Positions 1 through 57,101 of a DNA stretch of 57,101 bases are shown piece after piece. The notes under the pieces were generated by a model. The model ran no database searches. It worked only from the letters and a program-made list of their open reading frames with translations, and was not told the origin of the DNA. Source of the stretch: Corallococcus praedator. Lineage in GTDB: Bacteria; Myxococcota; Myxococcia; Myxococcales; Myxococcaceae. The stretch lies in the NCBI RefSeq assembly GCF_003612125.1, contig NZ_RAWI01000015.1, positions 1 through 57,101 on the forward strand, read 5' to 3'. Numbering within the stretch: position 1 is the first letter of the stretch; each line of letters begins with the position of its first letter. A program made the translations under genes and the position numbers.

Positions 1-1
1 G

Positions 2-1528
2 GAGGGGGGCCTGGAGCGTTCCCGCTACACGGACGGGTGGCGGGCGGGCAAGCCGGCGGAGGATCCGGACAAGGTGAAGGGCTGGGGGCTCATCACCGCG
101 CGGCCCAGCGAGTTCCTCATCCACATGCGCCGGGGGCGCGTGCGCGAGGTGAGTGGCCAGGGCGCCAGTTGCTTCAAGCTGCCTGGGGACTCGGTGGCCA
201 TCGTGCCCACCAGCATCCAGCGGCTGCAGTTCACCGCGGATCAGGTGACGAGCGAGAAGGTGGGCGTGGCGGTGACGGGGCTCGCGGTGTACCGCATCGC
301 GGATCCGCTGGTGGCCTTCCGGATGCTCAACTTCAGCTACCCGGAGCGGGCGCAGGAGAAGCTGGCGGAGCTGCTGCGGGAGATGTTCGTGGGCGCGGCG
401 CGGCGGCTCGTCGCGAACCTCACCGTGGAGGAGTGCCTCACGCGGCGCAAGGAGGGCATCGCGGAGGAGCTGATGCGGGAGATCGCCCCCGTGCTCTCCG
501 GGCAGGGCCGGCTGCAGGACCGCACCGACACGGGCTGGGGCGTGCTCCTGGACACGATTGAGATCCAGGACGTGCGCGTGCTGTCCGCGTCCGTCTTCGA
601 GCACATGCAGGCCCGCTTCCGCCGCGAACAGGAGCGGCAGGCGCGCGAGGCGGAGCTCGCGAAGGAGCGCTTCGTGCGGCGCGAGGAGACGGAGGGCGAG
701 CGCGTGCTCAACCTCCAGAAGCTCGCCGCGCGGGAGGAGGTGCGCCAGCGCACGCAGGCCACCGAGGAGCAGGCGCGGCTGGAGCAGCTTGCGGTGGAGG
801 CACGCGTCGCCGGCACCCGGCTCGCGCAGGAGCGGCAGGCGCAGCAGGAGCAGACGGCGGTGGAGCGCGAGGTGGCGCTCGCGAAGCTGGCCGCGCAGGA
901 GGAGGTGCGCATGCAGACGCAGGCCGCGGAGGAACAGGCCCGGCTGGAGGCCCTGGCCGCGGAGGCCCGGCTTGCCGAAGCGCAGCTCAACAGTGAGCGG
1001 CAGCTCGCGTTCAACCGCGCGCAGGGCGAGCTGGAGCAGCTGCGGCTGGCGCAGGAGGCGGAGGTCGCGAAGGCCCAGGTGGAGCTGGAGCGCCTGACGC
1101 GCCAGCAGGAGGCGGAGGCCGCGCGCCATGAAATCCAGTTGGCGGAGGCCCGGCAGGAGGCCGAGCACCTGTCCGCCCGGCTTCAGGTGCTGCTGACGAA
1201 GCAGTCCGTCGCGGAGGCGGAGGTCGGCATCGCGGAGCTGGAGCTGCGGCGCACCCGGGCGCAGCAGGGCCTGGAGCTGGAGCGGGCGAGGGCGCTGCGC
1301 GACATCGAGAACACGGTGAGCCCGGAGGTCATCCAGATGACGCTGGCGCGGCAGCTCCCCCAGGTGGCGGCGGCCTTCCAGCAGAAGATGGGCGAGGTGC
1401 ACGTGACGGCGGTGGATGGCGCGAACCCCTTTGGCTACATCGCCGCCGCGGTGGAGGGGGTGATGGGGCTGGCGCGCTCGGCGGGGCTGAAGGTGCCGGT
1501 GCCCCCTCATGCGATGCCGGTGGAGTAG
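2..1528 (+). CDS. SPFH/band-7 (flotillin-like) protein, 5' end outside window
   Basis: The reading frame is open from base 2, so the gene starts upstream of the window and this is its C-terminal part (about 508 residues). The first third (about residues 25-200 of the visible part) reads as an SPFH/band-7 domain. From about base 600 to 1300 it is a long charged coiled coil rich in Glu, Arg, Ala and Gln, as in flotillins. A GTG at 74 could be mistaken for the start, but the in-frame upstream residues (TDGWRAGKPAEDPD) look like real coding sequence. SPFH proteins form oligomeric membrane-associated scaffolds; no partner is visible here. The coiled coil contains a 55-codon internal duplication (near 713 and 878). 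The C-terminus (about 1320-1525) is a short globular tail without a clear motif. The family call is good; the exact role is unknown. Confidence 0.8.
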   Translation, partial: EGGLERSRYTDGWRAGKPAEDPDKVKGWGLITARPSEFLIHMRRGRVREVSGQGASCFKLPGDSVAIVPTSIQRLQFTADQVTSEKVGVAVTGLAVYRIADPLVAFRMLNFSYPERAQEKLAELLREMFVGAARRLVANLTVEECLTRRKEGIAEELMREIAPVLSGQGRLQDRTDTGWGVLLDTIEIQDVRVLSASVFEHMQARFRREQERQAREAELAKERFVRREETEGERVLNLQKLAAREEVRQRTQATEEQARLEQLAVEARVAGTRLAQERQAQQEQTAVEREVALAKLAAQEEVRMQTQAAEEQARLEALAAEARLAEAQLNSERQLAFNRAQGELEQLRLAQEAEVAKAQVELERLTRQQEAEAARHEIQLAEARQEAEHLSARLQVLLTKQSVAEAEVGIAELELRRTRAQQGLELERARALRDIENTVSPEVIQMTLARQLPQVAAAFQQKMGEVHVTAVDGANPFGYIAAAVEGVMGLARSAGLKVPVPPHAMPVE

Positions 1529-1563
1529 CCGCCCCGCCGGGCTCCGCATATAGAAGGGAGCCT

Positions 1564-1575
1564 CCCGGATCCGGG
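1564..1575. repeat. 12-bp perfect palindrome upstream of the dsbD-like gene
   Basis: CCCGGATCCGGG is self-complementary and lies between the stop of the SPFH gene and the ATG of the next gene, just upstream of the ribosome binding site (GGGGAG, 1582-1587). It could be a weak hairpin or an operator. No U-tract follows, so it is not called a terminator. Confidence 0.3.
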
Positions 1576-1597
1576 ACGAGCGGGGAGCCAGGCACGC

Positions 1598-3031
1598 ATG
1601 AATGGAATGAAGCTGACGGCGGCGGCGGTCGCGGTGGTGGCGGGCCTCGCGGTGGCCGTGGTGCCGTGGGTGCTGCCCACGGGCCCGAGCGCCGGGCTGG
1701 ACGCGGCCCGGTTCCTGGAGTCCGGCAGTCTCCTCTGGGGCGCCGGGGTGGTGTTCGCGGGAGGGCTGCTCACCGCGCTGACGCCGTGCGTGTACCCGCT
1801 CATCCCCATCACCGTGTCGGTGTTCGGCGCGCGGAAGGCGGAAGGGCGGGGCCGTTCGCTGGCGCTGACCTCGTCGTACATCGTGGGCATGGGCGTGGTG
1901 TTCAGCGCGCTGGGCATCCTGGCGGCGAAGACGGGGCAGGCGTTCGGCTCCATGCTGGGCAGCCCGGTGGTGGTGACGGTGCTGGCGCTGTTCCTGCTGC
2001 TGTTGGCGTCGTCCATGTTCGGCGCGTTCGAACTGGCGCTGCCGTCGTCGCTGCAGACGAAGCTGAGCCACGTGGGCGGCGCGGGCGTGGCGGGCGCGTT
2101 CCTGATGGGCAGCGTGTCCGGGTTCCTGGCGGCGCCGTGCACGGGGCCGGTGCTGACGGGCCTGCTGGCGTTCGTGGCGAAGTCCGCGAACACGACGCTG
2201 GGCGCGACGCTGCTGTTCATCTACGCGCTGGGCATCGGCGTGCCGTTCTTCCTCATCGGCGTGTTCACGGTGCGGCTGCCGCGCGGCGGTGTGTGGATGG
2301 AGTGGGTGAAGAGCGTGCTGGGCATCATGCTGGTGGCGCTCGCGTTCTCGTACCTGAAGGACGCCTTCCCCTGGGCGCGCGACACGGTGAAGACGCTGGG
2401 CAACCAGGTGGGGCAGGTGCCCGGGGCGCTCATCGCCGCGGTGCTGACGGCCCTGGGCGTGCTGGCGGGCGCGGTGCACCGCTCCTTCAAGGAAGGCGCG
2501 CGCGACTTCGGCTTCAAGGCGCTGGGCGTGGTGCTGGTGGTGGGCGCGCTGGTGGTGCGCGGCGGCGCGCTGGACGCGCGGCCCACGGGGGAGCTGTGGG
2601 TGCGCATGGGCCTGGCGCAGCCCCCGAAGGCGCCGTCCTGGCAGTGGCACCACGTGATGCCGCCCAAGCAGACGCCGTTTGATCCGCGCCAGTTCGAACA
2701 GGTGCTCGCGACCGCGAAGGCGGAGGGGCGACCGGTGCTCATCGACTTCTTCGCGGACTGGTGCGCGGCCTGCAAGGAGCTGGACCGGGAGACCTACCCG
2801 TCGAGCATGGTCATCACCCAGGCGGAGTCCGGGCGCTTCCTCACCATCAAGATCGACGCGACGAACACCGAGGATCACCTGGACGCGCTGATGGAGAAGC
2901 TGGGCGTGGAGGGCCTGCCCACGGTGGCCTTCGTGCATCCGGACGGCACGGTGATGAAGAGCCCGCGCGTGACGGGGTTCCTGCCGCCGGAGCCCTTCAC
3001 GGTGGAGATGCGCAAGGTCGTCGTGCAGTAG
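1598..3031 (+). CDS. DsbD-like thiol:disulfide interchange protein (short form)
   Basis: 477 aa. It has an N-terminal membrane anchor (about residues 7-27), then a polytopic cytochrome-c-biogenesis/DsbD transmembrane domain with the two paired-cysteine signatures TPCVYP (about residue 64) and APCTGP (about residue 173). A C-terminal periplasmic thioredoxin-like domain carries WCAAC (about residues 387-391). The family passes reducing equivalents from cytoplasmic thioredoxin across the inner membrane to periplasmic thiols. Full-length DsbD (about 570 aa) also has an N-terminal immunoglobulin-like domain; here the membrane domain begins almost at once, so that domain is missing. The start is supported by GGGGAG at 1582-1587. 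It is convergent with the lipopeptide operon and probably unrelated to it. Confidence 0.88.
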   Translation: MNGMKLTAAAVAVVAGLAVAVVPWVLPTGPSAGLDAARFLESGSLLWGAGVVFAGGLLTALTPCVYPLIPITVSVFGARKAEGRGRSLALTSSYIVGMGVVFSALGILAAKTGQAFGSMLGSPVVVTVLALFLLLLASSMFGAFELALPSSLQTKLSHVGGAGVAGAFLMGSVSGFLAAPCTGPVLTGLLAFVAKSANTTLGATLLFIYALGIGVPFFLIGVFTVRLPRGGVWMEWVKSVLGIMLVALAFSYLKDAFPWARDTVKTLGNQVGQVPGALIAAVLTALGVLAGAVHRSFKEGARDFGFKALGVVLVVGALVVRGGALDARPTGELWVRMGLAQPPKAPSWQWHHVMPPKQTPFDPRQFEQVLATAKAEGRPVLIDFFADWCAACKELDRETYPSSMVITQAESGRFLTIKIDATNTEDHLDALMEKLGVEGLPTVAFVHPDGTVMKSPRVTGFLPPEPFTVEMRKVVVQ

Positions 3032-3045
3032 GGCTTCCTGCAGGC

Positions 3046-3072
3046 GCGCGGAAGGAGAACGTCCTTCCGCGC
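3046..3072. terminator. Bidirectional hairpin between convergent genes
   Basis: A perfect 11-bp inverted repeat (GCGCGGAAGGA, 5-nt loop, TCCTTCCGCGC) sits in the 54-bp gap between the stop of the dsbD-like gene and the stop of the acyl-AMP ligase gene. Its position and perfect stem suit a shared terminator for both transcripts. There is no strong U-tract on either side. Confidence 0.6.
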
Positions 3073-3085
3073 CCTGGGAGAGACG

Positions 3086-4828
3086 TCAGCCCTGCCAGCG
3101 CTGGAGTGAGCCTTCCAGGTACTTCTCACGGCACGCCCGGCGCTGCACCTTGCCGCTGGAGGTCTTGAGGATCTCATCCGCCTGCAACAGCACGAAGTCG
3201 TGCAGCTCCACGGAGTGGGCGGCGGCGACGGCCTGCTGGAGCTTGCGTGTGAGCTGCTTCAGCTCCAGGGCGGACTCGCCTCCGGCGGCCGGGGTGTAGC
3301 GGCGGTCCACCTCCATCAACACCACCAGCTTCTCCTCGTTGTCGCGCTCGACGGAGAACGCCGCGCAGCTTCCCACGCGGAAGGCCGGGTGCTGCGACTC
3401 GACGGTCTGCTCGATGTCGTGGGGATAGTGGTTGCGACCGTCGATGATGATCATGTCCTTGAGCCGCCCGGTGACGAACAGCTCCCCGTCCAGCACGAAG
3501 CCCAGGTCGCCCGTGCGCAGGAAGGGGCCTTCGTCGCTGCCGGCGATGCGGGCGCCGAAGGTCTGCGTGTCCGTCTCCGCGCGGCCCCAGTAGCCCTGGG
3601 TGACGTGGGGACCCGCGACCCAGATTTCGCCCACCTCGCCGTCCGCTCGGGCCTTGAACGTCTCCGGCTCCACGATGCGCACGCGTGAGTCGCCCCAGCT
3701 CCTTCCGCTGCTGACCACCTGCCGTGCGTTCGCCGTGCCCGGCTCGACCGTGACGACGCGGTGCTTCTCCAGCGCGCCCGCGTCCACCGTGCGCGCGGTG
3801 AACCCCTTGTCGGGCGTCACGCCCGTGACGAAGAGGGTGGCCTCGGCCAGGCCGTAGCAGGGGTAGAAGGCCTGACGCTGGAAGCCCACCGGGGCGAAGG
3901 CCTCCGCGAAGCGGTGCAGCGTGTCCGCGCGCACGGGCTCCGCGCCGTTGAAGGCGACCCGCCAGCCACTGAGGTCCAGCCCCTCCTGCTGTTCGGGCTT
4001 CACCTTCCGGGTGCAGAGCGCGTAGGCGAAGTTGGGCGCACCGCTGAGATCCGCACGGTAATGGCTGATGGCGCGCAGCCAGCGCGACGGCCGCTGGAGG
4101 AAGGACCACGGCGACATCAGCACCGCGCGCGAGCCGTTGTAGAGCGCCTGCATCACGGTCCCGATGAGACCCATGTCGTGGTAGAGCGGCAGCCAGCTGA
4201 CGATGGTGGACTGCTCGTCCAGCGCCATGCCGCGCTGGATCATCGCCTGGTTCGACATCAGGTTGCGGTGCAGCACCATGACGCCCTTGGGCGTCGACGT
4301 GGATCCGGACGTGTACTGGAGGAACGCCAGATCATCCCCCTTCACGGCGGGCGCCTTCCACGTCTCCTCGATTCCCGCCGGCAGCGCGTCCGTGGCGATC
4401 CACTGGATGTCGCCGAGCTGCGGGTAGTCACCCTGGAGGGCCCGCACCGTCTCCAGGATGGCGGCGGTCGTGAGCGCGAAGCGCGGCCGGGCATCCTGGA
4501 GGATGGAGAGGATGCGGGAGATGGATTGGAAGTACTGCGGCGGATAGGCCGGCACCGCGATGACGTTCGCGTAGAGGCAGCCGTAGAACGCGCCCAGGTA
4601 CTCCAGGCCCGGCGGGTAGAGCAGCAGCGCCCGCTCGCCGTTGGCCTTGTACGCCTGGAACTGCGCCGCGACCGCGCGCGATTGCCGGTCCAGCTCCGCG
4701 TAGGTCCAGTTCTGCTCCGCGCCGTCACCGTCCGGCAGGAAGGTATAGGCGTAGGACTCCGGATGGCGCTGGGTGCGCCAGCGCAGCAGGTCGGTCAGGG
4801 TCTCAACGGGTGCATTGACGGGAGGCAT
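3086..4828 (-). CDS. Fatty acyl-AMP ligase (FAAL), stand-alone
   Basis: 580 aa adenylate-forming enzyme. It shows the ATP-binding motif YTSGSTSTPKG (about residues 174-184), RTGDLG, and the FAAL-type stretch GRNHYPHDIE near the C-terminus. The family activates fatty acids as acyl-adenylates and loads them onto an acyl carrier protein rather than onto CoA. It is the last gene of the minus-strand operon, 39 bp after the MFS gene. The first protein of the operon begins with a lone ACP, the expected acceptor. In iturin-type synthases the ligase is fused to that ACP; here it is separate and at the far end of the operon. Chain length cannot be read from sequence. The FAAL rather than fatty-acyl-CoA-ligase call rests on the overall pattern and the context. 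Confidence 0.88.
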   Translation of the reverse strand: MPPVNAPVETLTDLLRWRTQRHPESYAYTFLPDGDGAEQNWTYAELDRQSRAVAAQFQAYKANGERALLLYPPGLEYLGAFYGCLYANVIAVPAYPPQYFQSISRILSILQDARPRFALTTAAILETVRALQGDYPQLGDIQWIATDALPAGIEETWKAPAVKGDDLAFLQYTSGSTSTPKGVMVLHRNLMSNQAMIQRGMALDEQSTIVSWLPLYHDMGLIGTVMQALYNGSRAVLMSPWSFLQRPSRWLRAISHYRADLSGAPNFAYALCTRKVKPEQQEGLDLSGWRVAFNGAEPVRADTLHRFAEAFAPVGFQRQAFYPCYGLAEATLFVTGVTPDKGFTARTVDAGALEKHRVVTVEPGTANARQVVSSGRSWGDSRVRIVEPETFKARADGEVGEIWVAGPHVTQGYWGRAETDTQTFGARIAGSDEGPFLRTGDLGFVLDGELFVTGRLKDMIIIDGRNHYPHDIEQTVESQHPAFRVGSCAAFSVERDNEEKLVVLMEVDRRYTPAAGGESALELKQLTRKLQQAVAAAHSVELHDFVLLQADEILKTSSGKVQRRACREKYLEGSLQRWQG

Positions 4829-4867
4829 GGTGTGCGGGCTCCGGTGATTCGAAGGTCTTGAAAGAGA

Positions 4868-6211
4868 TCAGGGGCTGCCGGCGACGTCGCTGGCGGCGGA
4901 GGCGTCGGGTCCATCGAGTCCACGCAGGGGCCGCGAGAGCGCCGCGAGCACGGTGACGAGCATCGTCAGGAGGCCCGCGAGGACGAACATCACCGCGATG
5001 CCCCGTCCTGCGCCCTCGCCGATGAAGCCCCCCACGAGCGCGGCGAGCGCGCCGCCCGGACGCAGGGCCGGTTCGAACACCCGGTCCGCCAGCGGTCCGG
5101 AGAGGGTGTAGGCCAGCGGAAGCATCGCGCCGGTGAGCGTTCCGGTGAACGCGAACACGCGCCCGCGCAGCTCCAGGGGGACCTTGCGCTGGAGCAGCGT
5201 CTGGCTGGCGCCGTTGACCAGCGGGATGCTGAAGAAGAAGCAGAACGCGATGCCCGTCAGCAGCGGGATGGAAGTGACACAGCCCACCAGGATGAACAGC
5301 ACCCCGCTGGTGAACTGGACCGCGAGGATGCCGTGGACCATGCGCTTGGGGCTGCCCCAGGCGCTCATCGCCAGACTGCCCACGAGCAGACCGACCCCGC
5401 CCGCGGTGGTGAGCGCGGCCAACGCGCTCACGTTGGACAGGGAGAGCACCAGCGGGGTGACCAGCACCTCGACGACGCCCACGAAGAAGTTGCTCGTAGC
5501 CAGCAGCGCGATGAGCACCAGCAGGCCCGGCGACGTGCCCAGGTAACGCGCGCCCGCACGCACGGAATCCCCCAGCGACGGGCGTTCCTCTTGGGCCGGC
5601 GTCGTCAGGAACCGCTTCGGGATGCGCAACAGCAACAGCGGCAGCGTGCCCAGGACGAACGTCACCGCGTCGATGACCAGGATGCCCTGGAGGTGGATGG
5701 TCGCCATCAGCGAGGCGCTCGCCATGGGCGCGATGAGCTGCGAGGCGGCCAGTCCCAACTGGACCATTCCGTTGGCGCGGCCCAGGTGCTGCGGCGGGAT
5801 GACCGTGGAGACGAGGACGCCGAAGGCCGGTTGCTGGAACGCGCTGGCCGCCGACACGACGGCGGTGGTGACGTACGCATGCCACGGCTGGAGGTGGCCG
5901 CTGAACAGCAGCGTCGCGAGCGCCAGTGACATCAGGCCCGCGACGGAGTCACTGAGGATCAACACCCAGCGGCGGTTCCAGCGATCCACCAACGCGCCCG
6001 CCACCGGTCCCAACAGGATGGCCGGGAGCGTGGCGGACAGCATGACGAGCGCGAAGCGCGTCACCCCGCCGGTGGTCTCGTACATCCAGACACCCAGCGC
6101 GAAGCTGGTCAGTCCGGAGCCTAGCAGCGACACGCACTGGCCGAGCCAGATGAGGACGGCGAACGCGAGGGGGAACGACGGGTGTTCCGTCTCGGTGGCG
6201 GTGGTCGTCAT
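4868..6211 (-). CDS. MFS exporter of the lipopeptide cluster
   Basis: 447 aa hydrophobic protein with the layout of a 12-helix major facilitator. The first helix is at about residues 15-37, and a typical loop after helix 2 (VDRWNRRWVLILSD) follows. It resembles the EntS-like drug/siderophore exporters often found in NRPS clusters. Its start codon overlaps the stop of the upstream terminal NRPS gene by 4 bp (6208-6211), so the two are translationally coupled. The most likely role is export of the finished lipopeptide or self-protection of the producer. Substrate specificity is inferred from context only. Confidence 0.85.
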   Translation of the reverse strand: MTTTATETEHPSFPLAFAVLIWLGQCVSLLGSGLTSFALGVWMYETTGGVTRFALVMLSATLPAILLGPVAGALVDRWNRRWVLILSDSVAGLMSLALATLLFSGHLQPWHAYVTTAVVSAASAFQQPAFGVLVSTVIPPQHLGRANGMVQLGLAASQLIAPMASASLMATIHLQGILVIDAVTFVLGTLPLLLLRIPKRFLTTPAQEERPSLGDSVRAGARYLGTSPGLLVLIALLATSNFFVGVVEVLVTPLVLSLSNVSALAALTTAGGVGLLVGSLAMSAWGSPKRMVHGILAVQFTSGVLFILVGCVTSIPLLTGIAFCFFFSIPLVNGASQTLLQRKVPLELRGRVFAFTGTLTGAMLPLAYTLSGPLADRVFEPALRPGGALAALVGGFIGEGAGRGIAVMFVLAGLLTMLVTVLAALSRPLRGLDGPDASAASDVAGSP

Positions 6212-9200
6212 CCGGAGACCTCTGCCCGGGCGCGGTCCAGGTGTTCGCGCAGCTTCTCCGCCAGCGGCTCCACATGCGGGGCGACCATCATCGTCATGTG
6301 ATCGCCCGGGACCTGTTCGACGTGAACGGGACGGTCCGCGTAGCGCTTCCAGCCCCAGGTCGCATCGCCCGCGAAGTCGGTCGGGACGATGCCGTCATCC
6401 TCGTGGCGCTCGTGGGCCTGGAAGAGGGTGATGGGCACCGGGACGGTGTCCCGGGGGAGGTAGTCGATCCGATACGCGGTCTTGTAGACCTCGATGAGAC
6501 CGTGGACGTGCTGGCTGCTCGTGCCGGGCGGCAGGAGGCCCGTCGCCACCAGCCGTCGGGTCAGCTCCGCGCGTCGCTCCTCGGGAGAGAGGGGGCGCAG
6601 CTCCTCGGCGGTGAGGATGAGGTCCGCGCCATAGAGGCGGCCCGCGGTGCTGGCCACGCTGGCCATCCAGTCCGCGTCGTCGAACGCGGGGGCTTCCGTG
6701 TGCGCGGCGGGCTCCAGCGGAATGGTGGTGTTGAGGACGCCGAGGAAGGCGACGGTCTCTCCCTGCTTGCGCAGCCGCTGCGCCATCTCGAAGGCAATCC
6801 AGCTCCCGAAGGAATGGCCCAGCAGGAAGTAGGGCCCGTGTGCCTGCACCTGTCGCAGGGCCTCCACGTAGCACTCGGCCATCTCCTCCACGGACTGGTG
6901 CGCGGGCGTGAGCCCATCCAACCCCCGGGCCTGGAGGCCATACACGGTGCGCGTGGAGCCCAGCCGCTTCGCGAGGTCCCGCAGGTAGAGCGTGTTTCCT
7001 CCCGCGCCCGGCACGAAGAACAGCGGAGGCTGTCCATGGCCGGAGTGGAGCTCCACCAGCGGCGACCAGGGCCGCGCGGGCGCATCGTCCCGGAGGGCCC
7101 GTGCGAGCTGTTCGATGGTGGGTCCCTGGAACAGCGTGGCCAGGGGCAGGGTGCGTCCCAGTTGCTCGCGGATCCGCACCGTCAGCCGCACGGCGAGCAG
7201 CGAGTGTCCGCCCAGGTCGAAGAAGCTGTCGTGCACGCCGATGGGCCGCATCGAGAGCAGCTCTTCCCAGACGGCCGTGAGCTGGCGCTCCACCTCGTCG
7301 CGCGGGGCGACGAAGTCCTCCTGCTGCGCGCGCTGGAGTCCCTTGGGCGCGGGAAGGGCCTTGCGGTCCACCTTGCCGTTGGGCGTGAGCGGGAACGCCT
7401 CCAGGAGGATGAAGGCCGAAGGGATCATGTACGGTGGCAGGTGCTGTTTGAGGTGCTGCCGCAGCTCCTCCGGCCCCACCGCGCCAGGAACGGTCAGGGT
7501 GAGGTACGCGACGAGCTGCCGGTTGCCGTCCTCTTCGTGCACGAGCAATTCGATGGCCTGGACCGAGGCGTGCTCCAGCAGCTTCGCCTTGATTTCATCC
7601 AGCTCGATGCGGTGGCCACGGATCTTCACCTGCGAGTCGTTGCGGCCGATGAACCCGATGGTCCCGTCCGCCGCGTAGCGCGCCATGTCGCCGGTGCGGT
7701 ACAGGCGCGCGCCGGGCGTGGTGTCGAAGGGGCTGGGGACGAAACGCTCGGCGGTGAGGCCCGCCTGACCCCAATAGCCCTGCGCCAGTCCGTCGCCTCC
7801 CACGTACAGCTCGCCGGGGACGCCGATGGGCAGCGGCTGCATCTGGGCGTCCAGCAGGTACATCCGGCTGTTGGCGAAGGGGCGGCCAATGGGGACGATC
7901 TGCTCGCTGGGCGTGGGCGTGGCGTTCTCGAAGAACGTGCTGTCGATGGTCGCCTCGCTGAGCCCGTAGGAGCTCACCAACCGCGTCTGCGGGCCGCACA
8001 GGGCGCGGAGCTGGTGGTACTCGCGCATGTCCCAGGTGTCGGAGCCGACGATGACCAGCCGCATGAAGTCCAGGCGCTGGCGCTGCTCCTCCAGGTGGCC
8101 CATCAGCAGGCGGACCACCGCGGGCACGAACTCACCGCAGTCTACCTGTTCGCGCAGCATCAGGGTGTGCAGCCGCTCCGGTTCGAGCAGCCACTCGCGG
8201 GGACAGAGGACCAGCGTCGCGCCGGAGCCCAGGGCGCGCGTGAAGTCGCCGGAGAAGACGTCGAAGGAGAAGCTCGCCATCTGGAGATGGGCGCGCAGCG
8301 TGGGCAGCCGGTAGGCGTCCTCCCAGGCGAAGTACGCATTGGCGAGGCTCCGGTGCGTCACCATGACGCCCTTGGGTCGCCCCGTGGAACCCGACGTGTA
8401 GACGACGTAGGCCAGTTGCTCCGGCTCCACGGCCTGCGCGGGGGACGTGACGGGGTGGCTGGCGATGGCGGGCGCGTCGGTATCCAGACACACCGTCGCT
8501 GGCAGTGACGCGGGCAGGACGGCGCGCAGCGTGTCGCGCGTGACGAGGACCTGGGGCCGACTGTCCGCGAGCATCAGCGCCGTGCGGTCCTGCGGGTACG
8601 ACGGATCCAGCGGGACGTATGCGCCACCGGCCTTGAGCACGGCGAGCACCGCGACCACCACCTCCACGGATTTCTCCAGGAAGATGCCCGTGAGTCGCCC
8701 CGGTCCGACGCCCAGCGTGCGCAGGTGGTGTGCGAGCTGGTTCGCCTGACGGTCGAGTTCCGCGTAGGTGAGGCGCCGCGTCGGATCCACCACGGCGATG
8801 GCGTCGGGCGTGCGCGCCGCGTGCCCTTCGATGAGGTGGTGCAGGCAGACGTGCGCGGGGAACGCGCGCTCCGTCTGGTTCCACTCGCGCAGCAGCCGGT
8901 TCCGCTCCGTTTCCGGGAGGAGGGGCAGCTTGCGCAGCCGCTGTTCAGGATGCGCGGCGATGCCGGCGAGCAGCGTCTGGAAGTGGGCGACCATGCGCTC
9001 GATGGTCGAGGCGTCGAAGAGGTCGCGGTTGTACTCCCAGATGCCTTCCAGGCCTTCGGCCTCCTCCACGAGCCAGAGGGTCAGGTCGAACTGGGCATGG
9101 GGCTCGCCCGCGACGGAGAAGGGCTCCAGGCGCAGGCGGCTGGGCCCGGTCGAGGCTTCGGGGGTGTTCTGCAGGACGAGCATCGTCTGGAAGAAGGGGG

Positions 9201-10374
9201 AGAAGCTGGTGTCGCGCGTGGGCGTCAGCTCCTCCAGCAGCTTCTCGAACGGCACGTCCTGGTGTGCGTAGGCCCCCAGCGTCACGTCCACCACGCGCCG
9301 CAGCAGCTCGCGGAAGGTCGGGTCGCCGGACAGGTCCGTGCGCATGACCAGCGTGTTGAGGAAGAAGCCGATGAGCGGCTCCACCTCCGTCCGGTTCCGG
9401 TTGGCGATGTACGTGCCCACGCTGATCCGCGGCTCGCGCGTGTAGCGGAACAGCAGGGCCTGGAGTGACGCCAGCATCACCATGAAGATCGACGCCTTCT
9501 CCTGGCCCGCGATTCCCCGGAGCTGTCGCGTCACCGCCGCGTCCACGCGGAAGGACTGCTTGCCACCGGCATGGGTCCGGACCCGGGGACGCGGCCGATC
9601 CGTGGGCAGCATCAGCGCGCTGTCACTGCCCTCCAACTGCTTGCGCCAGTAGTCGAGCTGCGAGGTGAGCACGTCCCCGCGCAGGTGTTCCCGCTGCCAC
9701 ACCGCGAAGTCGGCGTACTGCAGCGGAAGTTCGGGGAGCGGTGAGGGTTGCTGCCGACTGAAGGCGTCGTAGAGGGCGGCCAGCTCCCGGACGAGGATGC
9801 CCGTGGACCAGCCGTCGGACACGATGTGGTGCACCACGAGCAGCAGGACGTGCTCTTCCGGTGCCAGCCGAACCAGCGTGGTCTGGAGCAGCGGCCCCCG
9901 GGCCAGGTCGAAGGACGCTCCGGCCACCTGGAGCGCCAGCGCCTGACAGCGCCCGCCGCGCTCGGCTTCGGGCAGGTGCGACAGGTCCACCACAGGCAGC
10001 GGGACGGTCAGGCGGGGGAGGACGGACTGGCGCGGTTCGCCGCCCTCGGAGACGAAGACGGTGCGCAGGCCCTCGTGGCGCCGGATGACTTCGTTGAGGC
10101 TTCGCTCCAGCACGTCGGGCTGGAGGGGTCCGAGCAGCCGCGCGAACTCCGGGATGTTGTAGGCAGGCGTGCCGGGTTCGAATTGGTCCAGAAACCACAG
10201 GCGGCGCTGCGGGAAGGAGAGCGGCAGAGGCTGATCCCGGGACGCCCGGGGGATGGCGGTGGGACGTGCCACCGACTCGGGCGTCGCGAGCGCGTTCTGC
10301 TGGCGCAGCTTGCGCAGGATGAGCTCGCGCTTCTCAGGGGAGAGCCCCGCCAGCTTTTTGGACAGCTCACTCAT
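6208..10374 (-). CDS. Terminal NRPS: C-A(Orn)-PCP-TE
   Basis: 1388 aa. A short basic N-terminal helix (LSPEKRELILRKLRQQ, residues 10-25) probably docks to the acidic tail of the preceding synthetase. The condensation domain has HHIVSDG at about residue 181. The adenylation domain has YTSGSTGRPKG at about 659; its hand-read code is D-V-G-E-I-G-S-I-D-K, the known ornithine code of gramicidin-type synthetases. The carrier domain has GGHS at about 1056. The type I thioesterase has GHSFG at about 1188 and a candidate catalytic His in PGDHM at about 1357. It adds the seventh residue and releases the chain, by hydrolysis or by cyclisation. It overlaps the upstream NRPS gene by 8 bp. Lys instead of Orn cannot be excluded. 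Which nucleophile the TE uses is unknown. Confidence 0.92.
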   Translation of the reverse strand: MSELSKKLAGLSPEKRELILRKLRQQNALATPESVARPTAIPRASRDQPLPLSFPQRRLWFLDQFEPGTPAYNIPEFARLLGPLQPDVLERSLNEVIRRHEGLRTVFVSEGGEPRQSVLPRLTVPLPVVDLSHLPEAERGGRCQALALQVAGASFDLARGPLLQTTLVRLAPEEHVLLLVVHHIVSDGWSTGILVRELAALYDAFSRQQPSPLPELPLQYADFAVWQREHLRGDVLTSQLDYWRKQLEGSDSALMLPTDRPRPRVRTHAGGKQSFRVDAAVTRQLRGIAGQEKASIFMVMLASLQALLFRYTREPRISVGTYIANRNRTEVEPLIGFFLNTLVMRTDLSGDPTFRELLRRVVDVTLGAYAHQDVPFEKLLEELTPTRDTSFSPFFQTMLVLQNTPEASTGPSRLRLEPFSVAGEPHAQFDLTLWLVEEAEGLEGIWEYNRDLFDASTIERMVAHFQTLLAGIAAHPEQRLRKLPLLPETERNRLLREWNQTERAFPAHVCLHHLIEGHAARTPDAIAVVDPTRRLTYAELDRQANQLAHHLRTLGVGPGRLTGIFLEKSVEVVVAVLAVLKAGGAYVPLDPSYPQDRTALMLADSRPQVLVTRDTLRAVLPASLPATVCLDTDAPAIASHPVTSPAQAVEPEQLAYVVYTSGSTGRPKGVMVTHRSLANAYFAWEDAYRLPTLRAHLQMASFSFDVFSGDFTRALGSGATLVLCPREWLLEPERLHTLMLREQVDCGEFVPAVVRLLMGHLEEQRQRLDFMRLVIVGSDTWDMREYHQLRALCGPQTRLVSSYGLSEATIDSTFFENATPTPSEQIVPIGRPFANSRMYLLDAQMQPLPIGVPGELYVGGDGLAQGYWGQAGLTAERFVPSPFDTTPGARLYRTGDMARYAADGTIGFIGRNDSQVKIRGHRIELDEIKAKLLEHASVQAIELLVHEEDGNRQLVAYLTLTVPGAVGPEELRQHLKQHLPPYMIPSAFILLEAFPLTPNGKVDRKALPAPKGLQRAQQEDFVAPRDEVERQLTAVWEELLSMRPIGVHDSFFDLGGHSLLAVRLTVRIREQLGRTLPLATLFQGPTIEQLARALRDDAPARPWSPLVELHSGHGQPPLFFVPGAGGNTLYLRDLAKRLGSTRTVYGLQARGLDGLTPAHQSVEEMAECYVEALRQVQAHGPYFLLGHSFGSWIAFEMAQRLRKQGETVAFLGVLNTTIPLEPAAHTEAPAFDDADWMASVASTAGRLYGADLILTAEELRPLSPEERRAELTRRLVATGLLPPGTSSQHVHGLIEVYKTAYRIDYLPRDTVPVPITLFQAHERHEDDGIVPTDFAGDATWGWKRYADRPVHVEQVPGDHMTMMVAPHVEPLAEKLREHLDRARAEVSG

Positions 10375-13300
10375 TGGCGCCCTCCAGCAGCTTCTCCAGC
10401 TCCTCTTCCGACAAACCGTCCACCTCGTCCATCGCCTGCGCGAGCGCGACCGAGTCCGCCTGTTCGAGCTGCGCGAGGACGACCTGCTCCGCCAGCTCCG
10501 CGATGGTGGGGTACTCGAAGAGGGCGCGCAGGGGCAGCGTCACCTGGAACGCGGTGTTCGCACGGGAGATGATCTGCGTGGCCAGCAGCGAGTGCCCGCC
10601 GATGTCGAAGAAGGTGTCCAGCACGCTGATGGACTCCAGCCCCAACACCTCGCGCCAGATGGCGAGCAGGTCCGTCTCCGTGGGCGAACGAGGCGGTACG
10701 AACTGGGCTTCCGCGGCGCGCGCGGTGGCATCCGGCGCGGGCAGGGCCCTGCGGTCCACCTTCCCGTTGGGCGTCAGCGGGAGCGCGTCCATCCGGACCA
10801 TGAGCGCCGGGATCATGTAGTCGGGAAGCCGCTCGCGCAGGAAGTCACGGAGCACGGTGGTGTCCAGCGCCTCCGAGGCGCCGACCACGTAGGCGACGAG
10901 GCGCCGGGGGCTCTTGGGGTCTTCCCGCAGGACGACGACCGCGCTCTGGACGGAAGGGTGCCGTCCCAGCGTGGACTCAATCTCTCCCAGCTCCACGCGG
11001 AAGCCGCGCAGCTTCACCTGGGTGTCCGCGCGGCCCATGAACTCGATGTTGCCGTCCGGCAGGTAGCGCGCCCGGTCTCCCGTCCGGTACAGCCGTGCGC
11101 CGGGGGGGCCGAACGGGTCCGGCACGAAGCGTTCGGCCGTCAGCTCCGGGCGGAGGCGGTAGCCCCGGGCCACGCCCTCACCGCCGATGAACAGCTCTCC
11201 CGCGAGGCCCGCGGGCACCGGCTGCTGGTGCGTGTCCAGGACGTAGAGCCGGTTGTTCGCGAAGGGCTTCCCGATGGGCACGAGCTGGTTGCCCTCCGTG
11301 CCCAGGCCGTCGCCGTCGAACCACGTGCTGTCGATGGTGGCCTCGGTGACGCCGTAGGAGTTGATCAGCCGCGTGGTGCCGCCGATGACGCCGCGCAGCC
11401 GGTGGTACTCGCTGACGAACCACGCATCCGAACCCGCGATGAGCGCGCGCATGAAGTCCAGCCGCTGCCGCGTGTCCTCCAGGTGCTGGAGCAGGCCCCG
11501 GAGCACGGCCGGGACGAACTCCGCGCAGTCCACCTGTTCGTCCTTCATGAGGGCATGGAGCTTCGTCGGTTCCAGCAGCCATTCGCGGGGGCAGAGCACC
11601 AGCTTGCCGCCAGAGCCCATCGCCCGGGCGAAGTCGCCCGCGAAGACGTCGAAGGAGAAGCTCGCCATCTGCAGGTGGCTGCGGCAGCCCTCCGTCAGCT
11701 CATAGCTTCGCTCCCAGCCCAGGTACGCGTTGGCCCAGTTGCGGTGGGAGACCATGACGCCCTTGGGCGTGCCCGTGGAGCCGGACGTGAAGACGACGTA
11801 GGCCAGCTCCTCCGGCGAGGAGCGCCAGGGCGGTGCATTCGCGGGGAGCGGGGCCCGCGCGGGGGCTTCCTCCTCCAGCAGGTACAGCTCCACGGCGGGG
11901 TTCGACAGCGTCTCCGCGATGTCCCGCTGCGTGAGCAGCAGGGACAGGCGGGCCTCGGAGATCATCCGCGTGAGCCGCTCGGAGGGGTAGGAGGGATCCA
12001 GCGGCACGTACGCGCCGCCCGCCTTGAGGATGCCCAGCAGCGCGATGATCAGCTCGGGCGACTTCTCCAGGCAGACGCCCACGAGGTGCTCCGGTCCGAC
12101 GCCGCGAGCACGCAGATGGTGCGCGAGCCGGTTGGCGCGCTCCTCCAACTGGCCGTAGGTGAGCGGCGCGCTTCCCGGTGAGGCGACGGCGATGGCATCG
12201 GGTGTCCGCCGCGCGTGGGCTTCGATGAGCTCGGGGAGGCAGGCCATCTGGCCGGGCTCCACGAGGGTGTCGTTCCACTCCACCAGCACGCGGTGACGTT
12301 CGGCCCCCGTGAGCAGGGACAACTGCCACAGGCGCTTGTCCTCCGCTTCGGTCATGCCCTCCAGCACCGTGCCCATCTGTTCGAGCATCCGCTCCACGGC
12401 CGCGGCTTCGAGCCTGGGGGATTCAAAGTCGATGTGGAGCAGCAGCTCGCGGTCGGCGTGGGCGGTGAGGGTCAGCGGGTAGTTCGTGCGCTCCTGGGCG
12501 ACCACGTCCCGGATCTCGAACTGGCTGGCGCCCTGCCGCACCGCCTCCTCGACGGGGTAGTTCTCGAAGACGAAGATGCTCTCGAAGAGCGGCGTGCCAC
12601 GCGGCACCGGGCTCCATCCCTGGACCTGGACCAGCGGCGCGTATTCGTACGGTGCGCGCTCCACCTGCCAGTCCTGGAAGGCCTTCAGCCAGTCCACCAC
12701 CTTCTGCTCGGGCGGCAGCTTCACGCGCGTCGGCAGGGTGTTGATGAAGAGGCCCACCATCTGCTCCACGCCCGGCAACTCAGGCGGACGGCCAGCCACG
12801 GTGGCGCCGAAGACGACGTCCTCCGCGCCGGCATGTCGCCCGAGCACCAACGCCCAGGCTGCCTGCACCAACGTGTTGAGCGTCACCTGATGGCGGCGCG
12901 ACAGTGCGCGCAGCCGCTCCGTCACTTCGGCGGACAGGTGCCGCCTGCGCTCGCCCATCACTTGCGGCGCGCTCCGGGCCTGTCCTCCGGACTCACCTGG
13001 GAGCGGCGTCGGCTCACCGAAGCCCTTCAGCGCTTCACGCCACCAGCCCTCGGCCTGGGCCGTTCCCTGCTTCACGAGCCACGCGACGTAGTCCCGGTAG
13101 AGCGGAGGCTCTTCCATCCGCAGCGGCTGCTGGCGGGTCGCGGCGTCGTAGAACGCCAGCATCTCGTTGAGCACCCGGCCGACGCTCCAGCCGTCCAGGA
13201 GCAGGTGGTGGAAGCTCCACACCACGCGCCAACTGCGCTCCGCCAACCGCAGCACGGCCACGCGCATCAACGGGGCCTGCTTCGGGTTGAAGCCGCGCGC

Positions 13301-16300
13301 CTGATCCGTGGCCATCCAATCGGACTGCCAGCGCTGCTGCACTTCGGGCGGCTTGTCGCGCAGGTCGTGCTCCTCCCACGGGAGGTGGACCTCGCGCTGG
13401 ACGACCTGGAGCGGCTGGGCCAGTCCCTCCCAAGCGAAGCGGGTGCGCAGGATGGGGTAGCGCGCGATGATCTGCTGCCATGCGCGGCGCAGCGCCGCCA
13501 CGTCCAGGTCCGCCTCCAGCGTCCAGGCGGCCCGTTCGAAGTACACGCTCTCCCGGGGATCCAGCAGGGCGTGGAAGAGCATGCCCTGCTGCATGGGAGA
13601 CAGCGGGTACAGGTCCACGATGCCGGGGCTGGTGCGCACCAGCTCGTCCAGCGCGGGCTGCGACAGCGGGGCCAGGGGGAAGTCCCCAGGCGACACGCGC
13701 GCCGCGTCCTCGGAGGCCCGCTGCGCCACCAGCGTCCGCAGGGCCTGGAGGTACTCCGCCGCCACCCGCTCCAGCGTGGCCTGCTGGTGCAGTGCCTGGC
13801 TGTAGGTGAACGACACTTCCAACCTGCCGCCGAGCACATGGGCGTTCACGTCCAGCACCTGCCGGCGCCGGCCGAGGCTCCCATGCGGCGAGCCGGAGGG
13901 CTCATCCGAGGCAGTGAACAGGGACGCGGGCGACAAGGCCGAGTCGAGCTGGCCCAGATAGTTGAAGGACACCTGGGGCTCGGGCTGCGCCTGGATCCGC
14001 TGGCCCACGTCGTCCTTGCGCAGGTAGCGCAGCAGGCCGTAGCCAAGGCCCTTGCGCGGCACCTGCTGCAACGCGTCCCGCACCGCCCGGAGTCGGGCCC
14101 CGGGCGTGCCACCTTCGGGCAGCTCCAACGTCACCGGATAGGTGGTCGTGAACCAGCCGACCGTGCGGCTCAGGTCCACGTCCTCGAAGATCTCCTCACG
14201 GCCATGGCCTTCCAACTGCACGCGCACCCGGGACTGGTTCGTCCAGGAGGAGAGCGCCTGGGCCAGGGCGGCAATCAGCACCTCGTCGATGCGGGCACGC
14301 CAGGACTTCGGCACCTCCTGGAGCAGCAGCCGGGTCTCCTCGGTCTCCAGGGAGACCGTCACCGTGCGGGCCGACGCGTGCGTGTTCGCGCCCGTCGCGT
14401 CGTCCACGGGCAGGGCCTGCACGTCGCTGGACTGTCCCAGCCAGTACGCGGCCTCCTGCTCCAGCTCCGGTCCCTGCGCGTGGTGCTCCAGTCGCTGGGC
14501 CCACGCGAGGAAGGACGTCGTCTTCGGCGGCAGCGACGCCGGGGCATCGCGCAGGAGCTGCTGGCACGCCGACTCCAGGTCCATGAGCAGCACGCGCCAG
14601 GACACCGCGTCCATCACCAGGTGGTGGATGGCGAGGAGCAGGCGGGTGCCACGCTGGGCGCCCAGGTCGAACAGGACGGCGGCCATCAACGGGGCCTGCT
14701 CCAGACGGAAGCCCGCCTGGGCCCGCTGTGCTTCGACTTCCAGTGCCGCGCGCTGGGGGCCGTCCTCCAGGCCGGAGAGGTCCACCTGACGCAGCGTCAC
14801 GGTGTTCTCCAGGCCCGTGCCCGTCTGCTTCCATCCCTCGGGCGTCGAATCGAAGCGCAGCCGCAGCACGTCGTGGTGGGCCACCAGGGCGCGCAGCGCC
14901 TCCTCCAGCAGGGCGGGTGCGAGCGGCTGACGCAAGCCCAACAGCACGGCCTGGTTGTAGTGGTGGGGCTGGGGGCGCTCCCACTCGAAGAACCAGCGCT
15001 GGATGGGCGTGAGCGGGCCGGGGCCCATCACCGCGCCCTGTTCAGCCTGGGGCCGCTGTGCCTGGCCCACCTGCGGCGCCAGCGACGCGATGGTCTTGTG
15101 TTGGAAGACCTGTTTCGGGGTGATGTAGAGCCCGGCTTCCGTGGCGCGCGCGATGACCTGGATGCTGACGATGGAGTCGCCACCCAGCTCGAAGAAGTCG
15201 TCGTGGATGCCCACGCGCTCGCGCGAAAGCACCGATGCCCAGATGTCCGCCAGCGCCTGCTCCACCGGCGTGCGCGGGGCCACGTAGGTGGACTCGCGCT
15301 GCTGCGGGTGTTGCTGCTCCAGCGAGGGCAGGGCCTTGCGGTCCACCTTCCCGTGGGCGGTCAGCGGCAGGGCCTGGAGCAGGACGAAGGCCGAGGGCAC
15401 CATGTACTCGGGCAGCCGTGCGGCCAGCCCGTCGCGCAGCGCCCTGGGCTCCGGGTTCATGCCCTCTTCGGGGACGACGTAGGCGACGAGCTGCTTGCGG
15501 CCCGGCGCCTCCTCGCGCAGCGCGACCGCGACCGCGCTGACCTCCGGACGCTCCGCCAGCGCGGCTTCAATCTCTTCCAGTTCGATGCGGAAGCCGCGCA
15601 GCTTCACCTGCTGATCCAGGCGGCCCAGGAACTCCAGCGACCCATCCGCGCGCAGCCGCACGCGGTCCCCCGAGCGGTACATCCGCGCGCCCGGCACCGT
15701 GCCGAAGGGCTCCGGCACGAAGCGTTCGGCCGTCAGCTCCGGACGGTCCAGGTAGCCGCGCGCCACGCCCACGCCCGCGATGTACAGCTCGCCGGGCACG
15801 CCCACGGGCAGGGGCTGCATCCGCGCATCCAGCACGTACAGCCGCACGTTGGGCCAGGCCTTGCCGATGCCGGGTCGCTCCGGATCCACGTGGTCCTCCA
15901 GCGACGCGCAGACCGTCACCTCCGTGGGGCCGTACGCGTTGATGAAGTGGCAGGCGCCCACCCACCGGCGCGCCAGCTCCGGCGTGCACGTCTCGCCCGC
16001 GGAGATGAGCGTCTCCAGCGCCGGCAGCCCCGTGGGCTCCAGCCGCGCGAGCACCGACGGCGTCAGCGTCACGGTGGTGATGGCCTGCGAGGCCAGCAGC
16101 GCCTGCAACGGAGGCCCGGGCATGATGTCGTCGCGCGACGCCAGACACAGCCGCGCGCCCGCCAGGAGCGTGGAGAAGACCTCACACACCGATGCGTCGA
16201 AGCCGAAGGCCGCGAATTGCAGCACGCGGCTCGCGGGGTGGAGCCGGTGGCCACGACCGGCCGCCAGCGCCGTGTTGCACAGGCCCCGGTGCGACAGCAG

Positions 16301-19300
16301 CGTGCCCTTGGGCCGTCCCGTCGAACCGGAGGTGAAGATGATGTACGCCAGATTGTCGGGCGACAGCTCCACGCCCGGCGGCGTCACGGGCTTCCGGGCA
16401 ATCTGTGGCCATTCGGAATCCAGGCACACCAGCAGCCCCAGCGAGGGCAGCTCCTCCGCCAGATGCTCCTGCGTGACGAGCACCGGGATGGACGCGTCCT
16501 GCATCATCAGGCCCAGGCGCTCCACCGGATAGGTGGGATCCAACGGCAGCCACGCGCCCCCGGCCTTGAGGATGCCGAGGATGCCCACCACCATGTCCAG
16601 CGAGCGCTCCACGCACAGGCCCACCCGCGACTCGGGCCCCACGCCGCGCTCCTTCAAGTACCAGGCGAGCTGGTTGGCGCGGGCGTCCAGCTCCCGGTAG
16701 GTGAGCTGCTTCTCCTCGAAGGAGACGGCCACCGCATCGGGCGTGCGCGCCGCCTGCGCCTCGAAGAGCTGGTGGGCGAGGAGGACTTCGGGAAGGGGCG
16801 ACGCCGTGTCGTTCCACGCGCCCAGGACTTGATGGCGCTCCTGCGCGGACAGCAGCGGCAGTCGGGAGATGCGCTCCTCGGGCCGGGCCAGCGCGCCCAG
16901 CAGCACTTCGCGCAGGTGGCCCATCATCCGGTCGATGGTGGCCTGCGTGTAGAGGTCGGTGCTGTATTCGCACAGGCATTCCAGACCGCGCGCCGTGTCG
17001 GTCACCACCCACGTCATGTCGAACTTGGCGGCGCCGGTGCTGCTGCTCTCCTCGCGCAACGTCAGCCCGGGCAGCTCCAGGTCGGAGGAGGGCGCGTTCT
17101 GGAGGATGAGCTTCACCTGGAACAGCGGCGAGTACGCGAGGTCGCGCTCGGGGTTGAGTGCCTTCACCAGGTCCTCGAAGGGCAGGTCCTGGTGGGCATA
17201 CGCCGCCAGCGCTTCCCGCCGCGCCTGGGCGAGCAGCGCGCGGAAGGACGGGTCTCCACCCAGGTCGCCCCGCATGACGAGCTGGTTGACGAAGAAGCCG
17301 ATGAGGCCCTCCGTCCCGGAGTGATTGCGATTGGCGATGTCCGTGCCGAAGACGATGTCCGTCTCGCCGGTGGAGCGGTGCAGCAGCACCTGGAAGGCCG
17401 CCATCAGCGCCATGAAGGGCGTGACACTCTCGCGGCGGCAGAGGTCCCGCAGCTTCGCGGCCGCGTCCTCGGGCAGCAGCAACCCCTGGTGCGTGGCGCC
17501 GAGGAAGCGCTGCACGGGAGGACGCGGGAAGTCCGTGGGCAGGTCCAGGAAGGCCGGAGCCCCCGCCAGTCGCTGCTTCCAGTAGTCCCGCTGGCGCTCC
17601 AGCACCGGGCCCGACAACCACTCGCGCTGCCAGCGCGCATAGTCGCCGTATTGCACCGGCAGGCGAGGCAGCAGCGAGGGCTGATTCGCGGAGAAGGCGC
17701 GGTACAGCTCCGCCACCTCCTGCACGAGCACGGACAGGGACCAGCCGTCCGCGACGATGTGGTGCAGCGTCAGCAGGAGCAGGTGCTCGTCCTCACCCAG
17801 CCGGATGAGCGCGCCCCGGAAGAGCGGGCCGGTGGACAGCGTGAAGGGCCGCTGAGCCTCTTCCGTGGCCAGCCGCCGGGCCTCTTCCTCGCGGCGCTCG
17901 GCCGGAAGTGCTCGCAGGTCGATGAATTCCAGCGCCGGGGTCGCCTCCGGAGCGATGCGCTGCACCGGGGCCTGTCCGCTCATCTGGAACGTCGTGCGGA
18001 GGATTTCGTGGCGGCGCAGCAGCTCTTCCAGACAGCGGCGCACGGTCTCCGGCACGAGCGTGCCCGTCAGCCGGAGGACGGCGGGCATGTTGTAGAAGGC
18101 GCTGCCGGACTGCATCTGATCCAGGAACCACAGGCGCTGCTGCGCGAAGGACAGCGGCAGTGCTTCCTCGCGGGGGTAGGCCGTGAGCGGCGGCGGGGGC
18201 GCCTCGCCGGCTCCGTGGGCGCGCAGGGCCTGGAGGTGCTCGGCCAGCGTGGCCACCGTGGGCGCCTCGAAGAGCGCGGAGATGGGCAACTCCAGACCGA
18301 AGGCTTCACGCACGCGCGACACCACCTGCGTGGCCAACAGGGAGTGTCCGCCCAGGTCGAAGAAGTGGTCGTGGATGCCGAACCGGTCCGTGCGCAGCAC
18401 GTCCGCCCAGATGCTGGCGACCAGCGACTCGGTGTCGTTGCGCGGGCCCACGACCGTGTCGATGGCCCGCAGCGTGGGCGAGGAGAGCCCCTTGCGGTTC
18501 ACCTTGCCGTTGGAGGTGAGGGGCAGCTCCTCCATCGCCACGAAGGCGGAGGGAATCATGTAGCCGGGCAGCCGCTGCAGCAGATGGGTGCGCAGGCTGA
18601 TGGCCTCCACCTGCCGCTCCGGGCTGGGCACGACGTAGGCGACCAGCTTCGGGTCGCCGGGCTCGTCCTCGCGCACCAGCACCACGGCGTCGTGCACGGA
18701 GGTGTGCATGCGCAGCGCGGCTTCAATCTCTCCCAGCTCGATGCGGTAGCCGCGCAGCTTCACCTGGCCATCGCGGCGGCCGATGAAGTCGAGCGTCCCA
18801 TCCGGCAGGAAGCGCGCGAGGTCGCCCGTGCGGTAGAGGCGCTGACCGGGCCGGCCGCTGAAGGGGTCCGGCACGAAGCGCTCCGCGGTGAGCGAGGGAC
18901 GCATCAGGTAGCCGCGCGCCACGCCCGCGCCGCCGATGTACAGCTCGCCCGCCACGGCGACCGGCACGGGCTGCATCCGCTCATCGAGGATGTACAGCTC
19001 CGTGTTGGAGATGGGCCGGCCAATGGGCACGATGCCCTCGCGCAGGCCGTCTCTGGTGACGTCATGGATGGAGCAGCCGACGACGGTCTCCGTGGGACCG
19101 TACTCGTTGATCAACCGGACGCCCGGCGCGTGCTCCCGCCAGAACTCCGCCGTGGCCGGGGCCAGGGCCTCACCGCCCACGACGAAGGTGCTGTCCAGCC
19201 GGGCCAGCGCGGCCGGCGGTATCAGATGGGAGAGCGCCTGGAGGTGCGCGGGCGTGAGCTTGACCAGCTCGTGCCCCCGCTCCTCCTGCAACACCCGCGC

Positions 19301-22300
19301 GAGTGTCTCCAGCTCGTTGCCGGCGGGCAGCATGCGCACCGTCGCGCCGCGCAGCAGCGGCGTGAGGAGGCTGGTGACGGTGGCATCGAAGGCGATGGAG
19401 GTGTGCACCAGGGCGCTCTGCCCGGCTTCCACCTGATACGTCCTGGCGGCCCAGGTGAGGTACTGGACCAGACCGCCCTGGGTGATCATCGCGCCCTTGG
19501 GCAGGCCCGTGGAGCCGGACGTGTAGATGACATACGCCAGGGATTCGCTGCCCGCGCTGGAGGGCAGGGCCAGCGGGGACGCCGGGCCAATGAACTCCAA
19601 GGCATCCAGGAAGACGCGCTTGACGTACGACGACGCGAACGTCGCATCGAGCGCCTTCGTGGTCAGCAGGATCGCCGCGCGGGAGTCGGTCAGCATGTAC
19701 GCCAGCCGCTCGGCGGGGTACGTGGCGTCCAGCGGCAGGTACGCGGCGCCCGCCTTGAGCGCGCCCAGCAGACCCACGAGCAGTTCAATGGAGCGCTCCA
19801 GCCCGAGCGCCACCACGTGCTCCGGGCCGACGCCCCGCGAGCGCAGGTGGTGCGCGAGCTTGTTGGCGCGCGCATCCAGGGCGCGGTAGCTGAGCGAGCG
19901 CGAGCCGTCCACGACCGCCACCGCGTCCGGCGTCATCCTGGCCTGGGCTTCGAAGAGCTCCTGGAACGTCGTCGTCCGGGGGAACGGGACGGAGGTGGCG
20001 TTCCACTCCACCAGCATCCGCTGCTGCTCGTCAGGCGGCAGCGCGGAGGACAGGTGGTGCGCCTCCTCCGCGTGGAAGGCCAGGGCGTTCAGCACGCGTG
20101 CGTAGGAGGCGCCAATGCGCTCCACCTGCTCGTGCTCCAGCTCGACGGCGTTGTAGTCCAGCTCGAGCGTCAACTCCTGGGTGTGCGGCTCGGTCTGGAA
20201 GTGCACCGCCAGCGTGACGTTGGTGCCCTCGGAGCGGATGACGCCCAGCGTCTCCACCGAGGCCAGCGTGCCGGACAGGTCGTGCAGCACGTGGAAGTGC
20301 ATGTAGTTGAACATGACTTCGTAGAGCGCTTCACGGCCCCACTGCCGCTGGATCTCCGCCATGGGGTAGCGGCGGAAGGGATAGAGCGTGCGCTCGCTCT
20401 CGAAGGCGGCGTGGACCAGCGAAGTCCAGCTTCCAGGCGCGAGCTTCAGGCGGAAGGGTAGGGTGTTGAGGAAGATGCCCCGGAGCTTGGAGCCGTCGCC
20501 TTCCTCCGGCCGGCTGTTGACGCCCATGCCGGTGATGACGTCCTCGCGGCCGCTGAGCAGGCTCATGACCTTGAGGTGCGCGGCCACCAGGATGCTCTTG
20601 AAGGGCACCGACGCGGTCCGGGTCAGCGCCTTCAGCCCTGCGTGGATCTCCTGGGAGATGGGCACCTTGACGGTGGCGATCCTCGGCTCGCCCTCCGGCA
20701 GCGCACGCCGCCAGCGCGGCAGCCGCATGACGGAGCCGCCCGCGAGCTGGTCGCGCCAGTAGCGCTGATGCTCCTCCGACGCCAGCGCGCGCTGCTCCAG
20801 CGCCACGAAGTCGCGGTAGGTGAGGCCCGTCTGCTCCGCCGGGGGCGGCGTCTGTCCGCCCTGCAGCGCGTGGTAGTGGTTGAACATCTCCACCAGCGTG
20901 GAGTGCAGGCTCCAGCCGTCGATGATGGCGTGGCACTCGGTGAGCGTGAACTGGAAGGACCCCTCCGCCCGCTGGTGGATGAAGAAGCGCAGCAGCGGCG
21001 GCCGTGACAGTTCGAAGTGCCGCTGCTTCTCCAGCTCCAGCAGCTTGTGGATCTCCGCGTCCTGCTCCGCGTCCGACAGGTGGCGCAGGTCCACGAATTC
21101 GATGGAGAGGTGCGCGCTACGGTGCACCAACTGCAACGGCTGGCTGTACGTCGTCATGTCGAACGCCGTGCGCAGCACGGGTTGACGCGCGACGATGGCC
21201 TGCACCGCTTCCTCGAAGCGCACCGGATCCAACGGGACGCGCAGCCGCAAATGGAAGCTGTCGGTGTTGTGGTAGATGTTGGAGTTTGGCGCCAACGCCA
21301 TGTGGTACAGCATTCCCGCCTGGATGCGGGCCAGCGGGTAGGCGTCCTCGACGTCGGCGGGCAGCCGGGCGCGGTCCTCCGGCGTGATGAGGCTGAACGG
21401 CTCGGTGCGCGGCAGCTCCTCCGTCGTGGCCGCGCGGACCTCCGCGGCCTGGAGCAGGGTCGCCACCGTCTGGTGTTGGAAGAGCTGCTGGAGCGAGAAG
21501 CGGATGCCCTCGCGCTGCGCCAGCGTCAGCACCTGGATGCTGAGGATGGAGTCGCCGCCCAGCGCGAAGAAGTTGTCGTGGATGCCCACGCGCTCCACGT
21601 CCAGCACCTCGGCCCAGATGGCGCAGAGGACCTCCTCCGGACGCGTGCGGGGGGCGACGTACTGCGTGCCCAGGTCGGGACGGGACTGATCCGGCGTGGG
21701 CAGGGCCTTGCGGTCCACCTTGCCGTTCGCGGTCAGCGGGAACTGCTCCAGCATCACGAAGGCGCCCGGCACCATGTAGTCCGGGAGCTTCCCGAGCAGG
21801 TACTGCCGCAAGTCATTGATGCTGGGCGTGCTCTCCTTCGGCGCGGCCACGTAGGCCACCAGCGACTTGTTGCCGGGCACGTCCTCGCGCACCAGCACCA
21901 GGGCTTCGCGCACCGCCGGGTGCAGGCTGAGGACGATTTGGATTTCGCTCAGCTCGATGCGGAACCCGCGGATCTTCACCTGATGGTCGATGCGCCCCAG
22001 GTACTCCAGCTGTCCGTCCTTCGTGAAGCGCGCCAGGTCGCCGGTGCGGTAGAGCGCGGCACCGGGCGTGCGGCTGTACGGGTGGGGGATGAAGCGCTCC
22101 GCGGTGAGCGCGGGCCGGCCCAGGTAGCCGCGCGCGAGCCCCGCGCCGCCCACGAAGATCTCCCCCGCGACGCCCACGGGCACGGGCTCCAGGCGCGCAT
22201 CCAGCACGTAGAGCTGGAGGTCCGGGATGGCCACGCCGATGGGGCTCTGCTGCGTGCGCTCCGCCTCCGTCATGCTCATCGGACGGTAGGTGACGTGCAC

Positions 22301-24604
22301 CGTCGTCTCGGTGATGCCGTACATGTTGATGAGCCGGGGCTGCGTGTCGCCGTGCCTGCGGAACCAGGGCACGAGGCTCGCGGGCTCCAGCGCTTCGCCG
22401 CCGAAGATGACGTAGCGCAGGGCGAGCGGACGCGGGCCGGACTCGCTGCGCTCCTCGGCCTGGATGAGCTGGCGGAAGGCCGCGGGCGTCTGGTTCAGCA
22501 CCGTGACGCGCTCCTGGCTCAGCAGCTCGTAGAAGGCATCCGGCGAGCGCGAGACGAGGTACGGGACGATGACCAGCCGGCCGCCGTGCAGCAGCGCGCC
22601 CCACAATTCCCAGACGGAGAAGTCGAACGCGTAGGAGTGGAACAGCGTCCAGACGTCCTTCTCGTCGAAGTGGAACCACTCTTCCGTCGCCTCGAAGAGC
22701 CGGGTGACGTTGCGGTGCGGCAGCAGCGAACCCTTGGGCAGGCCCGTCGAACCGGAGGTGTAGATGACGTAGGCCAGGTGGTCGCTGTCGAGCGCGAGGC
22801 CCGGCGCCCGGGTGGGTTGCCCCGCGAGCAGCTCCGAGGCCTCCTCCAGCACGAACAGCTCCGTGCCGCTCGCCGGCAGGCGTTCGACCAGGGCGCGCTG
22901 CGTGATGACCAGCGGCATCCGGCTGTCTTCGACCATGAAGGCCAGCCGGTCCGCGGGGTACGTCGGGTCGAGCGGCACGTAGGCGCCGCCTGCCTTCAGG
23001 ATGCCCAGGATGCCCACCACCGTGGCCAGCGAGCGCTCCACGCACAGGCCCACCAGGGTTTCAGGTGCGAGTCCACGCGCCAGCAGCGCATGGGCAAGCT
23101 GGTTGGCGCGGGCGTCCAGCTCCGCGTAGGTCAGGCGCTCGCCGTCGCCCACCACGGCGATGGCGTCAGGGCGTCTGCGGACCTGGGCCTCGAAGCGCTG
23201 GTGCAGACAGTCCCGGCCGGAGAAGTCCTTGAGGACGGGCCAGACGTCGAGCAGTTGGTGGCGCTCGGGCTGCGTCAGCAGGGGCAGGGACTCCAGCCGC
23301 GCATCCGGCTGCGCGACGATGCCTTCGAGCAGCGTCTGGAAGTGCCCGCGCATCCGCTCCATCGTGGAGGGCTCGAACAGGTCGCGGTTGTATTCGAAGA
23401 AGCCGCGCAGCCCGTCCGCGCTCTCCTGGAGGTCCAGCGTCAGGTCGAACTTCGCGGTGCCTGTCTCCACCTCGATGGGGACAATCTTCGCGCCGGGGAG
23501 GACCAGCGCCTGCGGCGCCTGGGCCTGGAGGTTGAACGCGACCTGGAACAGCGGGGTGTAGGCCAGGTTTCGCTCCGGCTGCACCTCGTCCACCAGCCGC
23601 TCGAAGGGGATGTCCTGGTGAGAGTAGGCCGCCAGCGTCGTCTCGCGGGTGCGCTGGAGCAGCTCGCGGAAGGTGGGGTTGCCGGACAGGTCGCCGCGAA
23701 GGACCAGCGTGTTGACGAACAGGCCGATGAGTCCTTCGGTCTGAACGCGGCCCCGGCTGTTCTGCGGCGCGCCCACGAGGATGTCGTGCTGATGGGTGTA
23801 CCGCGACAGCAGGGCCTGGAATGACGCCAGCAGCGTCATGAACAGCGTGGCCCGCTCGCGCTGGCTCAGCCGCTGCAACTCCGCCACGAGCCTGGACGGC
23901 AGGTGCAGGGGCAGCAGCGCGCCGCGCTGGGTCTGGATGGCCGGGCGCGGGTGGTCGGTGGGCAGTTGCAGCAGGGACGCGCCCGCGAGCTGCTTCTTCC
24001 AATAGGCCACGTGCTCGGTGAGCACGCCTTCGGTGCTCAGCCACTCGCGCTGCCACTGGGCATAGTCCGCGTACTGGATGGGCAGGGGCTCCAGCTCCGG
24101 CTCACGGCCCGAGGAGAAGGCCGCGTAGAGCTGCGCTACCTCCTGGATGAGGATGCCCAGCGAGCCACCATCCGAGATGATGTGGTGCATCGTCATCACG
24201 AGGACGTGGTCCGTCGTGGTGAGGCGGAACAGGTGCGCGCGCAGCAGGGGGCCGCGCATCAGGTCGAAGGGACGGCGCGTCTCCTCCGTGGTGCCCTGGC
24301 GGGCCGCCTCTTCACGCTCGGCTTCGGGGAGCGCTTGCAGGTCCACGAGCACGACGGGCGCGGTGCCCTCCGTCGCGACGACCTGGACGGGATGTCCCGC
24401 CTCCTGCGCGAACGTGGTGCGCAGCGATTCATGCCGCTCCACCATCGCGTCGAAGGTCCGCTGGAGCGCGCCGACGTCGAGCACACCCTGGAGCCGCACG
24501 GCCCCCGCGATGTTGTAGCTCGGGTTGTCCGGCTGCATCAGGTGCAGGAACCACAGCCGCTGCTGGGCGAACGAGACGGGGAAGACGAAGGTTTCAGCGT
24601 TCAT
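10367..24604 (-). CDS. Four-module NRPS: C-A(Thr)-PCP, C*-A(Asn)-PCP, C-A(aromatic)-PCP-E, C-A(Orn)-PCP
   Basis: 4745 aa. Module 1: C with HHIISDG (about residue 141), A with YTSGSTG (about 614) and code DFWNIGMVHK = Thr, PCP with GGDS (about 1016). Module 2: an unusual C with CHAIIDG (about 1223) in place of HHxxxDG; A (about 1692) with code DATKVGEVGK, closest to Asn codes; PCP GGHS (about 2088). Module 3: C HHIVADG (about 2281); A (about 2755) with code DACTIAAVCK, of the Phe/Tyr/Trp type; PCP GGDS (about 3143); then an epimerase, HHLVMDAVSWR (about 3325) with EGHGRE. Module 4: a D-acceptor type C (YPLSPMQQGMLFH, HHLLLDG at about 3798); A (about 4271) with code DVGEIGSIDK = Orn; PCP GGHS (about 4671). 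The tail GLSEEELEKLLEG is an acidic docking helix. There is no N-terminal docking domain. Codes were read by hand; the Asn and aromatic calls are the less certain ones. Confidence 0.93.
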   Translation of the reverse strand: MNAETFVFPVSFAQQRLWFLHLMQPDNPSYNIAGAVRLQGVLDVGALQRTFDAMVERHESLRTTFAQEAGHPVQVVATEGTAPVVLVDLQALPEAEREEAARQGTTEETRRPFDLMRGPLLRAHLFRLTTTDHVLVMTMHHIISDGGSLGILIQEVAQLYAAFSSGREPELEPLPIQYADYAQWQREWLSTEGVLTEHVAYWKKQLAGASLLQLPTDHPRPAIQTQRGALLPLHLPSRLVAELQRLSQRERATLFMTLLASFQALLSRYTHQHDILVGAPQNSRGRVQTEGLIGLFVNTLVLRGDLSGNPTFRELLQRTRETTLAAYSHQDIPFERLVDEVQPERNLAYTPLFQVAFNLQAQAPQALVLPGAKIVPIEVETGTAKFDLTLDLQESADGLRGFFEYNRDLFEPSTMERMRGHFQTLLEGIVAQPDARLESLPLLTQPERHQLLDVWPVLKDFSGRDCLHQRFEAQVRRRPDAIAVVGDGERLTYAELDARANQLAHALLARGLAPETLVGLCVERSLATVVGILGILKAGGAYVPLDPTYPADRLAFMVEDSRMPLVITQRALVERLPASGTELFVLEEASELLAGQPTRAPGLALDSDHLAYVIYTSGSTGLPKGSLLPHRNVTRLFEATEEWFHFDEKDVWTLFHSYAFDFSVWELWGALLHGGRLVIVPYLVSRSPDAFYELLSQERVTVLNQTPAAFRQLIQAEERSESGPRPLALRYVIFGGEALEPASLVPWFRRHGDTQPRLINMYGITETTVHVTYRPMSMTEAERTQQSPIGVAIPDLQLYVLDARLEPVPVGVAGEIFVGGAGLARGYLGRPALTAERFIPHPYSRTPGAALYRTGDLARFTKDGQLEYLGRIDHQVKIRGFRIELSEIQIVLSLHPAVREALVLVREDVPGNKSLVAYVAAPKESTPSINDLRQYLLGKLPDYMVPGAFVMLEQFPLTANGKVDRKALPTPDQSRPDLGTQYVAPRTRPEEVLCAIWAEVLDVERVGIHDNFFALGGDSILSIQVLTLAQREGIRFSLQQLFQHQTVATLLQAAEVRAATTEELPRTEPFSLITPEDRARLPADVEDAYPLARIQAGMLYHMALAPNSNIYHNTDSFHLRLRVPLDPVRFEEAVQAIVARQPVLRTAFDMTTYSQPLQLVHRSAHLSIEFVDLRHLSDAEQDAEIHKLLELEKQRHFELSRPPLLRFFIHQRAEGSFQFTLTECHAIIDGWSLHSTLVEMFNHYHALQGGQTPPPAEQTGLTYRDFVALEQRALASEEHQRYWRDQLAGGSVMRLPRWRRALPEGEPRIATVKVPISQEIHAGLKALTRTASVPFKSILVAAHLKVMSLLSGREDVITGMGVNSRPEEGDGSKLRGIFLNTLPFRLKLAPGSWTSLVHAAFESERTLYPFRRYPMAEIQRQWGREALYEVMFNYMHFHVLHDLSGTLASVETLGVIRSEGTNVTLAVHFQTEPHTQELTLELDYNAVELEHEQVERIGASYARVLNALAFHAEEAHHLSSALPPDEQQRMLVEWNATSVPFPRTTTFQELFEAQARMTPDAVAVVDGSRSLSYRALDARANKLAHHLRSRGVGPEHVVALGLERSIELLVGLLGALKAGAAYLPLDATYPAERLAYMLTDSRAAILLTTKALDATFASSYVKRVFLDALEFIGPASPLALPSSAGSESLAYVIYTSGSTGLPKGAMITQGGLVQYLTWAARTYQVEAGQSALVHTSIAFDATVTSLLTPLLRGATVRMLPAGNELETLARVLQEERGHELVKLTPAHLQALSHLIPPAALARLDSTFVVGGEALAPATAEFWREHAPGVRLINEYGPTETVVGCSIHDVTRDGLREGIVPIGRPISNTELYILDERMQPVPVAVAGELYIGGAGVARGYLMRPSLTAERFVPDPFSGRPGQRLYRTGDLARFLPDGTLDFIGRRDGQVKLRGYRIELGEIEAALRMHTSVHDAVVLVREDEPGDPKLVAYVVPSPERQVEAISLRTHLLQRLPGYMIPSAFVAMEELPLTSNGKVNRKGLSSPTLRAIDTVVGPRNDTESLVASIWADVLRTDRFGIHDHFFDLGGHSLLATQVVSRVREAFGLELPISALFEAPTVATLAEHLQALRAHGAGEAPPPPLTAYPREEALPLSFAQQRLWFLDQMQSGSAFYNMPAVLRLTGTLVPETVRRCLEELLRRHEILRTTFQMSGQAPVQRIAPEATPALEFIDLRALPAERREEEARRLATEEAQRPFTLSTGPLFRGALIRLGEDEHLLLLTLHHIVADGWSLSVLVQEVAELYRAFSANQPSLLPRLPVQYGDYARWQREWLSGPVLERQRDYWKQRLAGAPAFLDLPTDFPRPPVQRFLGATHQGLLLPEDAAAKLRDLCRRESVTPFMALMAAFQVLLHRSTGETDIVFGTDIANRNHSGTEGLIGFFVNQLVMRGDLGGDPSFRALLAQARREALAAYAHQDLPFEDLVKALNPERDLAYSPLFQVKLILQNAPSSDLELPGLTLREESSSTGAAKFDMTWVVTDTARGLECLCEYSTDLYTQATIDRMMGHLREVLLGALARPEERISRLPLLSAQERHQVLGAWNDTASPLPEVLLAHQLFEAQAARTPDAVAVSFEEKQLTYRELDARANQLAWYLKERGVGPESRVGLCVERSLDMVVGILGILKAGGAWLPLDPTYPVERLGLMMQDASIPVLVTQEHLAEELPSLGLLVCLDSEWPQIARKPVTPPGVELSPDNLAYIIFTSGSTGRPKGTLLSHRGLCNTALAAGRGHRLHPASRVLQFAAFGFDASVCEVFSTLLAGARLCLASRDDIMPGPPLQALLASQAITTVTLTPSVLARLEPTGLPALETLISAGETCTPELARRWVGACHFINAYGPTEVTVCASLEDHVDPERPGIGKAWPNVRLYVLDARMQPLPVGVPGELYIAGVGVARGYLDRPELTAERFVPEPFGTVPGARMYRSGDRVRLRADGSLEFLGRLDQQVKLRGFRIELEEIEAALAERPEVSAVAVALREEAPGRKQLVAYVVPEEGMNPEPRALRDGLAARLPEYMVPSAFVLLQALPLTAHGKVDRKALPSLEQQHPQQRESTYVAPRTPVEQALADIWASVLSRERVGIHDDFFELGGDSIVSIQVIARATEAGLYITPKQVFQHKTIASLAPQVGQAQRPQAEQGAVMGPGPLTPIQRWFFEWERPQPHHYNQAVLLGLRQPLAPALLEEALRALVAHHDVLRLRFDSTPEGWKQTGTGLENTVTLRQVDLSGLEDGPQRAALEVEAQRAQAGFRLEQAPLMAAVLFDLGAQRGTRLLLAIHHLVMDAVSWRVLLMDLESACQQLLRDAPASLPPKTTSFLAWAQRLEHHAQGPELEQEAAYWLGQSSDVQALPVDDATGANTHASARTVTVSLETEETRLLLQEVPKSWRARIDEVLIAALAQALSSWTNQSRVRVQLEGHGREEIFEDVDLSRTVGWFTTTYPVTLELPEGGTPGARLRAVRDALQQVPRKGLGYGLLRYLRKDDVGQRIQAQPEPQVSFNYLGQLDSALSPASLFTASDEPSGSPHGSLGRRRQVLDVNAHVLGGRLEVSFTYSQALHQQATLERVAAEYLQALRTLVAQRASEDAARVSPGDFPLAPLSQPALDELVRTSPGIVDLYPLSPMQQGMLFHALLDPRESVYFERAAWTLEADLDVAALRRAWQQIIARYPILRTRFAWEGLAQPLQVVQREVHLPWEEHDLRDKPPEVQQRWQSDWMATDQARGFNPKQAPLMRVAVLRLAERSWRVVWSFHHLLLDGWSVGRVLNEMLAFYDAATRQQPLRMEEPPLYRDYVAWLVKQGTAQAEGWWREALKGFGEPTPLPGESGGQARSAPQVMGERRRHLSAEVTERLRALSRRHQVTLNTLVQAAWALVLGRHAGAEDVVFGATVAGRPPELPGVEQMVGLFINTLPTRVKLPPEQKVVDWLKAFQDWQVERAPYEYAPLVQVQGWSPVPRGTPLFESIFVFENYPVEEAVRQGASQFEIRDVVAQERTNYPLTLTAHADRELLLHIDFESPRLEAAAVERMLEQMGTVLEGMTEAEDKRLWQLSLLTGAERHRVLVEWNDTLVEPGQMACLPELIEAHARRTPDAIAVASPGSAPLTYGQLEERANRLAHHLRARGVGPEHLVGVCLEKSPELIIALLGILKAGGAYVPLDPSYPSERLTRMISEARLSLLLTQRDIAETLSNPAVELYLLEEEAPARAPLPANAPPWRSSPEELAYVVFTSGSTGTPKGVMVSHRNWANAYLGWERSYELTEGCRSHLQMASFSFDVFAGDFARAMGSGGKLVLCPREWLLEPTKLHALMKDEQVDCAEFVPAVLRGLLQHLEDTRQRLDFMRALIAGSDAWFVSEYHRLRGVIGGTTRLINSYGVTEATIDSTWFDGDGLGTEGNQLVPIGKPFANNRLYVLDTHQQPVPAGLAGELFIGGEGVARGYRLRPELTAERFVPDPFGPPGARLYRTGDRARYLPDGNIEFMGRADTQVKLRGFRVELGEIESTLGRHPSVQSAVVVLREDPKSPRRLVAYVVGASEALDTTVLRDFLRERLPDYMIPALMVRMDALPLTPNGKVDRRALPAPDATARAAEAQFVPPRSPTETDLLAIWREVLGLESISVLDTFFDIGGHSLLATQIISRANTAFQVTLPLRALFEYPTIAELAEQVVLAQLEQADSVALAQAMDEVDGLSEEELEKLLEGANE

Positions 24605-24699
24605 GGGCGTGATCGGAAATCAGGTAGGGCCCCGTGAGGGCGCGAGGACTGGCCTTGCGCGCCACACCGGCGGGGCCCGTGAAGAAGGAAGGGCTGCCT

Positions 24700-27600
24700 T
24701 CAGTCCCCTTTGTTGGGGGACTCGGGCAGGTTGAGGTCGGCGCGGGAGGTGGCCTGGACGCGGCGGGCCTGTCGGGGGCGCGCGACGAGCGGAGGCGGTG
24801 TCACGGAAGGCGTGCCCTGCTGCCGCGCCTCCAGGTGCTTCGCCATGGCTTCCAGGGTGGGCCGTTCGAAGAGGACGCGCAGGGACACGTCCACGCTCCA
24901 GGCCTCCTGCACGCGGGCGAGGATCTGCACGGCCTTCATCGAATGACCGCCAAGTTCAAAGAAGTCCTCGTGCAGGCCGACGCGCTCCACGCCCAGCACC
25001 TCGCGCCAGATCTCCGCGAGGCGGATCTCCAGAGGCGTGCGCGGCGGCTCGAACGCGGCGGTCGCGCGCTGGGACGGCGTGGGCGAGGGCAGGGCCTTGC
25101 GGTCGAGCTTGCCGTTCGCCGTGCGAGGGAAGGACTCCAGCGCCACGAAGTGCGACGGAATCATGTAGGCCGGCAGATGCGAGCGCAGGTGCTCCCGGAG
25201 CGCCTGGGCCTCCGGAGCGTCGCCAGTGCCGGGCTGGAAATAGGCCACCAGCTCCGAGCTGCCCGCGAGTTCCCACACCCGCACCGCCACCTCGTGGACG
25301 CCGGGGTGCAGGCTCAGCCGCGCTTCAATCTCTCCCAGCTCGATGCGGTGGCCGCGCAGCTTGATCTGCCCGTCCTCGCGGCCCACGTAGGCCAGGGCGC
25401 CATCCGGCAGGACGCGCACGCCGTCACCCGTGCAGTACAGCCGGGCTCCGGGCTCACGGCTGAAGGGATCCGGCACGAAGCGCTCAGCGGTCAGGTCCGG
25501 ACGGTGGAGGTAGCCCTGGGCCACCCCGAGTCCGCCGATGTACAGCATGCCCACCACGCCCACGGGAACGGGCTGGAGCCACGCGTCGAGCACGTACACC
25601 CGCGTGTTGTCGATGGGTCGGCCGATCGTGAGCCGGGCCTGCTCCTCCACGCGCGACACGGTGGACCAGATGGTGGTCTCCGTGGGGCCGTACATGTTCC
25701 ACAGCGATGCACCCCGGGCCCGCAGCGGCGCAATCAGCTCCGGGGGAAGGGCCTCGCCACCGCACAGCATCTTGAGCCGCGAGTCCCCGGCCCAGCCCAG
25801 CGCGAGCATCATCCGCCACGTGGAGGGCGTGGCCTGCATCACGGTGGCGCCGCTGGCCGCGAGCGCGGGAAGCAGTCGCGTGCCATCCACGGCCGTCTCC
25901 CGGCTGGCGATGACCACGCGCGCGCCGACGCTCAGGGGCAGGAACAGCTCCAGCACGGAGATGTCGAAGGCGATGGTCGTCACCGCGAAGAGCGTGTCGG
26001 CGTCGGTGATGCCGGGCTCGCGCTGCATCGACGCCATGAAGTTGGTGACCGCGCGGTGGGGCACCGCCACGCCCTTGGGTTTCCCGGTGGAGCCCGACGT
26101 GTAGAGCACATAGGCCAGGTGCTCACCGGACAGCGACAGGTGCAGCGGATCCGAAGAGGCCTGTTCCGCGTCCGCCAGCAGGACCGTCCGGACCTGGTGC
26201 GTCGGGGCTTGCGCGGCCAGTGCTGGCTCGGTCACGAGCAGCGCCACGCCACTGTCCTCCAGGATGTGGGCCCGACGCTCTTCGGGGTAGAGCGGATCCA
26301 GCGGCACGTACGCCGCGCCGGCCTTGAGGATGCCGAGCAGTCCCACGAGCAGCTCCAGGGAACGCTCCATGAAGATGCCGACCCGCTGTCCCGGCTCGAC
26401 GCCCAGGGAGCGCAGGTGGTGCGCCAGTCGGTTGGAGCGCGCCTCCAGCTCACCGTAGCTCAGCGCCTGCGCTTCGAAGCGGGCGGCGATGGCGTCCGGG
26501 CGTCGTGCGGCCTGGACTTCAAACAGGCCGTGCAGGCCCTGCGAAGGTGCCACCTCGCGGGACGTGGCGTTCCAGTCGCGCAGCAGGAGCGTCCGCTCGG
26601 GCTCGGTGAGCAGGGGCATCCGGGAGACGGGCTGCGCGGGGTTGTCCGCCACGGCGGTGAGCAGGGACAGGAAGTGTCCCGTCATCCGTTCGAGGGTCGC
26701 GGCGTCGAACAGGTCGGTGTCGAAGGTCAGGTCGCTGACGAGCCCGTGCGGCGTCTCGTTCATGGAGAGCGAGAGGTCGAACTGCGACGTGCCGCTTTCG
26801 ATCTCCAGCTGTTCAATCGCGAGCCCGGGCAGGGTCAGCGGCTCGGTGGGCGTGTTCTGGAGTGTGAACAGCACCTGGAAGAGCGGCGAGTGGCTCAGCG
26901 CGCGGGTCGGCTGGAGCGCTTCGACCAACTGCTCGAAGGGCAGCGCTTGATGGACGGAGGCCGCGAGCGTGGTGCGGCGCACCTGTCCCAGCAGCTCCGA
27001 GAACGAGGGTTCCCCGTCCAGCTTGAGGCGAAGGGGCAGCGTGTTGACGAACAGGCCGATGAGCGGCTCCGTCTGCGGCAGCCGGTTGGCGATGGGGAAG
27101 CCCACCACCAGGTCCTTCTGCCGGCTGTGGCGCGACAGCAGCACGCCGAAGGTCGCCAGCAGCGTCATGAACAGCGTGGACTCCGCCTCACGTCCGCGTG
27201 CCTTGAGCCGCGCGACGAGTTCCGCGGGCACGGTGAAGCGCCGCGTGGCGCCCTGGAAGCGCTGCGCGGCGGGACGGGGACGGTCGGTGGGCAGCTCCAG
27301 CAGGCCCGGAGCGCCGGCCAGATGCTCCTTCCAGAACGTGAGCTGCGGCTGCATGGCGCCGCCCGTGGCGCGCTCCTGCTGCCAGTGCGCGAAGTCCGCG
27401 TAGCGGAGCGACAGCTCGGGCAGTGACGGCGCCGTGCCGGTGGTGAAGGCCCGGTAGAGCTCCGCCAGCTCGCGGACCAGCACCCCGATGGACCAACCGT
27501 CCGAAGCGATGTGGTGCAGCGTGAGCAGCAGCACGTGTTCGCGGGCATCGAGCTGGAGCAGGCACAACCGCAGCGGCAGGTCGCGCGACAGCTCGAAGGC

Positions 27601-28133
27601 CTTGCGCGCCTCCTCCGCCGCGAGCCGCCGGACCTCCGCGCTCCTCATGTCCGCAGGCAGTGCCTGGAGGTCCACGCGTGGCAGCGGCACGGGCGCGACA
27701 GGCTGGATGCGCTGCACGGGACGTCCCTGCGCCTGGGCGTAGGTCGTCCGGAGGATGTCGTGACGACGGACGATCTCCTCCAGGCTCCGGCGAAGCGCGT
27801 CCACATCGAGCACGCCCTCAAGGCGCAGGGCCGCGGGCATGTTGTACGCGCCGCTCGGTCCCTGGAGCTGTTCCAGGAACCACAGGCGCTGCTGTCCGGA
27901 AGACAGCGGCACGTCCCCTTCGCGCGGCCCCGTCGGGATGAGCTCCGCGGCGGCCTGGAGTGACTGTCCCGCCTGGCGCAGGAACGCGGTGATCTCCTCC
28001 TTGCGCTCCTTCATCCGCCCCGTCAGCTCCGGGGTCATCACGCCCGGAGGCGCGCTGAAGCGCAGGCGTTCGCCTTCCATCCACAGCCGCACGTCCTGCT
28101 TGCGGAGCTGCGTCAGCAGTTCATCCAGGCCGC

Positions 28134-28137
<4 letters not shown>
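24700..28137 (-). CDS. Single-module NRPS with TubC docking domain: C-A(Gly)-PCP
   Basis: 1145 aa. Residues 1-51 match the TubC-type N-terminal docking domain (LLTQLRKQDVRLWMEGERL..., basic and aromatic), which binds the C-terminal tail of an upstream synthase. The condensation domain has HHIASDG at about residue 207. The adenylation domain has YTSGSTGKPKG at about 679 and hand-read code DILQLGMIWK, very close to known glycine codes. The carrier protein has GGHS at about 1067. The start is a GTG overlapping the stop of the upstream PKS-NRPS by 4 bp, so translation is coupled. A 95-bp gap separates it from the next synthetase gene, the largest gap in the operon. It should add the second residue, glycine. 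Confidence 0.92.
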
Positions 28138-36359
<8,222 letters not shown>

Positions 36360-36523
36360 GTAGGTCAGGATGGACAGGTCGAAATTCCGCTACTGTTGGA
36401 ATAAAAGACAAATCTAGTAATTGTCGTTTAGCATGGAGGACACTTCTAGGTGAACTGTCGGTGGAATCCTTGAGTTCCAAAAGGATTCGGGGCTGGGCGC
36501 TGCGGACCCACGGGTGGTTGCGG
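36360..36523. promoter_or_regulatory. Divergent AT-rich promoter region of the lipopeptide cluster
   Basis: This 164-bp gap separates the first minus-strand synthase gene from the plus-strand amidinotransferase-like gene. About 36381-36435 is far more AT-rich than its surroundings. It contains an imperfectly spaced dyad, GACAA (36407-36411) and TTGTC (36421-36425). Promoters for both directions are expected here, but no single -35/-10 pair is convincing. The dyad is a candidate operator. Confidence 0.5.
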
Positions 36524-37483
36524 ATGACGTTGACTGGAATCGAGTGCTGGTCGGAGTCGGCACAGCTGGAGTGCGTCGCGGTGTGCCGCCCGGCGACGCT
36601 CGAGGTCGCGACCGCGCTGGAGGCCTCCGCGGTGGGGTTCCTCGGCGCTGTCTCCCGTCAGGAGGCGGAGGACGCCTCCGGCCGGCTGTGCGAGGCGCTG
36701 ACCCGCTTCGGGTGCCGGCTCTTCGACCTGGGGGACTTCCTTCCGGAGTCCGCGCGCGCGGTGAGCGACGCCTCGGTGAACCGGGTGTTCGTGCGGGACA
36801 CGGCCGCGGTCGTGGGCCGTCAGTTGGTGACGGGCACCGCGGCCTTCGCCGCGCGCATCGCCGAGTTCGACGCGACGCATGCGGCGCTGGCGGAGCTGAT
36901 CCACGGCGGTCCACGCGAAGCGGCTTCGGCGGAGCGAGCCGGGGCCGGCCTGGAGTTCGGGGACGTCTTCCTGCTCGACGAGGCGCGGATCCTCGTCAAC
37001 CTGGGGCTGCGCAGCGACGCGCGCGCCCTCCAGGGGTTCGTGGACACGGCCTGGAGCGCGGGCTTCCAGGAGGTGGGGGCCGTCAGCATCCCCGAGCACC
37101 TGGGCATCATCCACCTGGACCTGGCCTTCAACGTGCTCGGGCCCCGGGCGGTGGTGGCCCGCTCGTTCCTGAAGCACCTGCCCGTGCGCGTGCTCACGCC
37201 AGCGCAGGCACCGCAGTGGGAGTCCTTCGAGGGCTTCTTCGCGCGGCGGGGACGCAAGGTCCTCCCGCTGCCCGCCTCCGAACCCCCGTGCTTCATCTCC
37301 AACTACATCTTCCTGGGCCCCCAGCTGCTGCTGGCCTCGCAGAGCGCCGCGCCGCGACTCAAGCCGCTGGTGAAGGAGCTGGGCATCGAGGTGGAGGGCG
37401 TGGACATCGCGGCGCTTGAACGGGGCAACGGCAGCGTCCGGTGCCTCACGCTGCCTCTCAAGCGCCGCGCGACCGCCTCCTGA
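36524..37483 (+). CDS. Arginine deiminase/amidinotransferase-superfamily enzyme
   Basis: About 319 aa from the ATG at 36524. The frame is open further upstream, and GTG 36461 or TTG 36470 are alternative starts. Family motifs in order: FVRD, EFGD (EGGD in most relatives), IIHLDLAFN with the catalytic His, and NGSVRCLTLPLKR with the nucleophilic Cys. The pattern is nearest the DDAH/YkgA-like branch of guanidino-modifying enzymes. The usual RTN substrate motif after GL is replaced (GLRSDARA), so specificity may differ. It is divergent from the NRPS operon, which has two ornithine modules. An amidinotransferase would release ornithine from arginine; a deiminase would give citrulline; a tailoring role on Orn side chains is also possible. 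The superfamily call is solid; the reaction is inferred. Confidence 0.78.
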   Translation: MTLTGIECWSESAQLECVAVCRPATLEVATALEASAVGFLGAVSRQEAEDASGRLCEALTRFGCRLFDLGDFLPESARAVSDASVNRVFVRDTAAVVGRQLVTGTAAFAARIAEFDATHAALAELIHGGPREAASAERAGAGLEFGDVFLLDEARILVNLGLRSDARALQGFVDTAWSAGFQEVGAVSIPEHLGIIHLDLAFNVLGPRAVVARSFLKHLPVRVLTPAQAPQWESFEGFFARRGRKVLPLPASEPPCFISNYIFLGPQLLLASQSAAPRLKPLVKELGIEVEGVDIAALERGNGSVRCLTLPLKRRATAS

Positions 37484-37504
37484 GCGGGCCGCCTGGAGCG
37501 GACC

Positions 37505-38098
37505 TCAGAGGTAGTCCACCCAGCCCAGCCGCCCGCGGCTCGCGAGCACGCGTTCGATCATCAGCTCGTGCAGCGCGAGGAGCGGCTTCGCCACGTCCTC
37601 GCCCTCCAGCCGCGCGAGCGCGCCGGCCATGGCCTCCAGCGTGGACATCCCATCCGGGTGCGGCGGACGGCGCAGGCGGCGGGAGTCCGGAGACGGCGGG
37701 GGCAGCCGCATCCCCGGCAGGCGCCGCAGGCCGGGGACGCGCTGCACCATGCGCCGGGCCTGCGCCCAGCTTCCGTCGATGATCACGAGCCGCCGGGGCA
37801 AGGGCCCTTCGGCCTCCGGCGCGTCGGGGAACAGCAGCCACGTGTCCGAGCCGTCCCCCAGCACCGACGCATCGAAGGGCTGACCGGGCGCGCCATAGGA
37901 CACGATGCTGCAGCGGGGCAGGGCCAGCGCCGCGATGCGCGCGGTGTTGGTGCTCTTCTCCGCCTCCTTGTTGTGGCGGATGACGAGCAGCTCCGTGCGC
38001 GTGGGCACGACGGGGACCTGCGCGCACAGACACCACGCCGCGGGCAGGTAGCACCGCGCACAGCGACCCGCGAGGTCCTCCGGGGTCCGGGACCTCAT
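37505..38098 (-). CDS. DTW-domain protein, probable tRNA-uridine aminocarboxypropyltransferase
   Basis: 197 aa. The N-terminal cysteines CxxC...CxC (C13, C16, C23, C25) and the core motif IDGSWAQARRM match the DTW family (usually DGTW). Members transfer the 3-amino-3-carboxypropyl group of S-adenosylmethionine to a uridine in tRNA (acp3U; TapT/YfiP and DTWD proteins). Length and motif spacing fit a complete protein. The ATG overlaps the stop of the upstream hypothetical gene by 4 bp (38095-38098), so the two form a small operon that converges on the amidinotransferase-like gene. Confidence 0.85.
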   Translation of the reverse strand: MRSRTPEDLAGRCARCYLPAAWCLCAQVPVVPTRTELLVIRHNKEAEKSTNTARIAALALPRCSIVSYGAPGQPFDASVLGDGSDTWLLFPDAPEAEGPLPRRLVIIDGSWAQARRMVQRVPGLRRLPGMRLPPPSPDSRRLRRPPHPDGMSTLEAMAGALARLEGEDVAKPLLALHELMIERVLASRGRLGWVDYL

Positions 38099-38688
38099 TT
38101 CGCCGTGCGGTAGCGCTCCATCAGTGTCCGCGCCTCCCGCAGCTTCTCCTCGACGAAGCGGTCATCCGCGTCCGGTTCGTACTCCGCGTCCGGCGGATCC
38201 AACTGGAACAGGGCGGACAGGCTCGCGGGGGCGACCTCCAGCCACTCGGAGGTGCGGTTGAGCGCGGCCTGCCGGCGTCCGGCGAAGGTCTCCGGCCCGT
38301 CCTCCGGGCCACAGCGACAGATGCGCGCCGAGTCCCCCGACACGTCCACGTAGAGGCCCAGCACCTCCGCGTCCACCTCCGCCGCCAGCGCGCAGGTGGC
38401 CTCGCTGACGTAGGCGGCCATGGCCTGCGCCGCCGAGCGCTCCGTGAGCGAGCGCACCAGGTACACCTGCCACCCGGCCTCCGTGAGCGCGCCGGCCTCG
38501 GTGAGAGGGGCCAGCTCCGCGGGGGGGGCCTGGATGCGCGACAACAGCCGACGCACCGGGACCTCCAGCCGCTCGAGCCGGGCGTTCGACGCGGGGCAGA
38601 AGAAGACCACGCGGTACTCTCGGCTGTCGGCGGCGGTTTCCATGGGCATACGGCTGTGCCCAAGAGGACCAAAGGACTCCCCACGCAC
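38095..38688 (-). CDS. Hypothetical protein, cotranscribed with the DTW gene
   Basis: Up to 197 aa; not recognised. It is soluble and acidic, with no signal peptide or membrane helix. A patterned alpha/beta N-terminal half (YRVVFFCPASNARLERLEV) is followed by an Ala/Glu-rich middle and a charged C-terminal helix (DDRFVEEKLREARTLMERY). The start is unsure: ATGs at 38688, 38649 and 38643 are all possible, and none has a strong ribosome binding site. Coupling by the ATGA overlap to the DTW gene suggests a related task, but nothing in the sequence shows it. Confidence 0.65.
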   Translation of the reverse strand: MRGESFGPLGHSRMPMETAADSREYRVVFFCPASNARLERLEVPVRRLLSRIQAPPAELAPLTEAGALTEAGWQVYLVRSLTERSAAQAMAAYVSEATCALAAEVDAEVLGLYVDVSGDSARICRCGPEDGPETFAGRRQAALNRTSEWLEVAPASLSALFQLDPPDAEYEPDADDRFVEEKLREARTLMERYRTAK

Positions 38689-39175
38689 GCAAGGGGGAGT
38701 TTGGGCCCGGGGCGCTTCTCTTCCTCCCCGCCGCCCTTGAAGGCCCGGCGCCCGGGCCCGCGGGCGTCCGCCCCGATGCGGCGAAACAGGAATTCCAGGG
38801 GGACCGTTCCAGCCGACCTGACAGGCCGTGCCACGGCGCGTGACGCACCAGGAGGGTCGCTCCGTGACGTGTCACGGCATCCCATCCGCGGCGGCGAAAT
38901 TCGGCCGGAACCCGCGAGGGGCTGGTGCATGCTGGAGCCCGTTCCCGCTTCGGGCGGGGCGTGGAATACCCGGAGGCATGGCGCACCCATGGAGAGGAAT
39001 TGATCCGGGAACTCATGGATGTCTGTCTATTTCATGCAAGGAATTGGCGTCTGGTTGAAGTGTTCCAGCCGCACTGCCACCTGCGTTGCCAGAAGAAGCG
39101 TCCTGGCGCTTGTCGCATCCGTGAGAAAAAAAGAATCCGACCCTCGGCGTTCTCTGAGGGAAGGGAGGCGGTCGC
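38689..39175. promoter_or_regulatory. 487-bp divergent intergenic region with two CCGTG/CACGG dyads
   Basis: There is no credible gene. It lies between the minus-strand hypothetical gene and the plus-strand sigma factor. It holds two dyads with the same half-site: GCCGTG-C-CACGGC (38825-38837) and CCGTGAC-GT-GTCACGG (38862-38877). The last 150 bp before the sigma gene are less GC-rich and include an A-run (39125-39131) and a strong ribosome binding site (AAGGGAGG, 39159-39166). Confidence 0.5.
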
Positions 39176-39757
39176 ATGGTGCCAGGGAGGGAGGAGCCCC
39201 CTGTCCGGGAGGGCTCTGGAGGGGAATTCGCCGCTTTCGCGATCCGCCATCAGCCGGTGCTGGTCGCCATCGCGCGCAACGTCTGTGGGCGCAATGCCAG
39301 TGATTGTGACGACCTGGTGCAGGACGTGCTGTTGCGGGCGCTCCTGCAATGGGAGCGTCTCAAGCGCTGGCCGGAGCCGGCGCGGCGGGCGTGGCTGGTG
39401 CGCGTGCTGCACAACCGGTTCCTGGATCAGTGCCGGCGGCAGGGCGCTGAGACGGACCGGAGGGTGGATCTGCACAACGTCCACATGCTCTTCGAGGATC
39501 CGGAGGACGCGCCGGAGCCCGAACAGTGGGAGTGCGTCACGGAGGATGAGTTGCGCCAGGCGGTCGCCCGGCTCAATGAGAAGCTGCGTCAGGCGTTCGA
39601 ACTGCATGCGCGCGGCCTGCGCCATGCGGAGATCGCCCGTCGGATGAACACCCCCAGCGCGGGAACGGTGGGCACGTGGCTCTTCCACGCCCGCCGCCGC
39701 CTCAAGGCCATGCTCCACGACACGGCGGAACGCCGCCGCCAGGAGAGGGAACGATGA
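39176..39757 (+). CDS. ECF-type RNA polymerase sigma factor
   Basis: 193 aa. Region 2 covers about residues 20-85 (RNASDCDDLVQDVLLRALL, then RRAWLVRVLHNRFLDQCRR), and region 4 about residues 122-180, with a helix-turn-helix (LRHAEIARRMNTPSAGTVGTW). Regions 1 and 3 are absent, as in extracytoplasmic-function sigma factors. The ribosome binding site AAGGGAGG is 9 nt upstream. Its stop overlaps the ATG of the next gene, a zinc-finger protein that is the likely anti-sigma factor. It probably directs transcription of its own locus and of the two following genes. The inducing signal is unknown. Confidence 0.88.
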   Translation: MVPGREEPPVREGSGGEFAAFAIRHQPVLVAIARNVCGRNASDCDDLVQDVLLRALLQWERLKRWPEPARRAWLVRVLHNRFLDQCRRQGAETDRRVDLHNVHMLFEDPEDAPEPEQWECVTEDELRQAVARLNEKLRQAFELHARGLRHAEIARRMNTPSAGTVGTWLFHARRRLKAMLHDTAERRRQERER

Positions 39758-40230
39758 GCACCGCGTGTGAGGACCTGCGGCCCCTTTTGGATGGGGAGCT
39801 GGCCCCGGAGGACCAACGCCGCGTTCGCGGTCACCTGGCGGGTTGCGAGGCGTGCGCCGCGCGCTTCCATGACCTGCTGCAACTGGAGGTGCTGGCGAGG
39901 CTGGCGCTGGAGGACGCCGCGGAGAGCGAGCGCTGGGTGTCCGCCCGGCGGGTGCGCGAGGACGTGCCGGGCTCCTGGGACGAGGACGTGCCGGCGAACT
40001 GGCCCGGTGACGCCCTCGCGGCCGACGCGCCCCCACCGCCCGAGCACCTGGAAGGACGCGCCTGGCACCAGGGCGCGCGCCGCTTCCGTCGCCGCTGCCC
40101 GGGCTGCGCCTCCTGCTGCCCGTGGTTCGCGGAAGGCGAGAAGGTGGAGGCCCTGAGCGCTCCCCGGTGGCCCTGCCCGCGCGCCAGCCGCGCCGGTGGG
40201 ACGCTGCTGCGCCCCCGTCCGCGCCGCTGA
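39754..40230 (+). CDS. Putative zinc-finger anti-sigma factor (soluble)
   Basis: 158 aa, starting at the ATG that overlaps the sigma stop (39754-39757). The N-terminal zf-HC2/ZAS pattern has C5, H27, C31 and C34 (HLAGCEAC). After an acidic, Pro-rich middle comes a second cysteine cluster (CPGCASCC, about residues 113-120). It has no membrane helix, so it would act in the cytoplasm. Such proteins bind and inhibit the cognate ECF sigma factor; zinc-bound thiols can make this redox-sensitive. The coupling to the sigma gene supports the role. Confidence 0.75.
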   Translation: MSTACEDLRPLLDGELAPEDQRRVRGHLAGCEACAARFHDLLQLEVLARLALEDAAESERWVSARRVREDVPGSWDEDVPANWPGDALAADAPPPPEHLEGRAWHQGARRFRRRCPGCASCCPWFAEGEKVEALSAPRWPCPRASRAGGTLLRPRPRR

Positions 40231-40321
40231 CCCGTTTCCCCCCGCACCGCCTGCGCTTCCCGGGCACCTCACGGGCAGAGCAGGCGGGCGGGCACAGCGC
40301 ATTTTTCTTGTGCGAACGGCA

Positions 40322-40346
40322 CCAAGGATTCCCCCCGCTCGCGTTT
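40322..40346 (+). promoter_or_regulatory. Promoter-like block CCAAGGATT-N11-CGTTT
   Basis: It lies 46 bp upstream of the ATG at 40393. The same block with the same spacing (CCAAGGATT-N11-CGTCT) occurs at 41254-41278 upstream of the small gene at 41344. Shared wording and spacing in two gaps of one sigma locus suggest a promoter read by this ECF factor. This is an inference; the spacing is shorter than in textbook ECF promoters. Confidence 0.45.
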
Positions 40347-40392
40347 CGAGAGTGACGGGAGGCGGCAACCCGACCACGGGCTGCGACGCGCG

Positions 40393-41241
40393 ATGGACCT
40401 CTGGTGCAAGAAGCTCTACCGGTTCCTGGATGGCGAGCTCGAGTCGGGTGACGAGGAGCGCTTCCGGCTCCATCTGGCCCTCTGCCGCGCCTGCGCCAGC
40501 GGTCTGCATGATGCGATGCAACTGGAGATGCTCAGCGTCCAGGCCCTCTGTGGCGCGGTGGCCCACAACGACGCCCCCGCGCCTCCGGAGGAGTCCCGGT
40601 CCACGGTCCGCTTCGCCAGTCTCCGGGGCTGGAAGGGTCAGGTGCTGGGGGCGTTCGTGGCCATGGGCCTGGGTGCGCTCTGTGCGTTCCTGTCCACGGC
40701 GGGCCTGTCGTGGGGGGATACGTGGCATGCCGACGCGTCCGCGCGGGGGATGGAGGCGCGCATCGCCTATCCGGCCGCGGACCGCTACCTGCCCTATGTC
40801 CCCGCCAGGACGGGCACCCCGGAGAAGGCGGCCCTGCTGACGGAGCCCCCCGTGTCCCTGCGGACACTGGCGGAGATGGAGGATCAGGGCGACCTGCACG
40901 GCATCGCGGCGGCCTACCTCGTGCGTGGCGAGCTGCGTCAGGCCGCGGACTTCCTGTCGCGCAGCGCGCCCTCGGTGGACCGGGACTGCGACTGGGCGGT
41001 GCTGGCGATGGCGGCGGGCAACCTGGAGGGCGCGCTGCACATCCTGGAGGGCGTGCTGCGTGAGGTTCCGGACCATCCCCAGGCCCAGTGGAACCGGGCG
41101 TTGGTGCTCCGGGCGCTGGGCCACCCGCTCCAGGCGGCGGAGGCCTTCGAAGCCGTGGCGCGTCAGGGGGAGCCGGGGTGGAGCGAAGAGGCCGGAATCC
41201 GGGCCCGCGCCCTGCGGGCCGGCGCGCACCCTCCGAATTGA
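40393..41241 (+). CDS. Membrane zinc-finger (anti-sigma-like) protein with TPR-like C-terminus
   Basis: 282 aa. The N-terminus repeats the pattern of the preceding protein exactly: C5, H27, C31 and C34 (HLALCRAC), so the two are paralogous in their first 40 residues. One membrane helix follows at about residues 84-106 (GAFVAMGLGALCAFLSTAG). The C-terminal part (about 150-275) is alpha-helical with TPR-like pairs (DWAVLAMAAGNLEGALHILEGVL, then QWNRALVLRALGHPLQAAEAFEAVA), outside the cytoplasm if the N-terminus is inside. It may be a second, membrane-bound regulator of the same sigma factor, or a sensor. No strong ribosome binding site is seen. Confidence 0.72.
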   Translation: MDLWCKKLYRFLDGELESGDEERFRLHLALCRACASGLHDAMQLEMLSVQALCGAVAHNDAPAPPEESRSTVRFASLRGWKGQVLGAFVAMGLGALCAFLSTAGLSWGDTWHADASARGMEARIAYPAADRYLPYVPARTGTPEKAALLTEPPVSLRTLAEMEDQGDLHGIAAAYLVRGELRQAADFLSRSAPSVDRDCDWAVLAMAAGNLEGALHILEGVLREVPDHPQAQWNRALVLRALGHPLQAAEAFEAVARQGEPGWSEEAGIRARALRAGAHPPN

Positions 41242-41253
41242 ATGGGGAGCAAC

Positions 41254-41278
41254 CCAAGGATTTTGCCGATCGGCGTCT
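41254..41278 (+). promoter_or_regulatory. Promoter-like block CCAAGGATT-N11-CGTCT
   Basis: This is the second copy of the block described at 40322-40346, 65 bp upstream of the small gene at 41344. Both copies lie in short gaps of the sigma locus. Confidence 0.45.
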
Positions 41279-41343
41279 AATTATCGAGGCACGGTGAGCG
41301 GCGGCGACGGTGGAAATGCAACACCGCACCCAGGGGGGACGCG

Positions 41344-41535
41344 ATGTATCGCATCGAAGCGTGGAGCCAGGGGGACGGCGCGATGTGGGCGCTCGGTACC
41401 AACGGGGGCGCGGAAGTGCGGACGGAGGGCGAGGCCCGGGGATTCCAGGGGCCTGGGGCCAACGCCGAGGGGGATGAGAACGTGTCGACCTTCGATTTCG
41501 AGGAAAGCGACCTGGAGCTGGTCGCCAGCTACTGA
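41344..41535 (+). CDS. Small acidic protein, unknown
   Basis: 63 aa; not recognised. The ribosome binding site AGGGGGG is well placed and the gene has its own promoter-like block, so it is likely real. The sequence is Gly-rich in the middle and strongly acidic towards the end (STFDFEESDLELVASY). It has no signal peptide, no cysteines and no membrane segment. A regulatory peptide, a structural peptide or a modified-peptide precursor are all possible. No modifying enzyme lies nearby, so the last is weak. Confidence 0.55.
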   Translation: MYRIEAWSQGDGAMWALGTNGGAEVRTEGEARGFQGPGANAEGDENVSTFDFEESDLELVASY

Positions 41536-41606
41536 CGTCACGGCGCGCGCGGTTTGGGTGTCCGCGCTCCACGGCGGCCTTCGGGGGAGGGCCGCCCACT
41601 TCTAGA

Positions 41607-41639
41607 GGATCCGCCAGCCCGTACGATCTGGGCGGATCC
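41607..41639. terminator. Inverted repeat downstream of the small gene
   Basis: GGATCCGCC (41607-41615) pairs perfectly with GGCGGATCC (41631-41639) across a 15-nt loop. It lies 72 bp after the stop of the 63-aa gene and before the peptidase gene. It could end the sigma-locus transcript. There is no U-tract, so an operator is an alternative. Confidence 0.4.
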
Positions 41640-41821
41640 GGGTGTCCCGGACCGGGGGGGACGGGACCCGGAAGTGCGAGGGAGCGGGGAAGCCCGAGCG
41701 GGTGAGCAAGCAGGCTGCGCCCCAGGTCCTTCGCTCCCGGAGCCTTGAGGGTTCCGGGGGCGGAGGACTTCGGTTGAGCGCGCTACGCTCCAGGCCCTCA
41801 TCCCGACCCGGAGTTCCCGAC

Positions 41822-43165
41822 ATGAAGTGCCCACGTGTGGCCCTGTGGCCCTTGCTGGGGTGTTGGATGGCCTGCGCCACCGCGCCCGTCCGAGCCCCCG
41901 TTTCCGAACCGCCGGCCCTGGTCCCGACACCGTCGCGGGCGCTGGCCCTGCGCGAGTCCTGGCTGACCGAGCGCCACGGGCTGCTGCTCGACATGATGCG
42001 CCGTCACGGCGTGGGCATGTGGGTGGTCGTCAACGAGGAGTTCCACGACGATCCCCTCACGGGCTGGGTGGCCCCGCCGCTGCCCTACGCGGGCAACCGC
42101 GACGTGTTCGTCTTCGTGGACGCGGGCGACGCGGGCCTGAAGCGGATCGCGCTGACGGGCTACGCCACGGAGGTCGTGAACCGCTTCTTCGAGCGGCCCG
42201 ACGAAGCACGCAAGCCGCAGGAGGTGCTCGCGGAACTGGAGGCGAAGTACCACCCGCGCACCATCGCGCTGGGCATGGGCGGCAAGCGCGGGGTGACGCG
42301 CAGCCTGACGCATGACTCCTACCAGTGGCTGGCGGAGGCGTTGGGCCCCCAGGCGCAAGCGCGCTTCGTGAGCGCGGCGCCGCTCATCGAGGAGTACCTG
42401 GACACGCGGCTGCCCGGGGAGTTCGCGCCGTACCGCGACCTGGTGGTGCTGACGGAGTCGCTGGTGAAGCGGGCGCTCTCCAACGAGGTGGTGGTGCCCG
42501 GCAAGACGACGGTGGGCGAGGTGCGCCGCTGGCTGTACGACGCGCTGTGGCAGGCGCGCGTCACCACGTGGTTCGAGCCGGACCTGCGCGTGCAGCGGCA
42601 GGGGATGAAGGACGGCTTCTCCCGCGGGTTCCTGGCGGTGGCGGACGAGGCGGTGGTCATCCAGCGCGGGGACCTGGTGCACGTGGACTTCGGCGTCACG
42701 GCGCTGGGGCTGAACACGGACTGGCAGAAGATGGCCTACGTGCTGCGGGACGGAGAGCGGGACGTGCCGGAGGGGCTCAAGCGCGCGCTGGCGAACACGC
42801 ACGCGCTCCAGGACGCGTTGATGCTGCGCGCGTCGCGGCCGGGGCGCTCGTCCGCGGACGTCTACGACGCGACGATGGCGGAGATGAAGCAGAAGGGCAT
42901 CGAGGCCAAGGTGTACAGCCACCCGCTGGGAGCGCAGGGCCATGCGTTGGGCGCCTCCATCGACTTCCGCGCGGCCTCGCGCCAGGACGCGCCCCGGGTG
43001 TTGCGCAAGGGGTCATACCTGGCGGTGGAGCTCAACACCGTCACCGCCGTGCCAGAGTGGGGTGGGCAACAGGTGGCGGTGATGCAGGAAGATCCGGCGT
43101 ACCTGACGGACGAAGGATGGAAGTTCTTCGTACCCCGGCAGGACGCCTTCTATCTCATCCATTGA
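41822..43165 (+). CDS. M24-family metallopeptidase (Xaa-Pro aminopeptidase-like), lipoprotein
   Basis: 447 aa from the ATG at 41822, chosen because it begins a lipoprotein signal (hydrophobic stretch, then lipobox WMAC) and has GGAG 8 nt upstream; the frame is open further upstream. The C-terminal half is a creatinase/aminopeptidase P fold with metal-ligand candidates D in VDFGV, D in NTDWQ, the His in [10 protein letters not shown] in AVELNT and E in VMQED. M24 enzymes remove N-terminal residues or cleave Xaa-Pro bonds using a dinuclear metal centre. Lipidation suggests action at the cell envelope. It is followed closely by two more exported proteins. Confidence 0.85.
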
Positions 43166-43187
43166 CGACACGAAGGGAGCGGACGTG

Positions 43188-44042
43188 ATGCGCGCAGGCA
43201 GGCCATGGACGACATTCGGACGGAAGGGCCGGACGCGCTTCGCGCTGGCGCTCCTGAGCGGCGCGGTGGGGTGTGCTTCTCCCGTGGGAGACGACGCACC
43301 GCCTGAGACTTCCGCGCGACAGGAGCGCCCCCTGGTGGCGGAAGAAACGCTCCGGCCGCCGCACGCGGTGGACAGCCTGTTGAGCCTGCTCGACCAGACG
43401 GCCGCGGTGGTGGAGGGGGACGTCATGGACCTGCGCTCCGAGTACTCCCCACGCACGGGCCCGTGGACGGTGGTGACGCTGGGGGACGTGCGGACGCATC
43501 TGGGGGAGGCGCCCGGGGAGCTCCGGCTCAAGCAGGTGGGCGGGTTGCTGCCGGACGGCCGTCAGCTCGTGGTGAGCCACGTGCCCCGCTTCGTCCGGGG
43601 CGCGCGCTACGTGGTGTTCCTGCGCAACACCGGATGGAGCCTGTCGCCGGTGCTCGACGAACAGGCCTTCCGCGTGGAGTCGGTGGGCGGGCGCGAGGTG
43701 CTGGTGGGCGCCGAGGGCGGACTCGTGTCCGGCCTGGGGTCCTCGGGCGTGCGGCAGACGGCGCCGGTGTTCGAGACGGTGGACCTGACGGGCGCGCGTC
43801 CGGCCCTGCGTGCGGGCGTGGAGGCCGCGGTTCCGGAGGCGCTGGGTCGTGAGGCGTTCGTGTCCCTGCTGCAGAACCATCTGCGCGCGCGGGGACTCCG
43901 CGTGACGGGGGCGTTCCGCGAGGAGCCGGTCGCCACCGCGTCGGCGCTGTCCGTGTCGGTGACGCCCGCGTCCGGGCAGGTTCCGGCGAAGGGCTTCACT
44001 CCCTCCCAGCCCGAGCGGGACATCCCGCCCGGTCGGCCTTGA
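43188..44042 (+). CDS. Hypothetical lipoprotein
   Basis: 284 aa; not recognised. A basic N-terminus, a hydrophobic stretch and the lipobox SGAVGC (Cys at about residue 29) predict a lipoprotein. The mature part is rich in beta-strand-like Val segments (VVEGDV, WTVVTLGDV, RYVVFLRN) and ends in a Pro-rich tail. A GTG three bases earlier in codon terms (43185) is an alternative start; AAGGGAG lies at 43172-43178. It is 22 bp after the M24 peptidase and directly before a metzincin-like protease, so it may be an accessory or substrate-binding protein for them. Role unknown. Confidence 0.7.
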   Translation: MRAGRPWTTFGRKGRTRFALALLSGAVGCASPVGDDAPPETSARQERPLVAEETLRPPHAVDSLLSLLDQTAAVVEGDVMDLRSEYSPRTGPWTVVTLGDVRTHLGEAPGELRLKQVGGLLPDGRQLVVSHVPRFVRGARYVVFLRNTGWSLSPVLDEQAFRVESVGGREVLVGAEGGLVSGLGSSGVRQTAPVFETVDLTGARPALRAGVEAAVPEALGREAFVSLLQNHLRARGLRVTGAFREEPVATASALSVSVTPASGQVPAKGFTPSQPERDIPPGRP

Positions 44043-44050
44043 GGTCCACC

Positions 44051-45085
44051 ATGAAGACACTTGCCTTGAAGAACATGGGACTCGCGGGCTTCGTCGCGGT
44101 GCTGGCGCTGGTGGGGCTGGAGGCGCGGGCCGCCGCCTGGGACACGTGCAATGGCTCGCCGGTGAAGTGGTACTCCGGGCCGGTCGTGTACCGGAACCGG
44201 TGCAGCATCCCGGACTCCGGCAACGTGAACACGGCGTACTGGAACGGGCTGCGGCAGTGGGACGACCTGTCGCACATCGTCAGTGGCTTCAACGTGAATC
44301 CGGCGACGGACTGCGCGTTGGACCACAGCGACGGTCAGAACGAGCTTGGCCTGTGCGACCGGGCAGCCATCGACGGGAACAACGGGGTGACGTACTCCAC
44401 GGTGGGCGTGTGCTTCATCGGGAGCAACGGCATCGACGAGGCGGACGTCTGCATCGCCAGCGACCTGGACTTCACGCCGCGCACCGGGAACGCGTTCGGC
44501 ACGTCGGGACGGAGCACGTTCGTGCACGAGGCGGGGCACTTCTTCGGCTTCAAGCACGAAGGAGGGCACAGCATCCTGCGCACGTCGCCGCCTCACCTGG
44601 TGACAGGGGGCTATGAGTCCTCCACGCTGTGGCCGACGAACGCGCAGGGCATGCGCGACCTGTATGGCTATTCGCTGACGAAGCCCAACCTGTTGCCCGC
44701 CGCGATGGGCGTGGTGGGGGATGTGGCGCAGACGTTGGATCCCGCGCTCACGCGTTCTGTGTGCCGCAACACGGCGACGACGGTGAAGTTCTACGTGGGC
44801 AACCTGGGCAACGCGGCGACGGGGACGTATTCGATGCGCATGCGCCTGAGCCCGACGGCGCCGCCGCTCGGGTACAGCGAGTCCTCGAACGTCGTGGCCA
44901 CGTTCAGCCACTCGATGGGGGCCTTCGCGGAGGGCACCTATTCGCTGGGCTTCACGGTGCCGGCCGCTCTGCCCTTCAACACGTACTACGTCTACCTGGA
45001 CCTGGATCCGGCCGGCGCGGTGGACGAGCTGCGGGAGAACGACAACACCACCGTCAGCGCGATGCTCCTGCGGGTGGAGTGCTGA
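44051..45085 (+). CDS. Secreted metzincin-like zinc protease with C-terminal CARDB-like domain
   Basis: 344 aa. The signal peptide covers about residues 1-28 (ends ARAAA). The zinc-binding site HEAGHFFGFKH has H159, E160, H163 and H169, the metzincin consensus HExxHxxGxxH. Several cysteines before the site suggest disulfides, fitting secretion. The last 100 residues (about 240-344) look like a CARDB/Ig-like domain (NLGNAATGTYSMRMRLS, then PAGAVDELRENDNT). The ATG at 44051 is preferred over an upstream in-frame non-ATG start because the signal peptide follows directly. Likely an extracellular protease of a predatory or saprophytic bacterium; substrate unknown. Confidence 0.82.
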   Translation: MKTLALKNMGLAGFVAVLALVGLEARAAAWDTCNGSPVKWYSGPVVYRNRCSIPDSGNVNTAYWNGLRQWDDLSHIVSGFNVNPATDCALDHSDGQNELGLCDRAAIDGNNGVTYSTVGVCFIGSNGIDEADVCIASDLDFTPRTGNAFGTSGRSTFVHEAGHFFGFKHEGGHSILRTSPPHLVTGGYESSTLWPTNAQGMRDLYGYSLTKPNLLPAAMGVVGDVAQTLDPALTRSVCRNTATTVKFYVGNLGNAATGTYSMRMRLSPTAPPLGYSESSNVVATFSHSMGAFAEGTYSLGFTVPAALPFNTYYVYLDLDPAGAVDELRENDNTTVSAMLLRVEC

Positions 45086-45087
45086 GC

Positions 45088-45777
45088 GTGCGGACAGGGA
45101 CCCTGATGGCGCTGTTGCTCGTCGGGGCCTGCGCGAAGCCGAAGGAGGAACGGGCGCGACCGGTGGAGACGCTCACCGCCGAGTCGGTGTCCCCCGCGAA
45201 GTCCGCGGCCCTGAAGGCGCCCGAGCGTCCCCAACCGCCGGGCGCCGTCTCGGTGAGGACGGACGCGGGCACCTTCGAGGCCCCCTCCGTGCGGCTCATC
45301 GCCACGTTCACGGAAGGGGCCGCGCCTCCGACGTTGGAGGTCGCGCTGAGTGCACAAGCGGGGGACGGGCGTCAGTGGGCGGTGCTGGTGCCTGTAGAGC
45401 CGACGTTCCCGGAGAAGAAGCACGCCATGGCGCGGCTGACGACGAAGCCCCTGCGGGTGGGGATGGCTTCCGCGGAGGTCCGCACGCCGTCCGGTTCTCT
45501 GCTGCTCGCGAATGATGGGACGGTTGAGCTGGCTGTCACCGGACGCGAGGCGCGCGGCACGGTGCGGACGGCGGACGCGGGTCTGTCCGCCACGTTCCAG
45601 GGGCCACTCTCCATTGAGTGCATGGTGCCCGCCGCGTGGTTGCAGCAGGCGGATGGAAAGGAAGCACCTGGGGTGCCCGTGCCGGTGGCCGCGCCGTCCG
45701 CGAAGGTTTCGGCGGTCGTGCCCGACGAAGCCCAGAGCACGGCGCGGTGTCGTGACTTGAAGGCGCACTTCCGCTGA
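45088..45777 (+). CDS. Hypothetical lipoprotein
   Basis: 229 aa from the GTG at 45088, 2 bp after the protease stop; ATG 45106 is an alternative. Both keep the short lipoprotein signal with lipobox LVGAC. The mature protein is not recognised: a low-complexity linker of Ala, Pro and Glu, then beta-rich sequence with two cysteines near the end (IECMVP, TARCRDLK). Tight spacing suggests cotranscription with the protease. It might be an inhibitor, chaperone or anchor for it, but no sequence evidence decides. Confidence 0.68.
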   Translation: MRTGTLMALLLVGACAKPKEERARPVETLTAESVSPAKSAALKAPERPQPPGAVSVRTDAGTFEAPSVRLIATFTEGAAPPTLEVALSAQAGDGRQWAVLVPVEPTFPEKKHAMARLTTKPLRVGMASAEVRTPSGSLLLANDGTVELAVTGREARGTVRTADAGLSATFQGPLSIECMVPAAWLQQADGKEAPGVPVPVAAPSAKVSAVVPDEAQSTARCRDLKAHFR

Positions 45778-45784
45778 GCGTGCG

Positions 45785-47422
45785 TCAATCCGCGTCCTGA
45801 CCCGCCCGCCCGCTCACGTCCGCCCAGGTGAGTCCGAAGCGGGTCAGGTACTTCCGCAGCCGGTCCGCGTCATTGACGCTCTTCTTCTGCGCGCGCGACT
45901 GCGCGAACAACGCCCGGCCCGCGTCCGACAGCGAGCGCGCCGAGCGACACACGCCCACCACGTCCGCCAGTTGCACGCGGTCGAACCGATCCAACTCCGC
46001 CGCGCGCACCGGGCCCAGCACCTCCGCCAGCACATCCTCCGTGCCCGCCGTCGCGGCCCCCGCCGGCCGCCACTGCGTGCGCAGCCGCTCCAGCTCCTCC
46101 TCCACCACCTCGCGCGTCATCCGTCCCCCGTTGGCCAGGGTGGACATGCGCAGCACGGCCGCGTTGAGGTCGCGGAAGTTGCCGTTCCACCGTCCCTCTG
46201 GCGACGTGGCGAAGCGCAGGAAGTGCTCCTGGGCCTCCTTGCTCATCGTCACCCGCGTCCCCAGCGCCTGCGAGGCCTGATCCAATTCGAAGAGCAGGTT
46301 GGGCGCGATGTCCTCCGGGCGCTCGCGCAGCGCGGGCAGTCGGAACGTCCACAGGTTGATGCGCGCGAGCAGGTCCTCGCGGAAGCGGCCCCGCTCCACA
46401 TCCAACTGGAGGTCGCGGTTGGTCCCGGCGATGAGCTGGAAGTCGCTCTCCACCTCCTTGTCCGCGCCCACGGGCAGGAACCGCTTGTCCTCCAACGCGC
46501 GCAGCAGCATGGCCTGCTCGTCCGCGCCCAGCTCTCCAATCTCATCCAGGAACAGCACGCCCCCGTGCGCCTGTCGCATCAACCCAGGCCGGTCGCCCAC
46601 CGCGCCCGTGAAGGACCCCTTCACATGGCCGAAGAGCGTGGACATCGCGCCATCGCCGCGCAGCGTGGCGCAGTTCAGGTCCACGAACGGGCCCGCCACC
46701 TGGTTGCGCGCCTTCTTCAGCGCGTAGATGCGCCGGGCGAGCTGCGACTTGCCCGCCCCCGTGGGCCCCGTCAGCAGGAGCGGCGCGCGGGACTGCACCG
46801 CCACCTGCTCGATGCGCTCGATGAGCCGGTTGAACGCGGCGTTGTGCGTGTCGATGCCGGACTTGAGGAAGGACAGACCTTCGCGCTGCTGCTGACGGAA
46901 GCGCGCGGCCAGCGTGTCGTAGTTTGACAGGTCCAGGTCGATGATGGCGTGCGAGCCCGTCGCCGAGCGCTTCCCCGCGTTTCCCGGCGACGTCTGCACC
47001 AGCCGCCCCGGAATCAGCCGGCTCTCCACCAACAGGAACATGCAGATCTGCGCGATGTGCGTGCCCGTGGTGATGTGCACCAGGTAGTCCTCTTCCTCCG
47101 GATGGAAGGGGTGCGCGCGCACGTGATCCAACAGCGCGCCGTACGTCTCCTCCAGGTTCCACGGGTCGCGGATGGGCAGGGACGTCAGCCGCACCTCCGT
47201 CTCCGGTGACACCTGGGCGATGTCCTCCTGAATCCCCGTGGCCATGGACGCGGCCCGGGGTGGGTGCAGCAGCTCCAGCCGGTGCACCACCAGGTCCTCC
47301 TGCTGGCACAGCGCCACCGTGGGCCGCCAGCGCGTCCACCGCTGCGTCCCCGACCCCGTGTCCAGCGTCGTCCCCAGCATCCCGAACACGACCGTCCGGC
47401 GCACCTTCGCTTTTTGAGCCAT
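45785..47422 (-). CDS. rtcR: RtcR, sigma-54-dependent regulator of RNA repair genes
   Basis: 545 aa. The N-terminal RtcR/CARF-like sensor domain (about residues 1-185, starting VVFGMLGTTLD) is followed by an AAA+ sigma-54 activation domain: Walker A GPTGAGKS (about 222), the sigma-54 contact loop GSFTGA (about 270, usually GAFTGA), Walker B VLFLDEIG, and a C-terminal DNA-binding part. RtcR proteins sense RNA ends or damage and activate rtcBA from a sigma-54 promoter. It is divergent from rtcB with a 146-bp gap that contains a good -24/-12 promoter and a palindrome, exactly the expected arrangement. Confidence 0.93.
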   Translation of the reverse strand: MAQKAKVRRTVVFGMLGTTLDTGSGTQRWTRWRPTVALCQQEDLVVHRLELLHPPRAASMATGIQEDIAQVSPETEVRLTSLPIRDPWNLEETYGALLDHVRAHPFHPEEEDYLVHITTGTHIAQICMFLLVESRLIPGRLVQTSPGNAGKRSATGSHAIIDLDLSNYDTLAARFRQQQREGLSFLKSGIDTHNAAFNRLIERIEQVAVQSRAPLLLTGPTGAGKSQLARRIYALKKARNQVAGPFVDLNCATLRGDGAMSTLFGHVKGSFTGAVGDRPGLMRQAHGGVLFLDEIGELGADEQAMLLRALEDKRFLPVGADKEVESDFQLIAGTNRDLQLDVERGRFREDLLARINLWTFRLPALRERPEDIAPNLLFELDQASQALGTRVTMSKEAQEHFLRFATSPEGRWNGNFRDLNAAVLRMSTLANGGRMTREVVEEELERLRTQWRPAGAATAGTEDVLAEVLGPVRAAELDRFDRVQLADVVGVCRSARSLSDAGRALFAQSRAQKKSVNDADRLRKYLTRFGLTWADVSGRAGQDAD

Positions 47423-47436
47423 CAGGATAGGTATTT

Positions 47437-47448
47437 ATCCCATGGGAT
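47437..47448. promoter_or_regulatory. Candidate RtcR enhancer palindrome
   Basis: ATCCCATGGGAT is a perfect 12-bp palindrome about 45 bp upstream of the -24 element of the rtcB promoter. GGATAGG-like direct repeats flank it (47425-47431 and 47445-47451). It also overlaps the 5' leader region of rtcR, so it could mediate autoregulation. Confidence 0.5.
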
Positions 47449-47491
47449 AGGGATTTCCACCCCCGACCAGGAGCCCTACCCGGAAACAGCG

Positions 47492-47508
47492 TTGGCACGG
47501 CGGCTGCT
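47492..47508 (+). promoter_or_regulatory. Sigma-54 promoter (-24/-12) of rtcB
   Basis: TTGGCACGGCGGCTGCT matches the sigma-54 consensus TTGGCAC-N5-TTGCT, with GG and GC correctly spaced. The start of transcription would be near 47519, 50 bp before the rtcB ATG. It agrees with the divergent sigma-54 activator gene. Confidence 0.82.
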
Positions 47509-47568
47509 CTAGCTCCCCCAAGTGACCGGGACGAAAGAGCCCGGGCGAACGACCGAAAGGTGCAGGCC

Positions 47569-48804
47569 ATGAACCGCGAGAACACGAACTACGAAGTGCT
47601 GTCGGACGAAGCGGGTCGCCCCATCAAGGCGTGGACGGTGGGTGTGCCGTTCGAGGACGAGGCGAAGCAGCAGCTTCGCAACCTCCGGGGCCTGCCCTTC
47701 ATCCACAAGTGGGTCGCGGTGATGCCGGACGTGCACCGCGGTTACGGCGCGACGGTCGGGAGCGTGGTGCCCACGGTGGGTGCGGTGGTGCCGGCGGCGG
47801 TGGGCGTGGACATCGGATGCGGGATGATCGCCGTGCGCACGACGCTGCGCGCGGAGCAGCTGCCGGACTCGCTGCGCGGGGTGCGCTCGGCCATCGAGGC
47901 GGCGGTTCCCCACGGCCGTACGGACAACGGCGGCCGTAACGACCGTGGCGCCTGGAAGGATGCTCCCGCGACGCATACGGCCGCGTGGGCGTCGCTCGTG
48001 ACGGGGTACGAGCAGATTGTCGCGAAGCACAAGCACATCGGCCGTGGGCCGCAGCTGGGTCACCTGGGAACGCTGGGAACCGGGAACCACTTCATCGAGC
48101 TGTGCCTCGATGAGTCGGATGGCGTGTGGCTGATGTTGCACTCCGGGTCGCGCGGGGTGGGTAACCGCATCGGGAGCTACTTCATCGAGTTGGCGAAGAA
48201 GGACATGAGCCGCTACCACATCCACCTGCCGGACGCGGACCTGGCGTACCTGCCGGAGGGGACGGAGCACTTCGACGACTATGTGTTCGCGGTGAGCTGG
48301 GCGCAGGACTTCGCGGCGATGAACCGCGAGCTCATGATGCGCTCGACGGTGGAGGCGCTGAAGACGAGCGGTGAGTTGCCTCCGTTCGAACTGGCCGAGT
48401 CGGCGGTGAACTGCCACCACAACTACATCTCGCGCGAGCACCACTTCGGAAAGAACTGCTTCGTGACCCGCAAGGGCGCGGTGCGGGCGCGTGAAGGCGA
48501 CATGGGAATCATCCCCGGCAGCATGGGGGCGCGTTCGTACATCGTCCGTGGAAAGGGGAACGCGGATGCCTTCCACTCGTGCAGCCACGGCGCGGGCCGC
48601 GTGATGTCGCGCACCGAGGCGAAGAAGCGCTTCTCGCTGGATGACCACGCGAAGGCGACCGAAGGCGTGGAGTGCCGCAAGGACGTGGACGTGATTGACG
48701 AGACGCCGGCCGCGTACAAGCCCATCGATGCCGTGATGGCGGCGCAGGCGGACCTGGTGGAGGTCGTCCACACGCTCAAGCAGGTGGTGTGCGTGAAGGG
48801 ATAG
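47569..48804 (+). CDS. rtcB: RtcB RNA ligase
   Basis: 411 aa from ATG 47569 with AAAGG upstream; GTG 47560 is a less likely start. RtcB joins RNA 2',3'-cyclic phosphate or 3'-phosphate ends to 5'-OH ends using GTP and manganese. Visible signatures: VGVDIGCGM (Asp/Cys metal ligands), GTGNHFIE, HSGSRGVGN and SCSHGAGR, with the histidine that is guanylylated. The length is typical of the bacterial short RtcB form. It is followed after 185 bp by rtcA. It is controlled by RtcR through the sigma-54 promoter upstream. Confidence 0.95.
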   Translation: MNRENTNYEVLSDEAGRPIKAWTVGVPFEDEAKQQLRNLRGLPFIHKWVAVMPDVHRGYGATVGSVVPTVGAVVPAAVGVDIGCGMIAVRTTLRAEQLPDSLRGVRSAIEAAVPHGRTDNGGRNDRGAWKDAPATHTAAWASLVTGYEQIVAKHKHIGRGPQLGHLGTLGTGNHFIELCLDESDGVWLMLHSGSRGVGNRIGSYFIELAKKDMSRYHIHLPDADLAYLPEGTEHFDDYVFAVSWAQDFAAMNRELMMRSTVEALKTSGELPPFELAESAVNCHHNYISREHHFGKNCFVTRKGAVRAREGDMGIIPGSMGARSYIVRGKGNADAFHSCSHGAGRVMSRTEAKKRFSLDDHAKATEGVECRKDVDVIDETPAAYKPIDAVMAAQADLVEVVHTLKQVVCVKG

Positions 48805-48914
48805 CCGACGCAGTCCTTCCCACCCGCCGTCCAGCCGAGGTCCCCATGCCGGGATGACGATGCCGAGGCGCCCGTTCCCCCCAAGAGGTCCCGCAAGGGC
48901 CGTTAGGGTGGGGG

Positions 48915-48934
48915 AGCGGGCGCCGCTATTTTTT
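48915..48934 (+). terminator. Terminator-like hairpin with T-run between rtcB and rtcA
   Basis: AGCGG-GCG-CCGCT followed by a T-rich tail (ATTTTTTAT) looks like a short intrinsic terminator. The T-run is rare in this GC-rich window. It could reduce readthrough from rtcB into rtcA. The stem is only 5 bp, so strength is doubtful. Confidence 0.4.
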
Positions 48935-48989
48935 ATCAGGGATGGGATGCTGCATCCGTCCGCGAGCGCCACGAAGGAGCACGACGCAC

Positions 48990-50006
48990 ATGGTTCGCAT
49001 CGATGGTTCACAGGGTGAGGGGGGCGGCCAGGTGCTGCGCACCGCGCTGGCGTTGTCGCTGGTGACGGGGACTCCGTTCGAGATGATCAACGTGCGCGCT
49101 GGCCGCGACAAGCCGGGCCTGCTGCGCCAGCACCTCACCGCCCTCAAGGCCGCGGAGGCCGTGGGCGCCGCGGAGGTGACGGGCGCGGAGCTGCGCTCGA
49201 CGCGGCTGTCCTTCCACCCGCGCGCGCTGACGGCGGGCAACTACCACTTCGCGGTGGGCTCGGCGGGCAGCGCGACGCTGGTGCTCCAGACGGTGCTGCC
49301 CGCGCTCCTGCACGCGGAAGGTCCGTCCACGCTGATGCTGGAGGGCGGGACGCACAACCCGGCGGCGCCGCCGTTCGACTTCCTGGAGAAGACGTACCTG
49401 CCGCTGCTCAACCGCATGGGGCCGCGCGTGGAGGTGACGCTGGAACGCCCCGGCTTCTATCCGGCCGGCGGCGGGAAGTTCCGCGTGAACATCCAGCCGG
49501 CGAAGTTGCAGCCGCTGCACCTGATGGAGCGCGGCCGGGTGCTGCGGCGCGAGGCGGTGGCCCAGGTGGCGGCCATCCCCTTCGACGTGGCCCGGCGCGA
49601 GCTGGAGACCGTGGCGGGCGTGCTGAAGCTGCGGGAGGACCAGCAGCGGCCGGAGGAGCTCAAGCGCGCCTTCGGTCCGGGCAACGTGCTGCGCGTGGAG
49701 GTGGAGAGCGAGCACGTGACGGAGGTGTTCACCGGCTTCGGTGAGCGCGGCAAGCGGGCGGAGCTGGTGGGCGAGCAGGTCGCCGCCGAGGTGAAGCGCT
49801 ACCTGGACGCTGAAGTCCCCGTGGGCGAGCACCTGTGCGACCAGCTGCTGTTGCTGCTCGCGCTGGCGAAGGGCGGCAGCTTCCGCACCCTGGCACTGGA
49901 TGGCCATGCGTTCACGCAGCGCGAGACGATGGCCCACTTCCTGGACGTGAAGATCGACGTCCGCGAGGTGGCGCGCGACGTGTGCGACGTGACGGTGCGC
50001 GGCTGA
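48990..50006 (+). CDS. rtcA: RtcA RNA 3'-terminal phosphate cyclase
   Basis: 338 aa from ATG 48990 with AAGGAG 10 nt upstream; this start gives the family N-terminus VRIDGSQGEGGGQ. RtcA converts RNA 3'-phosphates to 2',3'-cyclic phosphates through an adenylylated histidine; the expected site is the His in VGEHLCDQL near residue 285. The product is a substrate for RtcB, so rtcBA forms a repair pair. Other family marks are GGTHN and FYPAGGG. The 185-bp gap after rtcB contains a terminator-like hairpin, so rtcA may be expressed at a lower level. Confidence 0.93.
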   Translation: MVRIDGSQGEGGGQVLRTALALSLVTGTPFEMINVRAGRDKPGLLRQHLTALKAAEAVGAAEVTGAELRSTRLSFHPRALTAGNYHFAVGSAGSATLVLQTVLPALLHAEGPSTLMLEGGTHNPAAPPFDFLEKTYLPLLNRMGPRVEVTLERPGFYPAGGGKFRVNIQPAKLQPLHLMERGRVLRREAVAQVAAIPFDVARRELETVAGVLKLREDQQRPEELKRAFGPGNVLRVEVESEHVTEVFTGFGERGKRAELVGEQVAAEVKRYLDAEVPVGEHLCDQLLLLLALAKGGSFRTLALDGHAFTQRETMAHFLDVKIDVREVARDVCDVTVRG

Positions 50007-50129
50007 TTCATGACAGGGCCTCGTCCGGCCGGCTGCCTGGCGGACGAGGTGTCCTCCCGAGCGGGGGACAACCCGTGACGTTACCTGGAGTCCTTCCTAC
50101 GTTGGTGACTCGTGGGGGAGGATTCACGC

Positions 50130-50987
50130 GTGGCGGAAGTCCCTGAGGTCGAAATCATCGTCCGCGATTTGAAGCAGGCCGTGGTGGGCCGCCGCTTCGT
50201 GGATGCGCAGGTGCTGGTGCCCACGGCGGTGCGCTTCGCCTCGCCGGAGGACTTCATCCAGAACCTGCGGGGCAGGCGGGTGCTCTCAGCGGACCGCCGC
50301 GCCAAGTTCATGCTGCTGACGCTGGATGACGGGCAGACGTTGGCGTTGCACTTCATGCTGTGGGGCGAGCTGGCGCTCCGGCCCGTGGGAAGTGAGCGGC
50401 CCCCGGCGACGCTGGTCGTCCTCACGCTGGAGGGCAATGAAGAGCTGCAGCTCACCGACACGCTGGGTTACGCGCGCGTGGCGTTGGGCCCGACCCAACT
50501 GCTGGCCTCCCAGTTGAAGCTGGCGGAGCTGGGGCCGGAGGCGCTCGACGACACCTTCACCCCGGAGCTGCTGGCCCAACTGCTGCGCCGTCGCCGCAGT
50601 CCGCTCAAGACGGTGCTCCTGAATCAGCGCGTGCTCGCGGGGCTGGGCAACCGTGACGCGGACGAGAGCCTGTGGGCGGCGGGCATCGATCCCAGGCGGC
50701 TGGCCTCGTCGCTGTCGCCCGCGGAAATCCTCAAACTGCACCGGGGCATCAGCGACGTGCTGGAAGAAGGACTGCGCCTGCGCGGTACGCAGCGCGACCT
50801 GTTCGGCGTGCAGGGCAAGGCGCTGCACCGGCGCAACATCTTCGGCAAGACGGGAGCACCGTGTCCTCGCTGCACCACGCCGGTGTCGCACCTGCGCATC
50901 GGCGGCCGCAACACGCACTGGTGCGCGCACTGCCAGCCCGCGGACGGCCCCGCGCCCGAAGCTCCCGCCCAGACGTCGCTGCTCTGA
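50130..50987 (+). CDS. Fpg/Nei-family DNA glycosylase with altered N-terminus
   Basis: 285 aa. The GTG start at 50130 is set by GGAGG (50116-50120) and by the family N-terminus: it reads M-A-E-V-P-E-V-E where Fpg has M-P-E-L-P-E-V-E. The N-terminal proline, which forms the Schiff base with DNA, is therefore Ala here. The Glu next to it, the Lys in RRAKF, a NRDADESLW variant of the GNIYADE helix, and the zinc finger CPRC...CAHC with Arg in GGRN are kept. Fpg excises oxidised purines such as 8-oxoguanine and nicks the strand. A paralogue with changed chemistry is likely. No DNA-repair operon is obvious around it. Confidence 0.85.
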   Translation: MAEVPEVEIIVRDLKQAVVGRRFVDAQVLVPTAVRFASPEDFIQNLRGRRVLSADRRAKFMLLTLDDGQTLALHFMLWGELALRPVGSERPPATLVVLTLEGNEELQLTDTLGYARVALGPTQLLASQLKLAELGPEALDDTFTPELLAQLLRRRRSPLKTVLLNQRVLAGLGNRDADESLWAAGIDPRRLASSLSPAEILKLHRGISDVLEEGLRLRGTQRDLFGVQGKALHRRNIFGKTGAPCPRCTTPVSHLRIGGRNTHWCAHCQPADGPAPEAPAQTSLL

Positions 50988-51078
50988 ACGCGGCGTCCGC
51001 GCGGACCTCATCGCTGCGAACAGCCGCCCTGCCAGGCCCGGACGTGCGAGCCCCGCGAGGCGCTGGTATGAAACGGGC

Positions 51079-51324
51079 GTGTCCGACGTTCCCGCCGCCA
51101 CGCCCCTGCCCCTCGACGAAGCGCTGCTGCGCGCGAGCGAGGAGAACGCGCTCCCCAGCTACTACCAGTCCAGCGTGCGCCCGCTGCTGCGCGACCCGGA
51201 AGGGCGCTGGCCTTCGTGCTGTGGCGGAGGCTGCGAGCCGTGCGCGCAGACGCTCACCCGGGTCGCCGTGCGCGCGTTGGAGCTGATGGGCACGCCCCGC
51301 CAGAGCCCGCTGCCCGACTTCTAG
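51079..51324 (+). CDS. Small Cys-rich protein (oxidoreductase-like motif)
   Basis: 81 aa from a GTG at 51079. The core is SCCGGGCEPC (C47, C48, C52, C55), close to the CCxxGCxxC motif of the small 'oxidoreductase-like' domain (PF09791), which is known mainly from its sequence pattern. It has no signal peptide. The frame is distinct from the long overlapping GC-rich frames in the same region and reads like a soluble protein with a C-terminal helix (TLTRVAVRALELM). It may bind a metal. Function unknown. Confidence 0.6.
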   Translation: MSDVPAATPLPLDEALLRASEENALPSYYQSSVRPLLRDPEGRWPSCCGGGCEPCAQTLTRVAVRALELMGTPRQSPLPDF

Positions 51325-51349
51325 GCCTGGGAGCCGACTCCCCGGGTCG

Positions 51350-52009
51350 TCAGAACAACCGGGTGCCCAATCCCACGCGCGCGTTGAAACCCAGCCGCGT
51401 ATGCCCCGCGCCGGCGCGCTCCTGGAACGTCTCCACGCCCAACTGCCCCGCCGCGAGCAGCGACAGGCCGCTGCCCAGGTACACCTCCACGCCCGCGCCG
51501 CCCAAGGCCTGGAAGCGCCGCTGCTTGTCGCCCGTGAGTCCCAGGTCGATGGGCAGGTCCACCAATCCCAGCAGCGCCACGGTGTCCGCCACCCGGTAGC
51601 TCGCGACGAGCCCCGGCAGGATGCGCACCAGCACGCCGGAGAAGTTGTCCGCGTCCATGTACGTGGCGCCCGAGTTGAGCACCAGGCCCACGCCCAGCGT
51701 CGGCGCCAGCTGCAACGCTCCCCGCCGCAGCACCTCCTTGCGGCCCAGCACCTCCAGCGACGCGCCCAGCTTGAACCAGTCAAAGCGCCCGCGCGCCTCC
51801 ATCTCGAAGCCGCCAATGCCCTGACGGAACCCCACGCCCACCTCCGGCGCGCCCGTGTAGCCATAGAGTGCCGTGGCGCCCGCGGGCAGCATCACCGGCG
51901 CCACCACCGAGCCCAACGGGTCCTCACTGGAGAACGCGAGCCCGGAGTCCTGGGCGGAGGACACGGCGGGCACGACGAGGAAGGTCAGCAGCAGGACGAG
52001 GCGCGTCAT
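51350..52009 (-). CDS. Outer-membrane beta-barrel-like exported protein
   Basis: 219 aa from ATG 52009, chosen because a clean signal peptide follows (TRLVLLLTFLVVPAVSSAQ); the frame is open further upstream. The mature sequence alternates Gly/aromatic and hydrophobic residues in strand-like runs (GVGFRQGIGGFEMEARGRFDWFKLGASLEVLG) and ends with LGTRLF, a terminal Phe as in many outer-membrane barrels. No specific family is recognised. It is convergent with the small Cys-rich gene. Confidence 0.7.
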   Translation of the reverse strand: MTRLVLLLTFLVVPAVSSAQDSGLAFSSEDPLGSVVAPVMLPAGATALYGYTGAPEVGVGFRQGIGGFEMEARGRFDWFKLGASLEVLGRKEVLRRGALQLAPTLGVGLVLNSGATYMDADNFSGVLVRILPGLVASYRVADTVALLGLVDLPIDLGLTGDKQRRFQALGGAGVEVYLGSGLSLLAAGQLGVETFQERAGAGHTRLGFNARVGLGTRLF

Positions 52010-52116
52010 GGGCGCGCACCCTAGCGTGAGAAACACGATGGCCAAAACCCAACGATTCCAGGGACTTGGGGGCAGGTTGTGCATTCGGCTCGGTTCCCTG
52101 GAAGAATGGGGAATCC

Positions 52117-53223
52117 ATGGTTGCCTACCTCCACTCCGCGCCCTCCACCGCAGCGTCCACGCCCTCCGGAGGTCGCTCCGCACTCGACCTGTCGGGTGAG
52201 GTGGCAGGAGGCTCCGTGCTGGTGGTGGGCGAGGTGTCGCGTCCGGAGGTGACGGAGGCGCTCCGCGCGGAGGGCTTCGAGCCCGTGCACGTGGAGGGCA
52301 TGCGCGACGCGTTGGCGCGACTGGCCTCCCCGGAGGCGTTGCCCCGGCTGGTGGTCATCGACGCGGAGCTGCCGGACGGCGATGGCTTCAGCCTCTGCGG
52401 GTTGCTCCGGGCGGACGCGAAGGTGGAGCACCTCCCGGTGTTGCTGGTGGCGCGTCAGCAGGAGGAGTTCCACCGCGACCTGGCCGCGGGCGTGGGCGCG
52501 GACGAATACCTGGTGGAGCCGGTGGACGCCCGGGACGTGGCGGTGCTCGCGCGGCTCAAGGCGGGACGGCGCGGCGAGCAGGACGTCTACGATGCGCACA
52601 CCGGGAGGCTGCCGCTGGTGCACCTGGTGCGCGCGCTCCTGTCCGGCGTGCGCTCGGGGCGGGTGACGCTGTCGGAAGACACGGGCGCCTTCACCTTCCG
52701 CCACGGCCTGCTGGTGGACGCGTCCTTCCACGGCGAGCGCGGCAGCCTCGCGTTCCGGCGCCTGCTGTGTTTCGGCGCGGGCGGCTACACGGTGACGTTC
52801 GGGCCGGAGCTGCACCGGGGCTCCTTCTCCATGGACCGCGCGTACCTGTGCGAGCAGGTGGTGCCGGACCTGGAGCGCTTCGAGGTGCTGCGCGTCCGGG
52901 GCCTGCCCCTGGCGGCGCGGCTCACGGTGGACTTCAACCGGCTGGCGCGCGAGCTGCCCACGCTGCCGGAGGACGTGGAGCAGGTGGTGCGGCTCTTCGA
53001 CGGCCGGCGCACCGTGCGCGCGATGCTGCTGGAGTGCCGCTTCCCGGAGGCGCTGGCCTACGAGGCGGCCACCCGGCTGTTCATGCTGGGCGTGCTGGTG
53101 CCCGCCATCCTCGTGGAGGAGCGCGAGCGCGCCCGGGAGTCCGCCGGCCCGCCGCGCCTGTTCGAGCCCGCCCCGCTGACGGGGGATGCGCCGGCTTCCG
53201 AGCCCGAGCCCACGGCGTCGTGA
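52117..53223 (+). CDS. Degenerate receiver domain fused to DUF4388/PATAN-like domain
   Basis: 368 aa. The receiver-like domain covers about residues 32-150, with the phospho-acceptor candidate D82 in VVIDAELPDGDG. The acidic pair expected after the first strand is replaced (LVVGEVSRP) and the conserved Lys is Glu (DEYLVEPVD), so phosphorylation may be lost. The C-terminal part, with a LVHLVRALLSGVRSGRVTLSE segment, matches the DUF4388 (PATAN) style common in myxobacterial signalling proteins. It has no DNA-binding or catalytic output domain. It probably acts through protein-protein contacts. The tail is Pro/Glu-rich. Confidence 0.78.
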   Translation: MVAYLHSAPSTAASTPSGGRSALDLSGEVAGGSVLVVGEVSRPEVTEALRAEGFEPVHVEGMRDALARLASPEALPRLVVIDAELPDGDGFSLCGLLRADAKVEHLPVLLVARQQEEFHRDLAAGVGADEYLVEPVDARDVAVLARLKAGRRGEQDVYDAHTGRLPLVHLVRALLSGVRSGRVTLSEDTGAFTFRHGLLVDASFHGERGSLAFRRLLCFGAGGYTVTFGPELHRGSFSMDRAYLCEQVVPDLERFEVLRVRGLPLAARLTVDFNRLARELPTLPEDVEQVVRLFDGRRTVRAMLLECRFPEALAYEAATRLFMLGVLVPAILVEERERARESAGPPRLFEPAPLTGDAPASEPEPTAS

Positions 53224-53323
53224 GCGTTTGACTCGGGCGGCCTGCTCGGGGCACAAGGCCGGGGACGTGGGCCCTCACGGGGCCCATCCTTCTTCCGAGC
53301 CGAAGTGAGCCGAAGCCGCCGCC

Positions 53324-54073
53324 ATGTCCGGTCACAACCGATGGTCGAAGATCAAGCGCCAGAAGGCCGCGATGGGTGCGACCAAGGGCAAGCTCTACTC
53401 CAAGCTCATCAAGGAGCTGACCGTCGCCGCGCGTCTGGGCGGCGGTGACCCCTCCGGCAATGCCCGGCTGCGCGTGTCCATGGGCCAGGCGCGCGAGGCG
53501 AACATCCCCCGCGACAGCATCGACCGCGCCATCAAGAAGGGCACCGGCGAGTTGGAGGGGGCCTCGTACGAGGAGGTGACGTACGAGGGCTACGGCCCCG
53601 GCGGCGTCGCGCTCATCATCGAGTGCCTCACCGACAACCGGAACCGCTCCGCCAGCGACGTGCGCAACCTCCTGAGCAACCACGGTGGAAACCTGGGCGC
53701 GGAGGGCGCGGTGGGCTGGATGTTCCACAAGAAGGGCGTCATCGTGGTGAAGCCCGGCCCCAGCGAGGACCAGGTGATGGAGCAGGCCCTGGAGGCGGGC
53801 GCCGAGGACGTCGTCGACCAGGGCCCGGACGGCTTCGAGGTGCGCACCGTGCCGGCGGACCTGCACGCGGTGGGCTCGAAGCTGGAGGCCGCGGGCCTGC
53901 CCCTGGGCGAGCAGAAGTGGACCTTCGTGCCGCAGAACACCGTGAAGGTGGAAGGCGACAACGCGAAGCGCATGTTGAAGCTGATGGACGCGCTCGACGA
54001 CAACGACGACGTGCAGCAGGTGCACGCGAACTTCGAAATCGACGAGTCCCTGATGGAGTCGCTGTCCGCGTAA
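53324..54073 (+). CDS. yebC: YebC/PmpR-family protein
   Basis: 249 aa, typical full length. The start MSGHNRWSKIKRQKAA is the family hallmark. Long annotated as a transcriptional regulator; recent work links family members to relief of ribosome stalling, so the role should not be taken as settled. Its position directly before ruvC and ruvA is a widely conserved gene order. Spacing to ruvC is 35 bp. Confidence 0.95.
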   Translation: MSGHNRWSKIKRQKAAMGATKGKLYSKLIKELTVAARLGGGDPSGNARLRVSMGQAREANIPRDSIDRAIKKGTGELEGASYEEVTYEGYGPGGVALIIECLTDNRNRSASDVRNLLSNHGGNLGAEGAVGWMFHKKGVIVVKPGPSEDQVMEQALEAGAEDVVDQGPDGFEVRTVPADLHAVGSKLEAAGLPLGEQKWTFVPQNTVKVEGDNAKRMLKLMDALDDNDDVQQVHANFEIDESLMESLSA

Positions 54074-54108
54074 GGCCCCTCTTGGGCGCGTGGGAAAGGA
54101 ACGGGCCG

Positions 54109-54687
54109 GTGCGCGTGCTCGGCGTGGACCCTGGCAGCCGCTTCATGGGCTTCGGGGTGGTGGAGGAGAAGAAGGGGAAGCTTTTGCACCTGGGCCACGG
54201 CGTCATCAAGGTGCCGGAAGGCGCGCCCCTGGCCGAGCGCCTGAAGGAGCTGCACGCCGCGCTGTGCGCCGCGCTCGCGCGCTATCAGCCGGAGGCCGTG
54301 GCGGTGGAAGGGCTCTTCACGCACCGCAACGCGCGCAGCGCCCTGGTGCTGGGCCATGCGCGCGGCGTGGCGCTGCTCGCGGCGGCGCAGGCGGGCCTGA
54401 CGGTGCACGAGTACGCGCCCGCCAGCGTGAAGAAGTCGGTGGGCGCCAGCGGCGCGGGCGGCAAGGACGCGGTGTCCCGCATGGTGCGCACGCTGCTGGG
54501 CGTGGATGAAGCGACGTTGGAGCGCGCGGATGCCAGCGACGCGCTCGCCGTGGCGCTGTGCCACCTCAACCATTTCCGCGTGGGCCTGCCCCGCGCGTCG
54601 GCGCCCGCGAACGGCAAGCGCAAGGGGGCCGCGTCGGTGCTCGCGGACCGGCTGTCGTCCGCGTACAAGCGCCCGGAGGCCCGATGA
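54109..54687 (+). CDS. ruvC: RuvC Holliday junction resolvase
   Basis: 192 aa from GTG 54109 with AAAGGA upstream. The start gives the catalytic N-terminus MRVLGVDPGS (first Asp). VEGLF supplies the catalytic Glu, and DASDALAVALCH the C-terminal acidic residues. RuvC cuts Holliday junctions symmetrically, guided by the RuvAB motor. The C-terminus carries an extra basic tail (NGKRKGAASVLADRLSSAYKRP). Its stop overlaps the ruvA ATG by 4 bp. Confidence 0.95.
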   Translation: MRVLGVDPGSRFMGFGVVEEKKGKLLHLGHGVIKVPEGAPLAERLKELHAALCAALARYQPEAVAVEGLFTHRNARSALVLGHARGVALLAAAQAGLTVHEYAPASVKKSVGASGAGGKDAVSRMVRTLLGVDEATLERADASDALAVALCHLNHFRVGLPRASAPANGKRKGAASVLADRLSSAYKRPEAR

Positions 54688-55301
54688 TCGCTCGGCTGCG
54701 TGGCAACGTGTTGGAGAAGGGAGCAGAGGACGCCGTCATCGACGTGCAGGGCGTGGGCTACCGCGTGAACCTCTCCTCCCTCGCGCTGGGCAAGCTGCCC
54801 GCGGAGGGCCAGCCGGTGGACGTGCGCATCCGCACCGTGGTGCGCGAGGACGCCTTCGACCTGTTCGGCTTCCTCTCCGTGCCGGAGGAGGAGCTCTTCC
54901 TGCTGCTCAACAGCGTGTCGCGCATCGGCCCGCGCATGGCCCTGGGCGTGCTGTCCGGCATGGAGGTGGGGGAGCTCATCGCGGCGCTGTCGCGCGGTGA
55001 GGTGAACCGGCTCGCGAAGATTCACGGCGTGGGCAAGAAGACCGCCGAGCGGCTCGTCCTGGAGCTCAAGGACAAGGTGAAGAACATCCACGCCGAGGCC
55101 GTGGCGCGCGGCACCGCCGCACCGGTGCCCGCCGCTCCCACTGGCACCAAGGCCGACCTCATCTCCGCCCTGCTCAACCTGGGCTACAAGCAGCCCCAGG
55201 CGGAGAAGGCTGCGGACGTCGTCACCGAACGGCTGGGCCCGGACGCCACCTTCCAGGTGCTCTTCCGCGAGTCCCTCAAGGTCCTGCGCTCCACCCCCTG
55301 A
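54684..55301 (+). CDS. ruvA: RuvA Holliday junction-binding protein
   Basis: 205 aa. MIARLRGNVLEKG starts the OB-fold N-terminal domain. Two helix-hairpin-helix motifs follow (LLLNSVSRIGPRMAL and LAKIHGVGKKTAERL), then a Pro/Ala linker (about 150-160) and the small C-terminal domain III that contacts RuvB (LISALLNLGYKQPQAEKA). Translationally coupled to ruvC. RuvB is not present after it; an unrelated lipoprotein gene follows 280 bp later. Confidence 0.95.
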   Translation: MIARLRGNVLEKGAEDAVIDVQGVGYRVNLSSLALGKLPAEGQPVDVRIRTVVREDAFDLFGFLSVPEEELFLLLNSVSRIGPRMALGVLSGMEVGELIAALSRGEVNRLAKIHGVGKKTAERLVLELKDKVKNIHAEAVARGTAAPVPAAPTGTKADLISALLNLGYKQPQAEKAADVVTERLGPDATFQVLFRESLKVLRSTP

Positions 55302-55580
55302 ACAGCGCGTCACCCCCCAGGGCAAGACGCGGTGCATCTTGGGACACGAAGTCCTTGGAAAATCCGCGCAAGTCTTATTCCCCTACGAAGTCGCGGACGT
55401 CGCCCGCCCGACGGCCTGCGCGTTCGTTGGATGCCATCCGCGATCCACGAAGCCCGGCTCACGACAAACCCAAGCGATGACGGCGTCTGGGGCGCTGGCC
55501 CGTTTCATTAAAAATATCAATTTACAGCAGGGGTGCGGGGGTCCGCGGAGGATCGCACTGCGCCTGAGGAGGCGTGTGTG
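55302..55580 (+). promoter_or_regulatory. Intergenic leader with AT-rich promoter-like segment
   Basis: 279 bp with no credible gene. The only AT-rich part is about 55503-55528 (CATTAAAAATATCAATTT), 55-80 bp before the lipoprotein gene, a likely promoter core. GAGGAGG at 55566-55572 is the ribosome binding site. Confidence 0.45.
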
Positions 55581-57074
55581 ATGGAGGCGTGGCGTGGTGT
55601 GTCGCTCTTCGTGCTGATGCTCTCCGGTGGGTTCGGAGTGGGGTGCGGTCCGGAGGCAGGGTGGGAAGCGGAAGTGCCGGGTGGAACGTCGGTGGCGGTG
55701 CAGGAGGCGTCCCTGGGGAGTGGTGGGGCCCAGCCCTGTGGTCGCTCACCGCTTTCAGTGGGTGACCTTCAGCCGGGCATGGAGGGGTCGAGTCCGGAGT
55801 CGCTGGTGCCGGTGGGCGTGCAGCTCTTCTACGCCGCGGATGACGGAGCCTCCGGGCGCGAGCTGTGGGTGACGGACGGGAACGAGCGCGACTCCCGGCG
55901 GGTGACGGACCTGCGGCCCGGGCCCGCGGGCAGCACCCCGCGCTTCCTCACGCGGGTGGGCGGGCGGCTCTTCTTCGTCGCGGACGACGGGGCGCACGGG
56001 CCGGAGCTGTGGCGCACGGACGGCACGTCGCAGGGCACGGTGCTGGTGGCGGACATCCGGCCGGGAGCGGCGGGCAGCGCGCCGGACAACCTGACGGTGG
56101 TGGGCGCTCGGCTGTACTTCACCGCGGATGACGGCGTGCATGGCCGCGAGCTGTGGAGCACGGACGGCACCGCGAAGGGCACGCAGCTGACGCAGGAGTT
56201 CGCGCCCGGGCCCGCGTCGCTCTTCCTGGACGACCTGACGGAGTGGAACGGGCGGCTGGCGCTGGTGGCGTACGGGGACACGTCCGTGACGCTGTGGGTG
56301 ACGGAGGGCGGCACCGGCACCGCGAAGGTGTTCTTCCGGGGCCCGGCGCAGACGGTGCTCTTCGCGCTGACGCCGGTGGGCCTCGACCGCCTCTTCTTCC
56401 TCGTGGACGGGGGCCTGGGCGAAGCGGACCTCTGGGTGTCGTGGGGCCTGCCCCTCCTCACCTTCCCGCTGCGGCACTTCCCGGGGGACTACCCGTCGGA
56501 GCTCACGCCCATGGGCAACGCCGTGTACTTCATGGCCGGCGCGGAGGGCTTCTTCGGCGAGCCCGGTGACCACCGCTTCGGCGGCGAGCTGTGGAAGAGC
56601 GACGGCACGCTCCTGGGCACCCGGCGGGTGAAGGACGTGAATCCGGGGCCGGCGGGCTCGCTCCCGTCGGGGCTGACGGCGTTGGACGGGCGGCTGTACT
56701 TCGCGGCGGATGACGGCGTGCACGGCCGCGAGCTGTGGAGCACGGACGGCACGTCGCAGGGCACGGTGCTGGTGCAGGACCTGGAGCCCGGGCCCGTGGG
56801 CAGCACCCCCACCGCGCTGGCGGCGACGGACGGCTGGCTCTTCCTCTCCGCGGCGACGGCGGAGCGGGGCCGCGAGGCCTGGTACTCGGACGGCACCCCG
56901 GGCCGCGTGCAGTCCCTGCGCGACATCGCGCCCGCCGAACTGGGCTCCAACCCCCGGGGCTTCGTGCGCTCCGGAGGCTACGTCTTCTTCGTCGCCACCC
57001 ACCCGGACCAGGGCGAGGAGCCCTGGGCGCTGCCCTTCCTCCTCATGGGCCGCTGTGGCCAGGGGGCGGGCTGA
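55581..57074 (+). CDS. ELWxTDGT-repeat lipoprotein
   Basis: 497 aa from ATG 55581 with GAGGAGG upstream; the N-terminal signal has a lipobox (FGVGC). The mature protein is built of repeats with the wording DDGxxGRELWxTDGTxxGT..VxDxxPGPxGSxP; clear copies of the ELW core start near 55858, 56005, 56149, 56587 and 56731, and a degenerate one (EAWYSDGT) near 56875. Such repeats form beta-propeller-like surface or secreted proteins in myxobacteria; their ligands are unknown. Repeat spacing is near 145 bp where copies are adjacent. The gene is complete and ends 27 bp before the window edge. Confidence 0.88.
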   Translation: MEAWRGVSLFVLMLSGGFGVGCGPEAGWEAEVPGGTSVAVQEASLGSGGAQPCGRSPLSVGDLQPGMEGSSPESLVPVGVQLFYAADDGASGRELWVTDGNERDSRRVTDLRPGPAGSTPRFLTRVGGRLFFVADDGAHGPELWRTDGTSQGTVLVADIRPGAAGSAPDNLTVVGARLYFTADDGVHGRELWSTDGTAKGTQLTQEFAPGPASLFLDDLTEWNGRLALVAYGDTSVTLWVTEGGTGTAKVFFRGPAQTVLFALTPVGLDRLFFLVDGGLGEADLWVSWGLPLLTFPLRHFPGDYPSELTPMGNAVYFMAGAEGFFGEPGDHRFGGELWKSDGTLLGTRRVKDVNPGPAGSLPSGLTALDGRLYFAADDGVHGRELWSTDGTSQGTVLVQDLEPGPVGSTPTALAATDGWLFLSAATAERGREAWYSDGTPGRVQSLRDIAPAELGSNPRGFVRSGGYVFFVATHPDQGEEPWALPFLLMGRCGQGAG

Positions 57075-57101
57075 GGCTCACGCCGCGCGCCGCACCGCGG
57101 G

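Follow-up and report, generated by a model that had tools for sequence, protein, structure and literature searches.

A gene encoding an arginine deiminase (ADI)-like protein is divergent to, and strictly co-occurs with, the operon of a lipopeptide synthase in the predatory soil bacterium Corallococcus praedator and its relatives, is under purifying selection and retains the residues of a guanidino-group-modifying active site. We read it as the only precursor or tailoring enzyme of the cluster, and consider it likely that it is dedicated to this cluster and acts on arginine, which it probably converts to citrulline or ornithine as a building block. Deimination to citrulline fits the data best and is the most likely reaction, with module 1 of the synthase as the likely user, and an ornithine-forming reaction follows close behind.

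The enzyme gene and its lipopeptide synthase cluster

The window, the whole 57,101-nucleotide stretch analysed here, makes up one contig of a 10.5-Mb draft genome that its record describes as 1491 contigs with 99.96% completeness. The open frame at 36524-37483 on the forward strand shows coding-type codon use, and its start at 36524 is backed by homologues beginning M-x(5)-ECWSE, with further in-frame starts existing upstream; it is a conserved, genuine protein-coding gene. The sequence-only reading had flagged the range 36360-37483, which is made up of this gene, confirmed as such, and of the intergenic DNA before it. That intergenic DNA had been called a shared control region, which holds for its position, but a promoter scan found no sigma-70 consensus in its 164 bp, and its sequence and length differ among genera. 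The features of the locus are as follows.

36524-37483, forward strand: ADI-like guanidino-group-modifying enzyme, 319 aa (open reading frame, Pfam, HMM alignment, AF2 model)
36360-36523, no strand: divergent intergenic region between the enzyme gene and the synthase operon, 164 bp
28134-36359, reverse strand: hybrid synthase, 2741 aa, ACP-KS-AT-ACP-AMT-C-A1-PCP; A1 code DAENIGAITK
31440-32762, reverse strand: class-III aminotransferase (AMT) stretch, used as co-occurrence probe; formation of a beta-amino fatty acid expected
28800-29552, reverse strand: part of the A1 domain, used as search probe
24700-28137, reverse strand: NRPS, 1145 aa, TubC_N docking-C-A2-PCP; A2 code DILQLGMIWK (Gly)
10367-24604, reverse strand: NRPS, 4745 aa, C-A3-PCP-C-A4-PCP-C-A5-PCP-E-C-A6-PCP; codes A3 DFWNIGMVHK (Thr), A4 DATKVGEVGK (Asn-like), A5 DACTIAAVCK (Phe-like), A6 DVGEIGSIDK (Orn)
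6208-10374, reverse strand: NRPS, 1388 aa, C-A7-PCP-TE; A7 code DVGEIGSIDK (Orn)
4868-6211, reverse strand: MFS exporter of the cluster; present in all ten clusters read
3086-4828, reverse strand: fatty acyl-AMP ligase (FAAL), presumed to load the first ACP; present in all ten clusters read

The operon thus carries what defines a beta-amino lipopeptide synthase of the iturin/puwainaphycin kind, namely a FAAL, a PKS module with a class-III AMT, NRPS modules and a TE. With the residue names that we take the adenylation-domain codes to denote, its seven NRPS modules give the series X-Gly-Thr-Asn-Phe-Orn-Orn. The code DAENIGAITK of A1 and the code DVGEIGSIDK of A7 recur in 21 of 21 clusters, and A6 has DVGEIGSIDK or DVGEVGSIDK in all ten in which it was read. 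These ten, the window and nine of the other 20, were read from end to end and each has four synthase genes, the MFS gene and the FAAL gene, so that in the conserved seven-gene cluster the enzyme is the only gene other than synthase, loader and exporter. An antiSMASH reading printed in 2022 gives FA-X-Gly-Thr-Asn-Phe-Orn-Orn-TE for an orphan cluster of M. xanthus and M. hansupus (PMC9581180); the predicted sequence is identical, and the two almost certainly belong to the same cluster family. The two Orn modules of the sequence-only reading are therefore borne out, by the DVGEIGSIDK codes at A6 and A7 and by the printed Orn-Orn. Neither "deiminase" nor "amidino" occurs in the main text of PMC9581180, and no description of the lipopeptide product or of the enzyme's part in the cluster was found in the open-licence literature.

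Two irregularities of the synthase genes were seen. In one of the ten clusters (genome G059) the third synthase gene is spread over two frames that overlap (13317-26537 and 26456-27556 in coordinates of the joined stretch), and the MFS gene was called short; the split may be a frameshift, a gene-calling effect or a sequencing error. In the window, the C domain that precedes A4 (around 20930, at residue 1225 of the 10367-24604 protein) has CHAIIDG in place of HHxxxDG, with the first His replaced by Cys and the second retained.

An initial search gave a match to the enzyme in 22 of 96 genomes of the family. One of these matches (G082, E 1.2e-4) falls in a frame that is an alanine racemase, which leaves 21 carriers, and a search of 195 genomes across the phylum, in each of which 11 candidates were scored, returned the same 21 at 1e-5. 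The AMT of the synthase was found with 76-100% identity in precisely the same 21 of the 96 genomes. Each of the 21 genomes with either gene thus has both, some 4 kb from each other, and the enzyme is present in none of the 75 genomes without the synthase, counts that come from related and hence not independent genomes. The next AMTs are at most 62% identical, some AMT match at 1e-60 being present in 48 of the 96 genomes; five clusters with such weaker AMTs had neither an Orn code among their pattern-recognised A domains nor a match to the enzyme. Outside the window, all 19 wide loci that were read show the enzyme gene and the synthase as a divergent pair, with a far flank that varies by genus. 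This supports the tie between enzyme and cluster made in the sequence-only reading, whose refuting outcome, the gene beside unrelated neighbours in most genomes, did not occur. Nine pairs gave dN/dS values of 0.07-0.23, indicating purifying selection on the enzyme, and enzyme and synthase distances correlate closely over 20 loci (Pearson 0.98, Spearman 0.89, 190 pairs). That a general metabolic deiminase came to lie by the cluster through chance has nothing in its favour beyond family membership, and co-occurrence, divergent pairing kept across differing flanks and distance correlation have largely refuted it, leaving it with hardly any probability.

The locus is carried by Corallococcus (with C. 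terminator at 92% identity in the enzyme), a Myxococcaceae MAG and Myxococcus species. A record labelled Comamonas sp. KCTC 72670 also carries it at 62% identity, and its label looks wrong. A tblastn search of plasmids gave ten distant matches, none with 80% query coverage, and 26 neighbour stretches gave no profile match to the enzyme and a single 28-residue tblastn match at E 0.35. Adjoining the enzyme, 37505-38649 holds a DTW-domain gene and a 184-aa gene with no Pfam match; both stand by the four copies from the genus Corallococcus only and not by the copies read in G042 and the genus Myxococcus. Farther along the window, 45785-50006 is an RNA-repair locus in which an RtcR activator gene (807.8 bits) is divergent from a 414-aa gene at 47560-48804 and which also holds an RNA 3'-phosphate cyclase (RtcA) gene; its position suggests that the 414-aa gene is RtcB.

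Family, predicted fold and active site

Sequence and predicted fold place the enzyme in the guanidino-group-modifying superfamily, with ADI as the closest characterised family. It matches the Pfam ADI family PF02274 at E 5.5e-12 (45.8 bits, cut-off 22.8), and the ADI models of NCBIfam and Pfam find all 11 homologues, the best at 6.2e-19 and 9.4e-18. The Pfam label ADI by itself cannot tell a deiminase from an amidinotransferase, just as homology cannot separate transfer from hydrolysis. The equivalog cut-offs of the NCBIfam ADI models were not reached (42.4 bits where arcA requires 489.1, and 44.7 against 414). Dimethylargininase (DDAH) gave weak NCBIfam and Pfam matches, the NCBIfam one far under its cut-off. 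When a profile of the 11 homologues was searched against solved structures, ADIs came out at the top (8.2e-9) and DDAH next (0.07), and no amidinotransferase appeared at E <= 1.

The AF2 model of the enzyme (pTM 0.71, mean pLDDT 68.5) has the alpha/beta propeller fold of the superfamily. Compared with solved structures it scores highest against ADIs (Z 23.9-25.4, 301-307 residues aligned), two of which align over 307 and 305 residues at 3.1 A with Z 25.4 and 25.2. The amidinotransferases SxtG, HsvA, AGAT and StrB1 follow at Z 19.9-21.4, NnhA at up to 20.2, DDAH at up to 20.1 and ArgZ/AgrE at 18.3-18.8. Against the deiminase reading stand the missing helical domain described below, the poor model (pLDDT < 50) over residues 79-111, the stretch that holds N86, D92 and R111, and the human amidinotransferase listed at E 1.2-1.4 by a single-sequence search.

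The active-site residues point in the same direction as the family matches. Nine positions, N86, D92, R111, E144, R163, H197, D199, G301 and C307, are invariant in 11 of 11 aligned homologues, and among them D92, E144, H197, D199 and C307 form the Cys/His/acidic core, so the claim that the Cys/His/Asp core is kept (D92, H197, D199 and C307) stands, with E144 joining it. Residues were matched by HMM alignments and the list of ADI residues in PMC3474736. In M. penetrans ADI the nine positions correspond to Asn198, Asp204, Arg223, Glu257, Arg276, His313, Asp315, Gly434 and Cys440, in that order. The arginine contacts given for M. arginini ADI, Asn155, Arg180, Arg232 and Gly392 (PMC3474736), are matched by N86, R111, R163 and G301; the fifth contact, Leu44, acts by its carbonyl. 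Loss of an RTN motif, claimed earlier, is not borne out: no definition of such a motif was found in the literature consulted, and at the corresponding place F-V-R-D in the enzyme faces F-T-R-D in M. penetrans ADI, so that Arg and catalytic Asp are both kept. At residue 302 the enzyme has Asn where ADIs have Arg (P. aeruginosa) or Met (M. penetrans) (PMC3474736).

Given that a Cys-His-Glu triad is typical of the ADI and DDAH hydrolases (PMC11659421), Glu at position 144 fits an ADI/DDAH-type site. The helical domain of ADI (about 85 residues, between the first and second modules) is missing from the enzyme, with profile positions 83 and 85 aligning to positions 114 and 178 of the M. penetrans chain, and a feature expected of members of the ADI family is thus absent. 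At the place of E144, human AGAT presumably has Asp, and at the place of D92, which is that of Asp161 in ADI, ArgZ presumably has Asn71; if right, both indicate a deiminase-type site in the enzyme.

Arginine metabolism of the host and candidate reactions

The genome of C. praedator encodes an N-acetylornithine carbamoyltransferase (440.8 bits, cut-off 288, contig G000:C1479) and an aspartate carbamoyltransferase, and in it no ornithine carbamoyltransferase, no carbamate kinase and no second PF02274 gene were found, the first two judged by model cut-offs. Arginine synthesis therefore probably runs via N-acetylcitrulline, with N-acetylornithine carbamoyltransferase, as judged from the gene content. 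In this acetylornithine route the free intermediate is citrulline and not ornithine, and free ornithine is thus probably not an intermediate of the arginine pathway. With no other PF02274 gene and no carbamate kinase over cut-off, the ADI energy pathway is hardly the role of the enzyme. An agmatinase lies barely above its cut-off (175.2 against 174.3 bits) and an arginase-like protein well under it (68.7 against 227.6). Away from the cluster, a 390-aa frame at G000:C22:25224-25478 matches PF21571, the ArgZ-like C-terminal domain, at 51.8 bits.

We tentatively propose that the enzyme makes L-citrulline from free L-arginine and that module 1 loads it, a reading we favour over each other single one while holding it at less than even. 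Cys307 would attack the guanidinium of free L-arginine, whose alpha groups would be held by N86, R111 and R163 and whose guanidinium by D92 and D199, with H197 and E144 as the putative general base pair. Ammonia would depart, and water would free the amidino-thiol intermediate to give L-citrulline in the cytosol. Module 1, with its code DAENIGAITK, would then load citrulline, yielding beta-amino-fatty-acyl-Cit-Gly-Thr-Asn-D-Phe-Orn-Orn, which the TE would release and the MFS protein export. We infer the reaction type, the free arginine substrate, the citrulline product and module 1 as its consumer: ADI leads in all three measures, with its catalytic and contact residues kept, the enzyme is the sole non-core gene of the cluster, and module 1 is the only module with no residue for its code, being X also in the antiSMASH reading (PMC9581180). 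On the other side, citrulline should already be a free intermediate of the acetylated route, which makes a dedicated source less needed.

The module 1 code in other clusters also weakens the link to citrulline. DAENIGAITK is the code of the first module of a large NRPS that is encoded by several genes in a genome from a different family of the order (G135:C5:300000-359999), where no match to the enzyme was found within the 60 kb read. NRPSs of two further genomes (G057 and G002) have first modules with D[IV]ENIGAIT, the tenth letter not being trusted, some 800 aa between the A3 motif and the PCP that possibly hold an inserted domain, and DAFFLG-type codes in the modules after this stretch. An enzyme match is absent from the stretches read around all three clusters, whose other small genes were judged by size and first residues only, and these relatives yielded no residue for A1. 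Nothing useful on A1-type code strings turned up in the open-licence literature. The A1 code presumably resembles codes for N5-modified ornithine. N-hydroxyornithine as the residue of module 1 was rejected, the C. praedator genome having no Lys/Orn N-oxygenase at E <= 1e-40; in a search of 145 genomes, such an enzyme occurred among the carriers only in G042, G055, G059, G066 and G067, and no NRPS A domain was recognised by pattern near the N-oxygenase genes of G042 and G055.

It is possible, if doubtful, that the enzyme instead takes the amidino group off L-arginine, as an amidinotransferase or an ArgZ-like dihydrolase, and provides L-ornithine for modules 6 and 7. The two conserved Orn modules speak for this, and it gains from the arginine route of the host, with its N-acetylornithine but no ornithine carbamoyltransferase over cut-off and with no more than the sub-cut-off arginase-like protein and the borderline agmatinase found beside them. 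According to PMC2242806, antibiotic or toxin synthesis was at that time the one known setting of prokaryotic amidinotransferases. However, the proposal loses from the enzyme's nearest relatives, deiminases that form citrulline, and from five congeneric genomes that have no copy of the enzyme (G016, G021, G022, G023 and G025) and whose NRPSs have Orn-type DVGE[IT]GSIDK codes; eight stretches around such modules of enzyme-free genomes held no significant enzyme match. If these genomes use the same arginine route, ornithine can be obtained without the enzyme. Moreover, an acceptor amine is not evident, and D92 is Asp as in ADI where we take ArgZ to have Asn71. Supply of citrulline and supply of ornithine thus each have a counter-example. 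The deiminase reading is also weakened in that homology has misled before in this superfamily: for the cyanobacterial protein Sll1336, PMC2242806 argued in favour of a deiminase and against an amidinotransferase. Titles of solved structures now name the cyanobacterial ArgZ as a dihydrolase, and we take Sll1336 to be ArgZ.

Tailoring, in which free arginine donates an amidino group to the side chain of an Orn in the lipopeptide (Orn to Arg) or a residue of the product is deiminated, appears unlikely. It would suit the sole non-core enzyme of a cluster, SxtG and HsvA stand high among the non-ADI fold matches, and specialised metabolism elsewhere uses amidinotransferases (PMC2242806). By contrast, N86, R111 and R163 are the set that in ADI holds a free amino acid by its alpha-amino and carboxylate groups, and an Arg-specific A domain could place Arg residues directly. 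Rather less probable still is a single enzyme serving both ends, with ornithine made for modules 6 and 7, in a host whose arginine route uses N-acetylated intermediates, and the amidino group passed to an amine on the lipopeptide or on another precursor; if true, the acceptor could be a basic residue that module 1 loads, for instance, and an ADI-like scaffold would have turned into a biosynthetic amidinotransferase or dihydrolase in myxobacteria.

We give little credence to self-protection or signalling, in which the enzyme would alter the cluster's own compound, one from the prey or the pool of arginine and supply no residue. Regulators and protection genes, too, often lie divergent to an operon, which counts for it. 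NnhA of the same superfamily can give resistance (PMC11659421), but no feature found here favours such a role and the resistance suggested earlier gained no evidence, the amino-acid contact set of ADI being intact and an MFS exporter already being in the cluster. Citrulline for module 1 stays the preferred reading.

Relation to known systems

ADI (ArcA) of Mycoplasma, Pseudomonas and Streptococcus shares with the enzyme the predicted fold, the motif order and the nine positions, but has about 410 aa including the helical domain, whereas the enzyme has 319 aa and is tied to an NRPS cluster; Asn302, the sub-cut-off NCBIfam scores and a host with no carbamate kinase over cut-off set the two further apart. 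The amidinotransferases StrB1, SxtG, HsvA and human AGAT are of the same superfamily and fold and likewise have no ADI helical insert, and several bacterial ones act in specialised metabolism, those of phaseolotoxin and cylindrospermopsin being named in PMC2242806, but their fold scores against the enzyme are below those of ADI. DDAH is as compact as the enzyme, with no helical domain, and matches it less well than ADI in sequence and fold. ArgZ forms ornithine directly from arginine, and the N-terminal domain of ArgZ/AgrE has the same fold with a lower score, while its large C-terminal part is absent from the enzyme. Among lipopeptide synthases, those of iturin/mycosubtilin and puwainaphycin also combine a FAAL, a PKS module and an aminotransferase in a hybrid synthase with a beta-amino fatty acid, the iturins having a seven-residue ring (PMC4219810), in which paper the word "amidinotransferase" does not occur. 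In the present cluster, unlike in these, the FAAL is a separate last gene, the residues differ and an ADI-like gene is attached.

Both Corallococcus and Myxococcus have this conserved lipopeptide cluster. The reaction of its enzyme would name residue X or explain the supply of ornithine, which would allow the product mass to be predicted, and it would show whether, and for which reaction, an ADI-like protein with no helical domain was recruited to peptide biosynthesis.
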